A DNA stretch of 64,000 nucleotides, taken from contig JAMLHW010000002.1 in NCBI GenBank assembly GCA_023954475.1, forward strand, positions 372,001 through 436,000. Direction: 5' to 3'. Positions within the stretch are counted from its first letter, which is position 1; every line of letters begins with the position of its first letter. The translations under genes and the position numbers were made by a program. The stretch is from Anaerolineae bacterium (GTDB lineage: Bacteria > Chloroflexota > Anaerolineae > Promineifilales > Promineifilaceae). A model generated the notes under the pieces. The model saw only the letters and a program-made list of their open reading frames with translations, was not told where the DNA came from and searched no databases. This document shows, one piece after another, positions 1-64,000 of the stretch.

Positions 1-222
1 GCGCGGTTCGTACTCGACATCCACGAGCGCAAAGGTGTCACCATTGTCCTCATCGAACACGACATGGGCGTGGTGATGGATATTTCGGATCAGGTCGTCG
101 TGCTGGATTTCGGCCGAAAAATCGGTGAAGGCACGCCCGACGAGGTCAAGAACGATCCTGGTGTGATTCGTGCTTATCTCGGTGAAGCCCATCGCGTAAG
201 TGAGACTGTTGCTGATGGCTGA
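1..222 (+). CDS. livG: LivG-type ABC transporter ATP-binding protein (C-terminal end only)
   Basis: Only the last 73 residues are in the window; the gene enters from the left edge in frame 1. The translation contains the end of the nucleotide-binding domain: a VLIEHDM segment carrying the switch histidine, then VVVLDFGRKIGEGTPDEV and VIRAYLGE, the usual ending of LivG ATPases of the branched-chain amino acid uptake family. It would energise the permeases LivH and LivM encoded downstream. Its stop codon overlaps the start of the next gene by 8 bases, so the two are translationally coupled and this is the upstream part of the same operon. Confidence 0.9.
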   Translation, partial: ARFVLDIHERKGVTIVLIEHDMGVVMDISDQVVVLDFGRKIGEGTPDEVKNDPGVIRAYLGEAHRVSETVADG

Positions 223-2125
223 AACATTTTCGCAGCATTATATTCAGAATGTGGAGCGATTTTCGGCCGAAAAAGTAGCCGTGCGCCAGAAAGAACTGGG
301 CATCTGGCAAGAATACACGTGGCAACAATCCTATGAGCAGGTGCGCCTAATCGGCCTCGGGCTGATTGTATTGGGCATGCAGCGCGGTGAACACATCGCC
401 GGCATCAGTGATAACGATCGACACTATTTGTGGAGCTATATTGGGGCGCTCTCGATCGGCGGCGCATTTGTCGGACTCTATACTGATGCCAGCCCCGATG
501 AATCCGCCTATATCATCGATCACGCCGACGCAAAGTACGTGCTCGCTCAAGATCAAGAGCAGGTCGACAAAATGCTCGAAATACGCGACAAAATTCCGCA
601 AGTTCGTCGCGTAATTTACTGGGAGGACAATGGGCTCTGGAATTACAACGATCCATGGCTCATTTCGCTTGAAGAACTGTCTGCCCTTGGCGCTCAGTTG
701 CTGCAGCGAGAACCATCTCGTTTTGAAACCGAGATCAAAATCGGCAGGTCCGGCGATCTCGCTATCATCAGCTACACATCTGGCACTACGGGTGTTCCCA
801 AAGGTGCGATGCTAACCCATTTCAGCTTGCTCGAAGCATCGCGTTTATTTGATCAGATCGATCCACGCCTCGATACCGACAACCACGTCAGCTTCTTGCC
901 AATTGGCTGGATTGCCGAAAATGTCCTGGGAATCGCGACACATTGTGCTTTCGGGCTTATCATCAACTTTCCAGAAAAGCCGGAAACAGTGCGGCAGAAC
1001 ATCCGTGAAATCGCGCCGGAAACAGTCGTCTACCAGTTCCGGCTGTGGGATGCGCTCGTCAGCTCAATTCAGGTGCGTATGCTCGACGCGACATGGCCCA
1101 ATCGCTTGTTGTACAAATTGTTCATGCCCATCGGTTACCGTGCAGCAGAGGAAACCTTGAGTGGGGCCCGATCAGGGATTGGCCTGCGCCTTCTCAACAA
1201 GCTCGGCGATTTATTATTCTTTGCGCCACTCCGTGACTCATTGGGATTGTCCAATGTGCGGACTGCAATAACAGGTGGCGCTGTACTCAGCCCGGATGTG
1301 ATTCGTTTTTTTCATGCGATTGGCATCAATCTCAATCAAGTGTACGGTGCAACTGAAACGGCAGCAACCGGGGCAGCTCATCGTGTCGGTGATATTAAGT
1401 ATGCCAGTGTGGGCAAACCGGTGCCAGGCGTAAATATTAAAGTCGGTGACGATGGCGAAATTCGGATCGCTTCGCCCAGCATGTTTGAAGGCTACTACAA
1501 GGCAGACAATAAATCGGCCGAAGTGATCAGAGTCGACGAAAACGGCAAACGCTGGTTTCTGACAGGTGACGCCGGCTATATCGACGAAGACGGCCATCTG
1601 ATCTACCTCGACCGCCTCAAGGACATGATCGAACTGTCACATGGTGACCGCTTTTCACCCCAGTTCATTGAGGGACGTCTCAAATTCAGCCCGTACATCA
1701 AAGACGTGATGGCAATTGGCGATCCGACACGCGACTTTGTGACCGCGCTGATCATCATCGAGTTCGACAATGTCGCCCGTTGGGCAGAAAAGCGCGGCCT
1801 CGGCTTTACCACAATGGCCGATTTGTCACAGAAACAACCGGTCATTGCGCTTGTCAGCAATGCCGTGCGCGAAGTCAACGCCAACTTGCCGTCAGGTGGA
1901 CGCGTGCGTGCATTCGTCCTCATGCCGCGCGAGTTCGACGCAGACGAGGCGGAAATGACCCGTTCACGCAAACTTAAACGCAAGGTATTGCTCGACAAAT
2001 ACGACACATTGGTCGCTGCGCTTTATTCGGACGCAAAAACAGTCGGGTTGCGGAGTACGATCACCTATCAGGACGGCACAGTGGCAACGGTCGAAAACGA
2101 ACTAGTTGTCGTCCGCATCTTGTAG
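215..2125 (+). CDS. AMP-dependent acyl-CoA synthetase (long-chain fatty acid--CoA ligase family)
   Basis: 636-residue ANL-superfamily enzyme that activates a carboxylate with ATP to an acyl-adenylate and then an acyl-CoA. Visible motifs: the phosphate-binding loop SYTSGTTGVPKG at about residue 186, YGATETAATG (A5-type motif) in the middle, and GDAGYIDEDGHLIYLDRLKD near residue 450, with the hinge aspartate. I chose ATG 215, which overlaps the livG stop, over the GTG at 200. The gene sits inside a Liv-type ABC transporter operon, so the transporter may import a carboxylic acid that this ligase traps as a CoA ester. That is inference; the substrate cannot be read from sequence. Length and architecture fit the FadD15/AMP-ligase group found in similar operons. 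Confidence 0.88.
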   Translation: MAETFSQHYIQNVERFSAEKVAVRQKELGIWQEYTWQQSYEQVRLIGLGLIVLGMQRGEHIAGISDNDRHYLWSYIGALSIGGAFVGLYTDASPDESAYIIDHADAKYVLAQDQEQVDKMLEIRDKIPQVRRVIYWEDNGLWNYNDPWLISLEELSALGAQLLQREPSRFETEIKIGRSGDLAIISYTSGTTGVPKGAMLTHFSLLEASRLFDQIDPRLDTDNHVSFLPIGWIAENVLGIATHCAFGLIINFPEKPETVRQNIREIAPETVVYQFRLWDALVSSIQVRMLDATWPNRLLYKLFMPIGYRAAEETLSGARSGIGLRLLNKLGDLLFFAPLRDSLGLSNVRTAITGGAVLSPDVIRFFHAIGINLNQVYGATETAATGAAHRVGDIKYASVGKPVPGVNIKVGDDGEIRIASPSMFEGYYKADNKSAEVIRVDENGKRWFLTGDAGYIDEDGHLIYLDRLKDMIELSHGDRFSPQFIEGRLKFSPYIKDVMAIGDPTRDFVTALIIIEFDNVARWAEKRGLGFTTMADLSQKQPVIALVSNAVREVNANLPSGGRVRAFVLMPREFDADEAEMTRSRKLKRKVLLDKYDTLVAALYSDAKTVGLRSTITYQDGTVATVENELVVVRIL

Positions 2126-2153
2126 CGCAGGGTTTCGTTCTGCCGTCTGAGCG

Positions 2154-2171
2154 TGCAGGTTGAAACCTGCA
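2154..2171. other. Short intergenic hairpin before livH
   Basis: TGCAGGT-TGAA-ACCTGCA forms a perfect 7-bp stem with a tetraloop between the ligase stop and the livH start. There is no T-run, so it is not an intrinsic terminator. It could be an mRNA-stability hairpin or a fragment of a dispersed repeat. Confidence 0.4.
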
Positions 2172-2188
2172 TTACAACAGGATTGCTT

Positions 2189-3145
2189 ATGAACTGGATT
2201 TTGGTACCCCAACAATTTATGACTGGCATACTCAACGGCGGCACGTTGGCATTGATCGCGCTCGGCATTGTCCTGATCTACAAATCGTCGGAGGTGTTCA
2301 ACTTTGCGCACGGCCATATGGTCATGCTCGGCGCATTTCTGGTCTGGTTTTTTGCCGGGGGCACGAGCCAGGAAGCGAGCGGCATGCCATTCGCTTTGCC
2401 GTTCGGTGTCGCTGTCGTTGCGGCTATCACCGTTGCGGTATTGGTTGGGCTTGCGATTGAACGATTCACCCTTCGGCCGATGACAGGTCAGCCACTGCTC
2501 GCCATTATTCTAGTCACATTGGGGCTGGCACAGTTGCTGGAAGGGACAACGACGCTGCTTTTTGGCACACAGCCGAAAGGATTCCCGTCACCCATCGACA
2601 GCAGCAGTGTGATCACTATCGAAGTACCACCGATCAATGGCCAGAGCATCGTCTTTCTGGACCGCATTATTCTCAAGCAGGTGCTGGTTGTTACATTTAT
2701 TGTAGCCATTATCGCTGCGGTTATTTTTATCCTGTTTTTCCGCTTCACGCGTGCCGGACTGCGAATGCGGGCCACATCGGAAAACCATGAATTGGCACGC
2801 AGTGTCGGCATCAAAGTGCCGCGCGTTTTTGGCATGTCCTGGGCGATTGCCGGCATTATTGCCACAATTGGCGGCATTTTGCTGGCGATGGTGTCCGGCG
2901 TAAGCATCAACCTGGCAACGGTGGCGCTTGTGGCATTTCCGGCAATTTTGCTCGGCGGTCTGGAATCGTTTGGCGGTGCCATTCTCGGTGGGCTTATCGT
3001 CGGCCTTGTGGCGGAAATGGTCAAGGCATCGACGGTGATTCAGGTGCGCAATTCGGCCGAAATTGCTCCCTATGTTCTCATTCTAATCGTGCTCATCATC
3101 CGTCCGGAAGGGCTTTTCGGCCGAAAGCGCATCGAACGCGTCTAG
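2189..3145 (+). CDS. livH: Branched-chain amino acid type ABC transporter permease LivH
   Basis: 318-residue polytopic inner-membrane permease of the LivH family. The N-terminus (ILNGGTLALIALGIVLIYKSSEVFNFAHG) is the family signature; about eight hydrophobic segments follow, with the cytoplasmic coupling-loop region RFTRAGLRMRATSENHELARSVGI near residues 185-210. It forms the translocation pore with LivM (3600-4667) and is powered by LivG and LivF. A GTG at 2153 would add 12 residues, but it lies within the intergenic hairpin, so ATG 2189 is preferred. The preceding AGGA-like Shine-Dalgarno sequence is weak. It ends with RKRIERV, and the substrate is unproven. Confidence 0.92.
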   Translation: MNWILVPQQFMTGILNGGTLALIALGIVLIYKSSEVFNFAHGHMVMLGAFLVWFFAGGTSQEASGMPFALPFGVAVVAAITVAVLVGLAIERFTLRPMTGQPLLAIILVTLGLAQLLEGTTTLLFGTQPKGFPSPIDSSSVITIEVPPINGQSIVFLDRIILKQVLVVTFIVAIIAAVIFILFFRFTRAGLRMRATSENHELARSVGIKVPRVFGMSWAIAGIIATIGGILLAMVSGVSINLATVALVAFPAILLGGLESFGGAILGGLIVGLVAEMVKASTVIQVRNSAEIAPYVLILIVLIIRPEGLFGRKRIERV

Positions 3146-3179
3146 CATTGCAGCACGGGTCGGCAACCCGGAAATAGTC

Positions 3180-3575
3180 ATGGCGAACGACACAGTTTAC
3201 TGCACATTTGACGAGTTGATGGCATTGATCGAGCCGGATTTTCGGCCGATTTGCCGCACGTTACGCGCAATCATCACACAGCAACATCCGGAATTCGTCG
3301 AAATTATCTGGGAGAAACAACGCATTGCGAGCTACGGCATCGGCCCCAAAAAGATGTCAGAGCATTATGTCTACATTGCGCCGCACAAAAATCACGTCAA
3401 CCTCGGTTTTTATCATGGCGCAGCACTGTCTGATCCCGATGGCTTGCTCGAAGGCACGGGAAAGATGCTGCGGCACGTCAAGATCAGAGATGAAGAATCA
3501 GCCGAAGATCCGCACATTGGCGCACTCATCGCCGAAGCAATCGCCGAAATTCAGCCAACATCATCGGCCGATTGA
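3180..3575 (+). CDS. DUF1801 (YdhG-like) domain protein
   Basis: 131-residue soluble protein matching the DUF1801/YdhG fold: a helical N-terminus, IIWEKQRIASYGIG, then HYVYIAPHKNHVNLGFYHG and a C-terminal helical stretch with KIRDEES. Members are small cytosolic proteins of unknown biochemical role, some related to phage or iron-chaperone-like annotations. It lies between livH and livM with gaps of 34 and 24 bases, so it is probably co-transcribed. Its presence inside a Liv operon is unusual and no transport function is suggested by the fold. Confidence 0.8.
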   Translation: MANDTVYCTFDELMALIEPDFRPICRTLRAIITQQHPEFVEIIWEKQRIASYGIGPKKMSEHYVYIAPHKNHVNLGFYHGAALSDPDGLLEGTGKMLRHVKIRDEESAEDPHIGALIAEAIAEIQPTSSAD

Positions 3576-3599
3576 CAAGTAGCCCTAACAACAAACATT

Positions 3600-4667
3600 A
3601 TGGCAAGTATCAAACCAGCCGGCGAATTCAATACCGCATACGAGCAGGATATGCGCTTCTTGCGCAATCCCAGGATGATTATCCTGGCCATAATCGCCAT
3701 CGCCGTCACCTACTACCTGCCTAATCTCAGCCCCGGCTACCTCGGCCCCACCCTCAATCTGCTCGCCTACACCATCATCGCCCTCCAGGGACTCAACATC
3801 CTCACCGGCTTGTGCGGGCAGATTTCGCTCGGACAGGCCGCGTTTATGCTGGTCGGCGCCTATGCGTCGGCACTGCTGATGATCCACATCAATTGGCCGA
3901 TTTGGCTGACGATTCCGGCTGCCGGACTGGTGGCCGGCGGCGTCGGGCTGATATTTGGTTTGCCGTCATTACGCGTCAAAGGCTTTTACCTGACCATGGC
4001 AACCCTGGCAGCGCAATTCATCATTCCCTGGCTGACGCGCAATATCGCGCCTGAGTATCTGGGCGGTACAAGCGGCAGCATCGAAGTGCCCGTTCCAGTG
4101 ATCTTCGGCGTCGCTCTCAACGATCCGGTCAAATTTTTCTATCTGTCGTTCACTGTGCTGATTATCACGACCATCCTGACCAACAATGTCACACGCACCA
4201 AGTTAGGGCGTGCGTTTGTCTCCATTCGCGACAATGATCTGGCGGCCGAACTGCTCGGCGTCAATCTGTTCAGCTACAAATTGCGCGCCTTTTTCATTGC
4301 GGCGGCGCTGGCGGGCGTAGCCGGTGCGTTGAAGGCACATTACCAGCGCGGCGTCGGTACAGAATTTGGGTACGGTCTGGGAGAATCGATTATTCTGCTG
4401 GGCATGTTGGTGATCGGTGGACTCGGCACGCGATTGGGGCCGTTTTTCGGGGCTGTGACGTTGATATTGCTGGAAGATGTTGCTATTGAAATGGGAGCAC
4501 GGCTGGCCGAAATTTTCCCGGATCAATCGGCACAATTATTGACCAGTTTTCGGCCGATATTTTTTGGTGCTGTCCTGATTCTGTTTCTCATTTTCGAACC
4601 GCGTGGCCTCGCGCATCGCTGGAACTTGATCAAGGCAGCATGGCGCCTCAGGCCGTTTGCCCGATAG
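3600..4667 (+). CDS. livM: Branched-chain amino acid type ABC transporter permease LivM
   Basis: 355-residue second permease of the Liv-type transporter. After a hydrophilic N-terminus there are about ten hydrophobic helices. Family landmarks are GLNILTGLCGQISLGQAAFMLVGAYA near residue 62, the loop [23 protein letters not shown] (the coupling-helix region contacting the ATPase) near residue 210, and GVAGALKAHY afterwards. It pairs with LivH in the membrane. It starts at ATG 3600 directly after the DUF1801 gene and is followed 81 bases later by the binding protein. Confidence 0.92.
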   Translation: MASIKPAGEFNTAYEQDMRFLRNPRMIILAIIAIAVTYYLPNLSPGYLGPTLNLLAYTIIALQGLNILTGLCGQISLGQAAFMLVGAYASALLMIHINWPIWLTIPAAGLVAGGVGLIFGLPSLRVKGFYLTMATLAAQFIIPWLTRNIAPEYLGGTSGSIEVPVPVIFGVALNDPVKFFYLSFTVLIITTILTNNVTRTKLGRAFVSIRDNDLAAELLGVNLFSYKLRAFFIAAALAGVAGALKAHYQRGVGTEFGYGLGESIILLGMLVIGGLGTRLGPFFGAVTLILLEDVAIEMGARLAEIFPDQSAQLLTSFRPIFFGAVLILFLIFEPRGLAHRWNLIKAAWRLRPFAR

Positions 4668-4748
4668 ACAGTGTTAGATTGGTTCGTTTTGATGGCCGGG
4701 AATCGATCCCGGCTTGTAAAAGTTTTTCGTTCACAAAGGAGAAGAGAG

Positions 4749-6260
4749 ATGAAAACGAAATTGACATGGTTATTGGTACTGACCTTCGCCCTGTTCATCT
4801 TTGCTGCCTGCGGAGGCAGCAGCGATACAACGACAGAGGAAGAACCCGAAGCGGCTGCCGAAGTTGACACAGCTGCTACAGCGGACGCGGAAGCAGCCGC
4901 TGCCGAGGCAGATGCCGCAGCAACGGCCGATGCAGAAGTCGCAGCTGCCGAAGCTGAGGCTGCGGCTGAAGAAGAAGCAATGGCAGAGGAAGAAGAAGCG
5001 ATGGCTGAAGAAGAAGCCATGCCGGAAGCAACAGAAGAGCCGATGGAAGAAGCGATGATGGCGTGCGCTGAAGATTTGACCGGCGAAACAATCGTCATTC
5101 ACCAGCAAGCAGGACGTGAAGGGCCATTGGCAGCCATTCTCGGCGACGGTTTTGCCATTGCGACTGAGGATTCAGTCAATTACATCAACGAACATGGCGG
5201 CATTTGCGGCGCTGAGTTAGTCGTTGAATTTTGTGAAACAAATTACGACGTTGAACTGGAAATTTCCTGTTATGAAAGCATCAGGGAAGCTGATCCCAAA
5301 CCCATCATCTTGCTCAGCTACGGCAGCGCGGCGACGATTGCGCTCAAAGATCGCGTCGTTGAGGATGAAATCGTCCACATCGTTTCCGGATTGCAAGCTG
5401 AAGCGCTGTATGATCCGGCCGATGGCTATACCATTGCGCCGTACCCGATCTACTCTGACCAATTCGCCGGTTTTCTCCAATTCGTACACGACAACTGGGA
5501 TGACATTAAGCCGGCAAGCGCAGGTGACGACATCACGGTCGGCGTCATCGGTTGGGCCAGCGCATTTGGTGCCGGCGCAACGACACCGGAGGCGCTCGCC
5601 TACGCTGAAGAATTAGGCATCACCGTGCTGCCGCTCGAAGAACAAGCCATCTCGCCGGAAGCAGATGTGACCGGACAACTACAAAACTTGCTCCTAGGCG
5701 GAGCAAATGTCATTTACGCTCAGAATCTGTCATTTGGCACGACTCAGGTGATTGGCACGTTACGTGCGCTCGGTGTATGGAACGATGTCGTCGTTGGTAC
5801 CGTTAACTGGGGCTTTAACACCGATGTCGTTGGTTTCCTCGGCGAAAATGCGGCTGCAGCCAATGGCGTATACGGTGTCTTTCCCAATCTGTGGTACGAA
5901 GACACGGACAATGAAACGATTGCGCTCGCCAATATGATGATCGAAGAGCAAGAGTACGGGGATTCGGTGAAAGGCGTCAGCCATGTCGGCACGATCAGCA
6001 GTTTTGTCATCCTGAAGGATTTGCTCGAAGCGACGATCAACAAAGTCGGCTATGACAATCTGACCGGTGCGGCTGTTCTCGAAACGCTGACGGAAATGGG
6101 GTCGATATCTGACGGTGTTTTGACTCTCGATGTTGCTGACGGCAGTCGCTCGGCGCACCAATCGCAATTCCGCCAGATGCAGTTTGACGGCGAGAAGATC
6201 AATTTTGTCGTAATACAAGATTGGACAGAGTTGCCTGACACAGCGCCAACTGGCGAATAA
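4749..6260 (+). CDS. ABC transporter substrate-binding lipoprotein (LivJ/K-like)
   Basis: 503-residue exported lipoprotein with a type I periplasmic-binding fold. The signal peptide MKTKLTWLLVLTFALFIFAACG has a lipobox (FAAC), so the cysteine near residue 20 should be lipidated. About 90 residues of very low-complexity Ala/Glu-rich sequence (repeated AEAEAAA, EEEAMAEEE) follow as a linker, and the binding domain begins near residue 105 (LTGETIVIHQQAGREGPLAA). The start at 4749 is supported by an AAAGGAGAAGAGAG Shine-Dalgarno region; an earlier in-frame start at 4671 would bury the signal peptide. It delivers solute to LivHM. The acidic linker probably spaces the domain from the membrane. Confidence 0.9.
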   Translation: MKTKLTWLLVLTFALFIFAACGGSSDTTTEEEPEAAAEVDTAATADAEAAAAEADAAATADAEVAAAEAEAAAEEEAMAEEEEAMAEEEAMPEATEEPMEEAMMACAEDLTGETIVIHQQAGREGPLAAILGDGFAIATEDSVNYINEHGGICGAELVVEFCETNYDVELEISCYESIREADPKPIILLSYGSAATIALKDRVVEDEIVHIVSGLQAEALYDPADGYTIAPYPIYSDQFAGFLQFVHDNWDDIKPASAGDDITVGVIGWASAFGAGATTPEALAYAEELGITVLPLEEQAISPEADVTGQLQNLLLGGANVIYAQNLSFGTTQVIGTLRALGVWNDVVVGTVNWGFNTDVVGFLGENAAAANGVYGVFPNLWYEDTDNETIALANMMIEEQEYGDSVKGVSHVGTISSFVILKDLLEATINKVGYDNLTGAAVLETLTEMGSISDGVLTLDVADGSRSAHQSQFRQMQFDGEKINFVVIQDWTELPDTAPTGE

Positions 6261-6272
6261 GAATCAATTTCG

Positions 6273-6301
6273 GATTTCGGACTGCAAGTTCGGCCGAAAT
6301 C
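6273..6301. other. Intergenic inverted repeat between binding protein and livF
   Basis: GATTTCGG and CCGAAATC pair across a 13-base loop, and the right arm contains a copy of the TCGGCCGA palindrome. It may moderate the high expression of the binding protein relative to the downstream ATPase, but there is no T-tract, so this is only a suggestion. Confidence 0.3.
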
Positions 6302-6320
6302 TGAAATCCAAAATCCAATC

Positions 6321-7118
6321 ATGCTCAAAGTCAACAATATCGAAGTCGTCTACAGCGACGTCATCCTTGTCCTGCGCGGCGTGACACTAGAAGTCGGCGA
6401 CGGCCAAATCGTCTCATTGCTCGGGGCCAACGGTGCCGGCAAATCGACGACGCTCAAAGCCATTTCCGGCCTGCTGCACTCACAACAGGGCGAAGTGACG
6501 CGCGGCTCGATTGAGTTCGACGGACAGCGGATTGACAATTTGACGCCTGACGACATCGTGCAATTAGGCATCGTGCAGGTGCTCGAGGGGCGACCACTCT
6601 TCGAGCACCTGACTGTCGAAGACAACTTGCGCACCGGGGCTTTGTTTCGCGGTGTGAGCAACGCACAATTAAAGCAGGATTTGGACGAGGTGTATCACTT
6701 CTTTCCCCGTTTGCTGGAATTCCGCAACCGCACCAGCGGTTATTTGTCGGGGGGTGAGCAGCAAATGGTCGTCATCGGCCGAGCGCTGATGGCGAAACCG
6801 AAGTTAATGCTGCTCGATGAGCCGTCGCTGGGTCTTGCGCCGCTGCTCGTGCAAAACATCTTTCGCATCATCGAACAAATTAACGCGGAATCGGGTGTCT
6901 CGATGTTGATCGTCGAGCAAAACGCCAACGTGGCGCTGCAAACGGCGACGTATGGCTATGTGATGGAAAACGGTCGTGTCGTGCTCGATGGTTCGGCCGA
7001 AGCGCTCGCCAACAACGCCGACATCAAGGAATTCTATCTGGGCATCGGCGCAGGCGGAGAGCGCAAAAGCTATCGCGATGTCAAGCATTACAAGCGGCGT
7101 AAGCGCTGGCTGGGATGA
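6321..7118 (+). CDS. livF: Branched-chain amino acid type ABC transporter ATP-binding protein LivF
   Basis: 265-residue ABC ATPase. Walker A GANGAGKST at residues 35-43, the Q-loop region, the ABC signature LSGGEQQM, Walker B LMLLDEPS and the H-loop region SMLIVEQN are all present. The C-terminus extends past the usual AYLG-type ending (EFYLGIGAGGERKSYRDVKHYKRRKRW), giving a basic tail longer than most LivF proteins. It is the second ATPase of the transporter whose other ATPase is livG at the left edge. The gene ends 19 bases before the convergent stop of the reductase fusion. Confidence 0.92.
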   Translation: MLKVNNIEVVYSDVILVLRGVTLEVGDGQIVSLLGANGAGKSTTLKAISGLLHSQQGEVTRGSIEFDGQRIDNLTPDDIVQLGIVQVLEGRPLFEHLTVEDNLRTGALFRGVSNAQLKQDLDEVYHFFPRLLEFRNRTSGYLSGGEQQMVVIGRALMAKPKLMLLDEPSLGLAPLLVQNIFRIIEQINAESGVSMLIVEQNANVALQTATYGYVMENGRVVLDGSAEALANNADIKEFYLGIGAGGERKSYRDVKHYKRRKRWLG

Positions 7119-7137
7119 TACGGACAGTTAACTGACG

Positions 7138-9318
7138 CTACTTTCGTTTTCGGCCGAAAAGCAACGCCCCGACGCCGACTGCCACCGCTGCCCCAATGAG
7201 CGCTGGTTTCGGCATACCCGACGACGCCTTGACGCCTTTTGCCTCAACCGGAATCGACTTCAATTTCTGTGCCGCTTCAGCCTGCACCTGAGCAAACAAG
7301 TCAGGATCATGTCGATAGCGATCTGCCAGGGCACGTTTCCGGGCAAACTCCTCTTCAGAGATGAATTCATCGAACGATCGCAGACCGGCCAACTGGAATT
7401 GGTGCTTTTTGAACAGGCGGTAGATTTCTTTGACCCGCTCAATGGTTATATTTCGGCCGAGTGTGTAATCCTCAAAACGCCCTTCCATCGCCAGAAGTGC
7501 CGTCTCCGCCAGACACGCATACGCCGTTTTTGGCGGCAAACCAATATCGTAGCCAAAATCAATGTCGCCGGGAATCAACACCTCGCCACTCTCAATCACC
7601 AGCACATCAGGCCGCAGCGCCGCTTCGCGTTTACTGATATCCAACGGACGCGCCACATCGCAAATCACTGCACCAGGCTTGCATTTGGTGATGTCAATGA
7701 TGCGCTGTCCAAATGCAGAAGTCGCCGTCACAATCAAGTCACACCCAGCCAGATGCTCATCGGCGCGGGTAGCGATAGCAACGTGTGCCCCTGGCGTTTC
7801 TTCCTGAATCGTGCGCTTCAGTTCAATCAACCGCTCTGGTTCTATCGAAACGAGCACCACGTCATAAATCGCCTGCGCCAGCAAGCGTGCACATATGGAA
7901 CCGATTGATCCGGTCGCGCCGACAATCATCACTTTGCCCTTAGTCAGATCTGTCGCGCCCATGTTGATGACGGCTTGTTTGGCTGACTCCAAAGTGGCCG
8001 CTACTGTGAGACTGTTGCCGCTCGTGATGGCAATATCAGATTCATGCGCCACTGTGATGCCGGCATCGCCGACGACGCTGGTGAATGCTCCCAGTCCCAT
8101 GATACGCGCCCCACGCGCCTCAGCCAACCGTGCCGCCTGATTGAGTTTCTTGTAGGTAAAACGGGCATCGCGCTTCATCATCTGGCGCGGTGTTGCGGCC
8201 AGCGTGATCAACGTGCCTTCAATGCGCTGTCCAGTCGTTGGCGATTGCCCGCCGGTAATGCGCGACAAATACAACGGCGGCATATTGGCGGCAACCGGTT
8301 CGACGATGCTGTCGGGCAAAAAGCGTGTCCAGCGGAACCGTTTGTCGTTGTGTATGAAACTGACATTGAGCGGATGGATGACGAAAGCGAAGCGATTCAG
8401 TTCGGCTTCGGCCGATTGCAAATAACGAATGGTCGGCGTCCAGTCAATGTCAGCGAGCATATCGAGGTAGGTGTCTTCGGTCAGTGCGGCATCGGGATCG
8501 GCACGCAAGGCAACGAGCGCGGCTTCCACGGTTGCTGCCGACCAGCGACCCAGTAAGCCACCATCCAGCGCGGGCATCATCGTCACGAGAATGGACGCAC
8601 CGCGTTGCTGGAAATCGGCCGAATCTTCTTCCGTCGCCCATTCAACGACAATCGTCTTGTGTTGTAGCTTATCCGGAGCATAGCGCCGAATCGCGCCGCT
8701 ATCACCGGCCAAAACATTTGCCCACTCAAACGGCTCCGAAATGCGTTCGTGGCCCGGTTCGCCCGGTTGGGGATAAATGCGGCGAAACGGCGTGTCACAC
8801 AAGCGGCTCAAGGTACGTGGGGCAGCCTGATCGAGCGTGATCTGTCGGCCGATGCCGGGCAAATGCGGCAATCCGAAGTAGACAACCGGATCGGCATAGC
8901 GCACATGATCGGTGCGGCGCCGCAGCGCTTGCGCCAATCCGGTGTGATTGACACCGGGCACCATCAACACGCGTTTATGAGCAAAGATACCCGGCTCAGC
9001 GCGATCGGCAAGGATGACTCCCCACCGCTCCAGACCGGCGCGAATGCCGCGACCATCGACGACGTGTGTTGTTTGGGCAGCAGTTGGTAACTGCACACCG
9101 ACTGTATGCTCAATATCGGCCGAACCGAGCTCGAGCCGCGCAGGTAATCCTTCAAGACCAATCGCATCCACACGACCATCATAGTCAGCAATGATTGTCT
9201 GGGCACGGTTGGGATCGCCGCCGCAGCCAATGCGCTCGATCTGCAACTCCTGATCGAGAAAGCGAACGGTTTCAGAGGTTTGGTTGTCGTTCAAGTGAAT
9301 GACCAAAATCGTTTTCAT
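7138..9318 (-). CDS. Fusion of a quinate-5-dehydrogenase-like region and a long-chain acyl-[ACP] reductase-like domain
   Basis: 726-residue protein in two parts. Residues 1 to about 290 ([50 protein letters not shown]) resemble proteins usually annotated quinate 5-dehydrogenase. From about residue 310 the sequence follows cyanobacterial aldehyde-forming acyl-ACP reductase: [44 protein letters not shown], the nucleotide-binding VGATGSIGS, and [19 protein letters not shown] near the end. A C-terminal hydrophobic stretch followed by GRKRK could anchor it to the membrane. ATG 9318 has GGAG about 10 bases upstream and is better than the GTG/ATG starts before it. It may reduce an activated fatty acyl group to an aldehyde, linking with the upstream ligase; this is inference. 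Confidence 0.75.
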
Positions 9319-9554
9319 GCCGGTATGCTCCAAATCGCAGGCAAACATGCCGCGTGACAAAGTAGGTGTTTCGGCATGGAGTATGGCAGATTCAACGCGT
9401 TTTTTGCAGTGACAATCTACAGGTGTTCACGTGCCAGGTGTCATGAATCATACCTGTTCGGTCGCATCTAGTCCGAAGCAACCGGAATTCAACCGAGATC
9501 TCGCATCAAGAGACAGATATGGAGGCGTTAAAATCACCAATACCCGCCCAAAGG

Positions 9555-9584
9555 TTGACAGCACTAACGTTATTCTAATACAAT
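9555..9584 (+). promoter_or_regulatory. Probable sigma-70 type promoter for the TRAP binding protein
   Basis: TTGACA at 9555-9560 and TACAAT at 9579-9584, separated by 18 bases, fit a housekeeping promoter 68 bases before the dctP start. The rest of the 333-base gap (9319-9651) shows nothing else I recognise. Confidence 0.5.
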
Positions 9585-9651
9585 CAACTTGATTCAAATT
9601 CGGCCGAGAGGCTATTCAAATCTGCATACGCAAGGAGAACAGGAGAAAATC

Positions 9652-10818
9652 ATGAAACGGAGAGAATTTCTCGAATTCAGTGCTAAAGGTGCGCTGGGAG
9701 CTGCCGTCGTCGGCTTAGTCGGATGCAGCAACAATGGTGAAGACACCGCAGCGACTGATACCAGTACCGACGAAGCTGTTTTGGCTGAAGCTGCGGCCAG
9801 CGATTCCGCACTGCCGGAAATCGAATGGCAAATGGCGACCAGTTGGCCGCTCGCACTCGACACGATTTTCGGTGGCGCCGTGATTTTTGCAGAGCGCGTC
9901 GCAGCCATGACTGGTGGTCGGTTTACCATCGTCCCACGCGCCAGTGGTGAACTTGCACCGGGTTTGGAAGTACTCAACGTCGTTGAACAGGGCGCTGTTC
10001 CTATTGGACACACAGCATCTTACTATTACACGGGCAAAAGTCCCGCTACAGCATTCGGCACAGCACTACCCTTCGGCTTAACATCACGGCAACAAAACGC
10101 ATGGCTATACGAAGGTGGCGGGCTTGAACTGATGCAAGAATTTTACCGAGAGCGATTTGGCGTCATCCAGTTCCCTGCCGGCAATACCGGCGCACAAATG
10201 GGTGGTTGGTGGAATCGCGAGATCGAGACTCCAGCCGACTTGCAAGGCCTCAAAGTTCGCATCCCTGGCTTGGGTGGGCAGGTCATGGATAAATTAGGCG
10301 CGACCGTCCAGGTACTGGCTGGTGGCGAAATTTTCCAGGCTTTGCAAACTGGCGCTATTGACGCGGCCGAATGGGTTGGGCCTTATGATGATGAAAAACT
10401 TGGTCTCCAGGATGCGGCGCAATTCTATTACGCGCCAGGCTGGTGGGAACCCGGCCCGACACTTGAAGTTGAAATAGGCCTGTCGGAGTGGGACAACTTA
10501 CCGGAAGTGTATCAGGAAATCATCAAGACGGCGGCTTTCCAGGCGAACACGCAGATGCTTGCCCGTTATGACGCCCGCAACTTCGAGGCATTGCAACGGC
10601 TGGTAGCCGGCGGAACACAACTGCGTGTATTCAGTAATGACATTCTACAAGCAGCAGAAGCAGCTTCCTTTGCCCTTTATGATGAACTGGCACAAAGTGA
10701 TACTGATTTCAACGCTATTTTGGCTGATTGGACGGCATTCCGTGAAGGTATCCAGGCGTGGCACACAGCACTGGAAACACCGTACAACGTCTACATAGCA
10801 ACACGTGAAAGTGCGTAA
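9652..10818 (+). CDS. dctP: TRAP transporter substrate-binding protein, DctP family (TakP/2-oxoacid-binding type)
   Basis: 388-residue exported binding protein. The N-terminus [25 protein letters not shown] combines a twin-arginine-like motif with a lipobox (LVGC), so it is probably Tat-exported and lipidated. The mature part begins [20 protein letters not shown] and contains [12 protein letters not shown] and [14 protein letters not shown], the pattern of the DctP subgroup that includes 2-oxoacid binders such as TakP and all3028. The start has AAGGAGAACAGGAG upstream. Its membrane partners DctM and DctQ lie just downstream but on the opposite strand and converge on it. A strong terminator separates them. 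Confidence 0.9.
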
Positions 10819-10845
10819 CCGCTGGTCAGTTATGCTCGGAATGAC

Positions 10846-10879
10846 AGGAACCCGTCCGTATGGATGGGTTCCTTTTTTT
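10846..10879 (+). terminator. Intrinsic terminator after dctP
   Basis: AGGAACCCGTCC-GTAT-GGATGGGTTCCT stem (one G-T pair) followed by seven T. It lies 28 bases after the dctP stop and ends the dctP transcript before the convergent dctM gene. Confidence 0.9.
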
Positions 10880-10917
10880 GCATGTAGTCAGCGAGGGGTT
10901 TTCGGCCGAAACCCACC

Positions 10918-12249
10918 CTACCCGCTCAAATTTACCAGCCACAACACGGTCGCCGGCACCAACATGACAACCACCAACCCAATCCCCTGCAATCCCATAA
11001 ACGGCAGCGCACCACGATGAATATCGAGCGTGTCCACTTCCGGCGGTGCCACACTTTGCAGATAAAACAAAGAGAAACCTACTGGTGGCGAGATAAACGC
11101 CATGTTGAGATTGATCGCCATCATAACACTGAACCAGACCATATTGACGCCCAACAATTCAGCAGCCGGCACAAACAGCGGCATGACAATAAAGCTGATC
11201 TCCAGAAACTCGAGATTGATACCGAGGAGAAAGACAGCAATATTTGCAAAAATAATGAAGCCCCAATAACCGCCCGGCAATCCGGTAAGCAGGTTAGTTA
11301 CCCAACGCTGCCCCCCTAACCCATCAAAAACAAGCGCAAAAAACGAAGAGCAGAACAAAATCATCAATACAAGAGCCGTGATGTTCGATGTGGAGCGCGC
11401 AGCCCCTTTGACTACCTGCCAATTAAAATTGCGATTGAAAATCGCCAGCACACATGCACCGGCTGCACCGACCGCCCCTGCCTCTGTTGGCGTTGCAATA
11501 CCGGCAAAAATACTGCCCAACACAGCAAAAATCAATATGACCGGTGGTACGACGGCGATCAGCGTTTCGCGAGCCAGTGCCCACCCCTTAAGCGTGCGGG
11601 CTTCCGGCGGCAGTGCCGGCGCCATTTCCGGATTCAACAGCGCCCGGATCAACACATAAGCACCGTACAAGCCCGCCAGGACAAGCCCCGGTATCAATGC
11701 ACCCAGGAACAAATCGCCGACCGGCACGCCAACTGTTGAACTCAACACGACCAAGACGAGACTGGGTGGCAACAATTGCGCCAACGTACCGGATGCGGTG
11801 ATAGCACCGGTTGCCAGCTTGTGATCGTAGCGGTAGCGCACCATAATCGGCAAGGACAGCAAGCCCATGACGATAACCGTTGCCGCAACGACGCCCGTAG
11901 CTGCGGCCAGCAATGTGCCGACGATAACGGTCGCCAACGCAAGACCGCCCGGCAATGGGCCAAGCAGAATGCCAATTGTGTTCAACAGGCGCTCAGCCAG
12001 TCCCGATTTCTCGAAGACGGCCCCCATAAATACAAAAAATGGGATTGCCAGCAACGTGAAGTCTGACATCGCGCCAAACCAGCGATTTGGGAGTAACTTG
12101 AGCAGATTCAGATCAAATGCACCTAACGACAAGCCCAATGCGCCAAATACAATAGCTGTGCCGGCAAACGAATAGGCAACCGGGTAGCCACTGAGAATCA
12201 GGATGAGAAAGAGGACAAACATGACAATCGCTAACCATTCCCAACTCAT
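10918..12249 (-). CDS. dctM: TRAP transporter large permease DctM
   Basis: 443-residue membrane protein with about twelve to thirteen hydrophobic segments. Family features: the opening [72 protein letters not shown] in the centre, and [19 protein letters not shown] near residue 395. Together with DctQ it forms the sodium-driven transporter served by the DctP lipoprotein. The Shine-Dalgarno AAGGAGATCATC precedes ATG 12249. It is 56 bases downstream of dctQ in the same minus-strand operon. Confidence 0.93.
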
Positions 12250-12305
12250 GATGATCTCCTTGCTAGTCGGTGTTGTTTGCCTTGTTGTGGAGTGGAACGG
12301 CAGGA

Positions 12306-12902
12306 TTACTCAACGCGAATTGGCGCTTGCTCGTCGAGCACAGCTTGTGATTTGAGTTCATCGACATCGCGCAAGACGGCAACCAGTCTGATAACCTCGA
12401 CCGTTGCCTGAAGCAGCAGCGATACGAACGCCAGAATGATGAAGGTCTTGATGGGTGCACGAGGCAGTCCGCTGGGATCCGGAGAGAGTTCCCATGTACC
12501 CCAGGTTCCATTGGGGCGCAATCCCCATGAGAACAAAACGGGGTTCCACGTGACGGCGATACCAATAATACAGAAGGGAATGAGGGCGATCAGATGGCCG
12601 ATGAAATCGATCCATGCTTTGCGCCTGACGCTCTGTCGGCCGAACCAGAAGTCGACGCGCACGTTGATATTGTTCTTCAAGATGTAGGCAAAGCCAAAGA
12701 AGAAGATCAACGAGTAGAGATACCATTGCAACTCGATCAGCAAATTGGACGTCAGACGCGTTGAGGTAAATCGACCAAGATAACGCATCACGACGTTGGC
12801 AAAGCCAACCGTCACAGTAATGATAACGAGATATAGTGAGATACTGCCCAAAAACTCAGTAAAACGGTCGATAATTGTGACGTAAGCTTTCAGAACTCGC
12901 AT
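12306..12902 (-). CDS. dctQ: TRAP transporter small permease DctQ
   Basis: 198-residue integral membrane protein with four hydrophobic helices, as expected of Dct[23 protein letters not shown] is in helix 1, [33 protein letters not shown] is the family signature (helix 2 and the following loop with NVRVD), and the C-terminal helix is [23 protein letters not shown]. It bridges DctP and DctM. GGAGGT precedes the start. It follows the universal stress gene by 41 bases, so usp-dctQ-dctM is probably one transcript. Confidence 0.9.
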
Positions 12903-12943
12903 GCATTACCTCCAAACCGGGTTTAGACAGACTTTCTTGGCTG

Positions 12944-13393
12944 TTAGCGGGGTCGAACCAGCAGCACATCGACAGGCGCATGGCGTATGAGGCGTTCAGC
13001 AACGCTGCCCAGCAAAAAGCGCTGGACGCCGGACACACCATGAGAACACATAACAATCACATCGGCCGATTCCTGTTCTGCTGCCTCCAGAATCGCCTCC
13101 GCCACGGCACGGTTCTTCAGGATCAGCGCCGATACATCCAGCCCCTGTGCCTGCAGCAATGCTTCCTGCCGCTTCAGATAAGCGAGGGCATCTTCGCGCT
13201 CATCGTGCTGAATGGTGTCTTGTAGCTCCGGCACTTCCGCACGCATTTCAGCTTCCCATTCATAACTGCCCGGAGGCAATACGCGCACCAAGGTTATCTT
13301 CGATCCGTATTTTCCGGCCAGAGACGCAGCATACGCCAGTGCACCTTCGGCAAAATGCGAACCGTCTAATGGTACAAGCAAATGGAGAAACAT
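12944..13393 (-). CDS. UspA-family universal stress protein, TRAP-associated
   Basis: 149-residue single-domain UspA protein. It begins MFLHLLVPLDGSHFAEGALAYA and ends with VIVMCSHGVSGVQRFLLGSVAERLIRHAPVDVLLV, the G-x2-G-x9-G(S) ATP-binding pattern, so it probably binds ATP. The start at 13393 is preferred because GAGGAAAGCC lies just upstream, over the ATG at 13414. It is the first gene of the usp-dctQ-dctM operon. In Halomonas, TeaD is a UspA protein encoded with a TRAP transporter and modulates it; the same role is likely here by analogy. Confidence 0.88.
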   Translation of the reverse strand: MFLHLLVPLDGSHFAEGALAYAASLAGKYGSKITLVRVLPPGSYEWEAEMRAEVPELQDTIQHDEREDALAYLKRQEALLQAQGLDVSALILKNRAVAEAILEAAEQESADVIVMCSHGVSGVQRFLLGSVAERLIRHAPVDVLLVRPR

Positions 13394-13638
13394 GGCTTTC
13401 CTCGGAAGATACATCTGTCAGCTTAAAAGCTATGGAGTTGTCAAGGCTAACCGACTTGCGGTCATGTGGCTTGTCTTTGAACTGCCTCTATCGTATGCGT
13501 GAGACGATTGGCTGTCAACTAATTGGCACAGGTTGTCGGCTGTTTGGGGCAAATTGACGAACCGAGATCTTTTTCCATCTTCAAATATCGGCCGATTGCA
13601 AGTACAATAGGAGTAGCACTATTACCCAGGAGCACAGC

Positions 13639-14073
13639 ATGCTAACTGTTAACGACCTCATGACCGTCGATCCAACTACCGCGAAAGAAACTGACTCGTT
13701 GATGACAGTAATTGGACGCATGAAGCGCGAAGGCTGCCGCCAATTGCCCGTCGTTGACGCAGCCAACAAACTGGTCGGCATGATCACAGATCGTGATCTG
13801 CGCCTGGCGATCAACACACCGCTTGTGACCAGCCAAGTAATCGATCAAATCGGTGTGCTCAAACAACTATCGGCTGAGTCAATCATGACGCCTGATCCCG
13901 TCAGTACCCAACCCGACGCATCGGCCAAAACGGTTGCCACCCTGCTCGCCACCTACAAATTCGGTGCCCTGCCCGTCGTCGAAAACGGCGTCCTTGTCGG
14001 CATTATCAGCGTTACGGATTATCTGGAATTCTTCGCGTCACTGCCGGAATCGATCTTGCAATCGGCCGAATAA
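13639..14073 (+). CDS. CBS-domain pair protein
   Basis: 144-residue soluble protein made of two CBS domains: residues 1-58 (VNDLMTVDPTTAKETDSLMTVIGRMKREGCRQLPVVD, GMITDRDLR) and residues 78-135 (ESIMTPDPVSTQPDASAKTVATLL, GALPVVENGVLVGIISVTDYL). Such pairs bind adenosine nucleotides and act as stand-alone energy-state sensors. The Shine-Dalgarno CAGGAGCACAGC is good. It has its own 220-base upstream gap and is followed by 219 bases before the next gene, so it is probably monocistronic. Its target is unknown. Confidence 0.88.
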   Translation: MLTVNDLMTVDPTTAKETDSLMTVIGRMKREGCRQLPVVDAANKLVGMITDRDLRLAINTPLVTSQVIDQIGVLKQLSAESIMTPDPVSTQPDASAKTVATLLATYKFGALPVVENGVLVGIISVTDYLEFFASLPESILQSAE

Positions 14074-14292
14074 CCAGCAGCCTCGCTCCTGACACAGTCC
14101 AACGTCATCGCTGCGATGATAGATGTCAGGCACAATACATTACATTCTACCCTTCCCGGCCCCGCCTGCTCAGCTAAACTACAGATTGTGACGCCGTGAT
14201 GCAATGCAGCATCTGGTTCACATTGCAAAGAAACCTGATCGGTTGCCTATTCCCGACAGCAATCGTCATCGACAACTCAGTTGGAGAATATC

Positions 14293-15417
14293 ATGGAATT
14301 TGGCGTTCCTAAAGAAATCAGAGATTTGGAGAGCCGTGTCAGCATGACACCGGCCGGTGTGCGCGTACTTGTTGAGTCCGGACATACCGTTTATGTCGAA
14401 CAGGGCGCGGGTGAAGGCGCAGGATTCAGCGATGAATCCTATCGCCGCGCCGGCGCAACCAAGGTGTACTCTGCCGCTGAAGCATATGGTCGTGCCGATG
14501 TCGTCGTAAAGGTAACGCGCCCGACATCGCAGGAGCATCGTTTGTTTCGGCCAGGGCAGATGATTATGTGCTTTATGCACCTCGCTGTCTCTTCATCTGA
14601 CTTGCTGGATGCATTCAAACAGGCAGAAATTACAGCAATTGCGTTTGAGACCATGCGTGAACCCGACGGGCGTGCGCCCATCCTGCTGACCATGAGTGAG
14701 ATAGCAGGACGCATGGCGCCGATGATTGCCGGGCGCTTTCTCATGAATACGCGCGGCGGACGCGGTATTCTCCTCAATGGCATTGCCGGTGTGCCGCCTG
14801 CGGATGTCGTCATCATCGGTGGCGGTACGCTGGGCTGCAATGCCGCTCGCGCGTTCGTAGGCATCGGTGCTCAGGTCACCGTGCTCGACATCGATTTGCG
14901 CAGACTACACCAGATTGATGAAATGTTTAAGGGGTGTGTGACGACCATGCTGAGCAATCGCTACACACTGGACATGACGACTGCATTTGCCGATGTCGTC
15001 GTCGGCTGCGTCTCGGCCGGTGGCGGACGAGCACCAGTCGTTGTCACGCGCGATATGGTCGGCCGAATGCATTCCGGCAGCGTCATTATTGACTTTTCGA
15101 TCGACATGGGCGGCTGCTTTGAAACCAGTCGGCCGACAACGCTGCGTGACACGGTTTACGTCGCGGAAGGCATCACCCATTATTGTGTGCCCAATTTAAC
15201 CGCGGCAGTCGCTCGCACAACCAGCCACGCCCTGAACAACGCTATTGTGCCGTTTCTGCTGACAATTGCCGAAGAAGGATTGGTGGGATCGCTACAAAGA
15301 CATCCTGAGTTGGTCAGTGGTGTCAACTATTATCAGGGACAATTATCAAACCTGGAAGTTGCCAACGCATTGGGTCTGCCACTCGAACGCGCTCTGCCGC
15401 GTGGAGGTGCAGCATGA
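14293..15417 (+). CDS. ald: Alanine dehydrogenase (AlaDH/PNT family)
   Basis: 374-residue NAD-dependent enzyme interconverting L-alanine and pyruvate plus ammonia. The order of motifs follows alanine dehydrogenase: GVPKEIRDLESRVSMTPAGV at the N-terminus, GRADVVVKVTRP, the catalytic-histidine region MCFMHLAVSS, the Rossmann motif IIGGGTLGCNAARA, IDFSIDMGGCFETSRPTT, and HYCVPNLTAAVARTTSHALNNA. Length equals the usual 370 or so, which argues against a transhydrogenase alpha subunit. ATG 14293 follows TTGGAGAATATC, so the upstream TTG at 14281 is unlikely. The stop overlaps the start of the CoA-transferase gene (ATGA). Confidence 0.85.
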   Translation: MEFGVPKEIRDLESRVSMTPAGVRVLVESGHTVYVEQGAGEGAGFSDESYRRAGATKVYSAAEAYGRADVVVKVTRPTSQEHRLFRPGQMIMCFMHLAVSSSDLLDAFKQAEITAIAFETMREPDGRAPILLTMSEIAGRMAPMIAGRFLMNTRGGRGILLNGIAGVPPADVVIIGGGTLGCNAARAFVGIGAQVTVLDIDLRRLHQIDEMFKGCVTTMLSNRYTLDMTTAFADVVVGCVSAGGGRAPVVVTRDMVGRMHSGSVIIDFSIDMGGCFETSRPTTLRDTVYVAEGITHYCVPNLTAAVARTTSHALNNAIVPFLLTIAEEGLVGSLQRHPELVSGVNYYQGQLSNLEVANALGLPLERALPRGGAA

Positions 15418-16712
15418 ACTGGGAAAATCTGTATCGCAACAAAGTAACAGACGCGGATACGGCGTTGGCAACCATCAAATCAGGCGATCGCATTTACATC
15501 GGTGGCGGCGCCGGCGTACCGGTCAAGATTTCGCAAGCGCTTGTTCATCGCGCCGACACGCTGCGCAATGTCGAGATCACCCACATCTTGACCTTTGCCG
15601 AAGCGCCTTATACGCGTCCGGAATACCAACACGCTTTTCGTGTCAATGCGCTTTTCATCGGCAGCAATGTGCGCCAGGCTGTGCGCGAAGGACGTGCAGA
15701 CTTCACGCCTATTTTCTTGAGTGAAATTCCGGGATTATTTCGGCCGAATGGACCGCTTCCGCTCGATGTCGTTCTGATCTCCGTATCTCCGCCCGACGAG
15801 CACGGATTTTGCAGCTTCGGCGTTGAGGTCGGCACAACCAAACCGGCGGCCGAAAATGCCCGAATCGTCATTGCCGAAATCAACAAAAAAATGCCACGCA
15901 CTTTGGGTGATAGTTTCATCCATCTCAGCCGACTCACCCATATCATCGAAACTGATTATCCGTTACCGGAAGCACCACAAGGCGGCAGCAGCCCGTTGCA
16001 CCTGCGCATCGGTGAGCATATCGCCGAAATGATACCCGACGGCGCCACGCTGCAAATGGGCATTGGTAGCATACCCGACGCCGTATTGCAAAATCTAGGA
16101 GGACACCGCGATCTCGGCGTTCACACTGAACTGTTCTCCGACGGCATCATTGATCTGGTGGAAAACGGCGTCATCAATTGCGCCCGCAAAACATTCCATG
16201 CAGGCAAAATGGTCGTCGGTTTCCTATTCGGTACGCAACGGTTGTACGATTTCGTTGACAACAATCCCATCGTAGAATTACACCCAACCGATTACGTCAA
16301 CGATCCTTTCAACATAAGCCGCAATGATCGTATGGTAGCTGTCAACGGAGCCATTGAGGTTGATTTGACCGGACAAGTATGCGCTGACTCCATCGGACCC
16401 AACATTTACAGCGGTGTCGGCGGTCAACTCGACTTCATCCGTGGTGCAGCACGTGCCAAAGAAGGACTGCCGATTATCGCACTGCTGTCCACAGCCAAAC
16501 GCGACACCATCAGCCGTATCGTACCCATGCTCACACCGGGAGCGGGCGTGACCACCACCCGCAACGATGTCCACTTTGTTGTTACCGAATACGGCATCGC
16601 GTCGCTTTACGGGAAGACAATTCGCCAGCGGGCGCAAGAGCTAATCAATATCGCACACCCCAATTTCCGCGATGAACTGAAGCAAGAGGGTAAGAAGCTC
16701 GGCATACTTTAG
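15414..16712 (+). CDS. Acetyl-CoA hydrolase/transferase family protein (4-hydroxybutyrate CoA-transferase-like)
   Basis: 432-residue class I CoA-transferase. It has the two-domain pattern of 4-hydroxybutyrate/acetate CoA-transferases: YIGGGAGVPVKISQAL at the start, PPDEHGFCSFGVEVG, then ATLQMGIGSIPDAVLQNLGGHRDLGVHTELFSDGIIDLVENG with the conserved glutamate, and the C-terminal YSGVGGQLDFIRGAARAKEG and VTEYGIASLYGKT. It moves CoA between acyl groups and acetate or a related acid. It is translationally coupled to alanine dehydrogenase (4-base overlap), pointing to a shared fermentation step. The true acyl substrate cannot be told from sequence. Confidence 0.87.
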   Translation: MNWENLYRNKVTDADTALATIKSGDRIYIGGGAGVPVKISQALVHRADTLRNVEITHILTFAEAPYTRPEYQHAFRVNALFIGSNVRQAVREGRADFTPIFLSEIPGLFRPNGPLPLDVVLISVSPPDEHGFCSFGVEVGTTKPAAENARIVIAEINKKMPRTLGDSFIHLSRLTHIIETDYPLPEAPQGGSSPLHLRIGEHIAEMIPDGATLQMGIGSIPDAVLQNLGGHRDLGVHTELFSDGIIDLVENGVINCARKTFHAGKMVVGFLFGTQRLYDFVDNNPIVELHPTDYVNDPFNISRNDRMVAVNGAIEVDLTGQVCADSIGPNIYSGVGGQLDFIRGAARAKEGLPIIALLSTAKRDTISRIVPMLTPGAGVTTTRNDVHFVVTEYGIASLYGKTIRQRAQELINIAHPNFRDELKQEGKKLGIL

Positions 16713-16783
16713 TGATGGGAATTTTCGGCCGAAGCCAATCCGACACCCAATTTCTGCCGTAAAGAAAACAGTTTCAAACAAAA

Positions 16784-16811
16784 AGGGCTTGCCTGTGTAG
16801 GCAAGCCCCTT
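16784..16811. terminator. Bidirectional intrinsic terminator
   Basis: GGGCTTGCC-TGTGTA-GGCAAGCCC, with CTTTCTC on the right and an A-rich tract on the left, can stop transcription from the CoA-transferase gene and, in reverse, from the surface-protein gene. Confidence 0.8.
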
Positions 16812-16819
16812 TCTCAATT

Positions 16820-16864
16820 CGGACTATCAAGCCATGAGCAGGCATGCCCATGACTTGATGAGTC
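16820..16864 (-). terminator. Imperfect long hairpin downstream of the giant surface-protein gene
   Basis: GGACT/AGTCC, TCAAG/CTTGA and CATG/CATG pair successively across an interrupted stem of about 14 bp just past the minus-strand stop at 16881. There is no direct T-run; it probably acts together with the terminator at 16784-16811. Confidence 0.5.
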
Positions 16865-16880
16865 CAAACCGAACTAACAA

Positions 16881-19800
16881 CTACAACTGAATATCCCGGC
16901 GGCGTACGAGTACGAAACCCGTCAGCAGCGCCAGCAACATACCAGCCATCAAGTAGACAACTGTGACATTCGAACCACCCGTAACGCTGTTTTGCATCGT
17001 TACTGCGGTCGGTGAGAATGACCAGAAGTAATCCTCAACTTCACCGTTGAAAGCCAAACCGGTATAGCTGATGCCCGGATCAACCGCTGAGTCAAACAAG
17101 CGGAACCGTGCGTAAACACCTACCGCACCAGTGGCCAGTGAACCATCCGGCAAGAATGTTCCTTCCGGCACATCTACCGGGATGGTATTCATACCTGGAA
17201 CGACAGCCTGACTGATAATTGTGTCAAACACACCATCAGCATTGAAGTCAAACCAAGCCTTCAACCAGCCTCCGTCACCGACACCATTGTCAGTCACGAA
17301 GACAGAAACCTCGCCGCCGGCTGGTCCATTGTCCCACTCGCTGAGCGTAACAGTGACGCCGTCTTCGTCAGCACGTTTCTCAGTAATAATGCTGAATATG
17401 TCAATGCCGTCATCACCCGTAGCAGTCGCGTCAGGTTGGCCGTCATTGTCCGCGTCAATGTCCACGCCCATATACAGATCATCGATGATATGGATCGGGC
17501 CATTGTTGGCGAACGATGTCGGGTACAGCGGCTCCGGCAAGTCGCCCATATCCGGGTATTGTGGCGGACCATCCGGTGGGATGAATACCGCATAATAGCC
17601 GGCATCGTATGACGCAATGTCTTGCTCACCATTCGGATTGGCCGGCATCAACGTGGTATCAGTCTCCCCTTGAACCGGAATAGCAGGTACAGGTGTTGAA
17701 CCGTCCCAGTTATTGTCGTCCAAAGGCGTGCCCTGACCAGTCAACGTCGGTTGGTAGATACTGATCTGACCAAAGGTGAGTTCGTACGTTGGCATGCCCA
17801 CAGCGCCACCGATGTTGTAATCCTCGTCAAGCAGCAGATTGCCGAAATCGTAGAATCCATTTGCATCAGAGACAGTGTGCAGCACGACAGGTGTCGGATC
17901 ATTCGGATACGTTATAGTGAGCGTCACAGGTATGCCTTGCAATGGTGGTTCGCCCGGATCCTGAATACCGTTTTGATTCGTATCAATCCAGGTACGATTA
18001 CCTAATGCAGCCGGCTGTACGTAGTAACCGAAGTCACCTGTTTGATTGCTCGGTGATCCCGGTGTCAGGTTGAAGTCACCTTGACCATACGGATCCACCT
18101 GGCTGTAGTTATCGTCACCCGCGTTGCCTGCCGGGCGCAGCGAGTGCCAATAGCCGTTGAGGATACCGTCTTCATCAGTAACTTTGACCACGTAGCTGGC
18201 GTCACCACCACCGTCATCAGTTGTTAAACCGCTGAACTGGTAGTTGCCGTTGCTATCCGTCGTCGTCGTACCGATAACGGGTTCACCCGGATCAACGTTG
18301 CCGTTGCCGTTTGCATCGTAATACAACGCCAGCGTCACACCTTCGATGCCCGGTTCATCATCGTCCGTTCCCGGCGTACCGTCAGGGCCGTTAGGACCAT
18401 CGTTGAAGCCGTCGGCATTGGTGTCGAGCCAGACCAGATTGCCAACTGTGCCGCTACCGGCATAGCCGAAGTCCTGATCGAGATCGGTCGGTGCGCCCGA
18501 AGAGATAGTCGTCACAGATGTGCTGTCGTTACCGCCGTCAGGATCAACTGTATTGGTTAAGCCGGCCGGAATGTCGCCAGTATTGACAGTAACTGTGTAG
18601 GTTTCGCCATCCCCGTCAACCGGTAGGTTGCTGAAGATGTAAACGCCGTTCTCATCGGTCGTTGTCGTTTGGGTCGAACCATCAGGGAACTCGATTGTCA
18701 CTTCAACGCCAGGTAGGCCTTCGCCCGGATCCGGCGATCCGTTACCGTTCGTATCCCAGAAGATGGTATCGCCAATCGTTCCGGTCGGATTCGGGTTGAT
18801 CGGTGAATCTTGCGGCACATAACCGAAGTCCTGTGCGCGATTCGCAACCGGTGTTGCACTACTACTGCCGGAGTCGAGGTCGACGGTGCTTTGGTTAGGT
18901 GTTGCCAATCCGTCATCATCATACGTCTGTGTCATCGCGGCAAGGACTCCGTCCTCGTCGGTGATAACCACATCATATGTACCATCCGGAACGCCGGTGA
19001 ACAGATAATAACCGCTGCCGTCTGTCGTCGTCGTGGCAATGACATCGCCATTGCTGTCGACAAGCGCCACAGTGACACCTGCAATACCGGTTTCACCATT
19101 GTCAGGCGGGTTGCCGGTATCACCCTGTGTCTCGGGAGCGCCACCATCGGCCGGCGGGACTGACGGCCCCGTGCCGTTGGCATTGGCATCGAGCCAGACG
19201 TAGTCACCGACGCTGTTGTTTTGTGCAGCCGGTGCCTGATAGCCGAAGTCCTGGTCGAGATTGACCTCGCCGGCAGTCAATGTCACGTCAGATTCGTTGT
19301 CGTTGCCACCGTCATCATCGTAGTTGGGTGTATACCCTTCAAGCGGTTGACCAACGCCGAAGTTGCTGGCCGGAATGCGCACTGTGTAGTCGCCGGCCGG
19401 TAAGCCGGTGAACAGGTACGTGCCGTCCGGTGCCGTTGTGGTCGTGGCAATCACATTGCCACCGCTGTCGAGCAGTTCGACCGTCACGCCGCCGACGCCA
19501 GGTTCGCCTGGATCTTGAGTCGTGTTGCCGTTCTGGTTCACCCAAACGGTATCGCCGATAGCGCCCAATGCCGGCTGGTAGCCGAAGTCTTGATCCAGGT
19601 TGACAACCGGCACCGGGTTAGTACCGCCCGGATCGAGACTGACATCACTCTGGTTGTCGAGGATAGCGTCGGGATCGCCGGTCTGGACTGTGTTGGCGAG
19701 GACACCATTTTCATCGGTGACAACAATGGTGTAGGTGCCGTCCGGTAAGCCGGTGAACAGGTATTCACCGTTTTCGTCGGTTGTCATGGTCGCCAACACA

Positions 19801-22800
19801 TCGCCGGAGGATTGGTCGCGCAGTTCGACGGTCACATTGGGGATGCCGGGTTCGCCGTCATCCTGGATGCCATCGCCGTCCACGTCGAGCCAAATGGTGT
19901 CGCCAACGGTGTTGCTGTTGGTCGGATTCGGCCGATAGCCGAAGTCCTGATCCAGGTCCACCAATGGCGCCGCGCCACCCGTTCCGATAGTCGTCGTCGA
20001 CTGATTGGGCGTACCCAACCCGTCATCGTCATACGTCTGCACATAACCGAACAGCGGATTGCCCACATTGAAGTTCGTCGGATCAATCGTCACCGTGTAA
20101 ACACCCAGCGGCAAGTCAGAGAACAGATACGTGCCGTCCGGATTCGTCGTGGTAGACAATGGCCCACCCGGTCCGGTCAAATTGACCAGAACACCACCGA
20201 CACCCGGCTCGCCCGGATCCTGTATGCCATTGTTGTTGGCATCAATCCAGACCGTGTCGCCGATAGCGCCCAGCGGTGATCCCGGATTCGCTGCATAGAC
20301 ATAACCAAAGTCAGCGGTCAGATTAGACGGCGAACCAACAGTCAGCGAGACAGCATACGGATCTGATTGGTTGTTGTTGTTGACACCCGGTGTACCCAGC
20401 ACTGTCGGTGACAAGCCCGTCAGAGCGCCATTGACATCCGTCACGGTCACAATGTAGTCTGAACCGGCCGGCCCGACCCCATTGTCAACAGTCGGTAAAC
20501 CTGTAAACAGGTACGTGCCGTCTGCTGCCGTTGTCGCTGTACCGATTACCGGTTCACCCGGGTCGATACTACCGTTGCCATTCAGGTCCATTATCAAGTC
20601 GAGTGTCACATTGCCGATGCCCGGCTCTGTACCCGAGTTGAAAACACCATCCGGCGTCGTGTCCAACCACACCTGGTCACCAATCTGGCCATTGCTGCCT
20701 GGAGCAGGTTCATAGCCGAAGTCCTGATCCAGATTGACAGGCGTCGCGCTGTCCACGGTGACATCCGACATGCTGTCGAAACCACCATCGGGATCGACGG
20801 TGTTGTCCAATCCCGGCGGCAAGGTTGTCGTATCGACTTCAACCGTGTAGTCACCGTAGATTAGGTCATCGAACAGGTAGAGACCATTTTCATCCGTCAC
20901 AGTGGTTGCAACCAGGTCACCGTTGTCATCATAGAGATTGACAACAACGCCACCGATGCCCTCACCCGGATCAGGCGTACCGTTGCTGTTCGCGTCGAGG
21001 AAGATGGTGTCGCCAATCGTACCCAACGTGCGTGCATAGCTGAAGTCTGCCGTGTAATCGGTCGGGCTGCCGGCTGACAACGTCACACCGTACGGATCCA
21101 TCTGACCGTTGTTGTTCGTGTTTGGCGTGCCAAACGTCTGTGTCAAACCGTTCAGGGCGTTATTTTTGTCCGTCACGACGACCACATAATTGATGTCACC
21201 CGTTCCGTCGTCAACCGGTAGATTGTCGAACAGATAGGTGCCATTGGCAGCCGTCGTCTCGGTCGCCAGCACCGGCTCGCCCGGATCGGCGACACCGTTG
21301 CCATTCAGATCGAGCACCAGATCGAGTGTGACATTGCCGATACCCGGTTCAGTTGGGGTATCGAACACGCCGTCTGCGTTGGTATCAAGCCACACCTGGT
21401 CGCCGACTTCACCCGCAGTTCCCGGCAATTGATAGCCGAAATCCTGATCGAGGTCAATCGGAGAAGCTGTGCTGATAGTGACATCAGACATGCTGTCAAA
21501 ACCGCCATCCGGATCATATGTATTGGTCATGCCCGGCGGCAGACTGGTCGTCACAACGACTACGGTGTACGTTTCACCGTCGCCGTCGACCGGCAAGTCG
21601 GTAAACAGGTAGTTGCCGTTGGCGTCGGTCACAGTACTGCCAATCAGATTGCCACCGTCGTCATACAACTGTACGGTTACGCCGCCGATACCTTCGCCCG
21701 GATCAGGCGTATCATTGTTGTTGGCGTCGTAGAAGACGGTATCGCCAATGATGCCGGCATTGCCGCTGGGCGTAACCGGTGATGTACGCGTATAGCCGAA
21801 ATCTTCGAGCAGATCGACTACCGGCACGTCTTTGACGCCGGCTGCGTCCAGATCGGTTGCGCCCATATCATCGAGCACGTCATCCGGATCGCCACTCTGG
21901 AACAAAGAACCGAGTACGTCGTCTGTATCGTTGACCCAGACGATGTAATTGCCGTCCGGTACGCCATTGAACAGGTATTCACCGTTCTCATCGGTGATAG
22001 TCGTCGCTACGATCGGGTCGCTGACCGGATCATAGGTGCCATCGCCGTTGGTGTCGCGGATCAGGCTAACGGTGACGCCAGGAATGCCGTATTCATTGTC
22101 GCTGGTCGTAGCCGGATTGCCGTCGTTGCCGTTTGGCTCGTAGAAGCCATCGCCGTCAACGTCAAACCATACGGTGTCACCAACGGTGTTGTTCTGTTCC
22201 ATCGGCGGTTGATAACCGAAGTCGGCATTGAGGAAGACATCTCCCGGAGCCAGAACGACAGGAACGGTCGTCTGATTGTCACCAGCCGTGCCGGCCGGTG
22301 CATTGGCCGCGCTTGTACCGTAGTGGTCAGGATCGCCTGTTTGCGTGTAGCCGGCCAGCGGATTGCCGGGTGCGAAGTTGTCGCTATCGACAACGACGAC
22401 ATAGCCATCCGGGGGCAGGTCTTCAAACATGTAGCGTCCGTACGCGTCGGTTGTCGTTGTTCCGCCCGGATAAGGCGTATCATAGACACCGTCACCATCC
22501 GGATCGTAGTAGAGCGTCAACGTCACGCCGGGGATACCGAGTTCACCAGCATCCTGGACGCCGTTGCCGTTTGCATCGATCCAGATGCGGTCGCCGATGT
22601 CAGCATCGCCCGTCCCACCATTGACATCCGGTGCCGGATTGCTGTTGTAACCGAAGTCGGCCGTCAGGTTGGTTTCGCCGGCACCAATGGTAACGGGATA
22701 ACCGGTGAAACTGGTTGACGGGATCGGTGTTGTACCGTGATCCTGGTTGCCGTAATCCTGACCGGGCAACGTAGACGGAGGCGTCTGCGTCATGCTGAAT

Positions 22801-24446
22801 GGCAGGGTATTGGGTTGACTGTCGGTACCATCCTCAACATCGACGTAGTAGGTTCCGGCAGGCAAATCGTCGAACAGATAGCCACCATTGGCGTCGGTGA
22901 CAACGGTATCGACGAGCGTACCGGCGGCATCGTACAGCTTGACGATAACGCCCGGAATGCCAGGTTCGCCGGCATCCTGATAACCGTCGCTGTTCTCGTC
23001 AACCCAGACGTAATTGCCGATTGCGCCGAGTGGTTCTACTTCGGTGCAGACGGAGTCGCTGTTGTTGGTCAAGTCAGGATCGGTTTCGTTGCCGGTTACG
23101 GATGCGACATTGAGTATGTGACCAGCCGGGCAGATCGGTTCGGTAATCTCCACGAGATAATCTTCGACCTCGCCTGTGCTAGCTGCACCGGTTGGCGTGG
23201 CAACTTCGCCTGATGCGTTGGCAATACGGCAACGAATGTAGCTGTCGCCAGTCACCGGTGCACTGAAACCGCTGAATACCAGCGTTTCTGTGCGCGGATT
23301 CGTGCCGCTGCTGGTGACGACGGCTGACGCGCTTTCGCCGGTATCGGTGAAGTCACCGTCGCGGTTGAAGTCGATCCAGCACGCTATCGTCGCGTCGCTG
23401 CCGCTCGAGTTGGTGTAGGCCACGTCAAGGTTAACCGAGGTCGAGTCACTGGTAATCGTCGGCAAGACGGTGATAGCTTCTTCGTCGTCGGTATTGTCGT
23501 TGTCATCGGCCGATGCCGCTGCATTTTGCAAGGTACCACTGTCATTATCGCCTGCCACACTACCTAGATAGAGGTCGTTAGTAATCACATGGCTGGGGCC
23601 ATTGTCGGCGGCTGTGGTGTTGTAGTTACCTGTGCCTGTGCCTGCGCCTGTATCCGGCGCATCGCCGTAGTCCAGCGGCTGCGAAATGGTGATCAGTTGG
23701 TCTTCGACCTCACCCGTGTTCGCCGCACCGGTCGGGGTCGTGACCTCACCAGCCGCATTGGCAATACGGCAGCGAATGTAGCTGTCGCCGGCCACCGGCG
23801 CACTGAAACCACTGAATACCAGCGTTTCGGTACGCGGATTCGTGCCGCTGCTGGTCACAACGGCTGATGCGCTTTCACCGGTATCGGCGAAGTCGCCGTC
23901 GCGGTTGAAGTCGATCCAGCACGCTACCGTCGCATCGCTGCCGCTTGAATTGGTGTAGTTGACATCGAGACTGACCGAGGTCGAAGCGGTCGTAATCGCC
24001 GGCAATACCGGCAGGCCGTCTTCATCGTCGGTGTTGTCGTTGTCATCGGCCGATGCCGCTGCATTTTGCAAGGTGCCGCTGTCGGCGTCGGCAACGACAC
24101 TGCCCAGATAGAGATTGGCGGTGATGGTGTGGCTGGGGCCGTTGTCAGCGGCTGTCGTATTGTAGTTGCCGGTGCCCGTGCCCGCGCCTGTGTCCGGCGC
24201 ATCACCGTAATCAGTCGGCGGCATCGCCGATGCCTGCACCAGATAATCCTCGACCTCGCCGTCCGGGGCAGGGATGGGGCCATTGGTACCTTGTACGTCA
24301 GTGGCTGTGAGACCCGCCGCCGTGCTGAGGCGGAAGCGCGCACCGAGGTCTGTCCCGGTGACAGCGCCGGCCGGGACGTTGAACGTGACTGTGACGTTGC
24401 CGACCGTGCTTATTCGGCACGTTGGCTGTCGCGGTTTCGCCAGCAT
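16881..24446 (-). CDS. Giant SdrD-B / GEVED repeat surface protein (main frame, 5' end in another frame)
   Basis: The open frame gives up to 2521 residues. From the N-terminal side: the end of one GEVED domain (TGTDLGARFRLSTAAG, GEVEDYLV), two near-identical complete GEVED blocks each starting DYGDAPDTGAGTGTGNYNTT, then 14 SdrD-B-like beta-sandwich repeats (pattern IGDTVWxDxNxNGxQDPGEPGxxGVxVxL ... DxxGxYLFxxLPxGxYTVxV ... DFGY), a degenerate GEVED-like domain (DMGDLPEPLYPTSFANNGPIHII, GEVEDYFW), and a final membrane helix before RRRDIQL. The Asp-rich loops suggest calcium binding. It is probably a cell-surface stalk or adhesin anchored by its C-terminus. The apparent N-terminus is not real: the coding sequence continues upstream in other frames, with apparent extra bases near 24409-24413 and 24449-24454. 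Confidence 0.85.
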   Translation of the reverse strand: MLAKPRQPTCRISTVGNVTVTFNVPAGAVTGTDLGARFRLSTAAGLTATDVQGTNGPIPAPDGEVEDYLVQASAMPPTDYGDAPDTGAGTGTGNYNTTAADNGPSHTITANLYLGSVVADADSGTLQNAAASADDNDNTDDEDGLPVLPAITTASTSVSLDVNYTNSSGSDATVACWIDFNRDGDFADTGESASAVVTSSGTNPRTETLVFSGFSAPVAGDSYIRCRIANAAGEVTTPTGAANTGEVEDQLITISQPLDYGDAPDTGAGTGTGNYNTTAADNGPSHVITNDLYLGSVAGDNDSGTLQNAAASADDNDNTDDEEAITVLPTITSDSTSVNLDVAYTNSSGSDATIACWIDFNRDGDFTDTGESASAVVTSSGTNPRTETLVFSGFSAPVTGDSYIRCRIANASGEVATPTGAASTGEVEDYLVEITEPICPAGHILNVASVTGNETDPDLTNNSDSVCTEVEPLGAIGNYVWVDENSDGYQDAGEPGIPGVIVKLYDAAGTLVDTVVTDANGGYLFDDLPAGTYYVDVEDGTDSQPNTLPFSMTQTPPSTLPGQDYGNQDHGTTPIPSTSFTGYPVTIGAGETNLTADFGYNSNPAPDVNGGTGDADIGDRIWIDANGNGVQDAGELGIPGVTLTLYYDPDGDGVYDTPYPGGTTTTDAYGRYMFEDLPPDGYVVVVDSDNFAPGNPLAGYTQTGDPDHYGTSAANAPAGTAGDNQTTVPVVLAPGDVFLNADFGYQPPMEQNNTVGDTVWFDVDGDGFYEPNGNDGNPATTSDNEYGIPGVTVSLIRDTNGDGTYDPVSDPIVATTITDENGEYLFNGVPDGNYIVWVNDTDDVLGSLFQSGDPDDVLDDMGATDLDAAGVKDVPVVDLLEDFGYTRTSPVTPSGNAGIIGDTVFYDANNNDTPDPGEGIGGVTVQLYDDGGNLIGSTVTDANGNYLFTDLPVDGDGETYTVVVVTTSLPPGMTNTYDPDGGFDSMSDVTISTASPIDLDQDFGYQLPGTAGEVGDQVWLDTNADGVFDTPTEPGIGNVTLDLVLDLNGNGVADPGEPVLATETTAANGTYLFDNLPVDDGTGDINYVVVVTDKNNALNGLTQTFGTPNTNNNGQMDPYGVTLSAGSPTDYTADFSYARTLGTIGDTIFLDANSNGTPDPGEGIGGVVVNLYDDNGDLVATTVTDENGLYLFDDLIYGDYTVEVDTTTLPPGLDNTVDPDGGFDSMSDVTVDSATPVNLDQDFGYEPAPGSNGQIGDQVWLDTTPDGVFNSGTEPGIGNVTLDLIMDLNGNGSIDPGEPVIGTATTAADGTYLFTGLPTVDNGVGPAGSDYIVTVTDVNGALTGLSPTVLGTPGVNNNNQSDPYAVSLTVGSPSNLTADFGYVYAANPGSPLGAIGDTVWIDANNNGIQDPGEPGVGGVLVNLTGPGGPLSTTTNPDGTYLFSDLPLGVYTVTIDPTNFNVGNPLFGYVQTYDDDGLGTPNQSTTTIGTGGAAPLVDLDQDFGYRPNPTNSNTVGDTIWLDVDGDGIQDDGEPGIPNVTVELRDQSSGDVLATMTTDENGEYLFTGLPDGTYTIVVTDENGVLANTVQTGDPDAILDNQSDVSLDPGGTNPVPVVNLDQDFGYQPALGAIGDTVWVNQNGNTTQDPGEPGVGGVTVELLDSGGNVIATTTTAPDGTYLFTGLPAGDYTVRIPASNFGVGQPLEGYTPNYDDDGGNDNESDVTLTAGEVNLDQDFGYQAPAAQNNSVGDYVWLDANANGTGPSVPPADGGAPETQGDTGNPPDNGETGIAGVTVALVDSNGDVIATTTTDGSGYYLFTGVPDGTYDVVITDEDGVLAAMTQTYDDDGLATPNQSTVDLDSGSSSATPVANRAQDFGYVPQDSPINPNPTGTIGDTIFWDTNGNGSPDPGEGLPGVEVTIEFPDGSTQTTTTDENGVYIFSNLPVDGDGETYTVTVNTGDIPAGLTNTVDPDGGNDSTSVTTISSGAPTDLDQDFGYAGSGTVGNLVWLDTNADGFNDGPNGPDGTPGTDDDEPGIEGVTLALYYDANGNGNVDPGEPVIGTTTTDSNGNYQFSGLTTDDGGGDASYVVKVTDEDGILNGYWHSLRPAGNAGDDNYSQVDPYGQGDFNLTPGSPSNQTGDFGYYVQPAALGNRTWIDTNQNGIQDPGEPPLQGIPVTLTITYPNDPTPVVLHTVSDANGFYDFGNLLLDEDYNIGGAVGMPTYELTFGQISIYQPTLTGQGTPLDDNNWDGSTPVPAIPVQGETDTTLMPANPNGEQDIASYDAGYYAVFIPPDGPPQYPDMGDLPEPLYPTSFANNGPIHIIDDLYMGVDIDADNDGQPDATATGDDGIDIFSIITEKRADEDGVTVTLSEWDNGPAGGEVSVFVTDNGVGDGGWLKAWFDFNADGVFDTIISQAVVPGMNTIPVDVPEGTFLPDGSLATGAVGVYARFRLFDSAVDPGISYTGLAFNGEVEDYFWSFSPTAVTMQNSVTGGSNVTVVYLMAGMLLALLTGFVLVRRRDIQL

Positions 24447-25060
24447 CGCCGGAAGTCGCCGTCATTGTTCCAGTCGATGAAACCGTAGATGGTGGCCGCT
24501 GTTCCGGTATTGTTGGTGACACTGACCGTCACATCGGCCGATGAGCCTGGCATAAACGTCGGGAACGAAACGGCTTGCTCGTCGTTGAGATTGACCGTGT
24601 TGTCGCCCGTTGCGGTCGCATTTGGTTGCCCGTCACCTTCCGCATCGATGTCAGTCGCAAAGGTCAAACCCATGAACAATTGGTCGGAGATGACATGTGC
24701 CGGTCCACTCTGTCCAGAAGTCTTACGCGTTGTCAGATACCCGGCACTTTCCGGCAGGTCGCCGTAGTCTAGCGGGCCGACGTAAACACCGCCTGTGCCA
24801 GAAGTCCAGGTGAAGTCGTCTGTAATGCTGTACCAGCCTCCAACAATCCGACCATTGCTCAGGGATGTACTGCTGCCCCAACGAACCGAGTGATCGGCAT
24901 CGGGTGCATTGGTTGGGATGCCGGTTGTCAACCAGTAGCCGGTGAAAAAGCCGCCACCAGGACCTGGCCCCAGTTGTGAAAGCCCAAGTGCGATCAGTTC
25001 CAACTTCAACGGAACCTCGATCGATGCCGGCAACACCATCTGGTTTAACAGCCACTTCAA
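24410..25060 (-). pseudogene. 5' fragment of the giant surface protein, frameshifted and lacking a signal peptide
   Basis: This frame encodes GRIVGGWYSITDDFTWTSG, then a GEVED domain start (DYGDLPES, GPAHVISDQLFMGLTF, DGQPNATATGDN, YGFIDWNNDGDF), where it runs into nonsense at about 24450. The expected continuation GDAGETATANVPN is found one frame over, and STVGNVTVTFNVPAG in the third frame, which is the main protein at 16881-24446. Two single-base insertions about 40 bases apart explain this. The first 35 or so residues from 25060 are merely antisense to the plus-strand gene starting near 24960; no signal peptide is visible. So the true N-terminus is missing, cut near 24950. Sequencing error and real decay are both possible. 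Confidence 0.7.
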
Positions 25061-26294
25061 ACTGACTGGTGCGGACGACTATCCCGTCACGGTTTTCTTC
25101 AACGACGGCCAGATCACGTTTGAAGCCGACGGCACGAACTACACTCTAGACGTTCCTGATGCACAGATCACATTCTCTGCAACAGCTACATCGGCGACAA
25201 CCGTGTTTGACAACGGCTCACAAAGATGGATCACGACAGTGCCTGCCGGCGATGCCGGGAAAGATCCATGGCTCTCCGGGCTGGCATTCACAGTTCCTGC
25301 CGGTGGGCTGCCGGGTGGTATCAATCCGGTTGTCTGGAGTGGCTCATATAGCAGTGACACAGCAGGTCTCACTGTTCAGTGGCAATGGGGCGCGGCAGTT
25401 TACACTGATTTCTCCTCCGACTACAACGACCTCGGTGTACAAGTCATCGACGGATCACGTCAATCGGGTACACCAAACAATTACACAGAGTATGTAATCG
25501 GTGGCGCTCGCGGCGGTGGCGGCTCAAACTACACCGGCTCAAACAGTGCGACGAAATCTGTAGAACCGTGTGTCGATGACACACCGCCTGGACCGACACC
25601 AACGCCGGGGCCAACACCCACACCCGATCCGCTTGTCTGTGTCACATTCGACGCTTCGGCCGATTCGTACATGAAAGAAGACAAGCCCGGCGACAACAAG
25701 GGTGATGACAACGAGATCCGAATCAAAACCGAAAGCGGCAAAGAACAACGCTCGCTGCTGTATTTCGATGTCAGCAGCATTCCCGGCGGCGCCATTGTTC
25801 AAAGTGCAGACTTCTCACTGTGGGTAAAGGATGTCAAAGACGGGCCAGTAGATGTTTCGCTCTATGGATTGACCGAAGATTGGGCCGAACACGAGGTGAC
25901 ATGGAATGATCGTGACGAAGAAAACAACATCGCATGGTCAGCACCGGGCGGAACATATGCCATGCCCGTAATTGACAATTCAGTCATTGCCGACAAGGAA
26001 ATCCGCGTTCACTGGGATGCGGCCTCGCTGGCATCTGATTGGGTGAGCGGCAGCGACAACAACGGCATGCTGTTGTCAGCGCCAACCGGCATCAAGCGCG
26101 AGGTCAAATTCTCCAGCCATGACGAAGGTGACAACGACAAGCACCCGCAACTGGAAATCTGCTACTTGTCACCAGGCTCAGCCATGACGCAACCCGATTC
26201 GGCGCCCGGCATGGTTGTGACTGTCGCACCAGCCGTATTTGGGGTATTCGGCATTGCGGCAGTGCCGTGGCTACGCAAACGCAGGCAGAACTAA
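24942..26294 (+). CDS. DNRLRE-domain surface protein, N-terminus missing
   Basis: 450 codons from a GTG with no Shine-Dalgarno site and no signal peptide; an in-frame TAG lies two codons upstream. Residues from about 12 (SPSAISSNFNGTSIDAGNTIWFNSHFKL) form a beta-rich domain often found in the middle of secreted bacterial proteins. A linker PPGPTPTPGPTPTPDP follows, then a DNRLRE domain (about 228-405: SYMKEDKPGDNKGDDNEIRIK, RSLLYFDVSSIPGG, LYGLTEDWAEHEVTWNDRD), and a C-terminal membrane helix before LRKRRQN. The architecture demands export, so the present 5' end is probably an artefact of a breakpoint near 24945-24965, where it meets the minus-strand protein head to head. Confidence 0.75.
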   Translation: MKKPPPGPGPSCESPSAISSNFNGTSIDAGNTIWFNSHFKLTGADDYPVTVFFNDGQITFEADGTNYTLDVPDAQITFSATATSATTVFDNGSQRWITTVPAGDAGKDPWLSGLAFTVPAGGLPGGINPVVWSGSYSSDTAGLTVQWQWGAAVYTDFSSDYNDLGVQVIDGSRQSGTPNNYTEYVIGGARGGGGSNYTGSNSATKSVEPCVDDTPPGPTPTPGPTPTPDPLVCVTFDASADSYMKEDKPGDNKGDDNEIRIKTESGKEQRSLLYFDVSSIPGGAIVQSADFSLWVKDVKDGPVDVSLYGLTEDWAEHEVTWNDRDEENNIAWSAPGGTYAMPVIDNSVIADKEIRVHWDAASLASDWVSGSDNNGMLLSAPTGIKREVKFSSHDEGDNDKHPQLEICYLSPGSAMTQPDSAPGMVVTVAPAVFGVFGIAAVPWLRKRRQN

Positions 26295-26598
26295 TACGCT
26301 GAAACACCACCCTGAGGGGGTGCCGGAGCGCGGGTATCTCACCCGTCCCATGCGGACACGGTGCCTGCGCTTCGGCCAACACAAATCAAGATTTCAGGTA
26401 TTAGCCAGTCGGCATCTACAGAAAAAGACCAATTGCTAGAGCGCAATTGGTCTTTTTCTTGAGTGGGACTACCAGAGCACAGCCAGGCGCGGATGTCATC
26501 TGGTGTTGCGCCGACCGGGACAATTCGCGACATGATCTCAACGCTCATCGATGTCGTGCGTATTCATCCAATCTGATTCGGCCGAATGCTGTGCACGA
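26295..26598. other. Gene-free stretch between convergent genes
   Basis: 304 bases between the DNRLRE gene and the hydrogenase protease gene. Apart from a bidirectional terminator at 26422-26457 and one TCGGCCGA copy near 26578, I see no gene or regulatory element. Confidence 0.6.
26422..26457. terminator. Perfect bidirectional terminator
   Basis: AAAAAGACCAATTGC and GCAATTGGTCTTTTT form a perfect 15-bp stem around a TAGAGC loop, with T-runs in both directions. It separates the DNRLRE gene from the convergent hydrogenase operon. Confidence 0.92.
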
Positions 26599-27042
26599 TC
26601 ATGCGCAACAATCGATCAGACTGTCAATGCGCTTTTGTAACTCCGGCAGGGCTGCCGCGACCAGCGGCGAGACAGGCGCACCCAACGCTGTGGAAGCGAT
26701 TCCAACGGTCATCAACCATGCTTCGGGATTGCCGCCGAATAACGTACCGGCCAGAGCGAGCAACGTCGCAGGATCAACATGATGCGTGAAGCTGCTGTGT
26801 GACAGATCGGCGGACGTGATACGCTGTGCGACGATGGTGCCGGGCGCTGTTGCGGCCGATGCATCCACAAAGATCACCAGTCGTGCCTGACTGATCGGTT
26901 CAGCCAATTCCGGCGCTAACTGGTGACACGTAATCACGTCAACATCAGGATTACCGGCACGTATCTCCTCGGCAGCCGCCACACCAATGCCGTCATCGCC
27001 GCGCAGTGTGTTGCCGTAGCCGATGATGAGGACGGGAATCAT
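26599..27042 (-). CDS. hoxW: [NiFe]-hydrogenase maturation protease (HoxW/HycI family, M52)
   Basis: 147-residue endopeptidase that cuts the C-terminal extension from the hydrogenase large subunit after nickel insertion. Family motifs: VLIIGYGNTLRGDDGIGVAAAEEI (conserved metal-binding Asp), CHQLAPELAEPISQARLVIFVDAS, and FTHHVDPATLLALAGTLFGGNPEAWLMTVGI with the histidine pair. MIPVLIIGYGN at 27042 is the family-typical start; a GTG at 27063 would add seven residues, and no clear Shine-Dalgarno site decides between them. It follows hoxH on the same strand, and HoxH carries the DPCLSCSTH motif followed by a removable tail. Confidence 0.9.
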   Translation of the reverse strand: MIPVLIIGYGNTLRGDDGIGVAAAEEIRAGNPDVDVITCHQLAPELAEPISQARLVIFVDASAATAPGTIVAQRITSADLSHSSFTHHVDPATLLALAGTLFGGNPEAWLMTVGIASTALGAPVSPLVAAALPELQKRIDSLIDCCA

Positions 27043-27090
27043 AAAGGAGACGCCACGCGCCACTGCGCACCATCCAATGAATGAAAACCG

Positions 27091-27131
27091 TAGGCGGATA
27101 GTTTATCCGCCTATCGGATTAACAATCCGAT
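27091..27131. repeat. Two adjacent hairpins between hoxH and hoxW
   Basis: TAGGCGGATA-GTT-TATCCGCCTA (10-bp stem) is followed at once by ATCGGATT-AAC-AATCCGAT (8-bp stem). The double-hairpin layout resembles a REP-like extragenic palindrome. I see no second copy in the window. Confidence 0.6.
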
Positions 27132-27197
27132 TTACTCAGGAGAAAGGAAAGGCGGAAGGATTTTCACCTTGCAGCCTCTCGCCTTCATCCTCTGCAC

Positions 27198-28620
27198 TTA
27201 AAAGTTGCGCAGCGTCTTGACCAGTTCGCCATCGGCCGAAACGACATCGAGCTGCAACGCATAGCTGCCGGCCGCGTGTGTCGAACAACTCAAGCACGGG
27301 TCAAACGTGCGTATCACCGCTTCGACCCGATTGAGCATCCCTTCCGTGACATTGCCGTTGCGTATAAAGTGCTTGGCGACCTGGGCGACGCCGCGATTCA
27401 TTGCCAGGTTGTTGTTGCCGGTAGCGATGATCAGATTAGCCCAGCGAATAAGGCCGTTGCGGTCGATTTTGTAATGGTGGAGCAACGTGCCGCGCGGCGC
27501 TTCCGACATGCCGACCCCTTCGAGGCTGTTGGCGTCGGCAAAAGCACGGACGTGATCATCCATGATGGCGTCGTTGCTGAGCAGGCGCTCCATCTTTTCG
27601 ATGCAGTAAATGATCTCGATGAGGCGCGCGTAGTGATACTGAAAGAACTCAACACGGCTCCGCGCTGCAACATGCGGAATTCGGCCCACTCCTGGTCGGC
27701 AATAGGCGTGCCGCAGCGGTCAATGATGTTCATCCGCGCCAGCGGCCCGACGCGGTAAATGCCGTCCGGGTAACCGAGCGGTCTGTAGTACGGCGATTTG
27801 AGATAGCTGTCCGGTTCGACGTATTCGGCGATGTACTCTTGATAATCGGCCGAATCCAATCCGTCGGCTACGATCTTGCCCACCGCATCGACAATGCGCA
27901 GCTTGCCGTCGTACATCTCCAACTCACCATCCGCGTTGACCAGTCCCATGAACAAGGTGGGAAAGTTGGCAAAGGAGCGAATTTCTGCGTCAAAATTGCC
28001 AAATACACCTTTGTACCAGTCAATTGTGCGCTGCGCCCGTTCCAATGCATCGGGAATCATGGCGAGAATGGCAGCACGGTGTTCGGCCGAAAGCGGACTC
28101 GATACACCACCCGGCACAATCCACGCCGGATGAATGCGCTTGCCGCCCAGCAATTCGATCACCTGCTGCCCAAATTGGCGCAGGCGAATGCCGTCACGCG
28201 CCAGTTCCGGATAGCGCTGCAACACGCCAAAGATAGTGCGCTCGGCCGGATCAGCGTCAAAGCCGACGACAAAGTCGGGCGCAGACAAATGGAAAAAGCT
28301 CAATGCATGGGATTGCGTGATTTGTGCCAGATTCATGATGCGGCGCAGATCTTCGCCCGTTTTTGAATGCGCACGGCCATCAACTGGTCACACGTTTTGG
28401 CGGAGGCGACGAGATGGCTGACGGGGCAAATGCCACAAATGCGCGCCGTCAATGACGGCATTTCGTGAAACGTCCTGCCTTCAGTAAATTTCTCAAAGCC
28501 GCGAAATTGGGTGACGTGAAACCGCGCATCGGCGACGTGACCGCTATCGTCGAGCTGAATGGTGATTTTGCTGTGCCCTTCAATGCGGGTCACGGGGTCG
28601 ATGGTAATGGTTCTACCCAT
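27198..28620 (-). pseudogene. hoxH: HoxH-type [NiFe]-hydrogenase large subunit with two frameshifts
   Basis: Catalytic subunit of a group 3d (bidirectional, NAD-linked) hydrogenase, split over three frames. Part 1 (28620 to about 28362) begins [19 protein letters not shown] and has the first nickel site [10 protein letters not shown]. Part 2 (about 28362-27655) starts [31 protein letters not shown]. Part 3 (about 27655-27198) begins EFFQYHYARLIEIIYCIEKMERLL and ends with the second nickel motif DPCLSCSTH plus a 25-residue tail for HoxW cleavage. One missing base near 28360-28367 (ATTCAAAAACG would read RIPKTGED with one more C) and one near 27650-27660 restore the full protein. All metal ligands are intact, so the frameshifts may be sequencing errors. 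Confidence 0.85.
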
Positions 28621-28621
28621 G

Positions 28622-29158
28622 CTATGCTCCAAAACGGGACCGACCGCTCAAATCGGGTTGGCGACCGGCGAGCAGTTCAGAAACGACATAGAAAATCGTA
28701 TCGGCCGAAGGGGGACAACCCGGCACAAATACATCCACATCCACAACCTGATGCACCGGGTACGAATTGGGACGCAACGGTGGAATCACGTTAACTGGAA
28801 TGTGCTGATTGGCGTCAGCATTCTCGATATACGCGCGATCATACAAATCTTCAGTGAGAAATGGGTTGCGCATCCCCGGCACATTGGCCGTTACGGCACA
28901 GTCACCCAGCGAAACCAAGGTCTTCGTATGCGCGCGCACTTTGCGTATTTTCGCCAGATCATCCTCGGAACTTACCGCACCTTCAACCAGTGTCACATCA
29001 GCCATTTCCGGAAAATCCTTCGTATCGACCAATGGACTGTAGGCTAACGTCATCAGATCCGCTAATTCTATCAATCGCTCGTCGATGTCGAGAAATGACA
29101 TGTGGCAGCCGGAGCAGCCATCCAACCACACGGTCGCCATAATCGCTTTGTCACCCAT
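28622..29158 (-). CDS. hoxY: HoxY-type hydrogenase small subunit
   Basis: 178-residue iron-sulfur subunit that passes electrons from HoxH to the diaphorase module. [23 protein letters not shown] carries the C-x2-C of the proximal [4Fe-4S] cluster; further ligands lie in [27 protein letters not shown] and [15 protein letters not shown] 29158 has GGAG seven bases upstream; the longer reading from 29236 is not needed. The stop overlaps the Shine-Dalgarno region of hoxH (GGAGCATAGCATG), so the two are coupled. Length is typical for HoxY. Confidence 0.92.
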
Positions 29159-29232
29159 ACCAGACTCCAGACTCTCATAGCACAGGCAAAGCTTGCCTGT
29201 GCCTGCCGCAGACACGCTGTCTACGCTACCAA

Positions 29233-29815
29233 TCAATCTTCGCGCAACGATTGCAAGTACGGTAAGAACTCGCGGCGTTTCGTCATTTCTGCCACAGCCT
29301 TACCCTTTTCAAACAACGCACCTGTCGGGCACACCTGTACGCACTTGCCGCAACTCGTACACGACTCCGAATCGCCCCAGGGCTGATTCAAGTCGGTGAT
29401 GACCCGCGACTTGTGACCGCGCCCCATCACATCCCACGTATGGGCGCCCTCAATCTCTCCACAGACGCGCACACAACGGCGGCATAAAACACAGCGATTG
29501 TGATCGATGACAAACCTGTTGTGGGATGCGTCAATCGGTAAAATCGGGTAGAGGTAAGGCACTTCGACATGGGTCATGCCGATTTCAATCGCCAAATCCT
29601 GCAAATCGCAGTGTCCATTGGAAACACAGACCGAACAGACGTGATTGCGTTCCGCAAAGAGCAGTCCCAACACCATGCGCCGATAGCTTTGCAACCGCTC
29701 TGTGTTGGTGAACACTTCCATCCCTTCACGTGCGTATACTTGACACGCCGGTTGTAATTTGCTCTGACCCCTGATCTCGACGAGACAGAGGCGACAGGCT
29801 GTCCAATTATGTCCG
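29233..29815 (-). pseudogene. hoxU: HoxU diaphorase subunit, N-terminus missing
   Basis: About 190 residues matching HoxU, the NuoG-like iron-sulfur subunit linking hydrogenase to the HoxF diaphorase. Recognisable: [20 protein letters not shown] (part of the N-terminal [2Fe-2S] region), [61 protein letters not shown], and [20 protein letters not shown]. The first 45-60 residues of a normal HoxU, including the start and first cysteines, are absent. At about 29815-29840 the sequence passes into an unrelated exported-protein gene on the same strand. hoxE and hoxF, usually upstream, are also missing, so a deletion or misassembly seems to have removed them. Confidence 0.85.
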
Positions 29816-31343
29816 GATGGAACATGTCAAAACTCTGATACCACAGATTCTTGCCGACATCAATAGCAGCAGCATCTGTCTCTTCATCGGCCGTGCCTTC
29901 ACCGAGTGCTTTGGTCTCTTCATAACCGAGAATGACCCACGCGCTATCATCTATGCCGTCGCCATCCTGGTCATAACCATGGAGACCAATACGCGGACGC
30001 GATGCGCCAACGCGACCTATCAAAACGCGACCATCTTGTGTCACACAAATCTCCTGGGCAGCACCACCCGGCGTTGTCCAATCGACATAATCAGAGCAAT
30101 AGGTCGCATCTGCAAGTGGCAATTCAGGCTGCTCTTCCGGTATGTCCTCCATCACATCTGGATAACCGCTAAAGTCCATATAGCAGTAAGGCGGCAGCAC
30201 AATGTTGTCGCCACCAATCTGACATTTGCCGTTGTCAGTCAAGCGCACCGGAATTTCCATTGGCACAGCTACTTTCGGCAGGGTCAATCCTTCATATTCA
30301 GCAAGTGTGACTGGAACACACTCGTCAGCGGCGGGGTCAGCGCACACCTGATCGAAATCATCCCAACCAACGAAGCTGTACCAGATGTCCGTTTTGGCAT
30401 TGACAATGGCGCCACTCCATCCTTCACCTGGCCCAAGACCCTGGCCAGGTCGCAGTCCTTCGGGGTCTTCTTGCCATACAAGGGCAAATCCGGCATCATC
30501 GACACCGGCAACCTCGATGCGATTGGCATCCCGACGTCCTGACGTGAGCCGCTCGGCTTTGGTCCAAACGATTTCGTAGATGTCTTGACCTGCATCATCT
30601 GTCCCCGGCAACAATTGGCCACGTGCCGTCCATACGCAGCCAAAAGGAATTTCCCCGACTTCGGGATATTCGGCCGAATAGTCAATCGATTTCTGGCTAC
30701 CGGCAACACCAAAGTAATCGGGATAGATGCTTGCACCGAGTTCATCCTTCTGTGCGTAAGCGGCATCACCTCCCATGCAGTAGCGGCTAAGCCATGCGGC
30801 TATGACTCTATCACCTGCAACGGCCATGACACCACTGTACGTGTCACCAGGATACTCAGTGCCATTTGCCAGCGTGAACGAAGACAGATGTGCCGCATCT
30901 GACAAATTGGCGCGTTTCCAACTCGTTCCGTCGTCGAGTGACATGGCGACAAACGCATCACGCGTTCCGAAAGTAATGCCCCCCTCCACAACGCGAACGA
31001 CTGGAGAGTGTTGTCCGTCGACCTCGACACCATCGATGTAGGATGTGAATAGCGGCTTGGCATAGTCACGCGTTTCGATCAACGCACCGTCGCCACCATA
31101 GTATTCAACCGGCCCCACGATGCCATCCGAAGATTGGGCCGGTACATAAAATTCCATCATGCCAATGTAAGCGTCGGCAGTTTCGCTGTCCGGTGTCTTG
31201 GATACATTGCGGCGAAACATCATGCCGTCATCGCCGCCGATAATAAGGCCACCTTCGCCATCGGTGGCTAGGGCTATAGAAAGTGTGAATGCGCATAGTG
31301 TCGCCAATAGCAACAGAATGCCAAGCTTTTTTGGATTTTGCAT
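29574..31343 (-). pseudogene. Choice-of-anchor-O-like exported protein, C-terminus lost at the hoxU junction
   Basis: From ATG 31343, preceded by GGGAGGT, the protein has a signal peptide (PKKLGILLLLATLCAFTLSIALA) and a sialidase-like secreted domain: [87 protein letters not shown]. This resembles the choice-of-anchor O family of secreted bacterial proteins, usually about twice this long. Genuine similarity stops near 29820; the remaining codons to 29574 are hoxU read in the wrong frame. About 509 residues are therefore original. A normal C-terminal domain and anchor are missing. Confidence 0.65.
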
Positions 31344-31548
31344 GGCGTATACCTCCCGTATAATGGGTTTAATTGGGACCGCATCAGGCAGGGAAATCGA
31401 CTGGCTGCAACTCAGAATACGGTCTGACCGGTTCGGCATGATCACTTACGATCATGCTTAAAACGACTGATCAATCGACAAGGGAGGCGCTGTTTCCGTA
31501 GGGCGAAACGATGGTTGGCTCCCGCACCCCAGGTGATTGACGCTAGGA

Positions 31549-32385
31549 TTACGGCCTGACTTCGGCCGAAATCGGTTCTGATTCGGAACGCAAACTCACA
31601 TCCAACGTAATCAACGCACTCATGCGTGCAATGTTGTGCAATCGGCGCAGCAGATCAGCGCGTTCCTCTCCAATCTGCTCCAATGTTCGTACTGCTTCCA
31701 TCAACAGATACTGCAAATGTTCAGCCTGAATACTATCAAAAATCGGGATTTGGTCAGCGGCTTCATGCAGACGAGCGGCGTCAATGTTGTGTTCCTCTGA
31801 CAACAGGTCAATGCGAGCTGCACGCTCTGTCACCGAAGCCTCTCGCAGCAGGAATTGACCCAACACAAACATTAAACGTGGATAATCATCAACTTCGAGT
31901 ATGGCGCGAGCATAGCGCAGCCCGGCATGACATTGATAAAAGCGTGTTTGCTTGCGCGGCAAATGAGCCAAAGCCCGCCAAGACTCGATGCAGGCATCAA
32001 GCCCGGTTGGTGTTTCCAAAACCAACTGACAGAAAGCACATGCATTGCTGATACGCGTACACGGCACACCGCTGAGGTTGGTCGTAACTGCGCCAACATT
32101 ACCCAGATTGGCAAACACATCCTGCAGTGATTGAATATGCTCGACCGGCAATGCATGTTGTTCGATTTCCGGAGTATGCAAGTGCGTATCAACGCTCCTA
32201 AACTGTTTCGGCCGAACGCCGTTTGTCTCACCAGAAAGCAAGGCTCTCACATCAGTATCGTGAAAACGCCATTGCTGCCCAACTTTGACACCTCTAAGGC
32301 GTCCATCTTTGAGCATTCGATAAATAGTCGTCCGGTCCACCTGGAGGATCGACTGGACTTGTCGGGTCGTCAGTAGTTCGTCCAT
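31549..32385 (-). CDS. Excisionase-type HTH regulator with PocR sensory domain
   Basis: 278-residue regulator. Residues 1-52 (MDELLTTRQVQSILQVDRTTIYRMLKDGRLRGVKVGQQWRF) form an excisionase/MerR-like winged helix. Residues 75-240 match the PocR ligand-binding domain, with the cysteines of NACAFCQLVLETP, LDACIESW and FYQCHAGLRYA that may bind a metal or redox centre. The C-terminus is helical. ATG 32385 is the natural start, since it begins the DNA-binding domain. A pair of TGAC-N4-GTCA-like sites lies 117-150 bases upstream, so it may belong to the same regulon as nifJ. Its targets are unknown. Confidence 0.85.
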   Translation of the reverse strand: MDELLTTRQVQSILQVDRTTIYRMLKDGRLRGVKVGQQWRFHDTDVRALLSGETNGVRPKQFRSVDTHLHTPEIEQHALPVEHIQSLQDVFANLGNVGAVTTNLSGVPCTRISNACAFCQLVLETPTGLDACIESWRALAHLPRKQTRFYQCHAGLRYARAILEVDDYPRLMFVLGQFLLREASVTERAARIDLLSEEHNIDAARLHEAADQIPIFDSIQAEHLQYLLMEAVRTLEQIGEERADLLRRLHNIARMSALITLDVSLRSESEPISAEVRP

Positions 32386-32501
32386 GGCATATTGCTTTGG
32401 CTTGGCTTGCACAGAGATGGGTGAAAAACTACGATGCTGCAACTCATTGCATTACGTTACTACATAATGCAATAGTAATGAATTGCAGCGATGCCTCATA
32501 G

Positions 32502-32535
32502 TGACAAATGTCATGATGCATGCATGACATTTGGC
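32502..32535. promoter_or_regulatory. Paired operator-like sites upstream of the PocR regulator
   Basis: TGACAAATGTCA at 32502-32513 and the half-degenerate TGACATTTGGCG at 32524-32535 lie 23 bp apart centre to centre. The first is identical to the site at 52503 in front of the Rrf2 gene. Other pairs occur at 40525-40558 and 52372-52405. Confidence 0.6.
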
Positions 32536-32604
32536 GTTGCCGAATTAACCAGATATGTTGTGAATGGAAATCGGCCGAAACGCGATTTCGGCCGAACTAA
32601 CAGT

Positions 32605-33021
32605 TTAGAGGAGTATTTCGGCCGATTCCATTTCATCATGTGCATGGTCAACCGCAAAGAGAAGTCCGGCGATGACAAACGGCGAACCGTAAAAGATCGC
32701 CGTCAACCACGCCATGTTATCGGCCACAGTTGCCATCACGACACCGAGCGACACACCGCCGACAATCGTGACCAGTTCGGCATAAGGCACACCGCGCCAT
32801 GCCAAAACCAAGGCAATTAGCGTTATGACCAACATCAGCAGCGCATGAACACAACGCCAGTTCGTCTGCCCGTCCATCGTCGTCAACATGCCGTCGCTGA
32901 CAAAGACACGTGCATACAAAATGCCAGTGACAAACGCCAGAACGCCAACTGTGTTGGCAACCAATGTCAACGTGCGTGGCCCGGCAGTCACTTGACCATT
33001 ATGTGTATAGGTACTCATCAT
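32605..33021 (-). CDS. Small membrane protein of unknown function, four hydrophobic segments
   Basis: 138 residues with four predicted membrane helices (LTLVANTVGVLAFVTGILY, HALLMLVITLIALVLAW, ELVTIVGGVSLGVVMATVA, WLTAIFYGSPFVIAGLLFAV). I recognise no characterised family. Its start (ATGATG) overlaps the stop of the radical SAM gene, and GGAGGT lies in the end of that gene, so the two are translationally coupled. Three TCGGCCGA palindromes sit at and just after its 3' end (32571, 32588, 32618). Confidence 0.75.
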   Translation of the reverse strand: MMSTYTHNGQVTAGPRTLTLVANTVGVLAFVTGILYARVFVSDGMLTTMDGQTNWRCVHALLMLVITLIALVLAWRGVPYAELVTIVGGVSLGVVMATVADNMAWLTAIFYGSPFVIAGLLFAVDHAHDEMESAEILL

Positions 33022-34022
33022 GCACCTCCCTGCATTTCCAGGGTGACCGGGCGCGTTCGCTCACTGTGCAGCGTATTGGGATAATGGGCGGCGGCAGCGA
33101 TCCAGAACGTGATTCTAAAGCGCTCAATGCAACGAATGCGTCCGGAATCGAGACATCTCTGTTTGACAACGGCAAGCGATTCGGCCGAATGGGCAGCAAG
33201 CAACGCATCGACCTGCGCCTCGCTCAAGGGGTGGCGCTGCACCAAATCGGCAATTGCAGCACACAGATCACCATTCACGGCAAGTTGAAATGTACCAACT
33301 AATGGATGCACGACACGCGCCACCTCACCCAGGATTGCCGTTGCCTGCATAAGGGCTTCTTCCTCTGGCGGCGCGACCCACGTCTCAGCCGGAGGGCGTG
33401 TCGGCAACGTGATGTGAATTTCGTCCGGCTTGATTTGGGCAACGATCCGGGCAATATCGGTGAGTGCCGCAACTGTATCGTTCATGCCGGCTATCAGCAT
33501 CAACTCGAGCCAGAGCTGGCCGGTAAATTCACGGCGCAAAGCAATGAGTCCGGCGACATGACACGCAAACGACACATCAGGATGATGACGGTGGAGCAGG
33601 TGATGCAATTCGGCCGAACCGGCGCTCAACGTCGGCATAATCGCGTCAGCCGCCAAGACATCCCGGCGCACTTCCGGCCGGTAAAACAACGCACCATTGG
33701 TGATCAAGCCAACCGGCAGGGCTGTCATCTGCTTGACCTGCCGCATCATCTCCCCCAATCCGCTGTGCAATGTCGGCTCGCCCGACCCGACAAACGTGAT
33801 CCAGTCGATACTATCCGGTGGCGCGTTGGCCAGAACCGCCGCCAATTCTGCCATGATCGCTGCCGTCGGAATCCATTCGCGGCGTTCATTAACCAACGGT
33901 GTCGACCGACCCAACTGGCAATAGACGCAATTCCAGTTGCATGTCTTGAGCGGAATCGGGTCGATGCCCAGTGAGAGGCCCAGGCGCCTTGAAGGAACCG
34001 GGCCATAGATAGTGGTCACCAA
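33018..34022 (-). CDS. Radical SAM protein (COG0731-like)
   Basis: 334-residue radical SAM enzyme. The N-terminus GPVPSRRLGLSLGIDPIPLKTCNWNCVYCQLGR contains the cluster-binding C-x3-C-x2-C, and TFVGSGEPTLHSGLGEMM matches the SAM-binding GxGEPT motif. This subgroup is widespread, usually annotated only as radical SAM protein, and related to the Wybutosine-type COG0731 set. The C-terminal third after residue 240 looks like a helical regulatory segment (DLVQRHPLSEAQVDALLAAH). It overlaps the VKOR gene upstream (7 bases) and the small membrane protein downstream (4 bases), so the three are one operon. Confidence 0.85.
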   Translation of the reverse strand: MVTTIYGPVPSRRLGLSLGIDPIPLKTCNWNCVYCQLGRSTPLVNERREWIPTAAIMAELAAVLANAPPDSIDWITFVGSGEPTLHSGLGEMMRQVKQMTALPVGLITNGALFYRPEVRRDVLAADAIMPTLSAGSAELHHLLHRHHPDVSFACHVAGLIALRREFTGQLWLELMLIAGMNDTVAALTDIARIVAQIKPDEIHITLPTRPPAETWVAPPEEEALMQATAILGEVARVVHPLVGTFQLAVNGDLCAAIADLVQRHPLSEAQVDALLAAHSAESLAVVKQRCLDSGRIRCIERFRITFWIAAAAHYPNTLHSERTRPVTLEMQGGA

Positions 34023-35107
34023 GAAGCGCTCCTGGGCACTGGTTTTCTGCGATTATGCCGTCGTTGCGGTGTCATGGGGAAAACAACGATCAACAACAGC
34101 GCCCCGGTCACAACCGCCGATGTCAGACACCACATACATACGGCCTCAATGACGGCCAATTCAATCACAGTCAAGTAAATTGAAAACAGTGTTCCAATAA
34201 ATGTCACTGCGAGCAATGCAGCGCGACTCCACATCGCCGCCATATCATCGCGGCGATCTTGCACGATGTAGAGAATGAGGATGGCGCTGTAGCTCAGCAA
34301 ACCGAGTACAGCGACGGGAACACCGGCAATGGTGGCATAGGCACTGCTTTGGACGACGTTGCAGTCGCCGATAGGTCCACACACGGCGGCCTCATGACTG
34401 ATTTCGACATAGGCCAGATAACCGGCCACAACGAGACCAAGCGCGGCCAACAAGGGCACGACCCAGGTTTTCACTGCAGGCAGGTCGCTCCAGTCTGGTC
34501 GCGCGCGAACTAAACGAATAATGGCAAAAACCAATGCGCTGATCAAAAAGAGCAAGACGATCAGCGCCAGCGCAAAGCCGCTGTTGCTGACTTCGGCCGA
34601 ATCCTGATCCAACAACTCAGCGGTCGTCACAGCATCTGATTCGGCCGAATCAGACGCCGTTAAAATGACACCTAAAGAAGGGATGGTCGGCCAACCCAAA
34701 CCGGGAATAACCGGCCAGTCGATACCACCCTGCTCCAGACCAGCGGTAACAATGCCGGGCAGTTGCGCGGGAATGTCGACACTGCCCACTAAAAATGTAT
34801 CGCCAACCAACAGTGCCGGTACACCTTGCTGCACTTTTTCCGGGGGCAATGTCGTCAACATCGCTGCATGTAGTTGCGCTCCGGCAGGTTGCAGCACATT
34901 GACAGCCAGTATCTGCAGCTGATCACCGTACTGTTCCAGCAATGGCGGCAGATCCTGCTCCATCACCTGATGACAATGCGGACAGGTCGGCGAGTAAAAA
35001 AGCACCGCATAAACAATCGGGTCTTGTGCATTTACGGAGACTACAGACGGTATTGAAGAGGCTATCAAAGTGACAAGAATCGCGATAAACAGATACAACT
35101 TACGCAT
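34016..35107 (-). CDS. Thioredoxin-like / vitamin K epoxide reductase fusion
   Basis: 363-residue exported disulfide-forming protein. After the signal peptide, residues 30-150 are a thioredoxin-like domain with CPHC (YSPTCPHCHQVMEQDLPP). From about residue 180 there are five hydrophobic segments forming a VKOR domain, with the paired cysteines CGPIGDC and the catalytic CMWC near residue 330. Bacterial VKOR-thioredoxin proteins replace DsbB/DsbA by passing electrons from folding proteins to quinone. In this version the thioredoxin part is N-terminal, the reverse of the common cyanobacterial order. It is the first gene of an operon with the radical SAM protein and the small membrane protein. 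Confidence 0.88.
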   Translation of the reverse strand: MRKLYLFIAILVTLIASSIPSVVSVNAQDPIVYAVLFYSPTCPHCHQVMEQDLPPLLEQYGDQLQILAVNVLQPAGAQLHAAMLTTLPPEKVQQGVPALLVGDTFLVGSVDIPAQLPGIVTAGLEQGGIDWPVIPGLGWPTIPSLGVILTASDSAESDAVTTAELLDQDSAEVSNSGFALALIVLLFLISALVFAIIRLVRARPDWSDLPAVKTWVVPLLAALGLVVAGYLAYVEISHEAAVCGPIGDCNVVQSSAYATIAGVPVAVLGLLSYSAILILYIVQDRRDDMAAMWSRAALLAVTFIGTLFSIYLTVIELAVIEAVCMWCLTSAVVTGALLLIVVFPMTPQRRHNRRKPVPRSASW

Positions 35108-35257
35108 AGTTGACTCCCGGCGTGAGGTTCAGCATTCGGCCGAAACCGAAACAAACAGCAATGGGCCGTTTTCCTACCACTATAGCAATCTGCTAGCGCT
35201 GCAAACAGTGAATAAAAGCACCGTCGCACACGATAAATGTCATACCCAATGCAACGT

Positions 35258-35296
35258 AAAAAAGACATGTCGTTTTGGTAACAACATGCCTTTTTT
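35258..35296 (-). terminator. Terminator after the tandem universal stress gene
   Basis: AAAAAAGACATGT and ACATGCCTTTTTT pair with one mismatch around a 13-base loop, with runs of A/T on both sides. It lies 53 bases past the stop at 35349 and should also work from the other direction. Confidence 0.75.
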
Positions 35297-35348
35297 CAGT
35301 GTAAAGTATGCCCGGTAGCATACAGCGACGCGTTTAATCTCGTTGTGA

Positions 35349-36260
35349 CTACCGCAATGCATTCGAAGGTGGCCGCACGATTAGCATGGCGCGATTGGCG
35401 CTACGCATCACTTTGCCTGAAACGCTGCCGTACAGCCAGCGCCGCAAGCCGGTGCGACCATGTGTCGCCATCACGATCAAATCGCTGGCGTGTGCCTCAG
35501 CATACTCGAGTATGGCGGCAACCGGCTTGCCATTGACAACTTCGTATGCAACTTTGACCCCGTCCCAGTCACGGTTCGTACACAACTGACCGAGATACTG
35601 TTCCAACGCAGCGCGTTCATCGCTGAGCGGTGCGGACGTTCCCTTTGTAACAGCTTCCTCGATTTCGGCCGAAGCAACCAGATCAAAATGCCCGCTATCA
35701 GCCACAGCGAGCAACCGTACCTGTGCATCCAGCGCACGAGCAACGGCTAATCCTGGCTCCAAAGCGTATTCAGCAATGGCCGACCCATCCAACGTAATCA
35801 ACACTTTCTGTAGCGGTGTGCTGGTGCGCATGACCAAAACCGGGCATGGTGCATCATGCAACACGCGTTCGGTGACACTGCCCAACACCCAGCGCGTCAA
35901 ACCGGTGCGTCCATGTGTGGTCATAACGATGAGATCGACGTTTTCGGCCGAAGCCGTCTCTAAAATCGTACTCGCTTCATCGCCATCAGTGATCATCGTG
36001 TGGATCTTGATACCAGTCGCTGACCAACGAATCTGAAGATTCATCAGATAATCTTGAATGACATCACGCGGCTCTTCATCAACGCGGTCGGGAACCAATG
36101 CCCGGTAACCTGCTGTCGAAGTCGGGTACACTTCACGCACAAACGGCACATTGAGTAGCAGTATTTCACCACCCGACACCTGCGCCAGTGCCATCGCCGG
36201 CAGCAGCGCAGCCTCCGCCAATTGTGAGCCATCCAGAGGAATCAGGATTCGTTTGAACAT
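35349..36260 (-). CDS. Tandem UspA universal stress protein
   Basis: 303 residues containing two UspA domains. Domain 1 (1-147): MFKRILIPLDGSQLAEAALL ... DLIVMTTHGRTGLTRWVLGSVTERVLHDAPCPVLVMR. Domain 2 (155-300): QKVLITLDGSAIAEYALEP ... DLIVMATHGRTGLRRWLYGSVSGKVMRSANRAMLIVR. Both retain the G-x2-G-x9-GS ATP-binding pattern. ATG 36260 is the proper start; an in-frame earlier start would add 19 unrelated residues. It follows the ketoacid oxidoreductase operon on the same strand with an 86-base gap. It probably responds to energy or redox stress. Confidence 0.9.
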   Translation of the reverse strand: MFKRILIPLDGSQLAEAALLPAMALAQVSGGEILLLNVPFVREVYPTSTAGYRALVPDRVDEEPRDVIQDYLMNLQIRWSATGIKIHTMITDGDEASTILETASAENVDLIVMTTHGRTGLTRWVLGSVTERVLHDAPCPVLVMRTSTPLQKVLITLDGSAIAEYALEPGLAVARALDAQVRLLAVADSGHFDLVASAEIEEAVTKGTSAPLSDERAALEQYLGQLCTNRDWDGVKVAYEVVNGKPVAAILEYAEAHASDLIVMATHGRTGLRRWLYGSVSGKVMRSANRAMLIVRPPSNALR

Positions 36261-36346
36261 ATGCGTTCCGCGCAAAATCCAGTATATGGCAGCAGGTCGA
36301 AAAAACTCATCCCTCAACTTTGCACAGATTTATGCGCGCCTGCTGC

Positions 36347-36901
36347 CTAAACGCCGAGTGACAGCGGTACGGCTGCGTCATAGCCACGCTGCAAGATCAA
36401 CATGTTGACATCGAGCAATTCTGTCTTTGTCGCCGGTAAATGGGCAGTCAATGCCTGCCTAAAGGTTTCGAGCGACACAATCGGCCGACGTGCCAACATT
36501 GCGCCGACTGCAGCCATATTGAGCAGTTTGGGTTGATCAAACGCCTCAGCGATCAGATTCGCAGGAATGTAAACAGCTTCAACATCATCGCGCTCACATT
36601 TCTCCGTCACCAGTGAACTGTTGACAACAATGAGACCACCGGGTCTAACTTTGTCGACATATTTCTCAAAAGACGGATGATTGAGCGCAATGACGATCTC
36701 CGGCTGCGATACAATCGGCGCACCAATCGGCCGATCACTGATCACGACCGTACAATTCGCCGTTCCGCCACGCATTTCCGGACCATAAGACGGAATCCAG
36801 GTCACGTGCAACCCGTTTTCCATCCCGGCATAAGCCAACATTTTTCCGGCAAAAAGGACGCCTTGTCCACCAAAGCCGGCAATGACAATTGAACTTTCCA
36901 T
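36347..36901 (-). CDS. 2-oxoacid:ferredoxin oxidoreductase gamma subunit
   Basis: 184-residue gamma subunit ([68 protein letters not shown]). It belongs with the alpha, beta and ferredoxin subunits at 38265-40386, and likely shapes the CoA site of a four-subunit KOR/VOR enzyme. It is separated from the beta gene by an aminotransferase gene, which is unusual. The start lies right at the SD-like GAGGATATTAAG. Confidence 0.88.
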
Positions 36902-36943
36902 CTTAATATCCTCACACTTTCACAACCAAAAACGTTGCCTCAA

Positions 36944-38215
36944 TTAACCGGCTGCATAGATCAATTCATGCTGTCCTGCCAACTCGGCTGTGAGTACGCT
37001 GCCCAAGCGACGAATACCTTCTTCAATCACGTCAGGCTGCGCATTAGAAAAATTGAGTCGGAAGGTATTGACAGCTTCGTTCAGCGGATCAAACGCTATG
37101 CCAGGCACATATGCCACGTTGTTAGCAACCGCTTTCTCAAACAACACAGAGGCATCGACACCCTCCGGCAGCGTTACCCAGAGGAACAGACCACCGTCAG
37201 GCCGGGTCCACGCTACGCTCGGAGGAAAATGGCGCGCCATCGCGGCCAGCATAACATCGCGTCGTTCACCATAAACTGTGCGAATGTGCTGCACATGCTG
37301 CTTGAGAAAACCATCTTTGACAACTTCATAGGCTACCATCTGCACGAATGAACTGCTGTGCAAATCCATACCTTGTTTCGCCATCACAGCCCGCTCAATC
37401 ACACTCTTCGGTGCGACCATCCAGCCCAGACGCAGACCCGGAGCCAATGTCTTGGAAAATGTACCCAAATAGATCAAATTGCCGCGCATGAAACTGCCGT
37501 AACTGTCATAGGTCGCGCCTGTATCGTTCATCAGATCATTATCAACCACGACAAGTGGCGGCAGATGCTCACCTTCATAGCGCAATTCGCCATACGGATC
37601 ATCCTCGACAATCGGGATGCCATAATGGTCAGCAATTTCGATTAATTCGTAGCGCCTTGCCAGCGAAAGCGTCACGCCGCCGGGATTCTGGAAGTTAGGC
37701 AAAATGTACATAAACTTGGGACCACTGCACAAAACTTCTTCCAGTAAATCGACACGCAATCCGTCATGGTCAATGGGCACGGTGACGAATTCGGCTTGAT
37801 AGGCGCGCCAGGATTGCAGCGCGCCGAGATAAGTCGGTTGCTCGGTCAGAATGCGGTCGCCGGGATTGATCAACATCTTGCCGATGATGTCGATCGCCTG
37901 CTGCGCACCACTCGTAATCAATATGTTTTCCGGACCGGCCTCAATGCCATAGGCAGCCATTTTGTCCGCCAGAAATTCGCGCAACGGCATAAAGCCTTCG
38001 GTGGTGCTGTATTGCAGCGCCGAGCAGCCGTTTTGCGATAGAACGCGGTCGGTTGCCGCTTGAAATTCTTCAACGGGGAATAATTCCGGTGCAGGCAACC
38101 CACCGGCAAATGATATGATCTCTGGCCTGGCTGTGAGTTTGAGCAATTCGCGGATCATCGAACTGCCCATCCACTGCATGCGTTGTGCGTAACGCTGACG
38201 CCACGGAGTTGACAT
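36944..38215 (-). CDS. PLP-dependent aminotransferase (class I/II, 2-aminoadipate transaminase-like)
   Basis: 423-residue fold-type I aminotransferase. Motifs: ISFAGGLPAPELFPVEEF, GALQWSTTEG-like ALQYSTTEGFMPLREFLADKM, ITSGAQQAIDIIGKML, PNFQNPGGVTLSLARRYEL, VEDDPYGELRYEG, and the PLP lysine region YLGTFSKTLAPGLRLGWMVAP. It transfers amino groups between an amino acid and a 2-oxoacid. It sits between the beta and gamma subunits of the ketoacid oxidoreductase, which suggests that the 2-oxoacid it makes is the substrate oxidised by that enzyme. The exact amino acid (branched-chain, 2-aminoadipate or aromatic) cannot be settled here. Confidence 0.88.
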   Translation of the reverse strand: MSTPWRQRYAQRMQWMGSSMIRELLKLTARPEIISFAGGLPAPELFPVEEFQAATDRVLSQNGCSALQYSTTEGFMPLREFLADKMAAYGIEAGPENILITSGAQQAIDIIGKMLINPGDRILTEQPTYLGALQSWRAYQAEFVTVPIDHDGLRVDLLEEVLCSGPKFMYILPNFQNPGGVTLSLARRYELIEIADHYGIPIVEDDPYGELRYEGEHLPPLVVVDNDLMNDTGATYDSYGSFMRGNLIYLGTFSKTLAPGLRLGWMVAPKSVIERAVMAKQGMDLHSSSFVQMVAYEVVKDGFLKQHVQHIRTVYGERRDVMLAAMARHFPPSVAWTRPDGGLFLWVTLPEGVDASVLFEKAVANNVAYVPGIAFDPLNEAVNTFRLNFSNAQPDVIEEGIRRLGSVLTAELAGQHELIYAAG

Positions 38216-38264
38216 ATGATCCTCCTTACGTGATCACTGGTAGCAGTCTGTAGCTGTGGTTCCG

Positions 38265-39062
38265 CTACCTTTTACTGCGACCTCTTGCCTGTTGCAATTC
38301 GTCGGCGACTTTGAAATCACCGAGCGGATAAACCGGAACCATCTGGTCACGCACCCAGTCACAAGAATCGCCGGGCGTCATGCCCCAATTTGTCGGGCAG
38401 GTAGAGAGCAGTTCGACAATGCTGAAACCAATTCCGGCCATCTGGGCTTCAAATGCGGTCTTGATCGCTTTTTTGGCCTGGATGACATGACGAGCGTCAT
38501 GCAAACTGCGCCGCACACTGTAAGCTGTACCGGGTATACCGGCGAGCAATTCGGCCATGTGCATGGGATAACCAGCCAATTGTGTATCTCGGCCGAATGG
38601 AGACGATGTCGTTTTCTGCCCGATCAGGCTGGTTGGGGCCATCTGGCCGCCGGTCATGCCGTAAATGGCATTGTTGATGAAGATGGTCGTGATGTTTTCG
38701 CCACGATTGGCCACATGGATTATTTCAGCTGCGCCGATGCTGGCTAAATCGCCGTCACCCTGATAGGTAAATACAATTTTGTCAGGATGATAGCGCTTGA
38801 TGCCGGTCGCCATCGCCGGGGCACGTCCATGTGCCGCTTCACATGCATCGACATCAAAATAATCGTAGGCAAAAACAGAACAGCCGACCGATGCGACGAG
38901 AATTGTCTCGTCTTGCAAACCAAGTTCGTCGAGCACTTCGGCGATTAGGCGATGCGCTGTACCGTGCGTACAACCGGGGCAATAATGTGTGTAGCGCGAT
39001 GCCAGGGTGCGGGGACGCGCATAAACGAGGCGTTCATTTTCAAGTGGGAGTGTGTCTAGCAT
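38265..39062 (-). CDS. 2-oxoacid:ferredoxin oxidoreductase beta subunit (TPP-binding)
   Basis: 265-residue thiamine diphosphate subunit. [17 protein letters not shown] at the N-terminus supplies cluster or TPP contacts; [29 protein letters not shown], then [48 protein letters not shown] is the TPP motif GDGD-x(24-28)-NN with magnesium-binding residues. It decarboxylates the 2-oxoacid and passes electrons to ferredoxin. It starts 6 bases after the alpha gene stop, with a hydrophilic C-terminus. Confidence 0.9.
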
Positions 39063-39068
39063 GGTTTT

Positions 39069-40145
39069 TTACGCTCCTGCCCAGGCAAAAGCGGGCTGCG
39101 CTAAGGCATTGTGTGCGGCGGCGACGATTTCTTCAGGCATGGGAATGGCACCACCCATTCGGCCGAAAAACGAAACCGGTGCATCTGCGCCGACAGCCGC
39201 CTTGACATCAAGTAGCATTTGTCCGGCATTCATTTCGACGACGAGAAACGATTTGCCTGAACGCGACAAGTCGTAAAGCGCTTCGGTGGGAAACGGCCAC
39301 AAGGTGATTGGGCGCAATAAACCGACCCGAATGCCTTCGTCAGCCAATGTCTGCATCGCCGTTTTGGCAACGCGTGCTGCTGTGCCGAATGCGACGATGA
39401 CGAGATCGGCATCATCGACGTCAATTGTTTCGTAACGCAATTCGGCCGATTCGATAGCGTGTAACTTGTCCTGCAAACGCAGATTGAGTGTTTCCAGGCT
39501 ATCCGCACCGAGATAAAGTGAATTCACCAGATTTGGCGAACGCCCTTTCGCACCGGTTAGCGCCCAATCCGGTGCTCGTGCCGGTAACGGTCGCATCGGC
39601 GGCAACTCCGCCGGTTCCATCATCTGACCGATGGCGCCATCGGCAACCACAAACACCAACGTGCGGTATTGCTGCGCCAGATCAAACGCCAAAACCGTCA
39701 AATCGATGGCTTCCTGCACCGTTGCCGGTGCCAGGACAATCGGGTGGAAGTCGCCGTGTCCGGCACTCTTCGTCACCTGAAAATAGTCGCTCTGACTCGG
39801 CTGGATATTGCCCAGACCCGGCCCACCGCGCATGATGTCGATGATGACAACAGGGACTTCGGAACCGGCGATGTAGCTATATCCTTCCTGCATCAGGCTG
39901 ATGCCCGGACTGCTGGAGGAGGTCATCACTTTCGCGCCGGCCGCTGCAGCACCATACACCATATTGATGGCGGCTACTTCGCTTTCTGCCTGTAAAAAGA
40001 CACGACCCAGCTCGATCATACGTGCTGACATGTGTTCCAGCAGTTCTGTCTGGGGCGTGATGGGGTAGCCGAAGTAGGCGTCGCATCCGGCACGGATGGC
40101 GGCTTCGGCAAATGCATTATTTCCTTTAAGCAATTGCTGCGCCAT
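39069..40145 (-). CDS. vorB: 2-oxoacid:ferredoxin oxidoreductase alpha subunit, VorB-like
   Basis: 358-residue alpha subunit. [85 protein letters not shown] and the C-terminal [16 protein letters not shown] agree best with VorB (3-methyl-2-oxobutanoate-type), though KorA is close. It binds the pyrophosphate side of TPP together with the beta subunit. The start at 40145 has GGAG upstream and overlaps the end of the ferredoxin gene by 20 bases. Substrate preference for branched 2-oxoacids is an inference from motif similarity and from the aminotransferase neighbour. Confidence 0.87.
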
Positions 40146-40386
40146 GATGGATTTTCTCCTTCGGTTGGGGGATGTCACGAAAGACGGTGATGCAGCCGTC
40201 AGGGCATACGGTTGCACACAGGGCGCAGCCGGTACATTTGTGCTTGGGGTCGAGCAAGATTATCGGCCGATATCCCTTGGCATTCAGGAAATCGGCGTGC
40301 CGCAGCACATCGGGGGGACACGCGTCGCGACACAAATCACATCCTTTGCAGCGCTCCACGTCTACGACAATTCGGCCTGTGGCCAT
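40126..40386 (-). CDS. Two-cluster ferredoxin subunit of the 2-oxoacid oxidoreductase
   Basis: 86-residue protein with two [4Fe-4S] motifs: [15 protein letters not shown] (residues 13-27) and [15 protein letters not shown] (residues 51-65). It is the first gene of the operon and transfers electrons from the TPP subunits. Its C-terminus overlaps the alpha gene. A pair of TGAC-N4-GTCA-like sites lies 139-172 bases before its start. Confidence 0.92.
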
Positions 40387-40524
40387 TCTGATTCCTCCAT
40401 TTAGAACGGGAGACGCTCAACGAAGGTCAGGGATTTAGTTGTCGCGGCTCCACGTTAGAAAAGTGTCGTGAAATGGTTCGGATGAACCGCCTTCAGTATG
40501 CCAGATTCGGAGGAGTGGCAGTAG

Positions 40525-40558
40525 TGACAAATGACTATTGCTGTGCTGTCAAATGTCA
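40525..40558. promoter_or_regulatory. Paired operator-like sites upstream of the ketoacid oxidoreductase operon
   Basis: TGACAAATGACT (40525-40536) and TGTCAAATGTCA (40547-40558) are each one good half-site plus one imperfect half, 22 bp apart. The spacing equals that of the pairs near 32502, 52372 and 52503. The rest of the 302-base gap between 40387 and 40688 holds one TTGACA-poor region and no gene. Confidence 0.5.
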
Positions 40559-40688
40559 CAAATCGGCCTTGATAATCAGCCAGAACGAGAAGAATGGTGT
40601 TGATTATTTACCGGAACTATATATCCAGGCGATAATATGATCTATTTTCGAGAAACAGGCGCATTTTCGCCATTCGCAAATGGTTGTT

Positions 40689-41318
40689 TCAATACACCTT
40701 GATATTGATATCCATAACCGTATCGGCGAAGATGACGCCCTGGTCAGCTGCGTTGGAAATATGCCGCACCACCTCGCGCATTTTGAGCATCTCGATTAAC
40801 TCCGGAACGGTTTCTGTATTGCTGAACAACTCCGCAACGGTCTTTCGATAGAGATCTTCGATTTGATTTTCCAGCTTTTTGACATTGGTCGCATGTTGCA
40901 CGGCTACGCCCCCATGATCCTGCAAACGTTCTACTGCCAATTGCATGCTAGATGCCATATCTTTTAACAGTTCAGAAAACCCAAGCAAAGCAGGCGTTGG
41001 CGCCAGTTGGAATATTTGCAACTCCTCAACCGTTGTGTACACATAGTCAATGAAGTTATCCAGTGCTCTGGATAAAGCGTGGATGTCTTCCCGATCAAGC
41101 GGCGTAACGAATGTGTCATTGAGCTCGTACACTAAAATGCGCTGGATTTCATCGGCATCACGCTCGACCTGTTTTGCGTTTTTTTTCGTGGGCTTGCCCG
41201 GCTCGCGCAAATATTCTTCCAGCGCCTCGACAATCAATATCGCGTGGTTGCCCTGCTCAATGAGCAATTTCAAAAAGTCGTTCTTTTCGGGACGAACCAT
41301 ATTTCTAAACCATTGCAT
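40689..41318 (-). CDS. DUF47 (PhoU-like) protein, partner of PiT permease
   Basis: 209-residue all-helical protein of the DUF47/TIGR00153 type (NDFLKLLIEQGNHAILIVEALEEY, DADEIQRILVYELNDTFVTPLDREDIHALSRALDNFIDYVYTT, MREVVRHISNAADQGVIFADTVMDI). Family members are encoded next to PiT phosphate permeases and are thought to regulate them; the acidic triplets could bind metal. It begins 12 bases after the PiT stop on the same strand, so pit-DUF47 is one operon. Confidence 0.88.
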   Translation of the reverse strand: MQWFRNMVRPEKNDFLKLLIEQGNHAILIVEALEEYLREPGKPTKKNAKQVERDADEIQRILVYELNDTFVTPLDREDIHALSRALDNFIDYVYTTVEELQIFQLAPTPALLGFSELLKDMASSMQLAVERLQDHGGVAVQHATNVKKLENQIEDLYRKTVAELFSNTETVPELIEMLKMREVVRHISNAADQGVIFADTVMDINIKVY

Positions 41319-41330
41319 AATACACTCCCA

Positions 41331-42314
41331 CTAAAACAAGAACTGGATTGGCCAATAGAGAAGCGCAGCCATGAGTGCGGCTGCAGGAATTGTCAATATC
41401 CAGGCGATGAGCATTTCACGGCCAACGGTCCAGCGTACTTTGGTGATGCGTTCGGCCGAACCTGCACCCATAATGGCAGAACTCATGACCTGGGTTGTGC
41501 TGACCGGGCCGCCGAACAGTGCTGCACCCAAAATCACGCCTGCACCGGCAAACTGGGAAACGAAACCATGAATCGGCCGAATCTGGTAAATACGCCAGCC
41601 CAACGTACGAATCAAACGCCAGCCGCCTGTCGCTGTGCCAATCGCGATCATACCGGCACTGAGCGCTGTTACCCAAATCGGCACAATAAACTCAGTCGCC
41701 ACTCCTTCAATCACCAGCGCCATTGTGATGATACCCATCGTCTTCTGCGCGTCATTCGCGCCGTGGCTCAACGCCAGGCCAAATGCAGAAAAAATCTGAA
41801 TCCGCTTGAAAAACCAATTGATACGAGGTGAAGCGCCGCGCGCCAGAAAAAGCGTCGCTTTCATCAGCAAATACCCGGCAAACAAACCCAACACCGGTGA
41901 CGCAAACAACGCAACTGTGACCACGATCAAGCCTTGCGGTTTTAGCGCCTCAACACCGACACTGACAATCACGGCACCGATCAAGCCGCCAATCAACGCG
42001 TGCGAAGAACTAGACGGAATGCCCAAATACCACGTAATCAGATTCCATAATACGGCAGACAACATCGCTGCCAATACGACATTGAGCGTGATGGCGTTAG
42101 GATTGACAATTTCCTCACCAATTGTTTTGGCAACGGCTGTGCCAAAGAGAAAAGGGCCGATAAAATGAGCGATTGCCGCCAACCACAGCACGGCGCGAGG
42201 AGACAGCGCACGGGATGCGATCGGTGTCGCAACAATGTTCGAACTATCGTGAAACCCATTGAGAAAGTCGAAGACAAGGGCTGTGATTAAGATAACGATG
42301 AATTCAATACTCAT
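41331..42314 (-). CDS. pit: PiT-family inorganic phosphate permease
   Basis: 327-residue membrane transporter with about ten helices. The paired PiT signatures are present: ALVFDFLNGFHDSSNIVATPIASRALSPRAVLWLAA at the N-terminus and SHGANDAQKTMGIITMAL in the centre, plus GGPVSTTQVMSSAIMGAGSAERITKVRW near the end. It imports phosphate, or metal-phosphate, with cations. It is followed by the DUF47 regulator. The ATG 42314 start is right at FIVILITALVFDF. Confidence 0.92.
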   Translation of the reverse strand: MSIEFIVILITALVFDFLNGFHDSSNIVATPIASRALSPRAVLWLAAIAHFIGPFLFGTAVAKTIGEEIVNPNAITLNVVLAAMLSAVLWNLITWYLGIPSSSSHALIGGLIGAVIVSVGVEALKPQGLIVVTVALFASPVLGLFAGYLLMKATLFLARGASPRINWFFKRIQIFSAFGLALSHGANDAQKTMGIITMALVIEGVATEFIVPIWVTALSAGMIAIGTATGGWRLIRTLGWRIYQIRPIHGFVSQFAGAGVILGAALFGGPVSTTQVMSSAIMGAGSAERITKVRWTVGREMLIAWILTIPAAALMAALLYWPIQFLF

Positions 42315-42588
42315 TGGTGATAGTCAGTAGTCTGGAACAGCAAGGCGCCAATCAGCATGACCTGATCATCGCCTGACAGCTTTCGGCCGAATTCAGCTAC
42401 GGAAAATCCATCCACAGACCGTCAATCATGCGTCAGCAACTGCGAGCAAAGCACACCGGTCTGAACGGGGACAAGCACTGTTTTAACAATTTGTTAACAA
42501 TTGTCAAGGGCAATTGCCAGATTGGCAATGGCGAAGATGGAGAGTGGCGAGGAAAATTTTCGGCCGAATTCTGACGCCACTTTCAAAC

Positions 42589-43482
42589 TCATTCTGCGAC
42601 ACTTCTGACCAATTCATAGATGGGCCACAAGACAAACCTTTCGGCCGAAGCAGCCCCACCCGCCTCAACCAATTGCTGCAAAATGCGCTGCGTTTTCTCG
42701 CTGAGCGCACTCAGTGTCGACAAATAGAGATGGCCTGCAACCGTATCTACGACAGCCGTCTGCACGATATAGTGCAATCGCCCGTGTTCCGGGTGGTGAT
42801 AGTCGAACACTTTGAACGGCAGCGGTTCGTCACGTTGTAACGCCTCTTGCCAATAGCGGGCAAAATCAGGAAACGCCGTCAGGACAGCCAATAACTCACG
42901 CCAATAGGCCGTATGCCGGTATGGAAACGAATAAACCCGCAGCGCTTCGACACTTTGGCGGGCCAACTGCGCCCATTGTTGCGCGAAAATCGCTTTGAAC
43001 GGAGAAGCGGTATTAAAGACGAGCGCGAGCAGGTTGGGATAGCGGCCAGCTGCATTCAACTGCACGACATCTAAACGCGACAACCTGTGCAACCGCAACC
43101 ACGCCTTGTTAACCGCCAGCAACTCGTACACTGGGCCGTGCAAAACAGCCGGGGTCTGTACCTGCTCGATGAGACGCAGACCAATCTGCCAGGGGACATC
43201 CACGCTTTCACCGTCGCCCCATACATCCCGTTTCGTCGTGGGAATAGCGAGAGCAAAAAACTGGGACCGTTCGGTGCTATTAAGACGCAATGCATCTGCC
43301 AAACGCACCAGAATTTCGGCGTCGATGATCGTCTTATCCCCCCGTTCGATTTCACCGATGGTTCGCGGCGACAAGTTGGCTCTGGTAGCCAAATGGCATT
43401 GAGTCCACCGCTTGCGGTCGACCAGGTCGAACTGGGCGCAACGCAACGCCGCCACCAACTGACCAAATGTTTTGCGATCCAT
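42589..43482 (-). CDS. XRE-family regulator with MmyB-like ligand-binding domain
   Basis: 297-residue protein. Residues 1-75 are an XRE helix-turn-helix (LVAALRCAQFDLVDRKRWTQCHLATRANLSPRTIGEIERGDKTIIDAEILVRLADALRLN). The rest fits the MmyB-like sensor domain (PAVLHGPVYELLAVNKAWLRL, NLLALVFNTASPFKAIF, VFDYHHPEHGRLHYIV). The start at 43482 with GGGGGAA upstream is chosen over an earlier in-frame ATG whose residues do not look like protein. It is divergent from the DCC1-CHAP gene, 189 bases away, and may regulate it. Confidence 0.82.
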   Translation of the reverse strand: MDRKTFGQLVAALRCAQFDLVDRKRWTQCHLATRANLSPRTIGEIERGDKTIIDAEILVRLADALRLNSTERSQFFALAIPTTKRDVWGDGESVDVPWQIGLRLIEQVQTPAVLHGPVYELLAVNKAWLRLHRLSRLDVVQLNAAGRYPNLLALVFNTASPFKAIFAQQWAQLARQSVEALRVYSFPYRHTAYWRELLAVLTAFPDFARYWQEALQRDEPLPFKVFDYHHPEHGRLHYIVQTAVVDTVAGHLYLSTLSALSEKTQRILQQLVEAGGAASAERFVLWPIYELVRSVAE

Positions 43483-43671
43483 GCTATTTCCCCCATTCCT
43501 TGCCACAAACAATCGCGATCTACAAAAGTTGGTAAGGCAGCTTACAAAAATTTGGGCTTTTTGGCAAGACGGAGGCAGAGTAAATAGGTAGAATATTAGC
43601 AGCACACTTGAGAATGAATCCCCAAGTTGTTGGAATTGGAGGTGTAACATTCCAACGAGGAGTAATGTGTC

Positions 43672-44310
43672 ATGAAACGCTACTTGTTGTTTGATTCCGG
43701 CTGTAGTCTATGTACGCAACTCGCACGTGACATTGAGTTCGAGAGCGATGGGTGGCTAGAGGCAAAAAGTCTACGCGATCCAGAGATACTGGCATTGGTG
43801 AAGACAGCACGACCTGATTGGCAGTGGCAGCCAACATTGCTGGAAATTGAGGAGGACGTAGTTACTGTGTCTACGGGTATTCAATTGAAAGCGAGAATCG
43901 TAAAGGGGGTTGGTATCCGACGTGCCTGGCGAATAGCCGAATTGATCACTAAGGCGACTCCCAACCCAGGACATACCCTCTACCAAGAACGGCGAAACTT
44001 CTTACGCCAAAGTAGTGCACTGTTGGTGACAATTCCTCTATTGAGATCACCTGCCCTCGTGCGCACTCTGTTTTCAACTGGTCCAGGTGGAATGGCTTAT
44101 CAAGACTATCGTGATTCTGATTTCGGTTTCACACTGCAATACCCAACAAGCTGGAAGATAGATGTAAAACACAGACAACTTTATCCTTGGAAGGATGACG
44201 AAGCAATTCTGAAAAGAGTGATCTTTTCTGGCACTCCTGCTTTAGTACTCTGTAACAAAAGAAGCCTAGCTTTTTCGTCTGGTGCAAACGCTACTCATAG
44301 CAAAAGCTAG
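43672..44310 (+). pseudogene. 5' part of a DCC1-like / PsbP-like / CHAP protein, interrupted by an insertion
   Basis: The first 190 or so residues are original: a DCC1-like thiol domain (MKRYLLFDSGCSLCTQLARDIE, D-x2-C-x2-C), a twin-arginine-like segment RRNFLRQSSALLVTIPLLRS near residue 118, and a PsbP-like start (DFGFTLQYPTSWKID). After LVL at 44245 the frame enters a 92-base insertion and ends early. Removing bases 44246-44342 joins TPALV directly to YLDVWSSRGKTLHDW of the following fragment in frame, giving a 438-residue protein. So this is one gene split by an element, not two genes. Confidence 0.8.
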
Positions 44311-44337
44311 GTTTCTGAAAACTTACGTTACACAGTA
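44246..44337. mobile_element. 92-bp MITE-like insertion with 5-bp target duplication
   Basis: Bounded by TACTCTGTAAC on the left and GTTACACAGTA on the right (inverted repeats, 10 of 11 match). It carries an internal near-palindrome CCTAGCTTTT ... AAAAGCTAGG and is flanked by the direct repeat TTTAG at 44241-44245 and 44338-44342. It has no coding capacity. Deleting it with one TTTAG copy restores the host reading frame exactly. The transposase family is not identifiable; a parental element would have to exist elsewhere in the genome. Confidence 0.8.
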
Positions 44338-45085
44338 TTTAGTGTATCTCGATGTATGGTCAAGTCGGGGAAAAACATTGCATGACTGGCTGGGATGGTA
44401 CAAAACCAGCCGTGAAGTGACAGACATGCCAATTGATTCGAATGCTACCGTTGCCAGTATGCCAGCAATGATTTTCCTACAAAATCAGCAGCGTGATTTG
44501 CTGATCACGTACTTTAGCGATGAAAAGTATGTTTATCGCCTAATGAATTGGGCGACAGGCGAAAAAGCGCATGTTGATGCTTACTGGCATATGCTCGAAT
44601 CCTATACACCACCTGATGTGAGTGGCAAAGTTGTAACCGTACTGCCACAATCGATGATACAAGAGACTAATCTATGGGCAACTTCGAAAGCGGTTCGGAT
44701 CGCCAACTGCTGTAGTTATTACGATAGTGGCAATCCCTTTCCCTGTTGCACTAACCAAGGCAACTGCACCTGCTGGTGCTACTATAAATACGGCTATGTT
44801 CCGTTTACAGGTAACGCAGAAACGTGGTGGGGTCAGGTACCGGACTATCCCGAGTGGAACAGATCAACAAGTGGGCCTTCATGCCTAGCCAGCATTGCGT
44901 GTTGGAGTGGGAGTCCCGGTCATGTAGCATATGCTGCGTACTGGTCAGGGACCGGAAATGTAGGTATTTCAGAGATGTCTTGGTGTGCGAATTGCGGGAG
45001 CAGCAGATCGATATCTCCCTCTAATCCCAGCCAGGGATGGATATTCAAAGGGTCTGGCCCTTGCCCAGGGGGCGTGCAGGTATAG
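44282..45085 (+). pseudogene. 3' part of the split DCC1/CHAP protein
   Basis: The genuine coding part starts at about 44342 (VYLDVWSSRGKTLHDW). A PsbP-like segment (QNQQRDLLITYFSDEKYVYRLMNWATGEKAHVDAYWHMLESY) is followed by a CHAP-type amidase/peptidase domain: CTCWCYYKYGYVPFTGNAETWWGQ with the likely catalytic cysteine, SPGHVAYAAYW with the histidine, and ISEMSW with the acidic residue. Cysteines are abundant (NCCSYYDSGNPFPCCTNQGNCTCWC). The ATG at 44282 lies inside the insertion, so it is not an original start. Whether a truncated CHAP protein is still made is unknown. Confidence 0.78.
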
Positions 45086-45100
45086 TGCAGAATAGAAGCC

Positions 45101-46762
45101 ATGAACTTCTTCAACACAGCAATTGACCGCTGCGCGTTGATGCTAGCAGTCATAATTGCACTCACTTTATTGCTCGGGTGTGACAGCCGAGGAAGCAGTG
45201 AATCGGATGGCGTCGCAGCGCTTACGACTGTAACAGTCGCTAGCCCACAGGAAACAGCCATACCGAGTGCCACTCCCGGCGGCCTTACATCTGGGCCACT
45301 GCCGACTGCCACCGCGCCGATACCGCCGCCGACGGTCCCGGCTACGCCAACGGCGACGTCGTCGGCTCTGGTACTCCCCGAACCGCTACCAGGCTGGCAA
45401 TGGCGCGAAAGAGATGAGCCGTTTCTGTATGCCTTTATGCTGCCCCACTCCTGGGAATCGGTAACGGAGTCCTCACAACAATTTTACCGTTCAACAGAAA
45501 CGACGACCCGTATCTTTGTCGAGATAGTCCCGCGCTGGCGCGTAGGAGAGGATCACTGGGAGAGTTGGCTCTACGACAATCAGCAACAGGTACTGCTCAC
45601 GTCCGATTTGTCACGAACTGAAATTCACGCCAATGCAATGATTGCCGGACATCCGGCTTATCTACATGTCGATCAGTCGCCGGGCAACTATCTGGCCACC
45701 ATTATCGCGCCGACCGGCGGTCGTTTGCTACGGTTACGGTTACATAATCCGGAACAAGAACCGGAAAAACAGATTTTTCGGACGATGGCGGAAACGATGG
45801 TGTTGAGCAATGGGCCGGCGGAAACAGGTTCTTTGCCGCCAGACTGGGAAATCAACCTGGAATTCTCAAAATGGCCGGCCCCCTACGCTTATGCGGAGGG
45901 CGACGAAACGGAGTTACAGGAGATAGTGGGGCAAATCGCTGTCGTAGAACTGGCTTTCAATGGCACTGTCGAACAGTTCACATTGGTCGATGACAATGGC
46001 GCAGTGTACACGATAATTCGTCCCCCATTTAGCGTATTTTTGGGAACGAGTACATTGTCGCCAACCCCACTGCGCAATGATGCACTAGCAGAGGGGGCAC
46101 GGGTGCAGATTGTCGGCCGACCGACAACGACTGGTGAAATTGTGGCCGATTACATCGTCCCGCTCGGAGATGGTCAGCTACAAAGGGCGTTACAAACCTA
46201 CTTCGATCTCAGGGAAAATGCACCAGAGCCGGCCTTATTGACGTATTATGTGGAAGGCGAACCCGTCGACTTGTGGCTGCGCGGGACGGCAAACCAACTA
46301 CTGCCGTATCTACTCGACGAGCAGGGGAATGCAATTGACAAAGAGTTATTGCCCGGTAATGCTGACGAGGCCTTATTGGCCGGCGGTGTATTGCAGAATG
46401 TCGACCCGCCACGCATTGTGTTGAGCCGACTATACGCGTTGCACGGGCAATGCCGTGTCGATGAAGAGCAGGTTGAGCGCTGCCAGTACTATCAACCGGT
46501 TTTGCCGCCAGTCACACCGACACGGACGATTACGGCCACTGTGCAGTCTGCTGTCGTCGAGATGAATACCATTATCCTAGAGCAACCGGTTGAGGGGTTT
46601 GTGACGATCGCCCTAAAAGAAGGCAGACAACTGCTTGCAACCGATAATACACCCCTCGATCTCGCTGACCTGGCCCCCGGTACACAAATAACGGCAACGG
46701 GCGTGATGGGCGAGGCAGGGGCTTTGCTGGCCGAATTTGTGCGCGTGGTTTCGGCCGATTAA
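45101..46762 (+). CDS. Lipoprotein with PsbP-like region, function unknown
   Basis: 553-residue exported protein. Signal peptide with lipobox TLLLGCDSRG gives a lipidated cysteine near residue 27. Residues 40-95 are a Pro/Thr/Ala-rich linker (PTATAPIPPPTVPATPTATSS); residues 100-215 resemble a PsbP-like fold (FLYAFMLPHSWESV, AMIAGHPAYLHV); the remainder contains small beta domains (GARVQIVGRPTTTGEIVADYIVPL, EGFVTIALKEGRQLLATDNTPLDL). It follows the CHAP gene by 15 bases and so is probably in the same operon. I assign no function. Confidence 0.75.
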   Translation: MNFFNTAIDRCALMLAVIIALTLLLGCDSRGSSESDGVAALTTVTVASPQETAIPSATPGGLTSGPLPTATAPIPPPTVPATPTATSSALVLPEPLPGWQWRERDEPFLYAFMLPHSWESVTESSQQFYRSTETTTRIFVEIVPRWRVGEDHWESWLYDNQQQVLLTSDLSRTEIHANAMIAGHPAYLHVDQSPGNYLATIIAPTGGRLLRLRLHNPEQEPEKQIFRTMAETMVLSNGPAETGSLPPDWEINLEFSKWPAPYAYAEGDETELQEIVGQIAVVELAFNGTVEQFTLVDDNGAVYTIIRPPFSVFLGTSTLSPTPLRNDALAEGARVQIVGRPTTTGEIVADYIVPLGDGQLQRALQTYFDLRENAPEPALLTYYVEGEPVDLWLRGTANQLLPYLLDEQGNAIDKELLPGNADEALLAGGVLQNVDPPRIVLSRLYALHGQCRVDEEQVERCQYYQPVLPPVTPTRTITATVQSAVVEMNTIILEQPVEGFVTIALKEGRQLLATDNTPLDLADLAPGTQITATGVMGEAGALLAEFVRVVSAD

Positions 46763-47430
46763 CCCTCTCCCTCCACCATAGCCAAACCGGCCTGCACTGT
46801 CGCCAGCAAGCGTTGCAAATCCCCTGTCCACAACGCCTCTGCATCCAGCCACAACCCCGGAAAAACACGGCTGCGATAAATACCATTAGCGTCGTGTTGC
46901 AAAAGCACGTAGGTACCATCCTGCAAATTGTGCCAGAACACCGCCTGTTCATAGACAGCCAACACGAGGTATTCGGCGACCTGGCTGCGTCGATATACAG
47001 CTTTTTTCTTGTGTAAATCGTTGGCGGCGCTGGAAGCAGCGACCTCCCCGACAAAGTCAGGCGCGCCGACCATCATCCCGTGCGCGTCAAATGTCACGCT
47101 GGGACTCTCCTGGCGCCAGGCACACACATCCGGCTGTACCTCGTTATCCAGGTCGAGCAAGACGGAGAGATTGTTGGCAATCTCCAGTCCAGGCGTCTGC
47201 GCGACATAATTGCCCAACCAGAGATCGATATATGAATGGATGCGGGCATGGGCGATGTAGTCGGCGGAGGACACGTACACGACTCCTTCGACCAGTTCGG
47301 CTTTTTTGATTTCCGGATGAGCGCGATAACGGCGCTCAAATTCGGCCAACGACAAATGATCGCCGCTCGTCAGCGGGGGCAAATCCGCGCCTGTCGACGG
47401 TGGTTTCTCGCGTGTAACCGTATCCAGCAT
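46759..47430 (-). CDS. Uma2 family protein (DUF820, restriction-endonuclease fold)
   Basis: 223-residue protein with the Uma2 pattern: LSLAEFERRYRAHPEIKKAELVEGVVYVSSAD, HARIHSYIDLWLGNYVAQTPGLEIANNLSVLLDLDNEVQPDVCAWRQE, PDFVGEVAASSAANDLHKKKAVYRRSQVAEYLVL. The PDV(C)A and EVA..S segments supply the PD-(D/E)XK-like acidic and lysine residues. Such proteins are plentiful in Chloroflexota and Cyanobacteria, often in many copies, with unclear role. The stop overlaps the convergent lipoprotein stop by 4 bases. Confidence 0.88.
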   Translation of the reverse strand: MLDTVTREKPPSTGADLPPLTSGDHLSLAEFERRYRAHPEIKKAELVEGVVYVSSADYIAHARIHSYIDLWLGNYVAQTPGLEIANNLSVLLDLDNEVQPDVCAWRQESPSVTFDAHGMMVGAPDFVGEVAASSAANDLHKKKAVYRRSQVAEYLVLAVYEQAVFWHNLQDGTYVLLQHDANGIYRSRVFPGLWLDAEALWTGDLQRLLATVQAGLAMVEGEG

Positions 47431-47552
47431 AGCTCATCCTCGCAATCACGACTCCTACACATTATAGCATATGCCCGTTCATGATGAGCTTTTCAACATC
47501 GCGAGCAAGCCGCATAGGGTAGACAAAGCGAATTAGCGGAAATAAACGTTTA

Positions 47553-47577
47553 GAGCGCGGACAAACTGCCCGCGCTC
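47553..47577 (-). terminator. GC-rich hairpin after the DHOD-like gene
   Basis: GAGCGCGG and CCGCGCTC form an 8-bp stem over a 9-base loop, 33 bases past the stop at 47610. The T-tract is weak, so termination is plausible but not certain. Confidence 0.45.
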
Positions 47578-47609
47578 CTCAATCCAACTCAGTTCCAATG
47601 CAGCAACTG

Positions 47610-48614
47610 CTAGAAATACGCCGGGTCGTAGGAACCGATCAAGCGAATGTAATTGGCGCGTTCAAACGCTGCCGGCGCCGGCACATTAATCTGGCTCAGA
47701 CTGCCGCGCAATTGATCGAGCGATTCGTATTCGTTTTGCAGCAACCAGTCTTTCATGCCACCCAATATGTCTTGTATGCGGTAGACGCCGTTACGCAACA
47801 ATTCTGAGGCCAGCATGGCAACGTCAGCGCCGGCAGCCACTGCTTTGAGTGCGTCTTCGGACGTGTGAATGCCGGTTGTCAGGGCCAGACTGGTGTCGAT
47901 ACGCCCGTACAAGAGGGCAATCCAACGCAATGGAAGCCGCATTTCGGCCGAATTGCTCAAGATCAAGTTGGGTGTCACATCGAGATTCTCCAAATCGAGA
48001 TCAGGTTGGTAGAATCGATTGAAGAACACCAATCCATTTGCCCCCGCCTCAACCAAACGGCGCGACATCGTCCCTATGGCGCTGAAGTACGGATTCATCT
48101 TCAACGCCACCGGAATACTGACTGACGATTTTACGTCGCGCAGCACGTCGATGTAAATTTGCTCCACTTCGGCCGAACTGATTTCCAGACTCGTGGGAAT
48201 GTAGTAGATATTCAACTCCAACGCGTCGGCACCCGCCTCCTCAATCTGACGCGCATACCGAATCCAGCCACCAGTCGATACGCCATTCAAGCTGGCAATT
48301 ACCGGCATATCCAGTGCCGACTTCGCTTTGCGAATGTGGTCGAGGTAGGCTTCAGGGCCAACATCGCGGTAACTCGGCGCTTCAGGAAAATAAGAAAGCG
48401 CTTCCGCATACAGCTCAGTGCCTTCCGTCAAATAGCGATCCAGCGTATGGCTAGCGCGATTGATCTCCTCTTCAAACAGCGAATAAAGCACGACACCTGC
48501 TGCCCCGGCGTCTTCCATTTCACGCAGTGTGCTGATGTGGCGCGTCAACGGTGACGACGACGGAACAATCGGGTTCTTCAATTCCAATCCGAGATAGGTC
48601 GTTGATAAATCCAT
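47610..48614 (-). CDS. Dihydroorotate dehydrogenase-like protein
   Basis: 334-residue TIM-barrel flavoprotein-like enzyme ([148 protein letters not shown]). It lacks clear DHOD substrate loops and belongs to the subfamily encoded beside nifJ in many bacteria, of unknown substrate. ATG 48614 has GAGGAGAAACCTG before it. It lies 46 bases after the nifJ stop, so both are one operon. Confidence 0.85.
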
Positions 48615-48660
48615 CAGGTTTCTCCTCAACAGTTTCAGGTAACAGTCACCTGTCGGGTTC

Positions 48661-51600
48661 TTACTCTATGGCGGCGAGATTGGTATAGCTTTCCCAACGC
48701 TCTTCGACATCACCTTTTGCTAGTGCCAACAGCCGGGCAGCAGCCTCAGGATTACTTTGCAACAACATGCGATAGCGCCCTTCGCGATAAATGTAATCCT
48801 CCAGCTTGACTTGCGGTTTGCGCCGCGAATCGAGGCTGAATGGGTTCTTTTCCTCTAAAGCCAAATCAGGATTGTAGCGATAGAGCGGCCAATAACCACT
48901 TTCTACAGCAGCCTTTTGTTGCTCCAGGCCGAATTTCATATCGTAGCCATGAGCAATGCAATGGCTGTAGGCAATGATCAGCGATGGGCCATCATATGCT
49001 TCTGCTTCCTGAAGGACGCGAATGGTATGCGCATCATTGGCGCCAAAGGCGATCCGGGCGACATAGATGTTGCCGTAGCTAATTGCCAACAGGCCGAGGT
49101 CTTTGCGGCGCGTCGATTTTCCGGCGGCAGCAAATTTGGCGACAGCGGCTCGTGGTGTGGCTTTCGACATCTGACCACCCGTATTGGAGTAAACTTCGGT
49201 ATCCAGTACGAGGACGTTGACATTGCGCCCAGAGGCAAGCACGTGATCGAGGCCACCATAGCCGATGTCATATGCCCAGCCGTCGCCACCGACGATCCAG
49301 ACGCTTTTCTTGACCAGTACATCGGCCATGCTTTTGAGATTACTGAGATCATGTGCCATTTCGGCCGAACCGTTTGCCTGCAACAACTCGTCCAAACGCG
49401 TTTTCAATTGTGCGACGCGATCGCGTTGGCGACCGATAGCCGCGTCATCGATCTGGTCCGCAAACAGCAATGCATCGACCAATTGCACACCGATCACTTC
49501 CCGGTGCTGACGGAGCAAATTCGTTGCAGCTTCAATACGCTGATCGAGTGCTACGCGCATCCCCATACCAAATTCGGCATTGTCCTCAAAAAGCGAATTC
49601 GACCATGCCGGACCGCGACCGTCTGCATTTTGCGACCACGGGGTCGTCGGCAGGTTGCCACCATAAATCGACGAGCAGCCGGTTGCATTGGCGATGATAG
49701 CGCGGTCGCCAAACAGGCGGCTCATCAAGCCCAGATATGGCGTCTCACCACAGCCGGCGCAGGCACCCGAGAACTCAAACAACGGATCGAGTAACTGTGA
49801 GTATTTGACCTGATTGAGCGCCAACTGGCTGCGATCCATTTCCGGTAACGTCAGGAAATAATCCCAGTTTTCGGCTTCCTGCTGGCGCAGCGGGGCTTGC
49901 GGTGCCATGTTGATCGCCTTGAATTTCGGCTGCTTCTTGTTTTTGACCGGGCAAACTTCAACACACAAGGTACAACCCGTGCAATCTTCCGGTGCAACTT
50001 GCAAGCTGAACTGCATGTCCTTGAATTCTTTGTACCGAGCCGGGACAGATTTGAATGTCTCAGGAGCAGGTTCGGCCGAATCGGGATCGAACAGCTTCAT
50101 GCGAATGACCTGATGCGGACACACCAGCACACATTTACCGCATTGAATGCAAATATCCTCATCCCAAACGGGAATCTCCTGCGCGATATTGCGTTTTTCA
50201 TACTTCGTCGTCCCGGTCGGATAGGTGCCGTCAGCCGGCATGGCACTTACCGGCAAAGAATCGCCCACACGCTCGATCATACGTGCCGTCACCGATTGGA
50301 CAAACTCAGGAGCATACGCGGGAACCGCGGGCACGCGTTCAAACATGCTCGTCACAGTTTGTGGCACTGTCACCTCGTGCAAGTGGGCAACCGCAGCATC
50401 GACTGCCGCGTTGTTCATGTCGACAACCGCCTGACCGCGTTTGCTATACGATTTCACAATAGCCATTTTGATGCTCTCAATGGCATCCTTGCGGCTGAGT
50501 AACGGCTTGCCGGTAACCTGCTCCATCAAGGCAAAGAAACACGTCTGCATGATGGTATTGATGCGACGACCCAACCGAACTTCAGCCGCCAAAGCGTAGG
50601 CATCGACGACGTAAAAACGCAACTGCTTGTCGATAATGGTTTCCTGAACGCTGCGCGGCAGGTAATCCCAAACCGTATCGGCATCGTATGGGCTGTTCAG
50701 TAGAAAAGTTGCTCCAGGCTGAGCTAAGCGCAACACATCATAACGCTCAAGGAAATTGAACTGATGGCACGCCACAAAATTGGCGCGCTCGATTTGATAG
50801 GTCGATGTAATCTTGCGAGGACCAAACCGCAAATGTGATACCGTTACCGCACCTGCTTTCTTGGAATCGTAGACAAAATGACCCTGCGCAGAATTGCCTG
50901 TATTTTCACCGATGATTTTGATAGAGTTTTTATTTGCGCCAACTGTACCGTCAGAACCGAGTCCATAGAACACAGCGCGCACGACATCGTCATCTTCGGT
51001 TGAAAATGCCTCATCATATGCAATGCTTGAGTGTGTTACATCATCAATGATGCCGACTGTAAAGTGATTTTTGGGTTTATCGGCCGAAAGCCCATCAAAA
51101 ATGCCCTTGATCATCGCCGGCGTGAATTCTTTCGATGAAAGACCATAGCGACCACCGACAATTTTCGGCAAATGGGCAAATGGCGCGTCACCGTTCGCCC
51201 ACTGCTCCATAACCGCTGATACAACGTCGAGATAGAGCGGTTCACCGGCCGAACCTGGCTCTTTGGTGCGGTCGAGAACCGCAATCTTCTCAACGGTGGC
51301 CGGAAATGCGTTGACGCACGCAGCCATATCAAACGGCCGATACAGCCTTACAAATACCGCTCCGACCTTCTCTCCCCGCTCTACGAGATAATGGACGGTC
51401 TCATTGACGGCACCGGTTCCTGAACCCATCAAGACAACCACGCGCTCTGCATCTGGCGCACCGACATAATCAAAGAGATGGTATTGACGACCGGTCAGTG
51501 CAGCAAATTTGTCCATTGCTCCTTGCACGATTCCAGGCGCAGCATCGTAGAATGGATTGACTGTCTCGCGAGCCTGGAAGAACACATCGGGGTTTTGCGC

Positions 51601-52254
51601 CGTACCGCGCAGCACGGGATGATCCGGCGACAGACCACGTTGACGATGCGCAAAAACCAATTCATCATTGATCATGGCGCGAATCGTCTCATCGTCGATA
51701 GCCGCAATTTTATTGATTTCGTGGGATGTTCTAAACCCGTCAAAGAAATGAATAAATGGAAGGCGCGCTTCCAACGTGGCTGCTTGCGCGATCAATGCCA
51801 TGTCATGCACTTGCTGCACCGAACTGGACGCCAGCAAGCCAAAACCGGTGTTGCGAGCAGCCATCACGTCACTGTGGTCACCGAAAATGGACAATGCCTG
51901 AGCGGCAACAGAACGCGCGGCAACGTGAAAGACAGTTGAAGTCAATTCACCGGCAATTTTGTACATGTTGGGGATCATCAACAGTAATCCCTGAGACGCG
52001 GTAAACGTGGTCGTTAACGCGCCAGTTTGCAGAGCACCATGAACGGCACCGGCAGCACCGCCTTCGGCCTGCATCTCAACTACCATTGGTACTGATCCCC
52101 AGATATTGGGGTCACCATGCGCAGACCACTGGTCGGCTAACTCGCCCATTGGGGACGATGGGGTAATGGGATAGATGGCGATGACTTCATTGACTTTGTG
52201 GGCAATTCGCGCTGCGGCTTCGTTGCCGTCGATTGTGATCATCTGGGTTGTCAT
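48661..52254 (-). CDS. nifJ: Pyruvate:ferredoxin (flavodoxin) oxidoreductase NifJ
   Basis: 1197-residue single-chain PFOR, the usual length. Order of domains: domain I ([27 protein letters not shown]), the gamma-like domain with [22 protein letters not shown] near residue 430, two-cluster ferredoxin domain near residue 690-770 ([33 protein letters not shown]), and the TPP domain ([79 protein letters not shown]). It oxidises pyruvate to acetyl-CoA with reduction of ferredoxin or flavodoxin. It is divergent from the Rrf2 gene, with four or five TGAC-N4-GTCA-like sites in the 352-base gap. Confidence 0.95.
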
Positions 52255-52371
52255 ACCGAAACTCCTTGATCAAACTCCACACTGTTTCTGGTGCAAAGGG
52301 TGGACACGTTACAAACAACGGGCCGTTCACACCTGGATTTGATTATAGAGTTGGGTACGTTTTGCAGGCAG

Positions 52372-52405
52372 TGACAGATGACACGTGTCACGGTGACAAT
52401 TGTCA
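52372..52405. promoter_or_regulatory. Operator-like cluster on the nifJ side of the divergent region
   Basis: TGACAGATGACA (52372-52383), the perfect palindrome TGACACGTGTCA (52379-52390) and the perfect palindrome TGACAATTGTCA (52394-52405). The outer two are 22 bp apart centre to centre. They sit 118-151 bases before the nifJ start. Confidence 0.65.
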
Positions 52406-52502
52406 TGCAGCGCAACCCCTGCGACTCACAGCGGACCAGCTCATATTCGTTTAAGAAAGGTGGATGGTGATTCGGCCGAAAACCCGCCTCAACAACAAAA
52501 AG

Positions 52503-52537
52503 TGACAAATGTCATACGTAATACATGACATTTGTCA
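52503..52537. promoter_or_regulatory. Operator-like pair on the Rrf2-gene side of the divergent region
   Basis: TGACAAATGTCA (52503-52514) and TGACATTTGTCA (52526-52537), 23 bp apart centre to centre, are mutual reverse complements. A further partial copy (ATGTCAAATGTAAC) follows. They lie 70-104 bases before the Rrf2 gene start and may overlap its promoter. Confidence 0.7.
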
Positions 52538-52606
52538 TGTCAAATGTAACGCAGTGCGGCGTAAAGTTGAGTTTGTCGGTCAACAATGGTTACTTTGAGA
52601 GGGTAT

Positions 52607-53062
52607 GTGTTGCAGATCAGCCGAAAAACCGACTACGCCGTACGCATCATGATTGAATTGGGCGCAAGCGGCAACGAGGAACGTGTACCAGCCAAACTTG
52701 TTTCCCGGCGTACCGGCGTTCCCAAGTCATTTCTCTATAAAATTATGGCCGATCTGGTAAGAGCTGGTTTGGCTCGCACGTATGCCGGCGCAACCGGCGG
52801 TATTTCGTTGGCAAAACCAGCCCGAGAAATCAACATGCGCCACATCATTGAAGCGATTGATGGTCCCATCTGTTTCAATCTCTGCCTCATCAAACCGGGG
52901 GAGTGCCCACGAGACAAGGTTTGTCCGGCACACGGTTTTTGGGCTGACTTGCAGACCAATGTTATTGCGCAACTGGAAGCGGCAACGCTAGACACGTTAG
53001 TCGCTGAAGGTGAATTGTTGAAGCGCGGTCAAATACGTGCACCAATCGAGTTTCACGGGTAA
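52607..53062 (+). CDS. Rrf2-family transcriptional regulator with possible Fe-S site
   Basis: Rrf2 protein of about 151 residues, likely starting at GTG 52607 or TTG 52610, giving the family-typical LQISRKTDYAVRIMIELG; TTGAGAGGG lies just upstream. An ATG at 52586 would add seven residues and has no Shine-Dalgarno site. The winged helix covers residues 1-75 (PAKLVSRRTGVPKSFLYKIMADLVRAGLARTYAGATGGISLAKP). Then CFNLCLIKPGECPRDKVCPAHGFW holds four cysteines in the position used by IscR/NsrR/RsrR-type regulators to hold an iron-sulfur cluster. It may sense oxygen, NO or redox state and act on the adjacent TGAC-N4-GTCA sites. Confidence 0.85.
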   Translation: MLQISRKTDYAVRIMIELGASGNEERVPAKLVSRRTGVPKSFLYKIMADLVRAGLARTYAGATGGISLAKPAREINMRHIIEAIDGPICFNLCLIKPGECPRDKVCPAHGFWADLQTNVIAQLEAATLDTLVAEGELLKRGQIRAPIEFHG

Positions 53063-53084
53063 CAAGCAACCGACAGGATAGTAC

Positions 53085-53810
53085 GTGACTACGGTAACTG
53101 AAGCCAAGCCATCACAGCCCGGTCAGCGGCGTTTACTACCGCGCTGGGCCTGGTTTTATAGTCCGCTTGTGCTAGTCGCGAGTGCAATTCTAGCCTTTAA
53201 CATTTTCCAACCGATCACCGTTCTGCCACGCATCACCCTTTCTCCAGGATTTGCTCTGAAAAACCAGGAACAGATCACGATCACGAGCGAGGATCGGCGC
53301 GGTCAGTTGACGTTGTTCAGCTTCAGTTACTCGAATTGCGAAGATTGCAAGCAAACTCCGGCGCAAATTGATGCCATTCGCACGGCGCTACGTGAACGCT
53401 ATTCGGCCGATATCGGCCTCGACATTGCCACAATTTCCCTCGATCCAGAACGCGACACACCACAAAATCTCGGCACCAGCATTGCGCCTTCACAATCGGA
53501 CAATCCCATCGGCTGGGAATGGTTGACCTCCGAATCAAACCGGGTGCGCCACGTAGTAGGAGGTGGCTTTGGACTTTTTTACAAGGCTACCGAGCCAGAC
53601 GGTGACGGAGATTACGACATCCGGTTTGAACCGCGCTATGTTCTCGTCGATCGGCTGGGAATCATGCGGGCGATTTATCACACAGCAACACCCGATGTCG
53701 ACCTTCTCGAACGCGACATCAACTTTCTGCTCAACGAAGAACAAAACAGCAAAGGCGTTGCCAAAATTGGCTACGAAGCGGCACATCTTTTCCTGTGTTA
53801 CCCACGCTGA
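53085..53810 (+). CDS. SCO1/SenC-like protein lacking the usual copper ligands
   Basis: 241 residues with one N-terminal membrane helix (WFYSPLVLVASAILAFNIF) and a thioredoxin-fold SCO domain (TLFSFSYSNCEDCKQTPAQIDAI, ATISLDPERDTPQNLG, FEPRYVLVDRLGIMRAIYH). Normal SCO proteins have C-x3-C-P and a histidine after the second strand; here the cysteines are C-x2-C (CEDC) and the histidine site reads R (YVLVDR). So copper transfer may be lost or changed, and a thiol or electron role is possible. The GTG start follows the Rrf2 gene by 22 bases. The gene opens the ba3 oxidase operon. Confidence 0.75.
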   Translation: MTTVTEAKPSQPGQRRLLPRWAWFYSPLVLVASAILAFNIFQPITVLPRITLSPGFALKNQEQITITSEDRRGQLTLFSFSYSNCEDCKQTPAQIDAIRTALRERYSADIGLDIATISLDPERDTPQNLGTSIAPSQSDNPIGWEWLTSESNRVRHVVGGGFGLFYKATEPDGDGDYDIRFEPRYVLVDRLGIMRAIYHTATPDVDLLERDINFLLNEEQNSKGVAKIGYEAAHLFLCYPR

Positions 53811-53827
53811 GAACAACGACACCGATC

Positions 53828-54511
53828 ATGACATCTGTCACTGAAACACCAACCAAAGTTGAAAACAGCACAAAAAGAGCGCCTCGCAGCCGAGCAACTA
53901 TTGCCATATGGGCCGTTCTGGGCATTACGCTGGGAATATTGCTCGCTTATTTCGCTGTCCGTCTGGCATCCGGTCAGCCGCTTATCGGCCCACCCCGCTT
54001 CAACGGCATCGTCATGCAATCGCCACAGCCCATGCCCAATTTCACACTGACGGCGCATACTGGGGAAAAAGTCAGTCTTAATGATTATCGCGACAAGGTG
54101 GTGTTGCTCTACTTCGGCTACACTTTTTGCCCCGACGTTTGTCCGGCTACGATGTGGGAACTGTCAGAAGCTATCGGCCGATTGTCTCCAAAGCAGCAGG
54201 ATCAGGTGCAGGTGCTGATGATTTCGGTCGATCCGGAACGCGACACAACAGAAAAACTGGCGGATTATGTTGCGCATTTCAACCCGGCATTTGTCGGAAT
54301 GACCGGCACAGAGGACGAGATTCTTTCAGCGACGACGCCGTTCGGCATTTATTATGAAAAACACGACGGTTCGGCCGAATCAGGCTATCTGATTGATCAC
54401 ACGGCCAGCGTTACCGTCCTCGACAAAGACGGCTACATGCGGCTGATTTATCCGTTCAATACACCGGCGGAGGCTATTTCGGCCGATTTGATCCATCTCA
54501 TCCGCCAATAA
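53828..54511 (+). CDS. SCO1/SenC copper chaperone for cytochrome oxidase
   Basis: 227 residues: an N-terminal membrane anchor (IAIWAVLGITLGILLAYFAV), then the SCO domain with copper ligands intact, YFGYTFCPDVCPATMWELSEAI (C-x3-C-P) and GYLIDHTASVTVLD (histidine). It delivers copper to the CuA centre of the subunit II encoded downstream. The ATG at 53828 is chosen; it lies 17 bases after the previous stop. It is a paralogue of the gene upstream. Confidence 0.9.
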   Translation: MTSVTETPTKVENSTKRAPRSRATIAIWAVLGITLGILLAYFAVRLASGQPLIGPPRFNGIVMQSPQPMPNFTLTAHTGEKVSLNDYRDKVVLLYFGYTFCPDVCPATMWELSEAIGRLSPKQQDQVQVLMISVDPERDTTEKLADYVAHFNPAFVGMTGTEDEILSATTPFGIYYEKHDGSAESGYLIDHTASVTVLDKDGYMRLIYPFNTPAEAISADLIHLIRQ

Positions 54512-54586
54512 CAACGTGATTATGGTGTCCGCTTGGCGACAACGAGCGCATGACACTGAAACATTGCACAGGGAGGTTATATCGAA

Positions 54587-54712
54587 ATGAAACCCAAGAA
54601 AGAGTACAAAACCCCGGCAGGAACCGTCGTACTGATGGTCATCTTCATCTTGCTGATTATCGCCTTGTGGGGCAGCGCCTATTTGACCATGTTATCACGG
54701 GGAGCGACGTAA
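54587..54712 (+). CDS. Small single-helix subunit of ba3-type cytochrome oxidase (subunit IIa-like)
   Basis: 41 residues: MKPKKEYKTPAGTVVLMV followed by one membrane helix (VVLMVIFILLIIALWGSAYL). GGGAGGTTATATCGAA precedes the ATG, and the gene lies between SCO and subunit II. Thermus-type ba3 oxidase has a similar small subunit IIa that supplies a missing helix to subunit II. The start and length are clear, although so short a protein gives little independent evidence. Confidence 0.75.
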   Translation: MKPKKEYKTPAGTVVLMVIFILLIIALWGSAYLTMLSRGAT

Positions 54713-54725
54713 AAGGAGCCAAAAT

Positions 54726-55217
54726 ATGCACATTGATCGTACTGAAAGAACCTACATGATCATCGCCGGTGCGCTGATCGCCGTTTTCTTCGGATTAGTA
54801 GTCGTCAGCAGCCTGGCTTATGGCATCCAGGTGCCGGCACCGGAAGCTCGTGTCGATCCCCAAACGGTCGCCACGCCGGGCAACTCGCCGTGGGGCGATC
54901 CGATTGACGAGCGTGTGCGCGAATTAGCGCCGGGTCAGTATGAAGCATTTATCCTGGCTCAAACCTGGGTCTTTCTGCCCAATGTCATCGAAGTGCCGGT
55001 CGGTTCAACCGTGACATTCCAGGTAACGAGCAAAGACGTTCAACACGGCTTCAACTTAAGCGGCACGAATATCAACATGATGATCATTCCCGGTCAGGTT
55101 TCCAAACTGACCGCCACGTTTAATGAACCGGGTGAATACGCATTCATCTGCAATGAATATTGCGGTATCGGCCATCAGACCATGTTCGGCCGACTCATCG
55201 TAACAGACGAAGGATAG
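54726..55217 (+). CDS. ba3-type cytochrome c oxidase subunit II (CuA)
   Basis: 163 residues with one N-terminal membrane helix (YMIIAGALIAVFFGLVVVSSLAYG) and a periplasmic cupredoxin domain. CuA ligands are visible: the histidine of DVQHGFNLSG and CNEYCGIGHQTMFGRL (two cysteines, glutamate carbonyl position, histidine, methionine). The single helix, instead of two, is the ba3/B-type pattern and agrees with the separate IIa subunit upstream. It receives electrons from cytochrome c and hands them to heme b in subunit I. Confidence 0.93.
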   Translation: MHIDRTERTYMIIAGALIAVFFGLVVVSSLAYGIQVPAPEARVDPQTVATPGNSPWGDPIDERVRELAPGQYEAFILAQTWVFLPNVIEVPVGSTVTFQVTSKDVQHGFNLSGTNINMMIIPGQVSKLTATFNEPGEYAFICNEYCGIGHQTMFGRLIVTDEG

Positions 55218-55220
55218 CAA

Positions 55221-56138
55221 ATGCAGGCGACTGAAACGACACTGCACGAGCTAAATACAACACACCCGCCGCAATCGTTGTGGAAGACGATTGTCGTTCT
55301 CTTCAAGCTGCGCGTTGTCTCCTTACTGGTGCTAGCTGCGTTTGGAGGTGCTGCGCTCGGCGCAATGGCCGGCAGAGGCGCATCGAGTTGGGCGTTGCTG
55401 CTGCTGGCTGTCGTCGGTACATTGGCTGCAGCCGGCGCTTCGGCAATCAATCAATATTTGGAGCGCGACCGCGATGCACGCATGAGTCGTACAGCGTCTC
55501 GTCCGCTGGCAACGGGTCAAATCGGCCGACCCGATGCGGTACTATGGATTGGTGTGGGCATGGTCATCTCGGCCACCGTACTTTCTGCGGTGTTCAATCT
55601 GGCACTGGCATTCTGGATTTTAATGGGAACGTTGATTTACGTACTCGTCTACACCGTCTGGCTCAAGCCGCGCACAACATCCAACATCGTCATCGGTGGT
55701 GCAGCAGGCAGTTGTGCAGTCCTCAGTGGTGGCGCAGCAATGGGCGCCTGGACAGATCCCGGCGTTTTGATTCTCGCCGCACTGGTGTTTGTCTGGACAC
55801 CTGTCCATTTCTGGGCTCTGGCACTTGCCTATCGCAACGACTACATAAAAGCCGACTATCCGATGTTACCGGCACGTGTCTCACCCGCCAAAGCGGCGCA
55901 GCGCACAGCACTTTACACCATTCTCACCGCACTATGTGGCATTGCCCTTGGCTTATGGCCACAAATTGATCCCATTTTCCTTACCCCTGTCGGAATAGCG
56001 ACTATTTTCCTGATCACACGCACCTGGCAGTTGGTTGCAAAGCCCGAAACATGGGCCGCCCTCAAACTCTTCCACTTTTCAAATCTGTATTTAGCCCTCG
56101 TGCTCGTTGTGAGCATGTTCGCCCTACTGTGGAGATAA
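55221..56138 (+). CDS. ctaB: Protoheme IX farnesyltransferase (heme O synthase)
   Basis: 305-residue membrane prenyltransferase with about nine helices. The characteristic motif NQYLERDRDARMSRTASRPLATGQ (two Asp-rich groups with R) lies near residue 78, and FVWTPVHFWALALAYRNDYIKADYPMLP near residue 205. It makes heme O for the oxidase. It overlaps neither neighbour but sits 3 bases after subunit II and 3 bases before subunit I, so the operon is tightly packed. Confidence 0.93.
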   Translation: MQATETTLHELNTTHPPQSLWKTIVVLFKLRVVSLLVLAAFGGAALGAMAGRGASSWALLLLAVVGTLAAAGASAINQYLERDRDARMSRTASRPLATGQIGRPDAVLWIGVGMVISATVLSAVFNLALAFWILMGTLIYVLVYTVWLKPRTTSNIVIGGAAGSCAVLSGGAAMGAWTDPGVLILAALVFVWTPVHFWALALAYRNDYIKADYPMLPARVSPAKAAQRTALYTILTALCGIALGLWPQIDPIFLTPVGIATIFLITRTWQLVAKPETWAALKLFHFSNLYLALVLVVSMFALLWR

Positions 56139-56141
56139 ATT

Positions 56142-57776
56142 ATGTACGCACGCGAAAATAAAATCGCCGGCTGGAGCCTCGCCGTTGCCATGATCGCCCT
56201 CTTTATTGGCGGATCGATGGGACCGCTGCAAAAGCTCAATTATGCTGGGGTCAATCTATACGACACACTGAACGACATTGGCCTTGCCAGCTACTACCAG
56301 GGACTGACACTGCATGCCGTACTGAATGCGCTGGTCTGGACAACATTTTTCATCGTCGGCTTCTTCACGTTTGCACTGGTGCGCAGCCTGAACATGCCGC
56401 TCAAAATGCCCTGGCTCAACGTGGCAGCACTCATCGTCATGGTCATCGGGCTGATCATGGCAGCCATACCGATTTTGCTCAATCTGGCGACGGTTCTATT
56501 CACATTTTACCCGCCCCTGCAGGCCAATACGTTCTTTTATCTCGGCTTAACCCTGGTCGTGATTGGGTCGTGGATGCACGGGTATGGCTACTACCTTACC
56601 TATTGGGAATGGCGCAAGCAAAACAAAGGTACACGGACACCGTTTATTGCGCTGGCGATCATCATCACGATGGTTATGTGGCAAATTGCGACTCTCGGCG
56701 TAGCCATCGAGATCATCTTTCTCATTATCCCGTGGTCACTGGGTTGGGTTGAAGGCACAGACCCTACACTGGCACGCACCTTCTTCTGGTTCTTCGGCCA
56801 TCCGCTAGTCTACTTCTGGTTACTGCCGGCGTACGTTTCATGGTACGCCATGTTACCCAAGCAAGCTGGCGGCAAGTTGTTCAGCGAAGGGCTGGCACGG
56901 CTGGTGTTTTGGCTATTTCTGGCATTGTCGGTGCCAGTTGGTTTGCACCATCAATATTTGGACCCTGGTGTACCAGCCGGCTGGAAAGCTGTACACGCGA
57001 TGATCACCTTCGCGCTTTTCTTTCCCAGCATGGTCACAGCATTCACTGTGGTGGCCTCATTGGAAGTAGGTGGACGCGCCCGTGGCGGCACGGGTTTGCT
57101 GGGGTGGATACGCGCTCTGCCCTGGGGTGACCCTTCGGTGACGGCACAATTGCTGGCGATGATTTTGTTTGTCTTTGGCGGCATCGGCGGCCTGACCAAT
57201 GCCTCCTATAATCTGAATCTCGTTATTCACAATACCTCATGGGTTCCCGGCCACTTCCATCTCACAGTCGGCTCGGCCGTGACACTGACGTTCATGGGCA
57301 TTGCTTACTGGCTTGTACCGGCCATTTCCGGCAAGAACCTGTGGAGCCGCAAGGTTGCCCTATGGCAGGGATGGACCTGGTTTGTGGGCATGATCTTGAT
57401 GTCGAACGGGTTGCACATTCTCGGTCTCAACTTCAGTATGCCGCGACGCACCATGATTGGCGCTGCCCCGTATGCTGATCCGGCTTGGAACCCGTTGCTG
57501 TTTGAAGCGATGATTGGTGGTCTAATTCTGGGTGTCAGCGGCTTGCTGTTCTATGCAAACATGCTTGGGACTGTTCTGTCAAGAAAGAAAGCCGAAACAC
57601 CAGTCGAAATGCCTGTGGCAGAGTCCATGGATGCAACGCCCGCACCGGCGTGGTTGGATTCATGGAAACCCTGGATGGCTTTGACTATCGTGTTGATTCT
57701 GATTGCTTACGGTCCGATTCTAGTGGATTTGATTAGCTCGGCGCAATTTACGTCACCGGGCTTCACTCCGTGGTAA
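56142..57776 (+). CDS. ba3-type cytochrome c oxidase subunit I
   Basis: 544-residue catalytic subunit with about thirteen helices. Heme and CuB ligands: LTLHAVLNALVWT (low-spin heme His), FWFFGHPLVYFWLLPAYVSWY (CuB His and the cross-linked Tyr), GLHHQYLDPG (His pair), and VPGHFHLTVGSAV (high-spin and low-spin His). The K-channel pattern and short length fit the B-type (ba3) rather than the aa3 type. It reduces oxygen to water and pumps protons. The gene lies directly after ctaB and its stop overlaps the region before the cytochrome c gene. Confidence 0.93.
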   Translation: MYARENKIAGWSLAVAMIALFIGGSMGPLQKLNYAGVNLYDTLNDIGLASYYQGLTLHAVLNALVWTTFFIVGFFTFALVRSLNMPLKMPWLNVAALIVMVIGLIMAAIPILLNLATVLFTFYPPLQANTFFYLGLTLVVIGSWMHGYGYYLTYWEWRKQNKGTRTPFIALAIIITMVMWQIATLGVAIEIIFLIIPWSLGWVEGTDPTLARTFFWFFGHPLVYFWLLPAYVSWYAMLPKQAGGKLFSEGLARLVFWLFLALSVPVGLHHQYLDPGVPAGWKAVHAMITFALFFPSMVTAFTVVASLEVGGRARGGTGLLGWIRALPWGDPSVTAQLLAMILFVFGGIGGLTNASYNLNLVIHNTSWVPGHFHLTVGSAVTLTFMGIAYWLVPAISGKNLWSRKVALWQGWTWFVGMILMSNGLHILGLNFSMPRRTMIGAAPYADPAWNPLLFEAMIGGLILGVSGLLFYANMLGTVLSRKKAETPVEMPVAESMDATPAPAWLDSWKPWMALTIVLILIAYGPILVDLISSAQFTSPGFTPW

Positions 57777-57862
57777 AATACAGGGGTTTCGGGAGCCAAA
57801 TTGGTTCCACATCAACGGCAGATTGCACAAACCAATCTGCACTAAATGGGAGCATTGTAACA

Positions 57863-58300
57863 ATGAAGAAAACATTCCTTTCACTTCTCGTCTTGGTTCT
57901 GGCCTTAGTGATGGTGGCCTGTGGTGGTGGCGATGATTCGTCATCTTCGTCCTCGTCCGGTGGTGGTGAAGAAGTCGCTGCCACGGGCGGTGATGCCGCA
58001 GCCGGCGAAGAGTTGTACAAGACGGCTGTGCTGCCGAGCGGCACGCTGGGCTGTAGTTCTTGCCACTCGCTGGAACCAGACACCATCATCGTCGGCCCAT
58101 CGCATGCCGGGTTAGCCAATCGCGCCGGTGAGTATGAAGCGGGTGTTTCGGCCGAACAGTATCTGCGCACATCCATCATGGACCCCAACGACCATCTTGT
58201 CGAGGGGTTCAGCGAAGGTGTTATGCCACAGACCTACGCCGAAGAGCTGACGCCAGAGCAAATCGACAATCTGGTCGCCTATCTGTTAACACTTAAATAA
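57863..58300 (+). CDS. Lipoprotein cytochrome c, monoheme
   Basis: 145 residues. Lipobox VMVACGGG gives a lipidated N-terminus; a Ser/Gly-rich linker follows, then the heme-binding motif CSSCH (GTLGCSSCHSLEPDT) and an axial-methionine candidate in GVMPQTYAEEL. LTPEQIDNLVAYLLTLK is the C-terminal helix typical of class I c-type cytochromes. It is most likely the membrane-bound electron donor to the ba3 oxidase encoded just upstream. ATG 57863 gives a clean signal peptide; an earlier start would not. Confidence 0.9.
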   Translation: MKKTFLSLLVLVLALVMVACGGGDDSSSSSSSGGGEEVAATGGDAAAGEELYKTAVLPSGTLGCSSCHSLEPDTIIVGPSHAGLANRAGEYEAGVSAEQYLRTSIMDPNDHLVEGFSEGVMPQTYAEELTPEQIDNLVAYLLTLK

Positions 58301-58313
58301 GTTGTTGCATCGT

Positions 58314-58351
58314 GAGAGCGTATCTCCTTTGCAAAGATACGCTCTCTTTTT
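58314..58351 (+). terminator. Intrinsic terminator after the oxidase operon
   Basis: GAGAGCGTATCT and AGATACGCTCTC form a perfect 12-bp stem, with five T after it. It closes the SCO-to-cytochrome c operon 14 bases after the stop at 58300. Confidence 0.92.
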
Positions 58352-58402
58352 GCACCATCTTCGTGTGGGTGGGAGCCAATTCACCTCACGGAGGAAATCA
58401 CA

Positions 58403-58786
58403 ATGGATGCTCAAGCTGTAGCTGAAAAGCGCATTCGCGATGCCTGGGTCATGGGTATCGCAGCGGGAATCATCTCAATTCTCCTGACTATGATTTACGC
58501 AACAGGAGCAAGTTTTGCTCACGTTGACCCGTGGGCCTGGATCGAAATCGTTGTGATTTTTGTGTTGAGTTTCGGCATTTATCGCAAAAGTCGGCTCAGT
58601 GCCATTCTGCTATTGCTGTTTTATGTCGGCAGTCGCGTCATTTTCTGGATTGACGAGCAGACACTGATCGGCATTCCAATGGCGCTAGTTTTCGGGTACT
58701 TTTTTCTACAAGGCGTACGCGGTACGATTGATATCCATCGCCTGCACGACGAAAGTGAGTTTGGATCTAAAGAACCGAGTTTCTGA
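58403..58786 (+). CDS. Four-helix membrane protein of unknown function
   Basis: 127 residues with four hydrophobic segments (MGIAAGIISILLTMIYATG, WIEIVVIFVLSFGIY, AILLLLFYVGSRVIFWI, IGIPMALVFGYFFLQGVRG). ACGGAGGAAATCACA precedes the ATG. I know no function; the pattern is shared by small hypothetical proteins in many phyla. It precedes the cytochrome b fusion by 32 bases and may be co-transcribed with it. Confidence 0.75.
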   Translation: MDAQAVAEKRIRDAWVMGIAAGIISILLTMIYATGASFAHVDPWAWIEIVVIFVLSFGIYRKSRLSAILLLLFYVGSRVIFWIDEQTLIGIPMALVFGYFFLQGVRGTIDIHRLHDESEFGSKEPSF

Positions 58787-58818
58787 TTGAAACTGGTTGA
58801 TGCAGATCGATCGCAAGT

Positions 58819-60900
58819 ATGTCCGTTGCCGAAAAACCGACCGATTCGGCCGAATCCCGCACCCATGCTCCCCACTCCATCGACGAATGGATCATTCCCC
58901 GTAGCCGTTGGGCCATCCTGCTCGAAAAGCTGGCCCTCACGATTGAGCATCCGGTTAACCGGCTAATCGGTAACTATCAGCTCAACCCGTTCTATCACAC
59001 CGGCACAATTGCCGTTTTATTGCTGGCTATCGTCGGCTTAACCGGCATCTATTTGTGGCTGTTCTTCCAGTTTGGGTTTGAAGAATCATACGCCGCCACC
59101 GTGCGCATGGAAAATCAATTGATTGCCCGCACCATGCGTGCCATACACCGCTACGCATCAGGGGCGCTGATCGTCACCACATTGCTGCACGGTTACCGCA
59201 TTTTGTTTATGCAGCGATTCAAAGGACCGCGCTGGCTAGCTTGGGTAACAGGCGTGTTCATGACATTTCTGTTGTGGCTGGCCGGTGTTACCGGTTACTG
59301 GCTGATTTGGGATCAGCGCGCCCAGTTGATTACAGAAGGGTTTGTCGATATTTTGCAACGGTGGACGACATGGGCACCGGCGTTCATGGTGAGCATGGTT
59401 TCGGCCGAAACCAATGACCGATCGTGGCTGCCGCTACTAATCATTTTCATCGCTCACCTCGCCCTATTCATTATTTGCGTTGTCCTAACCTGGCTACACA
59501 TCCGACGTCTGAGCCGTCCGCGCTGGATACCCGACACACATTGGATAGTGATCGCTGGTATTGTCCTGCTCGTCATTTCGCTGCTATTTCCGGCCGGAAA
59601 TTTGCCCGCCGCCGATTTCACGCAACAACCAACCTCCGTCGACCTCGATCCGCTCTTCCTTTTCTACTTTCCGATCAACAAGACATGGTGGAGTTCTGCG
59701 CTGTGGATCACCCTGACCATCGTGACAGTGTGGGCAGTGGCTTTGCCGTGGCTGCGCCGCAAAAATGCTCCACAACCACTGCCTGTCATCGTTACCGACG
59801 ACTTGTGTACCGGCTGTACCAAATGTGCCAACGATTGCCCATATGACGCCATCGTTATGGTTGAGCGTCCCGCCGAACACCGCCACAAGTTGCTCGCAGT
59901 CGCCGATGCTTCAAAATGCGTTTCCTGCGGCATTTGCATTGGCTCATGCGACGATTATGCGATTACGCTGGGCGATGTGCCGCCACAACTGGTTTGGACC
60001 ACCGTGACGGAACGGCTCGAAAAAGCAAAACAAGCAGCACCGGCAGGCGGCGTCAAGGTCATTTTCACCTGCGAACGACACGCCGTGCAGGGTGCTAGAC
60101 CCTACCTAAACGGGAAATCCCCCAAAACCGATCCGGCAGTCGAAGTGATTGCACTTCCCTGTGCCGGTGTTGTGCTGCCCAGTGTCATGCAGCGCACATT
60201 GGAAGCCGGCGCAGCAGAGGTCGAAGTGGTTGGCTGCCCACCACACGACTGCGCCAATCGCGAGGGCAATATGTGGGAGGAGCAGCGGTTGACACACGAG
60301 CGCGTGCCACGCTTGCGCAAAGCATTTGACCACAAACCCATCACGGCTGCCTGGATTGCGCCCAACGAATTTGAGCGCTCGATTCCAGCTACTGCTGCTA
60401 CAATTACAGATGATTCGGCCGAACCGGATTATCTCTCCGCTCGTTTTTTCCAATGGCTCAACTGGCGCAATTTCGTCATCGGTTTCGCCTTGCTAGCTGC
60501 CGTACTGGTCGCCCAGGTGTGGCTGACAGGTCTCAGTTTCACGCCCGTTCCCCAGACAGAGGCATTGGTACAAATTGTGCTGGACGCACCCGCTGTGCAA
60601 CTGGCCGATGACATGATTCTGCAACTGACAGTAGACGGGGAAGTTGTGCTCGATGAACGGGTAGATGCAGGCACGGCCGATCCGCGTTTTACTACACTTC
60701 CATTGGCAGCTGGCACACATCACATCCGCCTGGCTTATAGCGATCCGGACGGCAGTTTGAGCTACACGATTTTTGAGGACACCGTTTCGGCCGATGCCGG
60801 AATGACTATTCAGGTCAACAATCCCAAACAGCCCGATCCACTGTGCCCCGCACGCGCCTGCACGGACGCCCGCAACCAAATCACCCTCGGTGCACAATAA
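58819..60900 (+). CDS. Cytochrome b6-type / two-cluster ferredoxin / MvhD-like fusion protein
   Basis: 693-residue membrane-bound redox protein, with domains in this order. Residues 25-260 form a diheme cytochrome b core: HRYASGALIVTTLLH and HLALFIICVVLTWLH each give His-x13-His. After another helix, residues 330-390 carry two [4Fe-4S] motifs (CTGCTKCANDCP, CVSCGICIGSC). Residues 415-500 match MvhD (hydrogenase delta subunit): FTCERHAVQG, LPCAGVVLPS, GCPPHDCANREGN. A membrane helix near residue 555 and a C-terminal beta domain follow. A quinone-to-ferredoxin or heterodisulfide-reductase-like electron shuttle is suggested. I know of no exact described counterpart. Confidence 0.82.
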   Translation: MSVAEKPTDSAESRTHAPHSIDEWIIPRSRWAILLEKLALTIEHPVNRLIGNYQLNPFYHTGTIAVLLLAIVGLTGIYLWLFFQFGFEESYAATVRMENQLIARTMRAIHRYASGALIVTTLLHGYRILFMQRFKGPRWLAWVTGVFMTFLLWLAGVTGYWLIWDQRAQLITEGFVDILQRWTTWAPAFMVSMVSAETNDRSWLPLLIIFIAHLALFIICVVLTWLHIRRLSRPRWIPDTHWIVIAGIVLLVISLLFPAGNLPAADFTQQPTSVDLDPLFLFYFPINKTWWSSALWITLTIVTVWAVALPWLRRKNAPQPLPVIVTDDLCTGCTKCANDCPYDAIVMVERPAEHRHKLLAVADASKCVSCGICIGSCDDYAITLGDVPPQLVWTTVTERLEKAKQAAPAGGVKVIFTCERHAVQGARPYLNGKSPKTDPAVEVIALPCAGVVLPSVMQRTLEAGAAEVEVVGCPPHDCANREGNMWEEQRLTHERVPRLRKAFDHKPITAAWIAPNEFERSIPATAATITDDSAEPDYLSARFFQWLNWRNFVIGFALLAAVLVAQVWLTGLSFTPVPQTEALVQIVLDAPAVQLADDMILQLTVDGEVVLDERVDAGTADPRFTTLPLAAGTHHIRLAYSDPDGSLSYTIFEDTVSADAGMTIQVNNPKQPDPLCPARACTDARNQITLGAQ

Positions 60901-61012
60901 CACGACACCTGTCATCTAACTTAACCGGTCGTGAATCGCCGCCTTAGCGACCAGTCTGCAGCGCTATGCGTGCTATACTGACGGGCGAAATACACAGCAA
61001 GCGATCGGTTAC

Positions 61013-62566
61013 ATGCCCGTTCAAACTATTTCTTTTTCCGCACAAGATTCACCGGCAATTATCACCGACCAATTGCGCTCGGCTACGTCCCGCAATGTCC
61101 TGCTCAATGTGCCGCAAAACGCGCCACTGTGGACGACTGAACCTGTCGAATGGGCTCGGCTACGCACCCAGGCACGGGCGTTGGGCCTGACGCTCGGCAT
61201 TGTGACGCACAATCCATGGATTTGGGCGGCAGCGCGGCAGGCAGGTCTACGCGTTTTCATGAGCCAGACATGGGGCGAACGGGCAATCCAACGGCGGCGT
61301 TGGTGGCGTCGTACACCGCCGCGACTTGCCGGTGCAGCGACGATTATTTCGGCCGAAGATCGGCATAAGGCACGCGCCCAAATGCGCACCCTTCCACGAT
61401 GGCGACGCTGGCTGCAACAGTACGCCATCATCATCATCTTTGTCATCACGTTGGCAATTCTGGCAGTCACTGCCGTCTACGTCTTGCCCGGCGCACAGAT
61501 CAGATTGCAACCCACGATGCATACTATTGCCATGCAACAGCAAGTCGTCGTCGATCCGCGCCTCGATTCGGCCGAAGCAGGTGGCGCTTCCATTCCTGGC
61601 CGGCTGCTCGTCGTCGACACAAAATGGCAAACCAGTGCTCCGACCAGCGGCTTAATCGAATTGCCCAGTGCGGCGGCGCGGGGTAACGTGATCTTTGCCA
61701 ACCGATTGCCTGAAGCGGTCACCATTCCTGCCGGAACACGCGTGAGCACATCCGGCGATCAACGTATCGTCTTTCAGACAGTCGATTCGGCCGAATTACC
61801 CGCCACTGTCAACAGCCAGCTCGAGGTCGCCGTCGTCGCCATTGAGCCAGGTATCAGCGGCAACATCGAACCGGGGCAGATCAACCGTGTTGCCGGCGCG
61901 TTGGCGACACAGGTGCGCGTGCGCAATGCCGAACCGACAGAAGGCGGTGCCGTCCGTGCCGCACCAGCCGTTGCGCAAATTGACATCGACAACCTCAATG
62001 CACACATCCGCGAACATTTGGTAGAGTTGGCACATGCCGACATGCGCGACAAGCTGCAACCGGGCGAAGAATTGGTCGACGAATCAGTCCGCATCGTCCA
62101 AATCATTGATGAAACAACCTCACACTTTATCGGGGAAGAAACGGGGCAGCTTTCGGCCGAAATACGCGCCATTCTCTACGGGACAGCCGTCGCCTCTGCC
62201 CCGGCCCATGACCTGATGCAGGCCGCCATCGACGATGCCGTGTGGCAGGGTTACACGCTACAGCCGGGCAGCATGACGATGACAACCGGCAACATTCTCG
62301 GTGTCGACAACGAAGGGCGAGTCAACCTGGAGCTACAAGCGACCGCACGGATCGTGGCCGATCTATCGCTGCACGAAGCGCTGCTGGCTATTCGTGGACA
62401 AGAAATAGACCTCGCCAACGTATACCTGGCGCAATCACTGCCACTTGAATCTGCGCCCGAAATCACCGTTTGGCCCCAATGGCATACGCGACTTCCATAT
62501 TTGCCCGTGCGCATGGTGACGCAGGTGGAAGTGAGCGGTGGCTTGGAGAGCACGCCAACGCCGTAA
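61013..62566 (+). CDS. Baseplate J/gp47-like membrane protein
   Basis: 517 residues. An N-terminal soluble part (1-128) with many Trp/Arg (WGERAIQRRRWWRRTPPRLAG) is followed by one membrane helix (YAIIIIFVITLAILAVTAVYVL, about 140-160) and an extracellular beta-rich region resembling baseplate J/gp47 domains: LPEAVTIPAGTRVSTSGDQRIVFQTVDSAELPA and IEPGISGNIEPGQINRVAG. Similar chromosomal proteins are common in Chloroflexota and are not phage-encoded. The start at 61013 lacks a strong Shine-Dalgarno site. It leads the ruvX-mltG cluster, 32 bases ahead, and may act at the envelope. Confidence 0.75.
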   Translation: MPVQTISFSAQDSPAIITDQLRSATSRNVLLNVPQNAPLWTTEPVEWARLRTQARALGLTLGIVTHNPWIWAAARQAGLRVFMSQTWGERAIQRRRWWRRTPPRLAGAATIISAEDRHKARAQMRTLPRWRRWLQQYAIIIIFVITLAILAVTAVYVLPGAQIRLQPTMHTIAMQQQVVVDPRLDSAEAGGASIPGRLLVVDTKWQTSAPTSGLIELPSAAARGNVIFANRLPEAVTIPAGTRVSTSGDQRIVFQTVDSAELPATVNSQLEVAVVAIEPGISGNIEPGQINRVAGALATQVRVRNAEPTEGGAVRAAPAVAQIDIDNLNAHIREHLVELAHADMRDKLQPGEELVDESVRIVQIIDETTSHFIGEETGQLSAEIRAILYGTAVASAPAHDLMQAAIDDAVWQGYTLQPGSMTMTTGNILGVDNEGRVNLELQATARIVADLSLHEALLAIRGQEIDLANVYLAQSLPLESAPEITVWPQWHTRLPYLPVRMVTQVEVSGGLESTPTP

Positions 62567-62598
62567 TCGTTTTGTCGTTTTTTGGGTAGAATGGGCGC

Positions 62599-63048
62599 GT
62601 GAATACAGAACAGCAGCATGTCGGCCGCATTATGGCCATCGATTTAGGTGAAAAACGCATCGGTATTGCGCTCAGTGATCCGACCCGTCTGCTCGCCAGC
62701 AGCCATACCGTGCTGGAACGCATGTCGCGGCGCGACGATTTTGCCCGTTATCAAGCCATCATTGATGCGTTCGACGTGACGCTCGTGTTGATGGGGCTAC
62801 CGCTGAGCCTCGACGGTTCCGATAGTGCGATGACGCGCTGGGTACGTGACTATTCGGCCGAATGCGCTGCTGCCATTTCGGTTCCGCTGCAACTGTGGGA
62901 CGAAACCTACACCACAAAGCAAGCGCACACCAGCCTGAAGGCACGCGGCGTAAGCCACCACAACAAACGCAAAGAACGCGTCGATGCGGTCGCCGCTGCC
63001 TTTCTCCTGCAAGATTACCTCGACGCCCACACGCTCCCTTCTGCATGA
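62599..63048 (+). CDS. ruvX: Putative pre-16S rRNA nuclease / Holliday junction resolvase RuvX (YqgF)
   Basis: 149-residue YqgF-family nuclease. MAIDLGEKRIGIALSDPTRLLA holds the first acidic residue, LVLMGLPLSLDGSDSAM follows, and DETYTTKQAHTSL and DAVAAAFLLQDYL give the remaining acidic residues of the RNase H fold. It starts at GTG 62599, and a nearby Shine-Dalgarno-like GGTAGAATGGGCG is weak. The stop overlaps the next start by four bases (ATGA). Confidence 0.9.
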   Translation: MNTEQQHVGRIMAIDLGEKRIGIALSDPTRLLASSHTVLERMSRRDDFARYQAIIDAFDVTLVLMGLPLSLDGSDSAMTRWVRDYSAECAAAISVPLQLWDETYTTKQAHTSLKARGVSHHNKRKERVDAVAAAFLLQDYLDAHTLPSA

Positions 63049-64000
63049 CACGCCGCACCAACGACCCATACAACGACTCGTCCCCTGCCGCAGGTGCCAT
63101 TTCCTGTGGCGCACGGCTGATTATCTTCTTTCTGGCCATTACGATTCTGTTCATCGCGCTTTTTGCCGTTTACCGGCGTTGGGAAACGGCATCAATTAAT
63201 ACGCTGGTTATGCTTGAAGATGCCGCCGTTGAACTCAACGTCGCAGAGCGTTTCTTACTACAAAATCAGTTGAGTACACAGCGGGACGCCCTGCTCAGTC
63301 CGGCCGGATCGGCGACCGAGCCGGTCAGCATGACGGTCGCATCGGGGGATCCGGCCACTCGGATTGCCGACAAACTCGTGGCAGCACGCGCTTTGCGCGA
63401 GGACAATCGCGACCTGTTTCTCGAATATCTGCGCTTCTATGGTCTCGATGCCGATTTACATGCCGGCAACTTCACGCTGGATCCGACGTTGAACATACCG
63501 CAATTGGCCGACACGCTGACCGGAACGATTGGTGGGCAAATCGAGTTGAATTTTCTGCCAGGCTGGCGTGCAGAAGAAATGACGAATTATCTGGCGGTGA
63601 CGCAGCCGGCCAATATCGACGCCGATCAATTTCTCGACATCATCTACCGGCGTGTGCCGTTTGATTTGTCGGACTATGCGTTTTTGGGATCACTTTCGGC
63701 CGATACCTCTCTCGAAGGCTATCTCTTTCCCGACAGCTATACGGTTCCACGCGACGCCGACGCAGCCGCGCTCATCGATCTGATGCTGACGCGCTTCGGC
63801 GACAAGGTCACACCCACGATGCGCCAGCAATTCGGTGAAAAGGGCTTGTCAGTGCGCGATGCAGTGATTATCGCTTCCATCGTTCAGCGCGAAGCGCCCA
63901 TCGCCGCCGAGCGGCCGGCAGTCGCCGGTGTCTACCTCAACCGCATTGCACAAGATATGAAGCTCGACGCCGATCCGACCATTCAATATGCCGTCGGTTT
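63045..64000 (+). CDS. mltG: Endolytic murein transglycosylase MltG (YceG), 5' part
   Basis: The window ends inside this gene after about 318 codons; typical length is 330-400. It starts MTRRTNDPYNDSSP with a membrane helix (ARLIIFFLAITILFIALFAVY), then LysM-like and YceG regions (VASGDPATRIADKLVAARALRE, FLPGWRAEEMTNYLAV). SLEGYLFPDSYTVPRDAD and the catalytic-glutamate segment ASIVQREAP are present, with VAGVYLNRIAQDMKLDADPTIQYAVG at the edge. It cuts peptidoglycan glycans to limit their length. The ruvX-mltG order is conserved in Chloroflexota and elsewhere. Confidence 0.93.
   Translation, partial: MTRRTNDPYNDSSPAAGAISCGARLIIFFLAITILFIALFAVYRRWETASINTLVMLEDAAVELNVAERFLLQNQLSTQRDALLSPAGSATEPVSMTVASGDPATRIADKLVAARALREDNRDLFLEYLRFYGLDADLHAGNFTLDPTLNIPQLADTLTGTIGGQIELNFLPGWRAEEMTNYLAVTQPANIDADQFLDIIYRRVPFDLSDYAFLGSLSADTSLEGYLFPDSYTVPRDADAAALIDLMLTRFGDKVTPTMRQQFGEKGLSVRDAVIIASIVQREAPIAAERPAVAGVYLNRIAQDMKLDADPTIQYAVG

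Follow-up and report, generated by a model that had tools for sequence, protein, structure and literature searches.

A CHAP-domain gene in the genome of this Anaerolineae bacterium is encoded in two parts that are separated by a short repeated sequence. The locus raises two questions, namely what divided the gene and which enzyme was responsible. The window, i.e., the whole 64,000-nucleotide stretch of DNA that was analyzed, contains a 92-bp MITE (a non-autonomous mobile element) at the break (Table 1). We are rather confident, from sequence comparison, that insertion of this MITE split the gene and that the mover was most likely a branch of the IS630 family that produces 5-bp, and sometimes 4-bp, target duplications. 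The earlier note on this DNA left the mobilizing family unnamed, and the probable mover is new here.

Table 1. Features of the interrupted locus (window positions) and IS630-type elements of the same genome that share the ends of the MITE (contig positions).
Feature	Location	Strand	Details
MITE, 92 bp	44246..44337	+	34 genome matches; stem structure
Left terminal inverted repeat	44246..44256	+	TACTCTGTAAC; common to MITE copies and three IS630-type elements of the genome
Right terminal inverted repeat	44327..44337	-	GTTACACAGTA on + strand; 10/11 positions complementary to left end
Target duplication TTTAG (5 bp), left copy	44241..44245	.	same as 44338-44342; copies elsewhere carry 5-bp repeats of their own
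Target duplication TTTAG (5 bp), right copy	44338..44342	.	same as 44241-44245
Inner stem	44260..44316	+	15-nt arms, 44260-44274 and 44302-44316, 93% complementary
5′ part of split gene	43672..44245	+	N-terminal domain, CxxC motif near start; aligned with L146; no Pfam family above cut-off
3′ part of split gene	44343..45085	+	CHAP domain, PF05257, E 5.9e-6, above cut-off; aligned with L146
IS630-type element, 1246 bp	C20:133439-134684		flanks CTGAG/CTGAG, exact 5-bp duplication
IS630-type element, 1247 bp	C1:296589-297835		flanks CTAAG/TTAAA
IS630-type element, 2494 bp	C2:135825-138318		other DNA inserted; flanks CTTAG/ATTAG

The feature is a MITE in that it is short, geneless, and keeps only the ends that a transposase recognizes. 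It has no coding capacity, it is bounded by terminal inverted repeats, and its ends are shared with an autonomous type of element, represented here by three IS630-type copies that have the same left end and are all decayed. Folding of the MITE strand yields -14.9 kcal/mol versus -8.0 kcal/mol for shuffled sequences (z -3.1), with none of 200 shuffles folding as well. The inverted termini, inner palindrome, and TTTAG on both sides that the earlier note described for a 92-bp element were all borne out at 44241-44342. The same is true of its claim that deletion restores the frame, since removal of the MITE plus one TTTAG (97 bases) leaves 438 codons and a stop.

Recurrence of the MITE in its own genome (5.12 Mb in 26 contigs) is far beyond chance. 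The 34 distinct places that match it include near-complete copies with 89–98% identity, the best of the other copies reaching an E value of 4e-38, and its exact left end occurs 28 times as opposed to twice for a reversed control pattern. The copies are many and dispersed, with target duplications of their own. For instance, an exact 5-bp repeat flanks 14 of the 25 copies in which both ends could be recognized, and four more show a one-base mismatch, whereas shuffled pairing of left and right flanks gives an expectation of 1.0 exact repeats (maximum 6 in 10,000). The 14 exact repeats have T at position 2 in 13 cases and A at position 4 in every case; exact repeats are also seen at two further copies, L032 (CTGAA) and L037 (CTAAT). 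The earlier note held that the lack of any other copy in the lineage would speak against transposition, and a search of the genome disposed of that concern. A search of 58 further genomes, drawn from the same family, order or class and including no genus-mate, gave no match, so among the genomes compared the expansion is limited to this one.

Some copies adjoin other elements. A tandem pair of MITEs (L010:324-520, i.e., C8:33923-34119) has CTTAG between its members and CTAG outside on both sides. At another locus (L044:821-3421, i.e., C2:135820-138420), five bases separate an IS630-type copy from a MITE copy in the order CTTAG-IS-ATTAG-MITE-CTTAG, as if the second element had entered the duplication left by the first.

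The split gene had been described in the earlier note as a DCC1-CHAP gene, a name of which only the second half is supported. The CHAP domain scores 27.1 bits against PF05257 (cut-off 26) and 31.2 bits in the unbroken homologue L146. A DCC1-like thiol-disulfide oxidoreductase label for the N-terminal part lacks Pfam support, since that part matched no DCC1-like model at E values up to 5 and only its CxxC motif is visible. Relatives of the gene occur in 5 of 52 genomes of the family, its own genome not counted. Apart from the insertion, the gene contains no stop or frameshift; because the frame is otherwise intact, the insertion was presumably fairly recent. Two side observations concern the gene and its surroundings. 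Window positions 43990-44080 encode an internal RRNFLRQSS followed by hydrophobic residues, which resembles a Tat signal; the corresponding stretch of L146 is RREFLQQGS. The gene downstream (window 45101-46762) has relatives of 29% identity at L146:3201-4190 and L147:2827-3840, and the pair looks conserved, since these relatives sit just downstream of CHAP homologues in two related genomes.

Outside the MITEs, exact copies of the left end are confined to three longer IS630-type elements and one probable chance site. The latter (C13:37558), located at the end of a gene, was rejected as an element because the match there is probably due to chance. The three elements encode helix-turn-helix (HTH) and DDE_3 parts (DDE_3 E 1e-20) that NCBIfam assigns to IS630; three DDE parts score 101.9, 142.7 and 133.5 bits against the IS630 transposase model NF033545, for which the cut-off is 100. 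All three are broken by frameshifts, stops or an insertion, although the break in C1:296589-297835 may be either a true frameshift or a sequencing error, and no intact copy of their transposase was found in the genome. Likeness between MITE and IS does not extend beyond the terminal repeat, with about 12 bases at the left end (11 exact) and fewer at the right, and the interior of the MITE shows no visible derivation from the IS. Two more distant IS630 copies (C2:171513 and C22:232139) were rejected as the mover, since their ends are not shared with the MITE.

Relatives of the probable mover are widespread. A scan of one genome per species across 84,980 species recovered 80 loci, from Chloroflexota, Latescibacterota, Acidobacteriota, Bacteroidota, Cyanobacteriota and Verrucomicrobiota. 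When IS ends were placed by the terminal consensus, blind to any duplication, exact 5-bp repeats were found at 31 of 58 IS relatives, compared with a mean of 2.1 and a maximum of 9 after shuffling. These 31 repeats follow the consensus NTNAN: all of them have A at position 4, and all but one (30) have T at position 2. Of the lengths from 2 to 7 bp, five showed an excess (30 of 53, a count in which five coordinates that were off by a few bases were scored as failures), while two and three showed none. In four Chloroflexota copies, the repeat is 4 bp long instead (GTAG twice, CTAA and ATAA). The roughly one-half of IS copies without an exact repeat can be attributed to mutation, rearrangement or wrong end placement. 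Thus, in place of the 2-bp TA duplication of the IS630 family, the clade has 5-bp NTNAN, and the lineage of the probable mover is IS630-type by its transposase and non-canonical in its target duplication.

In the relatives, ORF A and ORF B occupy different frames, and seven or eight consecutive A residues and then a C mark the point where the two join; this arrangement suggests -1 frameshifting there. One Latescibacterota chromosome (OY282377.1; L082-L135) carries >20 near-identical IS copies, many with perfect 5-bp repeats, and for these reasons the IS looks recently active there.

More distant IS630 relatives provide context for the duplications. Among plasmid-borne relatives (26-49% identical), 14 have CTAG on both sides; as this sequence is palindromic, the outgroup data alone cannot tell a TA from a CTAG duplication. 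Two IS630-type elements on plasmids of Deinococcus sp. NW-56 (L170 and L171) have ends that start with TACAGCG and 4-bp flanking repeats, GTAG and CTAG, and a haloarchaeal element (L159) is flanked by CTAC. In phylogenetic trees, the 5-bp group spans at least five phyla and forms one clade (support 99/97), which after rows were added has support of 100/96 and also takes in L168, a row without a called duplication. The Deinococcus pair is the sister of this clade (support 93/81). The predicted DDE domain (mean pLDDT 77) has an RNase H-like core. Against this model, Mos1 mariner aligned over 178-200 residues (Z 11.5-11.9), i.e., with a mariner-like core, and retroviral integrase cores reached Z values of up to 12.7 over about 130-146 residues only. 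A phmmer search of PDB sequences gave no match. The fold comparison thus supports a predicted RNase H-like DDE core and alone does not decide the family.

Could the two ORFs instead be naturally separate genes, with the repeat an old intergenic element? Each part of the split gene has kept an open frame, and the MITE itself supplies a stop for the first part and, for the second, a GTG that might serve as its start, as such a reading would have it. Contrary to it, the uninterrupted homologue that the earlier note proposed to seek exists in a family-level relative: the G060 protein is encoded in one frame of 445 codons, is 43% identical over 403 residues, and aligns without a gap at the junction. 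The G021 homologue likewise spans the junction, so homologues are not all two genes. In addition, 197 of 198 codons are open across the window's reconstructed empty site, more than at any other MITE copy tested (the next has 170); most other copies are probably intergenic. Naturally separate genes are therefore extremely improbable. Taken together, the copies with their own duplications and the unbroken homologue support, at the level of sequence, the earlier note's reading of the split gene as the result of transposition.

Two further alternatives accept a mobile element and differ as to its target or its enzyme. The duplication might be the classical TA, with the 5-bp repeats being part of the element or due to chance, as TA begins and ends these elements and is the duplication reported for IS630 elements (PMC2170065). 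However, the five flanking bases vary between copies yet agree within a copy, the match is abolished by left/right shuffling, and the excess of repeats falls at length five as opposed to two or three. At the window, moreover, the right TTTAG is followed by TG, so there is no TA beyond the repeat, and we regard the TA reading as very improbable. A different transposase family that makes 5-bp duplications might also move the MITE, its end match with the IS630-type elements being coincidental. The restriction of MITE-IS similarity to the terminal repeat and the decay of every IS copy in the genome lend this some weight, but coincidence would have to account for 11 exact bases at the ends, for an NTNAN target pattern common to both, for the exact 5-bp repeat, also NTNAN, at one IS copy in the genome (C20), and for the fact that almost all exact end matches outside MITEs are IS630-type elements. 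Such a mover is unlikely.

If insertion by the IS630 branch is accepted, the probable course of events would be as follows. A transposase encoded elsewhere would have mobilized the MITE in trans and attached its 3′ ends to the two strands of the CHAP-domain gene at TTTAG, with the points of joining staggered by five bases. Filling of the resulting gaps would have produced the two TTTAG copies, and the 97 added bases would have shifted the frame and split the gene, presumably with loss of its function. The enzyme was most likely of the IS630 branch, with its HTH and DDE_3 parts in two frames joined at the A7-A8-C run, perhaps by a programmed frameshift. This branch would recognize ends of the type TACWCYGTAA and NTNAN targets, with a stagger of five, and sometimes four, base pairs.

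As an event, the insertion of a MITE and the disruption of a gene are ordinary; less ordinary is an IS630 lineage whose duplications are 5 bp, or sometimes 4 bp, long. One possible history, to which we assign an even chance, is that a widespread IS630-type clade and its MITEs first moved to a 4-bp stagger (NTAN, seen in the sister Deinococcus elements) and later to a 5-bp one (NTNAN), with the T..A core kept. If true, the Tc1/mariner group would hold a natural series in which the evolution of strand-transfer spacing could be followed. The occurrence of a 5-bp clade in several phyla beside CTAG-targeting relatives and a 4-bp sister also provides matched transposases in which the determinants of target spacing could be sought. 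On a practical level, annotation tools built around TA duplications can put the ends of these IS elements and their MITEs in the wrong place.

Comparable systems are known. RUP and Correia-type repeats are IS630-derived bacterial MITEs that are short, palindromic, present in many copies, and mobilized by an IS630-type transposase acting in trans; their known duplications are TA, as opposed to 5 bp here. For IS630 itself, no description of a 5-bp duplication was found in the open-access literature searched, an absence that is weak evidence. IS630 and ISY100 duplicate TA, IS630 within CTAG, and a 2-bp stagger is described for Tc1/mariner and IS630 elements (PMC2170065). The branch described here shares with the IS630 family (ITm group) an HTH plus DDE_3 transposase, the NF033545 model, a length of about 1.2 kb, short inverted ends, and retention of the target T and A, but differs from the TA-duplicating published members in its 5-bp NTNAN, sometimes 4-bp, duplication. 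Departures from TA occur elsewhere in the ITm group, as Fot elements have the duplications TAA and TAAA, although Fot and Fot-like elements belong to the pogo family, separate from IS630, and their duplications are 3-4 bp (PMC7386202). Another published parallel is ISHsp2 of Halomonas, an IS630 member termed distinct by its authors, which resembles the branch in its two ORFs, probable -1 frameshift, and duplication longer than TA, and differs in a 4-bp TTAA duplication known from one captured insertion and in 26-bp ends with 10 mismatches (PMC3606827). Since one published IS630 member thus makes 4-bp repeats, the 5-bp branch extends a known deviation.

Follow-up and report, generated by a model that had tools for sequence, protein, structure and literature searches.

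Paired TGAC-N4-GTCA sites at anaerobic and redox promoters of Anaerolineae, with a DevR/DosR-like response regulator as the candidate activator

The window, that is, the whole 64-kb stretch of Anaerolineae DNA analysed here, carries on its minus strand nifJ (48661..52254), encoding a pyruvate:ferredoxin (flavodoxin) oxidoreductase (PFOR) that matches TIGR02176 with 1791.9 bits against a cut-off of 911.35. On the plus strand follows the gene of an Rrf2-family regulator (52586..53062), which scores above the TIGR00738 cut-off and has conserved cysteines, C90, C94, C101 and C107 being invariant in an alignment of nine sequences. The plus-strand genes after it (53085..60900), several of them with matches below the curated cut-offs, encode two SCO1-like proteins, a CoxII-like protein, haem o synthase, an oxidase subunit I-like protein, cytochrome c and a cytochrome b/ferredoxin-like fusion. 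This fusion, a protein of 693 aa at the end of the oxidase cluster (58819-60900), apparently joins a cytochrome b domain to a ferredoxin-like region.

The minus strand also carries a regulator gene (31549..32442) whose product combines an HTH_17 with a PocR sensory domain (PF10114, PF12728), and a 2-ketoacid oxidoreductase (KOR) operon of five genes (36347..40386), namely the ferredoxin (40126-40386), alpha (39069-40217), beta (38265-39062) and gamma (36347-36901) subunits and an aminotransferase (36944-38215), all on the minus strand. Downstream of the PocR gene, with an ORF lacking any Pfam match in between (29574-31445), lie hydrogenase-like genes (26599-29236), including one for a small-subunit-like protein (28622-29236) and one with a weak match to the NiFe large subunit (27431-28336); the product of 26599-27063 could by eye be a maturation protease, and had no Pfam match.

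Exact copies of TGAC-N4-GTCA were found eight times in the window, compared with 1.37 +/- 1.22 expected, and none of 100 shuffles reached that count. The initial annotation had placed pairs of such sites, 22-23 bp apart, upstream of nifJ, the Rrf2 gene, the KOR operon and the PocR gene, and all four pairs are present at these spacings after small corrections of position. The paired candidate activator site of nifJ (52372..52405, minus strand) consists of a proximal site with one mismatch (52372-52383) and an exact distal site (52394-52405), 22 bp apart, with an additional exact copy, unmentioned in that annotation, between them (52379-52390); a -10-like TATAAT (52342..52347, minus strand) stands 24 nt after the proximal site. 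Before the Rrf2-SCO-oxidase cluster (52503..52537, plus strand) both sites, at 52503 and 52526, are exact and 23 bp apart, and a -10-like TAAAGT (52562..52567, plus strand) is again found 24 nt after the proximal one. At the candidate pair of the PocR-type regulator (32502..32536, minus strand) the proximal site (32502-32513) is exact and, as claimed, the same 12-mer as at 52503; its distal partner (32525-32536), which had been put at 32524, starts at 32525, a spacing of 23 bp, and departs from TGACANNTGTCA by two mismatches. The -10-like element here is TACTAT (32472..32477, minus strand), 24 nt after the proximal site. The candidate pair of the KOR operon (40525..40558, minus strand) is the least exact, with two mismatches at 40525 and one at 40547 (spacing 22 bp), and its -10-like CATACT (40495..40500, minus strand), also 24 nt after the proximal site, departs from TANNNT in the first base.

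A promoter scan of the window, allowing up to two mismatches in the proximal site and five in the pair and demanding TANNNT at 23-25 nt, returned exactly three promoters, those of nifJ, Rrf2 and PocR, all with TANNNT at 24 nt. Three more exact copies, at 20432, 38488 and 53829, are contained in ORFs, and none of them is accompanied by a partner with three or fewer mismatches. The window is also strewn with a different palindrome, TTCGGCCGAA, present in 43 copies compared with 0.11 expected under a dinucleotide model, and with TCGGCCGA (87 copies, 1.6 expected under the same model); the copies of TTCGGCCGAA occur in coding and non-coding DNA throughout, for example at 109, 262, 32587, 42382 and 52471, and we take this highly iterated palindrome to be reminiscent of the cyanobacterial HIP1.

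Across the window's own genome TGACANNTGTCA was found at 22 sites compared with two for the reversed control; about seven of these fall within longer ORFs and could have arisen by chance. Pairs with no more than three mismatches in 20 positions numbered four at a spacing of 23 bp and five at 22 bp (reversed controls 0 and 0), and four of these nine are inside the window. The five pairs outside the window have no clear gene behind a -10 element. Unpaired single sites were located before a gene for a multihaem cytochrome (L008) and before that of phosphoglucose isomerase (L009).

The pairs recur in the family to which the genome belongs (f1). In 24 f1 genomes, pairs with at most three mismatches amounted to 101 at 23 bp (controls 5) and 82 at 22 bp (controls 2), while 16 genomes from elsewhere gave eight (control 1) and two (control 1), respectively, all four totals being summed by hand. 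In a survey of 298 genomes of the class, the strict site RTGACAWWTGTCAY was also abundant in most genomes of two further families, f42 and f46, and sparse elsewhere; the 267 genomes outside these three families held 119 copies compared with 12 in controls (hand-summed). A set of 47 genomes gave a hand-summed count of 76 against none, which is biased, the genomes having been picked for possession of the response regulator discussed below and mostly also of a site. The paired sites are confirmed as real.

A consensus drawn from 87 distinct pairs, mostly but not only from f1, is RTGACAWWTGTCAY, in which C at -3 and A at -2 are strongly conserved, T at -7 occurs in only 5-8% and A is the commonest base at -8. 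The spacing was examined independently in f42 and f46, in regions around 37 singly chosen strict sites among those listed in the class survey: within 8-90 bp, 12 of them had a partner with no more than two mismatches at 22 bp and 11 at 23 bp, with none at any other distance, both members being counted where both are strict sites, and the reversed control gave five at scattered distances. The distance to the -10 element proved equally rigid. Of 117 gene-oriented rows, mostly from f1 and including both directions where genes flank both sides, 42 have TANNNT at a distance of exactly 24 nt behind the proximal site, against a mean of 2.4 for the other offsets; the peak at 24 nt reappeared in the independent set (20 of 74 flanks), with binomial p values of about 6e-41 and 1e-16, respectively, for rows that are not all independent. 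The consensus promoter is accordingly RTGACAWWTGTCAY, N8 or N9, RTGACAWWTGTCAY, with TANNNT following at 24 nt from the 12-mer core of the proximal site; motif, spacing of 22/23 bp and -10 distance are all established by the sequence analysis. When the start of the hexamer is taken as -12, the site centres are predicted near -42 and -64/-65, the position expected of an activator that replaces the -35 box, with the -10 element and the transcription start being predictions as well.

Conservation before orthologous genes was observed most clearly for Rrf2. After removal of eight duplicates from 31 rows, 23 distinct loci remained, of which 20 have kept the pair, most of them about 110 bp before the start codon (one of the 20, L207, is a five-mismatch pair in an atypical place), and the reversed pattern was never better than eight mismatches at these loci. 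Of 22 PocR-HTH17 loci, 11 have a pair (up to five mismatches) at the promoter of that gene, each of them with TANNNT at 23-25 nt; among these is the own genome's second copy, which lies beside a pyridine nucleotide-disulphide oxidoreductase gene. In relatives, pairs followed by a -10 element precede genes for pyruvate phosphate dikinase (PPDK), formate-tetrahydrofolate ligase, a formate/nitrite transporter, an electron-transfer flavoprotein, a NuoE-like [2Fe-2S] protein, an FeS-flavin oxidoreductase, ArsR-type regulators and HdrC-like proteins and, by eye, SCO1-like and multihaem-cytochrome-like proteins; where the strict -10 element is not demanded, radical-SAM (HemN-like) and nitroreductase genes are added. 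One genome, G023, has five pairs (up to four mismatches, two of them overlapping) within an 18-kb stretch encoding DsbA-like, VKOR-like, CBS and UspA-like proteins, a histidine kinase, a response regulator, PPDK, PFOR and dihydroorotate-dehydrogenase-like, formate-dehydrogenase-like and FocA-like proteins, most of these names being given by eye.

Many of the targets are thus anaerobic or redox genes, and the pairs recur at promoters of anaerobic electron transfer in relatives as the suggested redox regulon would have it, but they are not confined to these. Perfect pairs at L170:3221-3255 and L173:3237-3270 (genomes G006 and G007) lie upstream of genes that by eye encode a GntR-like regulator and, behind it, two carbamoyltransferase-like proteins, a target with no obvious redox role, and some genes downstream of pair and -10 element could not be named. 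The further statement that all targets other than regulators are low-potential ferredoxin enzymes was too narrow, given that the Rrf2 gene heads an SCO/oxidase cluster and that PPDK, formate transport, nitroreductase and multihaem cytochrome genes were found as well.

The protein that binds the pairs is probably a NarL-type response regulator closest to DevR/DosR, whose gene adjoins that of a kinase with a GAF domain resembling that of DevS, an assignment made from sequence comparison to which we give a probability of roughly two in three. The own copy of the regulator (G000:C20:136417-137061) is 75% identical to that of the G023 cluster, and its nearest solved relative is DevR (3c3w, E 3e-47), ahead of VraR, NarL and DesR. 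The GAF domain of the G023 kinase finds its best match in DevS (E 4e-29), and a similar GAF domain was found beside the regulator in all 26 f1 loci. The position equivalent to the haem-ligating His149 of DevS, placed according to PMC4082495 with numbering by construct length, is histidine in 35 of the 36 loci with a GAF match; one f42 kinase has no histidine there and also carries a FixL-like PAS domain. Of 57 loci, 21 showed no DevS-like kinase near the regulator in the DNA covered, which for most extends some 1.5 kb to either side, and 19 of these 21 are from site-poor families.

The regulator tracks the motif among the 31 survey genomes of f1, f42 and f46. With a cut at two or more strict sites, a value chosen afterwards, 23 genomes with the regulator are site-rich and one is not, compared with two and five of those without it (Fisher p 0.0007), a co-occurrence that is confounded by ancestry. 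Absences of the regulator in the class survey are soft because only 10 candidates per genome were scored. The genome G020, which lies outside that survey, has 11 pairs and no orthologue of the regulator (90% complete; 74 of 90 candidates scored), and none was found in G219 (seven sites, 89% complete) or G257 (five sites, 73% complete); in G011 the regulator is present with no strict and eight loose sites. Eight further families (f5, f11, f12, f29, f35, f44, f51 and f54) have kept the regulator with few sites, 0-1 per genome, and in f5, f11, f12, f29 and f54 its recognition helix is nearly the same, which implies either a small regulon there or a specificity that extends beyond the helix.

Pairs with no more than four mismatches are found inside the regulator's own locus in eight of 26 f1 loci (four of the eight from one genus) and in seven of eight f42/f46 loci, with none in the control; the figure for other families is one of 23, and among the rows listed for these no strict site lies within 5 kb of the regulator gene. 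Autoregulation does not appear to be a general rule in f1, the pair being present in only eight of its 26 loci, and the own locus has none. In f42 and f46 the pair is located just downstream of the regulator gene (L273, L274, L275, L276, L278, L279 and L280), and in L273, L275 and L276 it precedes a gene for a protein of about 100 aa; the L275 copy, the only one compared with Pfam, shows weak HMA/SCP2 similarity.

If this assignment is right, two dimers of the activator would occupy the same face of the helix at its promoters, near -42 and -64/-65, with the proximal dimer taking the place of a -35 box. The DevR/DosR-like regulator would receive its phosphate from the histidine kinase encoded next to it; the DevS-like GAF domain of this kinase is a probable haem binder and may report the loss of oxygen (or NO or redox state). 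At low oxygen, the regulator would then switch on PFOR, KOR, the PocR-type regulator and the Rrf2-headed oxidase cluster.

Foremost among the alternatives, albeit unlikely, is that a different NarL/LuxR-type response regulator, a paralogue and not the DevR-like orthologue, binds the pairs. Such proteins share the same HTH class, the own genome has 14 matches at E <= 1e-25, and a paralogue with 52% identity is encoded in G009:C250 with a pair about 200 bp downstream; a paralogue would also explain the sites of G020, G219 and G257. Against this, the DevR-like group, the sole NarL group surveyed, does track the motif.

Next in order, and similarly doubtful, is a Crp/Fnr-family protein, the family first suggested in the initial annotation, with one dimer at -42 and a second at -64. 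The layout of this family is matched by GA at -5/-4 and by the class II and class I positions, and Crp-type HTH matches were found in all 40 genomes searched. Half-sites of the FNR/HcpR type are TTGAT or TTGAC-N4, with T at -7, and that of CRP is TGTGA-N6. Set against these consensus sequences, the site is neither TTGAC/TTGAT, with T at -7 in so few copies, nor TGTGA, with mostly A at -8, and the strong conservation of C-3 and A-2 also speaks against the family. A crp gene does lie close to a pair in G001, G022, G004, G021 and G014, behind a DUF3307-like gene, but this Crp has no close orthologue in the own genome (best match 1.3e-23) or in G296 (nine sites, 2.3e-23) and is present in the site-poor G287 (1.8e-73). 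This one surveyed Crp group was set aside as it does not follow the motif in the class survey, in which nine or fewer candidates were scored per genome. The three strong Crp proteins of the own genome are without the four-cysteine FNR pattern.

Considerably less probable is Rrf2 as the binder, the rival candidate of the initial annotation, with the protein controlling its own gene through the pair. Rrf2 proteins often autoregulate, and the pair upstream of Rrf2 in 20 of 23 loci would suit such a role, but an Rrf2 orthologue at E <= 1e-40 was found in only nine of the 24 f1 genomes, and no match at E <= 1e-3 in G009 (17 sites), G012 (17), G019 (16), G020 (14) and G023 (12). At G014:C399 the pair stands before an SCO-like gene with no Rrf2 gene there, that of G014 being on another contig. 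Because Rrf2 is missing from these site-rich genomes, it is read as a target and not as the binder. The PocR-HTH17 protein was likewise rejected as a universal binder and is read as a target, there being no match at E <= 1e-10 in the site-rich G023. That the sites are chance copies, or a genome-wide repeat with no regulatory role, has a negligible probability because of the -10 and spacing tests: in its favour, the own genome does contain another, unrelated palindrome in very many copies, and coding DNA harbours some of the single sites, but against this stand near-zero controls, strict spacing, a -10 distance that is constant in both sets and conservation at orthologous genes.

The DevR box is GGGAC-N4-GTCCC (the GGGACT box), and the sites described here keep its GAC-N4-GTC core but have half-sites of RTGACAW where DevR has GGGACTW, with RT and not GG in the flanks. 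The closest solved relatives of both the response regulator and the kinase GAF domain belong to DevR/DosR-DevS/DosT, the system of the mycobacterial hypoxia regulon, whose haem-ligating His149 position is kept here. Of the base-contacting residues Lys179, Lys182 and Asn183 of DevR (PMC4082495), only Asn183 is kept in the alignment, with Lys179 replaced by glycine and Lys182 by arginine. DevR binds cooperatively to two or more sites in its promoters, the proximal one over the -35 region (PMC3029386), an arrangement shared by the several predicted sites per promoter here, except that the spacing is fixed at 22/23 bp. DevR targets include universal stress and nitroreductase genes (PMC5069765), and such genes are found near pairs here too, together with PFOR, KOR, PPDK, PocR and Rrf2 genes as targets that set this system apart; autoregulation of the response regulator, as noted, does not appear to be general here. 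A second parallel is OsdK-OsdR of Streptomyces coelicolor, in which the sites predicted for OsdR, a DevR orthologue, likewise lie in front of genes for PPDK, universal stress proteins and nitroreductase, but with a different consensus, AGGGCCGATCGGCCCT, and in a different phylum (PMC5069765).

Crp/Fnr regulators (FNR, HcpR and CRP) share with the present system a dimeric palindrome and activation from about -41.5, and differ in that the site here is without T at -7 and TGTGA and that the own Crp proteins have no FNR cysteine pattern. The likeness to IscR/NsrR/Rrf2 systems consists of an Rrf2 gene with conserved cysteines behind a pair, and the difference is that the distribution of Rrf2 here does not follow that of the motif, its gene behaving like one of the targets. 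Among the papers listed, a literature search found none on a paired-site regulon in Chloroflexota and nothing useful on the DesR motif; matches that combined the phylum or class with a regulator of this kind were a Rhodococcus genome paper and a review of nitrate-sensing kinases, and a search for the string TGACANNTGTCA matched only in a fly paper. As judged from sequence, the system appears to resemble the DevR and OsdR regulons with a different DNA box and a gene content shifted to ferredoxin metabolism.

To our knowledge, little is known of gene regulation in uncultured Chloroflexota. We lean slightly towards the view that a DevS-DevR-like oxygen or redox switch, with a DNA code of its own (RTGACAWWTGTCAY pairs at -42/-64), controls anaerobic metabolism across entire families of uncultured Anaerolineae, in tiers that run through second regulators of the PocR, Rrf2 and ArsR types. 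The promoter code places predicted promoters with single-base precision and points to one candidate regulator, and its strictness would allow the anaerobic regulon to be compiled from nothing more than metagenome-assembled genomes. Should the regulator assignment hold, a DevR-type protein would here have altered its DNA specificity (Lys179 to Gly, GGGAC to RTGAC), and the oxygen sensing of mycobacterial and streptomycete dormancy would be linked to ferredoxin-based energy metabolism in another phylum. The logic of the actinobacterial dormancy regulon would then have a counterpart in Chloroflexota, built around ferredoxin metabolism.

Follow-up and report, generated by a model that had tools for sequence, protein, structure and literature searches.

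The described systems closest to the protein reported here are the cytochrome b of bc1 and b6f complexes, the C-terminal half of HdrA2, the Rieske/cytochrome b complexes of the anammox bacterium Kuenenia, and one protein, RME88945.1. Helices A-F, the four heme-ligand histidines and the GYxLxWDQ segment are common to bc1/b6f cytochrome b and the family, but the family requires no Rieske partner, lacks the PEWY glutamate and runs from helix F into a predicted cytoplasmic Fe-S arm; the carriers examined additionally hold a true bc or an ACIII-like complex. The order ferredoxin-MvhD is the same as in the C-terminal half of HdrA2, and the ferredoxin superposes on the HdrA C-terminus, whereas the flavin domain of HdrA is missing, a cytochrome b is attached instead, and a His stands for the second Cys of the CxxC motif. 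The Kuenenia complexes, which were proposed to make NAD(P)H (PMC12954380), likewise connect a cytochrome b with Fe-S clusters in the cytoplasm and c hemes on the outside, but they include a Rieske protein and keep the Fe-S/flavin part in a subunit of its own, whereas the family protein is one chain without flavin and without Rieske. RME88945.1 is listed in Table A3 of PMC8756737 as cytochrome b6, Fe-S (DMSOR beta-like), FlpD and C1 cytochrome c in one ORF, which is the domain set of the family; the entry is one row in an appendix table on a cytochrome domain, with no family, operon or function given.

The protein studied here is encoded in a 64,000-nucleotide stretch of DNA from an Anaerolineae bacterium (the window), by the last gene of an oxidase operon. 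The ORF, on the forward strand, starts with ATG, stops with TAA and encodes 693 aa, with boundaries exactly as first noted. The features of the operon and of the protein are as follows.

52586-53062, forward strand: Rrf2 regulator, first gene of the operon (Pfam)
53085-53810, forward strand: second SCO-like protein (Pfam)
53795-54511, forward strand: SCO1/SenC copper chaperone (Pfam)
54726-55217, forward strand: oxidase subunit II with CuA motif, sequence CNEYCGIGHQTM (Pfam)
55221-56138, forward strand: UbiA-family prenyltransferase, taken to be CtaB (heme O synthase) from Pfam and its position in the oxidase operon
56142-57776, forward strand: ba3-type heme-copper oxidase subunit I with HPLVY active site (E 9e-140 to Thermus ba3)
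57770-58300, forward strand: gene for a cytochrome c lipoprotein, probably starting near 57863 (Pfam; homologue of the C-terminal domain in fused relatives)
58403-58786, forward strand: small membrane protein encoded between the cytochrome c and fusion genes, without family match
58819-60900, forward strand: cytochrome b - 2[4Fe-4S] ferredoxin - MvhD - transmembrane helix - beta-domain protein, 693 aa (AlphaFold2 model and Pfam)
58969-59778, forward strand: cytochrome b core, residues 51-320, helices A-F (Pfam PF00033; Z 21 to bc1 cytochrome b)
58996-58998, forward strand: H60, aligned with Cys35 of cytochrome b6 (ungapped phmmer alignment)
59146-59499, forward strand: region containing the heme-ligand histidines H110, H124, H213 and H227, all four invariant (71/71 sequences)
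59791-59958, forward strand: 2[4Fe-4S] ferredoxin domain, residues 325-380, with eight invariant Cys (Pfam and structure match)
60052-60378, forward strand: MvhD/FlpD domain, residues 412-520, with CxxH replacing the CxxC of true MvhD (Pfam, alignment and structure match)
60463-60525, forward strand: additional transmembrane helix, residues 549-569 (AlphaFold2 model)
60532-60819, forward strand: C-terminal beta-sandwich domain, residues 572-667, predicted outside (AlphaFold2 model)

Pfam matches, all above cut-off, were found for cytochrome b (residues 54-229), a 4Fe-4S dicluster domain (325-380) and FlpD/MvhD (414-520), and a full-length AlphaFold2 model built with 71 homologues reached a pLDDT of 90.4 and a pTM of 0.90. 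Residues 51-320 superposed on bc1-complex cytochrome b at Z 21 over 260 residues and 3.5 A, indicating that helices E and F are present besides helices A-D, which contain both heme sites, and that the core extends beyond a four-helix heme core. The ferredoxin-MvhD part, modelled separately (pLDDT 90.9), matched the MvhD of 5ODH (chain D)/5ODC with Z 10.5 over 115 residues (3.7 A, 23% identity) and the HdrA C-terminal ferredoxin of 7BKB with Z 11.3 over 73 residues (2.1 A). Both sequence, with a PF02662 score of 45.9 bits (cut-off 22.3), and fold thus place the domain in MvhD/FlpD. The top NCBIfam match was HdrA2 (NF040770), which covers residues 319-520 and only the C-terminal part of that model; its 71.5 bits against a cut-off of 1100 bits do not indicate a full-length HdrA with bifurcating FAD. 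By the topology of bc1, the Fe-S arm would be cytoplasmic and the beta domain would lie outside the cell. In the fused relatives described below, this beta-sandwich domain stands before a cytochrome c domain. The initial annotation, which had read the chain as cytochrome b, ferredoxin and MvhD with an added membrane helix and an external C-terminal domain, is therefore borne out by the domain order, the model and the invariant ligands, the external location being a prediction, and the MvhD fold it asked to see in a predicted structure is present.

Among 71 aligned members, the invariant residues include His 110, 124, 213 and 227, the eight ferredoxin Cys, and Cys 418, 448, 473 and 478 of the MvhD domain. 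This invariance of the heme, ferredoxin and MvhD ligands argues that the domain combination is no product of chance. His421, found in 69 of the 71, occupies the site of the second Cys in the MvhD CxxC motif (the fifth Cys; a putative [2Fe-2S] domain). Residue 60 is His in 64 members and Tyr in six; its counterpart, Cys35 of cytochrome b6, is the ligand and attachment site of heme c_n. The b6-like GYxLxWDQ segment is retained in the cytochrome b core. As for the PEWY-type glutamate of the quinol-oxidation (ef) loop, neither Glu nor Asp was found at positions 278-285 in any of the 71 sequences, the nearest acidic residue being D277, just upstream. With helices E and F and the GYxLxWDQ segment kept, the protein could still have a quinone site.

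The window operon runs in the order Rrf2, two SCO proteins, subunit II, the UbiA-type protein (CtaB), ba3 subunit I, cytochrome c, the small membrane protein and the fusion gene, and it contains no Rieske gene. The small membrane protein has four helices; it matched nothing in Pfam or NCBIfam, and no relative turned up in the other loci. The position of the fusion gene next to an oxidase operon, as described in the initial annotation, is correct and also conserved: among the 69 loci having at least 2.5 kb of upstream DNA, oxidase subunit I was found upstream in 60, within 1.5 kb in 55 of them and at about 6 kb in the other five, where a cluster for a GltD-like protein, b6, subunit IV, Rieske and triheme cytochrome c intervenes. 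The gene is thus a component of a ba3-type (B-family) oxidase operon, its genomic association with subunits I and II being conserved. In the close clade, all oxidases carry HPxVY in the alignment, indicating O2 reductases. A distant clade (L044-L051), at roughly 30-37% identity, lies mostly beside HPAQQ enzymes that have a CuA subunit; a copper P-type ATPase is often present as well. A Gln at the Tyr site of HPxVY is listed for eNOR (PMC8756737), and by this motif the HPAQQ enzymes would be eNOR-like NO reductases. The common theme of the two clades is thus the feeding of a CuA reductase. Within the distant clade, L049-L051 have lost the cluster Cys of the MvhD domain while keeping those of the ferredoxin, so that their MvhD domain is probably structural only.

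The cytochrome c of the operon provides a second link. Among the family genes located directly downstream of subunit I, 39 encode a fused C-terminal cytochrome c, none of them with a separate cytochrome c gene in that slot, and all 16 unfused ones have one there (16/16). Two loci remain, L122, with masked bases at the domain site, and L131, which is very distant. The cytochrome c of the window matched the fused domains with a median of 81.5 bits (best 98.6), scoring them as high as many separate ones. On the family tree, fusion status switches only about three times, so that the many loci are not independent observations and the independent events are few. The fused-or-separate pattern is nevertheless a strong Rosetta-stone link between the protein's outer end and the oxidase's cytochrome c. 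Fusion, fission and neighbourhood are evidence of partnership, not of direction.

On these grounds the protein may be a subunit dedicated to supplying electrons to a CuA-type heme-copper reductase, in this case the ba3 oxidase, a reading to which we give about an even chance. On the cytoplasmic side, a soluble low-potential partner, either ferredoxin or an NAD(P)H flavoprotein, would reduce the clusters of the MvhD and ferredoxin domains. Electrons would then pass to the heme b near the cytoplasmic face and on to the heme b near the outer face, from there to the cytochrome c held by the outer C-terminal domain (fused, or encoded separately upstream), and finally through CuA to O2. Such a conduit would operate without a Rieske protein and without Hdr/Mvh proteins. 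Sequence and gene order back each cofactor and the outer-end partner, whereas we infer this direction of flow and the cytoplasmic donor, and quinone may act as donor, as acceptor or not at all. No gene consistently adjacent across loci pointed to a specific cytoplasmic donor. A wire leading from low-potential donors directly to cytochrome c would waste energy, which argues for a quinone step somewhere. The initial annotation had suggested electron transfer between quinone and a soluble low-potential partner; the soluble cytoplasmic partner fits the predicted cytoplasmic side of the Fe-S clusters, but quinone as the other end is not supported as stated, with the outer end tied to cytochrome c and the CuA oxidase and the PEWY glutamate absent.

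Quinone would have a larger part if the protein were a ferredoxin (or NAD(P)H):menaquinone oxidoreductase, whose oxidase neighbour reflected only shared regulation for aerobic growth. Quinone binding is common among cytochrome b folds, and Rrf2-type regulators were found upstream in 16 of the 52 loci tested (the window and 15 of 51 others). Moreover, a gene for pyruvate:ferredoxin oxidoreductase (PFOR; 48661-52254, reverse strand) adjoins the window operon divergently and is a possible source of reduced ferredoxin. The fusion of the operon cytochrome c in most relatives, however, ties the outer side to cytochrome c and not just to quinone, and we consider this alternative improbable.

The main rival to the conduit is a quinol-splitting role, in which quinol would be oxidized and its electrons divided, one going out to cytochrome c and the oxidase and one passing inward to ferredoxin or NAD(P)+ through heme b and the Fe-S clusters, so that O2 reduction would drive the supply of low-potential electrons. 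A comparable scheme has been proposed for the anammox Rieske/cytochrome b complexes (PMC12954380). In its favour are 14 loci that encode both a GltD-like flavoprotein and a Rieske protein, mostly clustered with b6, subunit IV and a triheme cytochrome c (L036:9740-14980, L038, L067, L068, L070, L071, L074-L076, L078, L079, L096, L115 and L129). The identities of GltD, b6, subunit IV and Rieske in the clusters were confirmed, and in at least five of the 14 loci the fusion gene is the final gene of the same operon. In Chloroflexota, such clusters, with a five-TM subunit IV, adjoin ba3 oxidase operons. This GltD-b6-IV-Rieske-c3 set resembles the Kuenenia complexes with their proposed NAD(P)H production, and a cytoplasmic Fe-S arm beside heme b is the layout that the Kuenenia proposal requires (PMC12954380). 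The family protein itself, however, contains neither a Rieske domain nor a PEWY glutamate, with nothing acidic at 278-285, three carriers have no Rieske protein at all, and the window genome lacks a GltD-b6 cluster, the one further cytochrome b in it being of the canonical bc type. Quinol splitting therefore appears fairly unlikely.

The same genomes show how the family relates to Complex III. The protein has the diheme cytochrome b fold with four His ligands but lacks the PEWY glutamate, and a Rieske partner was found neither in the window operon nor in the genomes G079, G123 and G142. In G079, G123 and G142 the family protein is the sole cytochrome b and no Rieske protein was detected; the three genomes are congeneric and 87-97% complete, and count as one lineage and not as three independent cases. 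All three encode an ACIII-like cluster, which can do the quinol-cytochrome c work there. In the window genome, the other cytochrome b belongs to a canonical Rieske/cytochrome bc cluster. The family as a replacement of Complex III was ruled out by this cluster and by the ACIII-like clusters of the Rieske-less carriers. At least in G079, G123 and G142, the protein is thus neither an Hdr subunit in disguise nor a substitute for Complex III.

A further alternative is Hdr/Mvh chemistry, in which an MvhAG hydrogenase or HdrABC would dock on the MvhD domain, so connecting the membrane with H2 or thiol-disulfide chemistry. The MvhD fold is genuine, and a complete cluster for HdrC, HdrB, HdrA, MvhD, MvhG, MvhA and a maturation protease, with a group 3c-like hydrogenase, was found on another contig of the window genome (C7; L137:6674-13851). 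The initial annotation's statement that the fusion gene is not with HdrA or Mvh genes holds at the window locus, this cluster lying elsewhere in the genome. Co-occurrence was examined with the window genome's own HdrA as query, the HdrB-type CCG domain (PF02754) being too unspecific. HdrA was detected in nine of the 27 genomes that carry the family but in 82 of the 123 without it, and in seven of the 18 genomes of the close clade but in 84 of the remaining 132, so the co-occurrence with HdrABC-like genes that the initial annotation proposed to look for gave no positive link. In the nearest relative (G114), neither HdrA nor MvhA was found. Association with HdrA and MvhAG, FdhAB or similar proteins was thus supported neither by adjacency nor by co-occurrence, and the MvhD domain has diverged, with CxxH for CxxC. 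Already weakened by the co-occurrence test, this explanation is highly improbable.

The family is represented by 80 named GTDB loci in Chloroflexota, Acidimicrobiia/Actinomycetota, Rokubacteria, Nitrospinota and SAR324, and it also occurs across the class; a search of viral contigs for relatives gave no match. A search of the open-licence literature for the domain combination retrieved no description of the family beyond Table A3 of PMC8756737. The family therefore appears undescribed apart from this one appendix-table entry in a 2022 paper, and its novelty is probable. Of the possibility raised in the initial annotation, that the protein belongs to an already characterised widespread family, the wide distribution is correct, and characterisation is apparently missing from the open-licence literature. 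More broadly, and only tentatively, at somewhat below even probability, the family may constitute a new class of respiratory complex, a ferredoxin (or NAD(P)H):cytochrome c oxidoreductase of Hdr origin that has no Rieske protein and serves specifically CuA heme-copper reductases in Chloroflexota, Acidimicrobiia and others, or a reverse-flow form of it, in which O2 or NO reduction would drive low-potential electrons inward. If so, widespread and mostly uncultured bacteria would have a cytochrome c entry point that bypasses or complements Complex III, assembled from parts known in anaerobic Hdr enzymes. This would change the genome-based prediction of electron-transport chains in these phyla, and would offer a test bed for a cytochrome b exchanging electrons with low-potential cytoplasmic carriers. 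Such genes are easily taken for a plain cytochrome b or for a subunit of a hydrogenase. In L123, a 1325-aa ORF considered as an oxidase-subunit-I fusion proved to be an out-of-frame extension.
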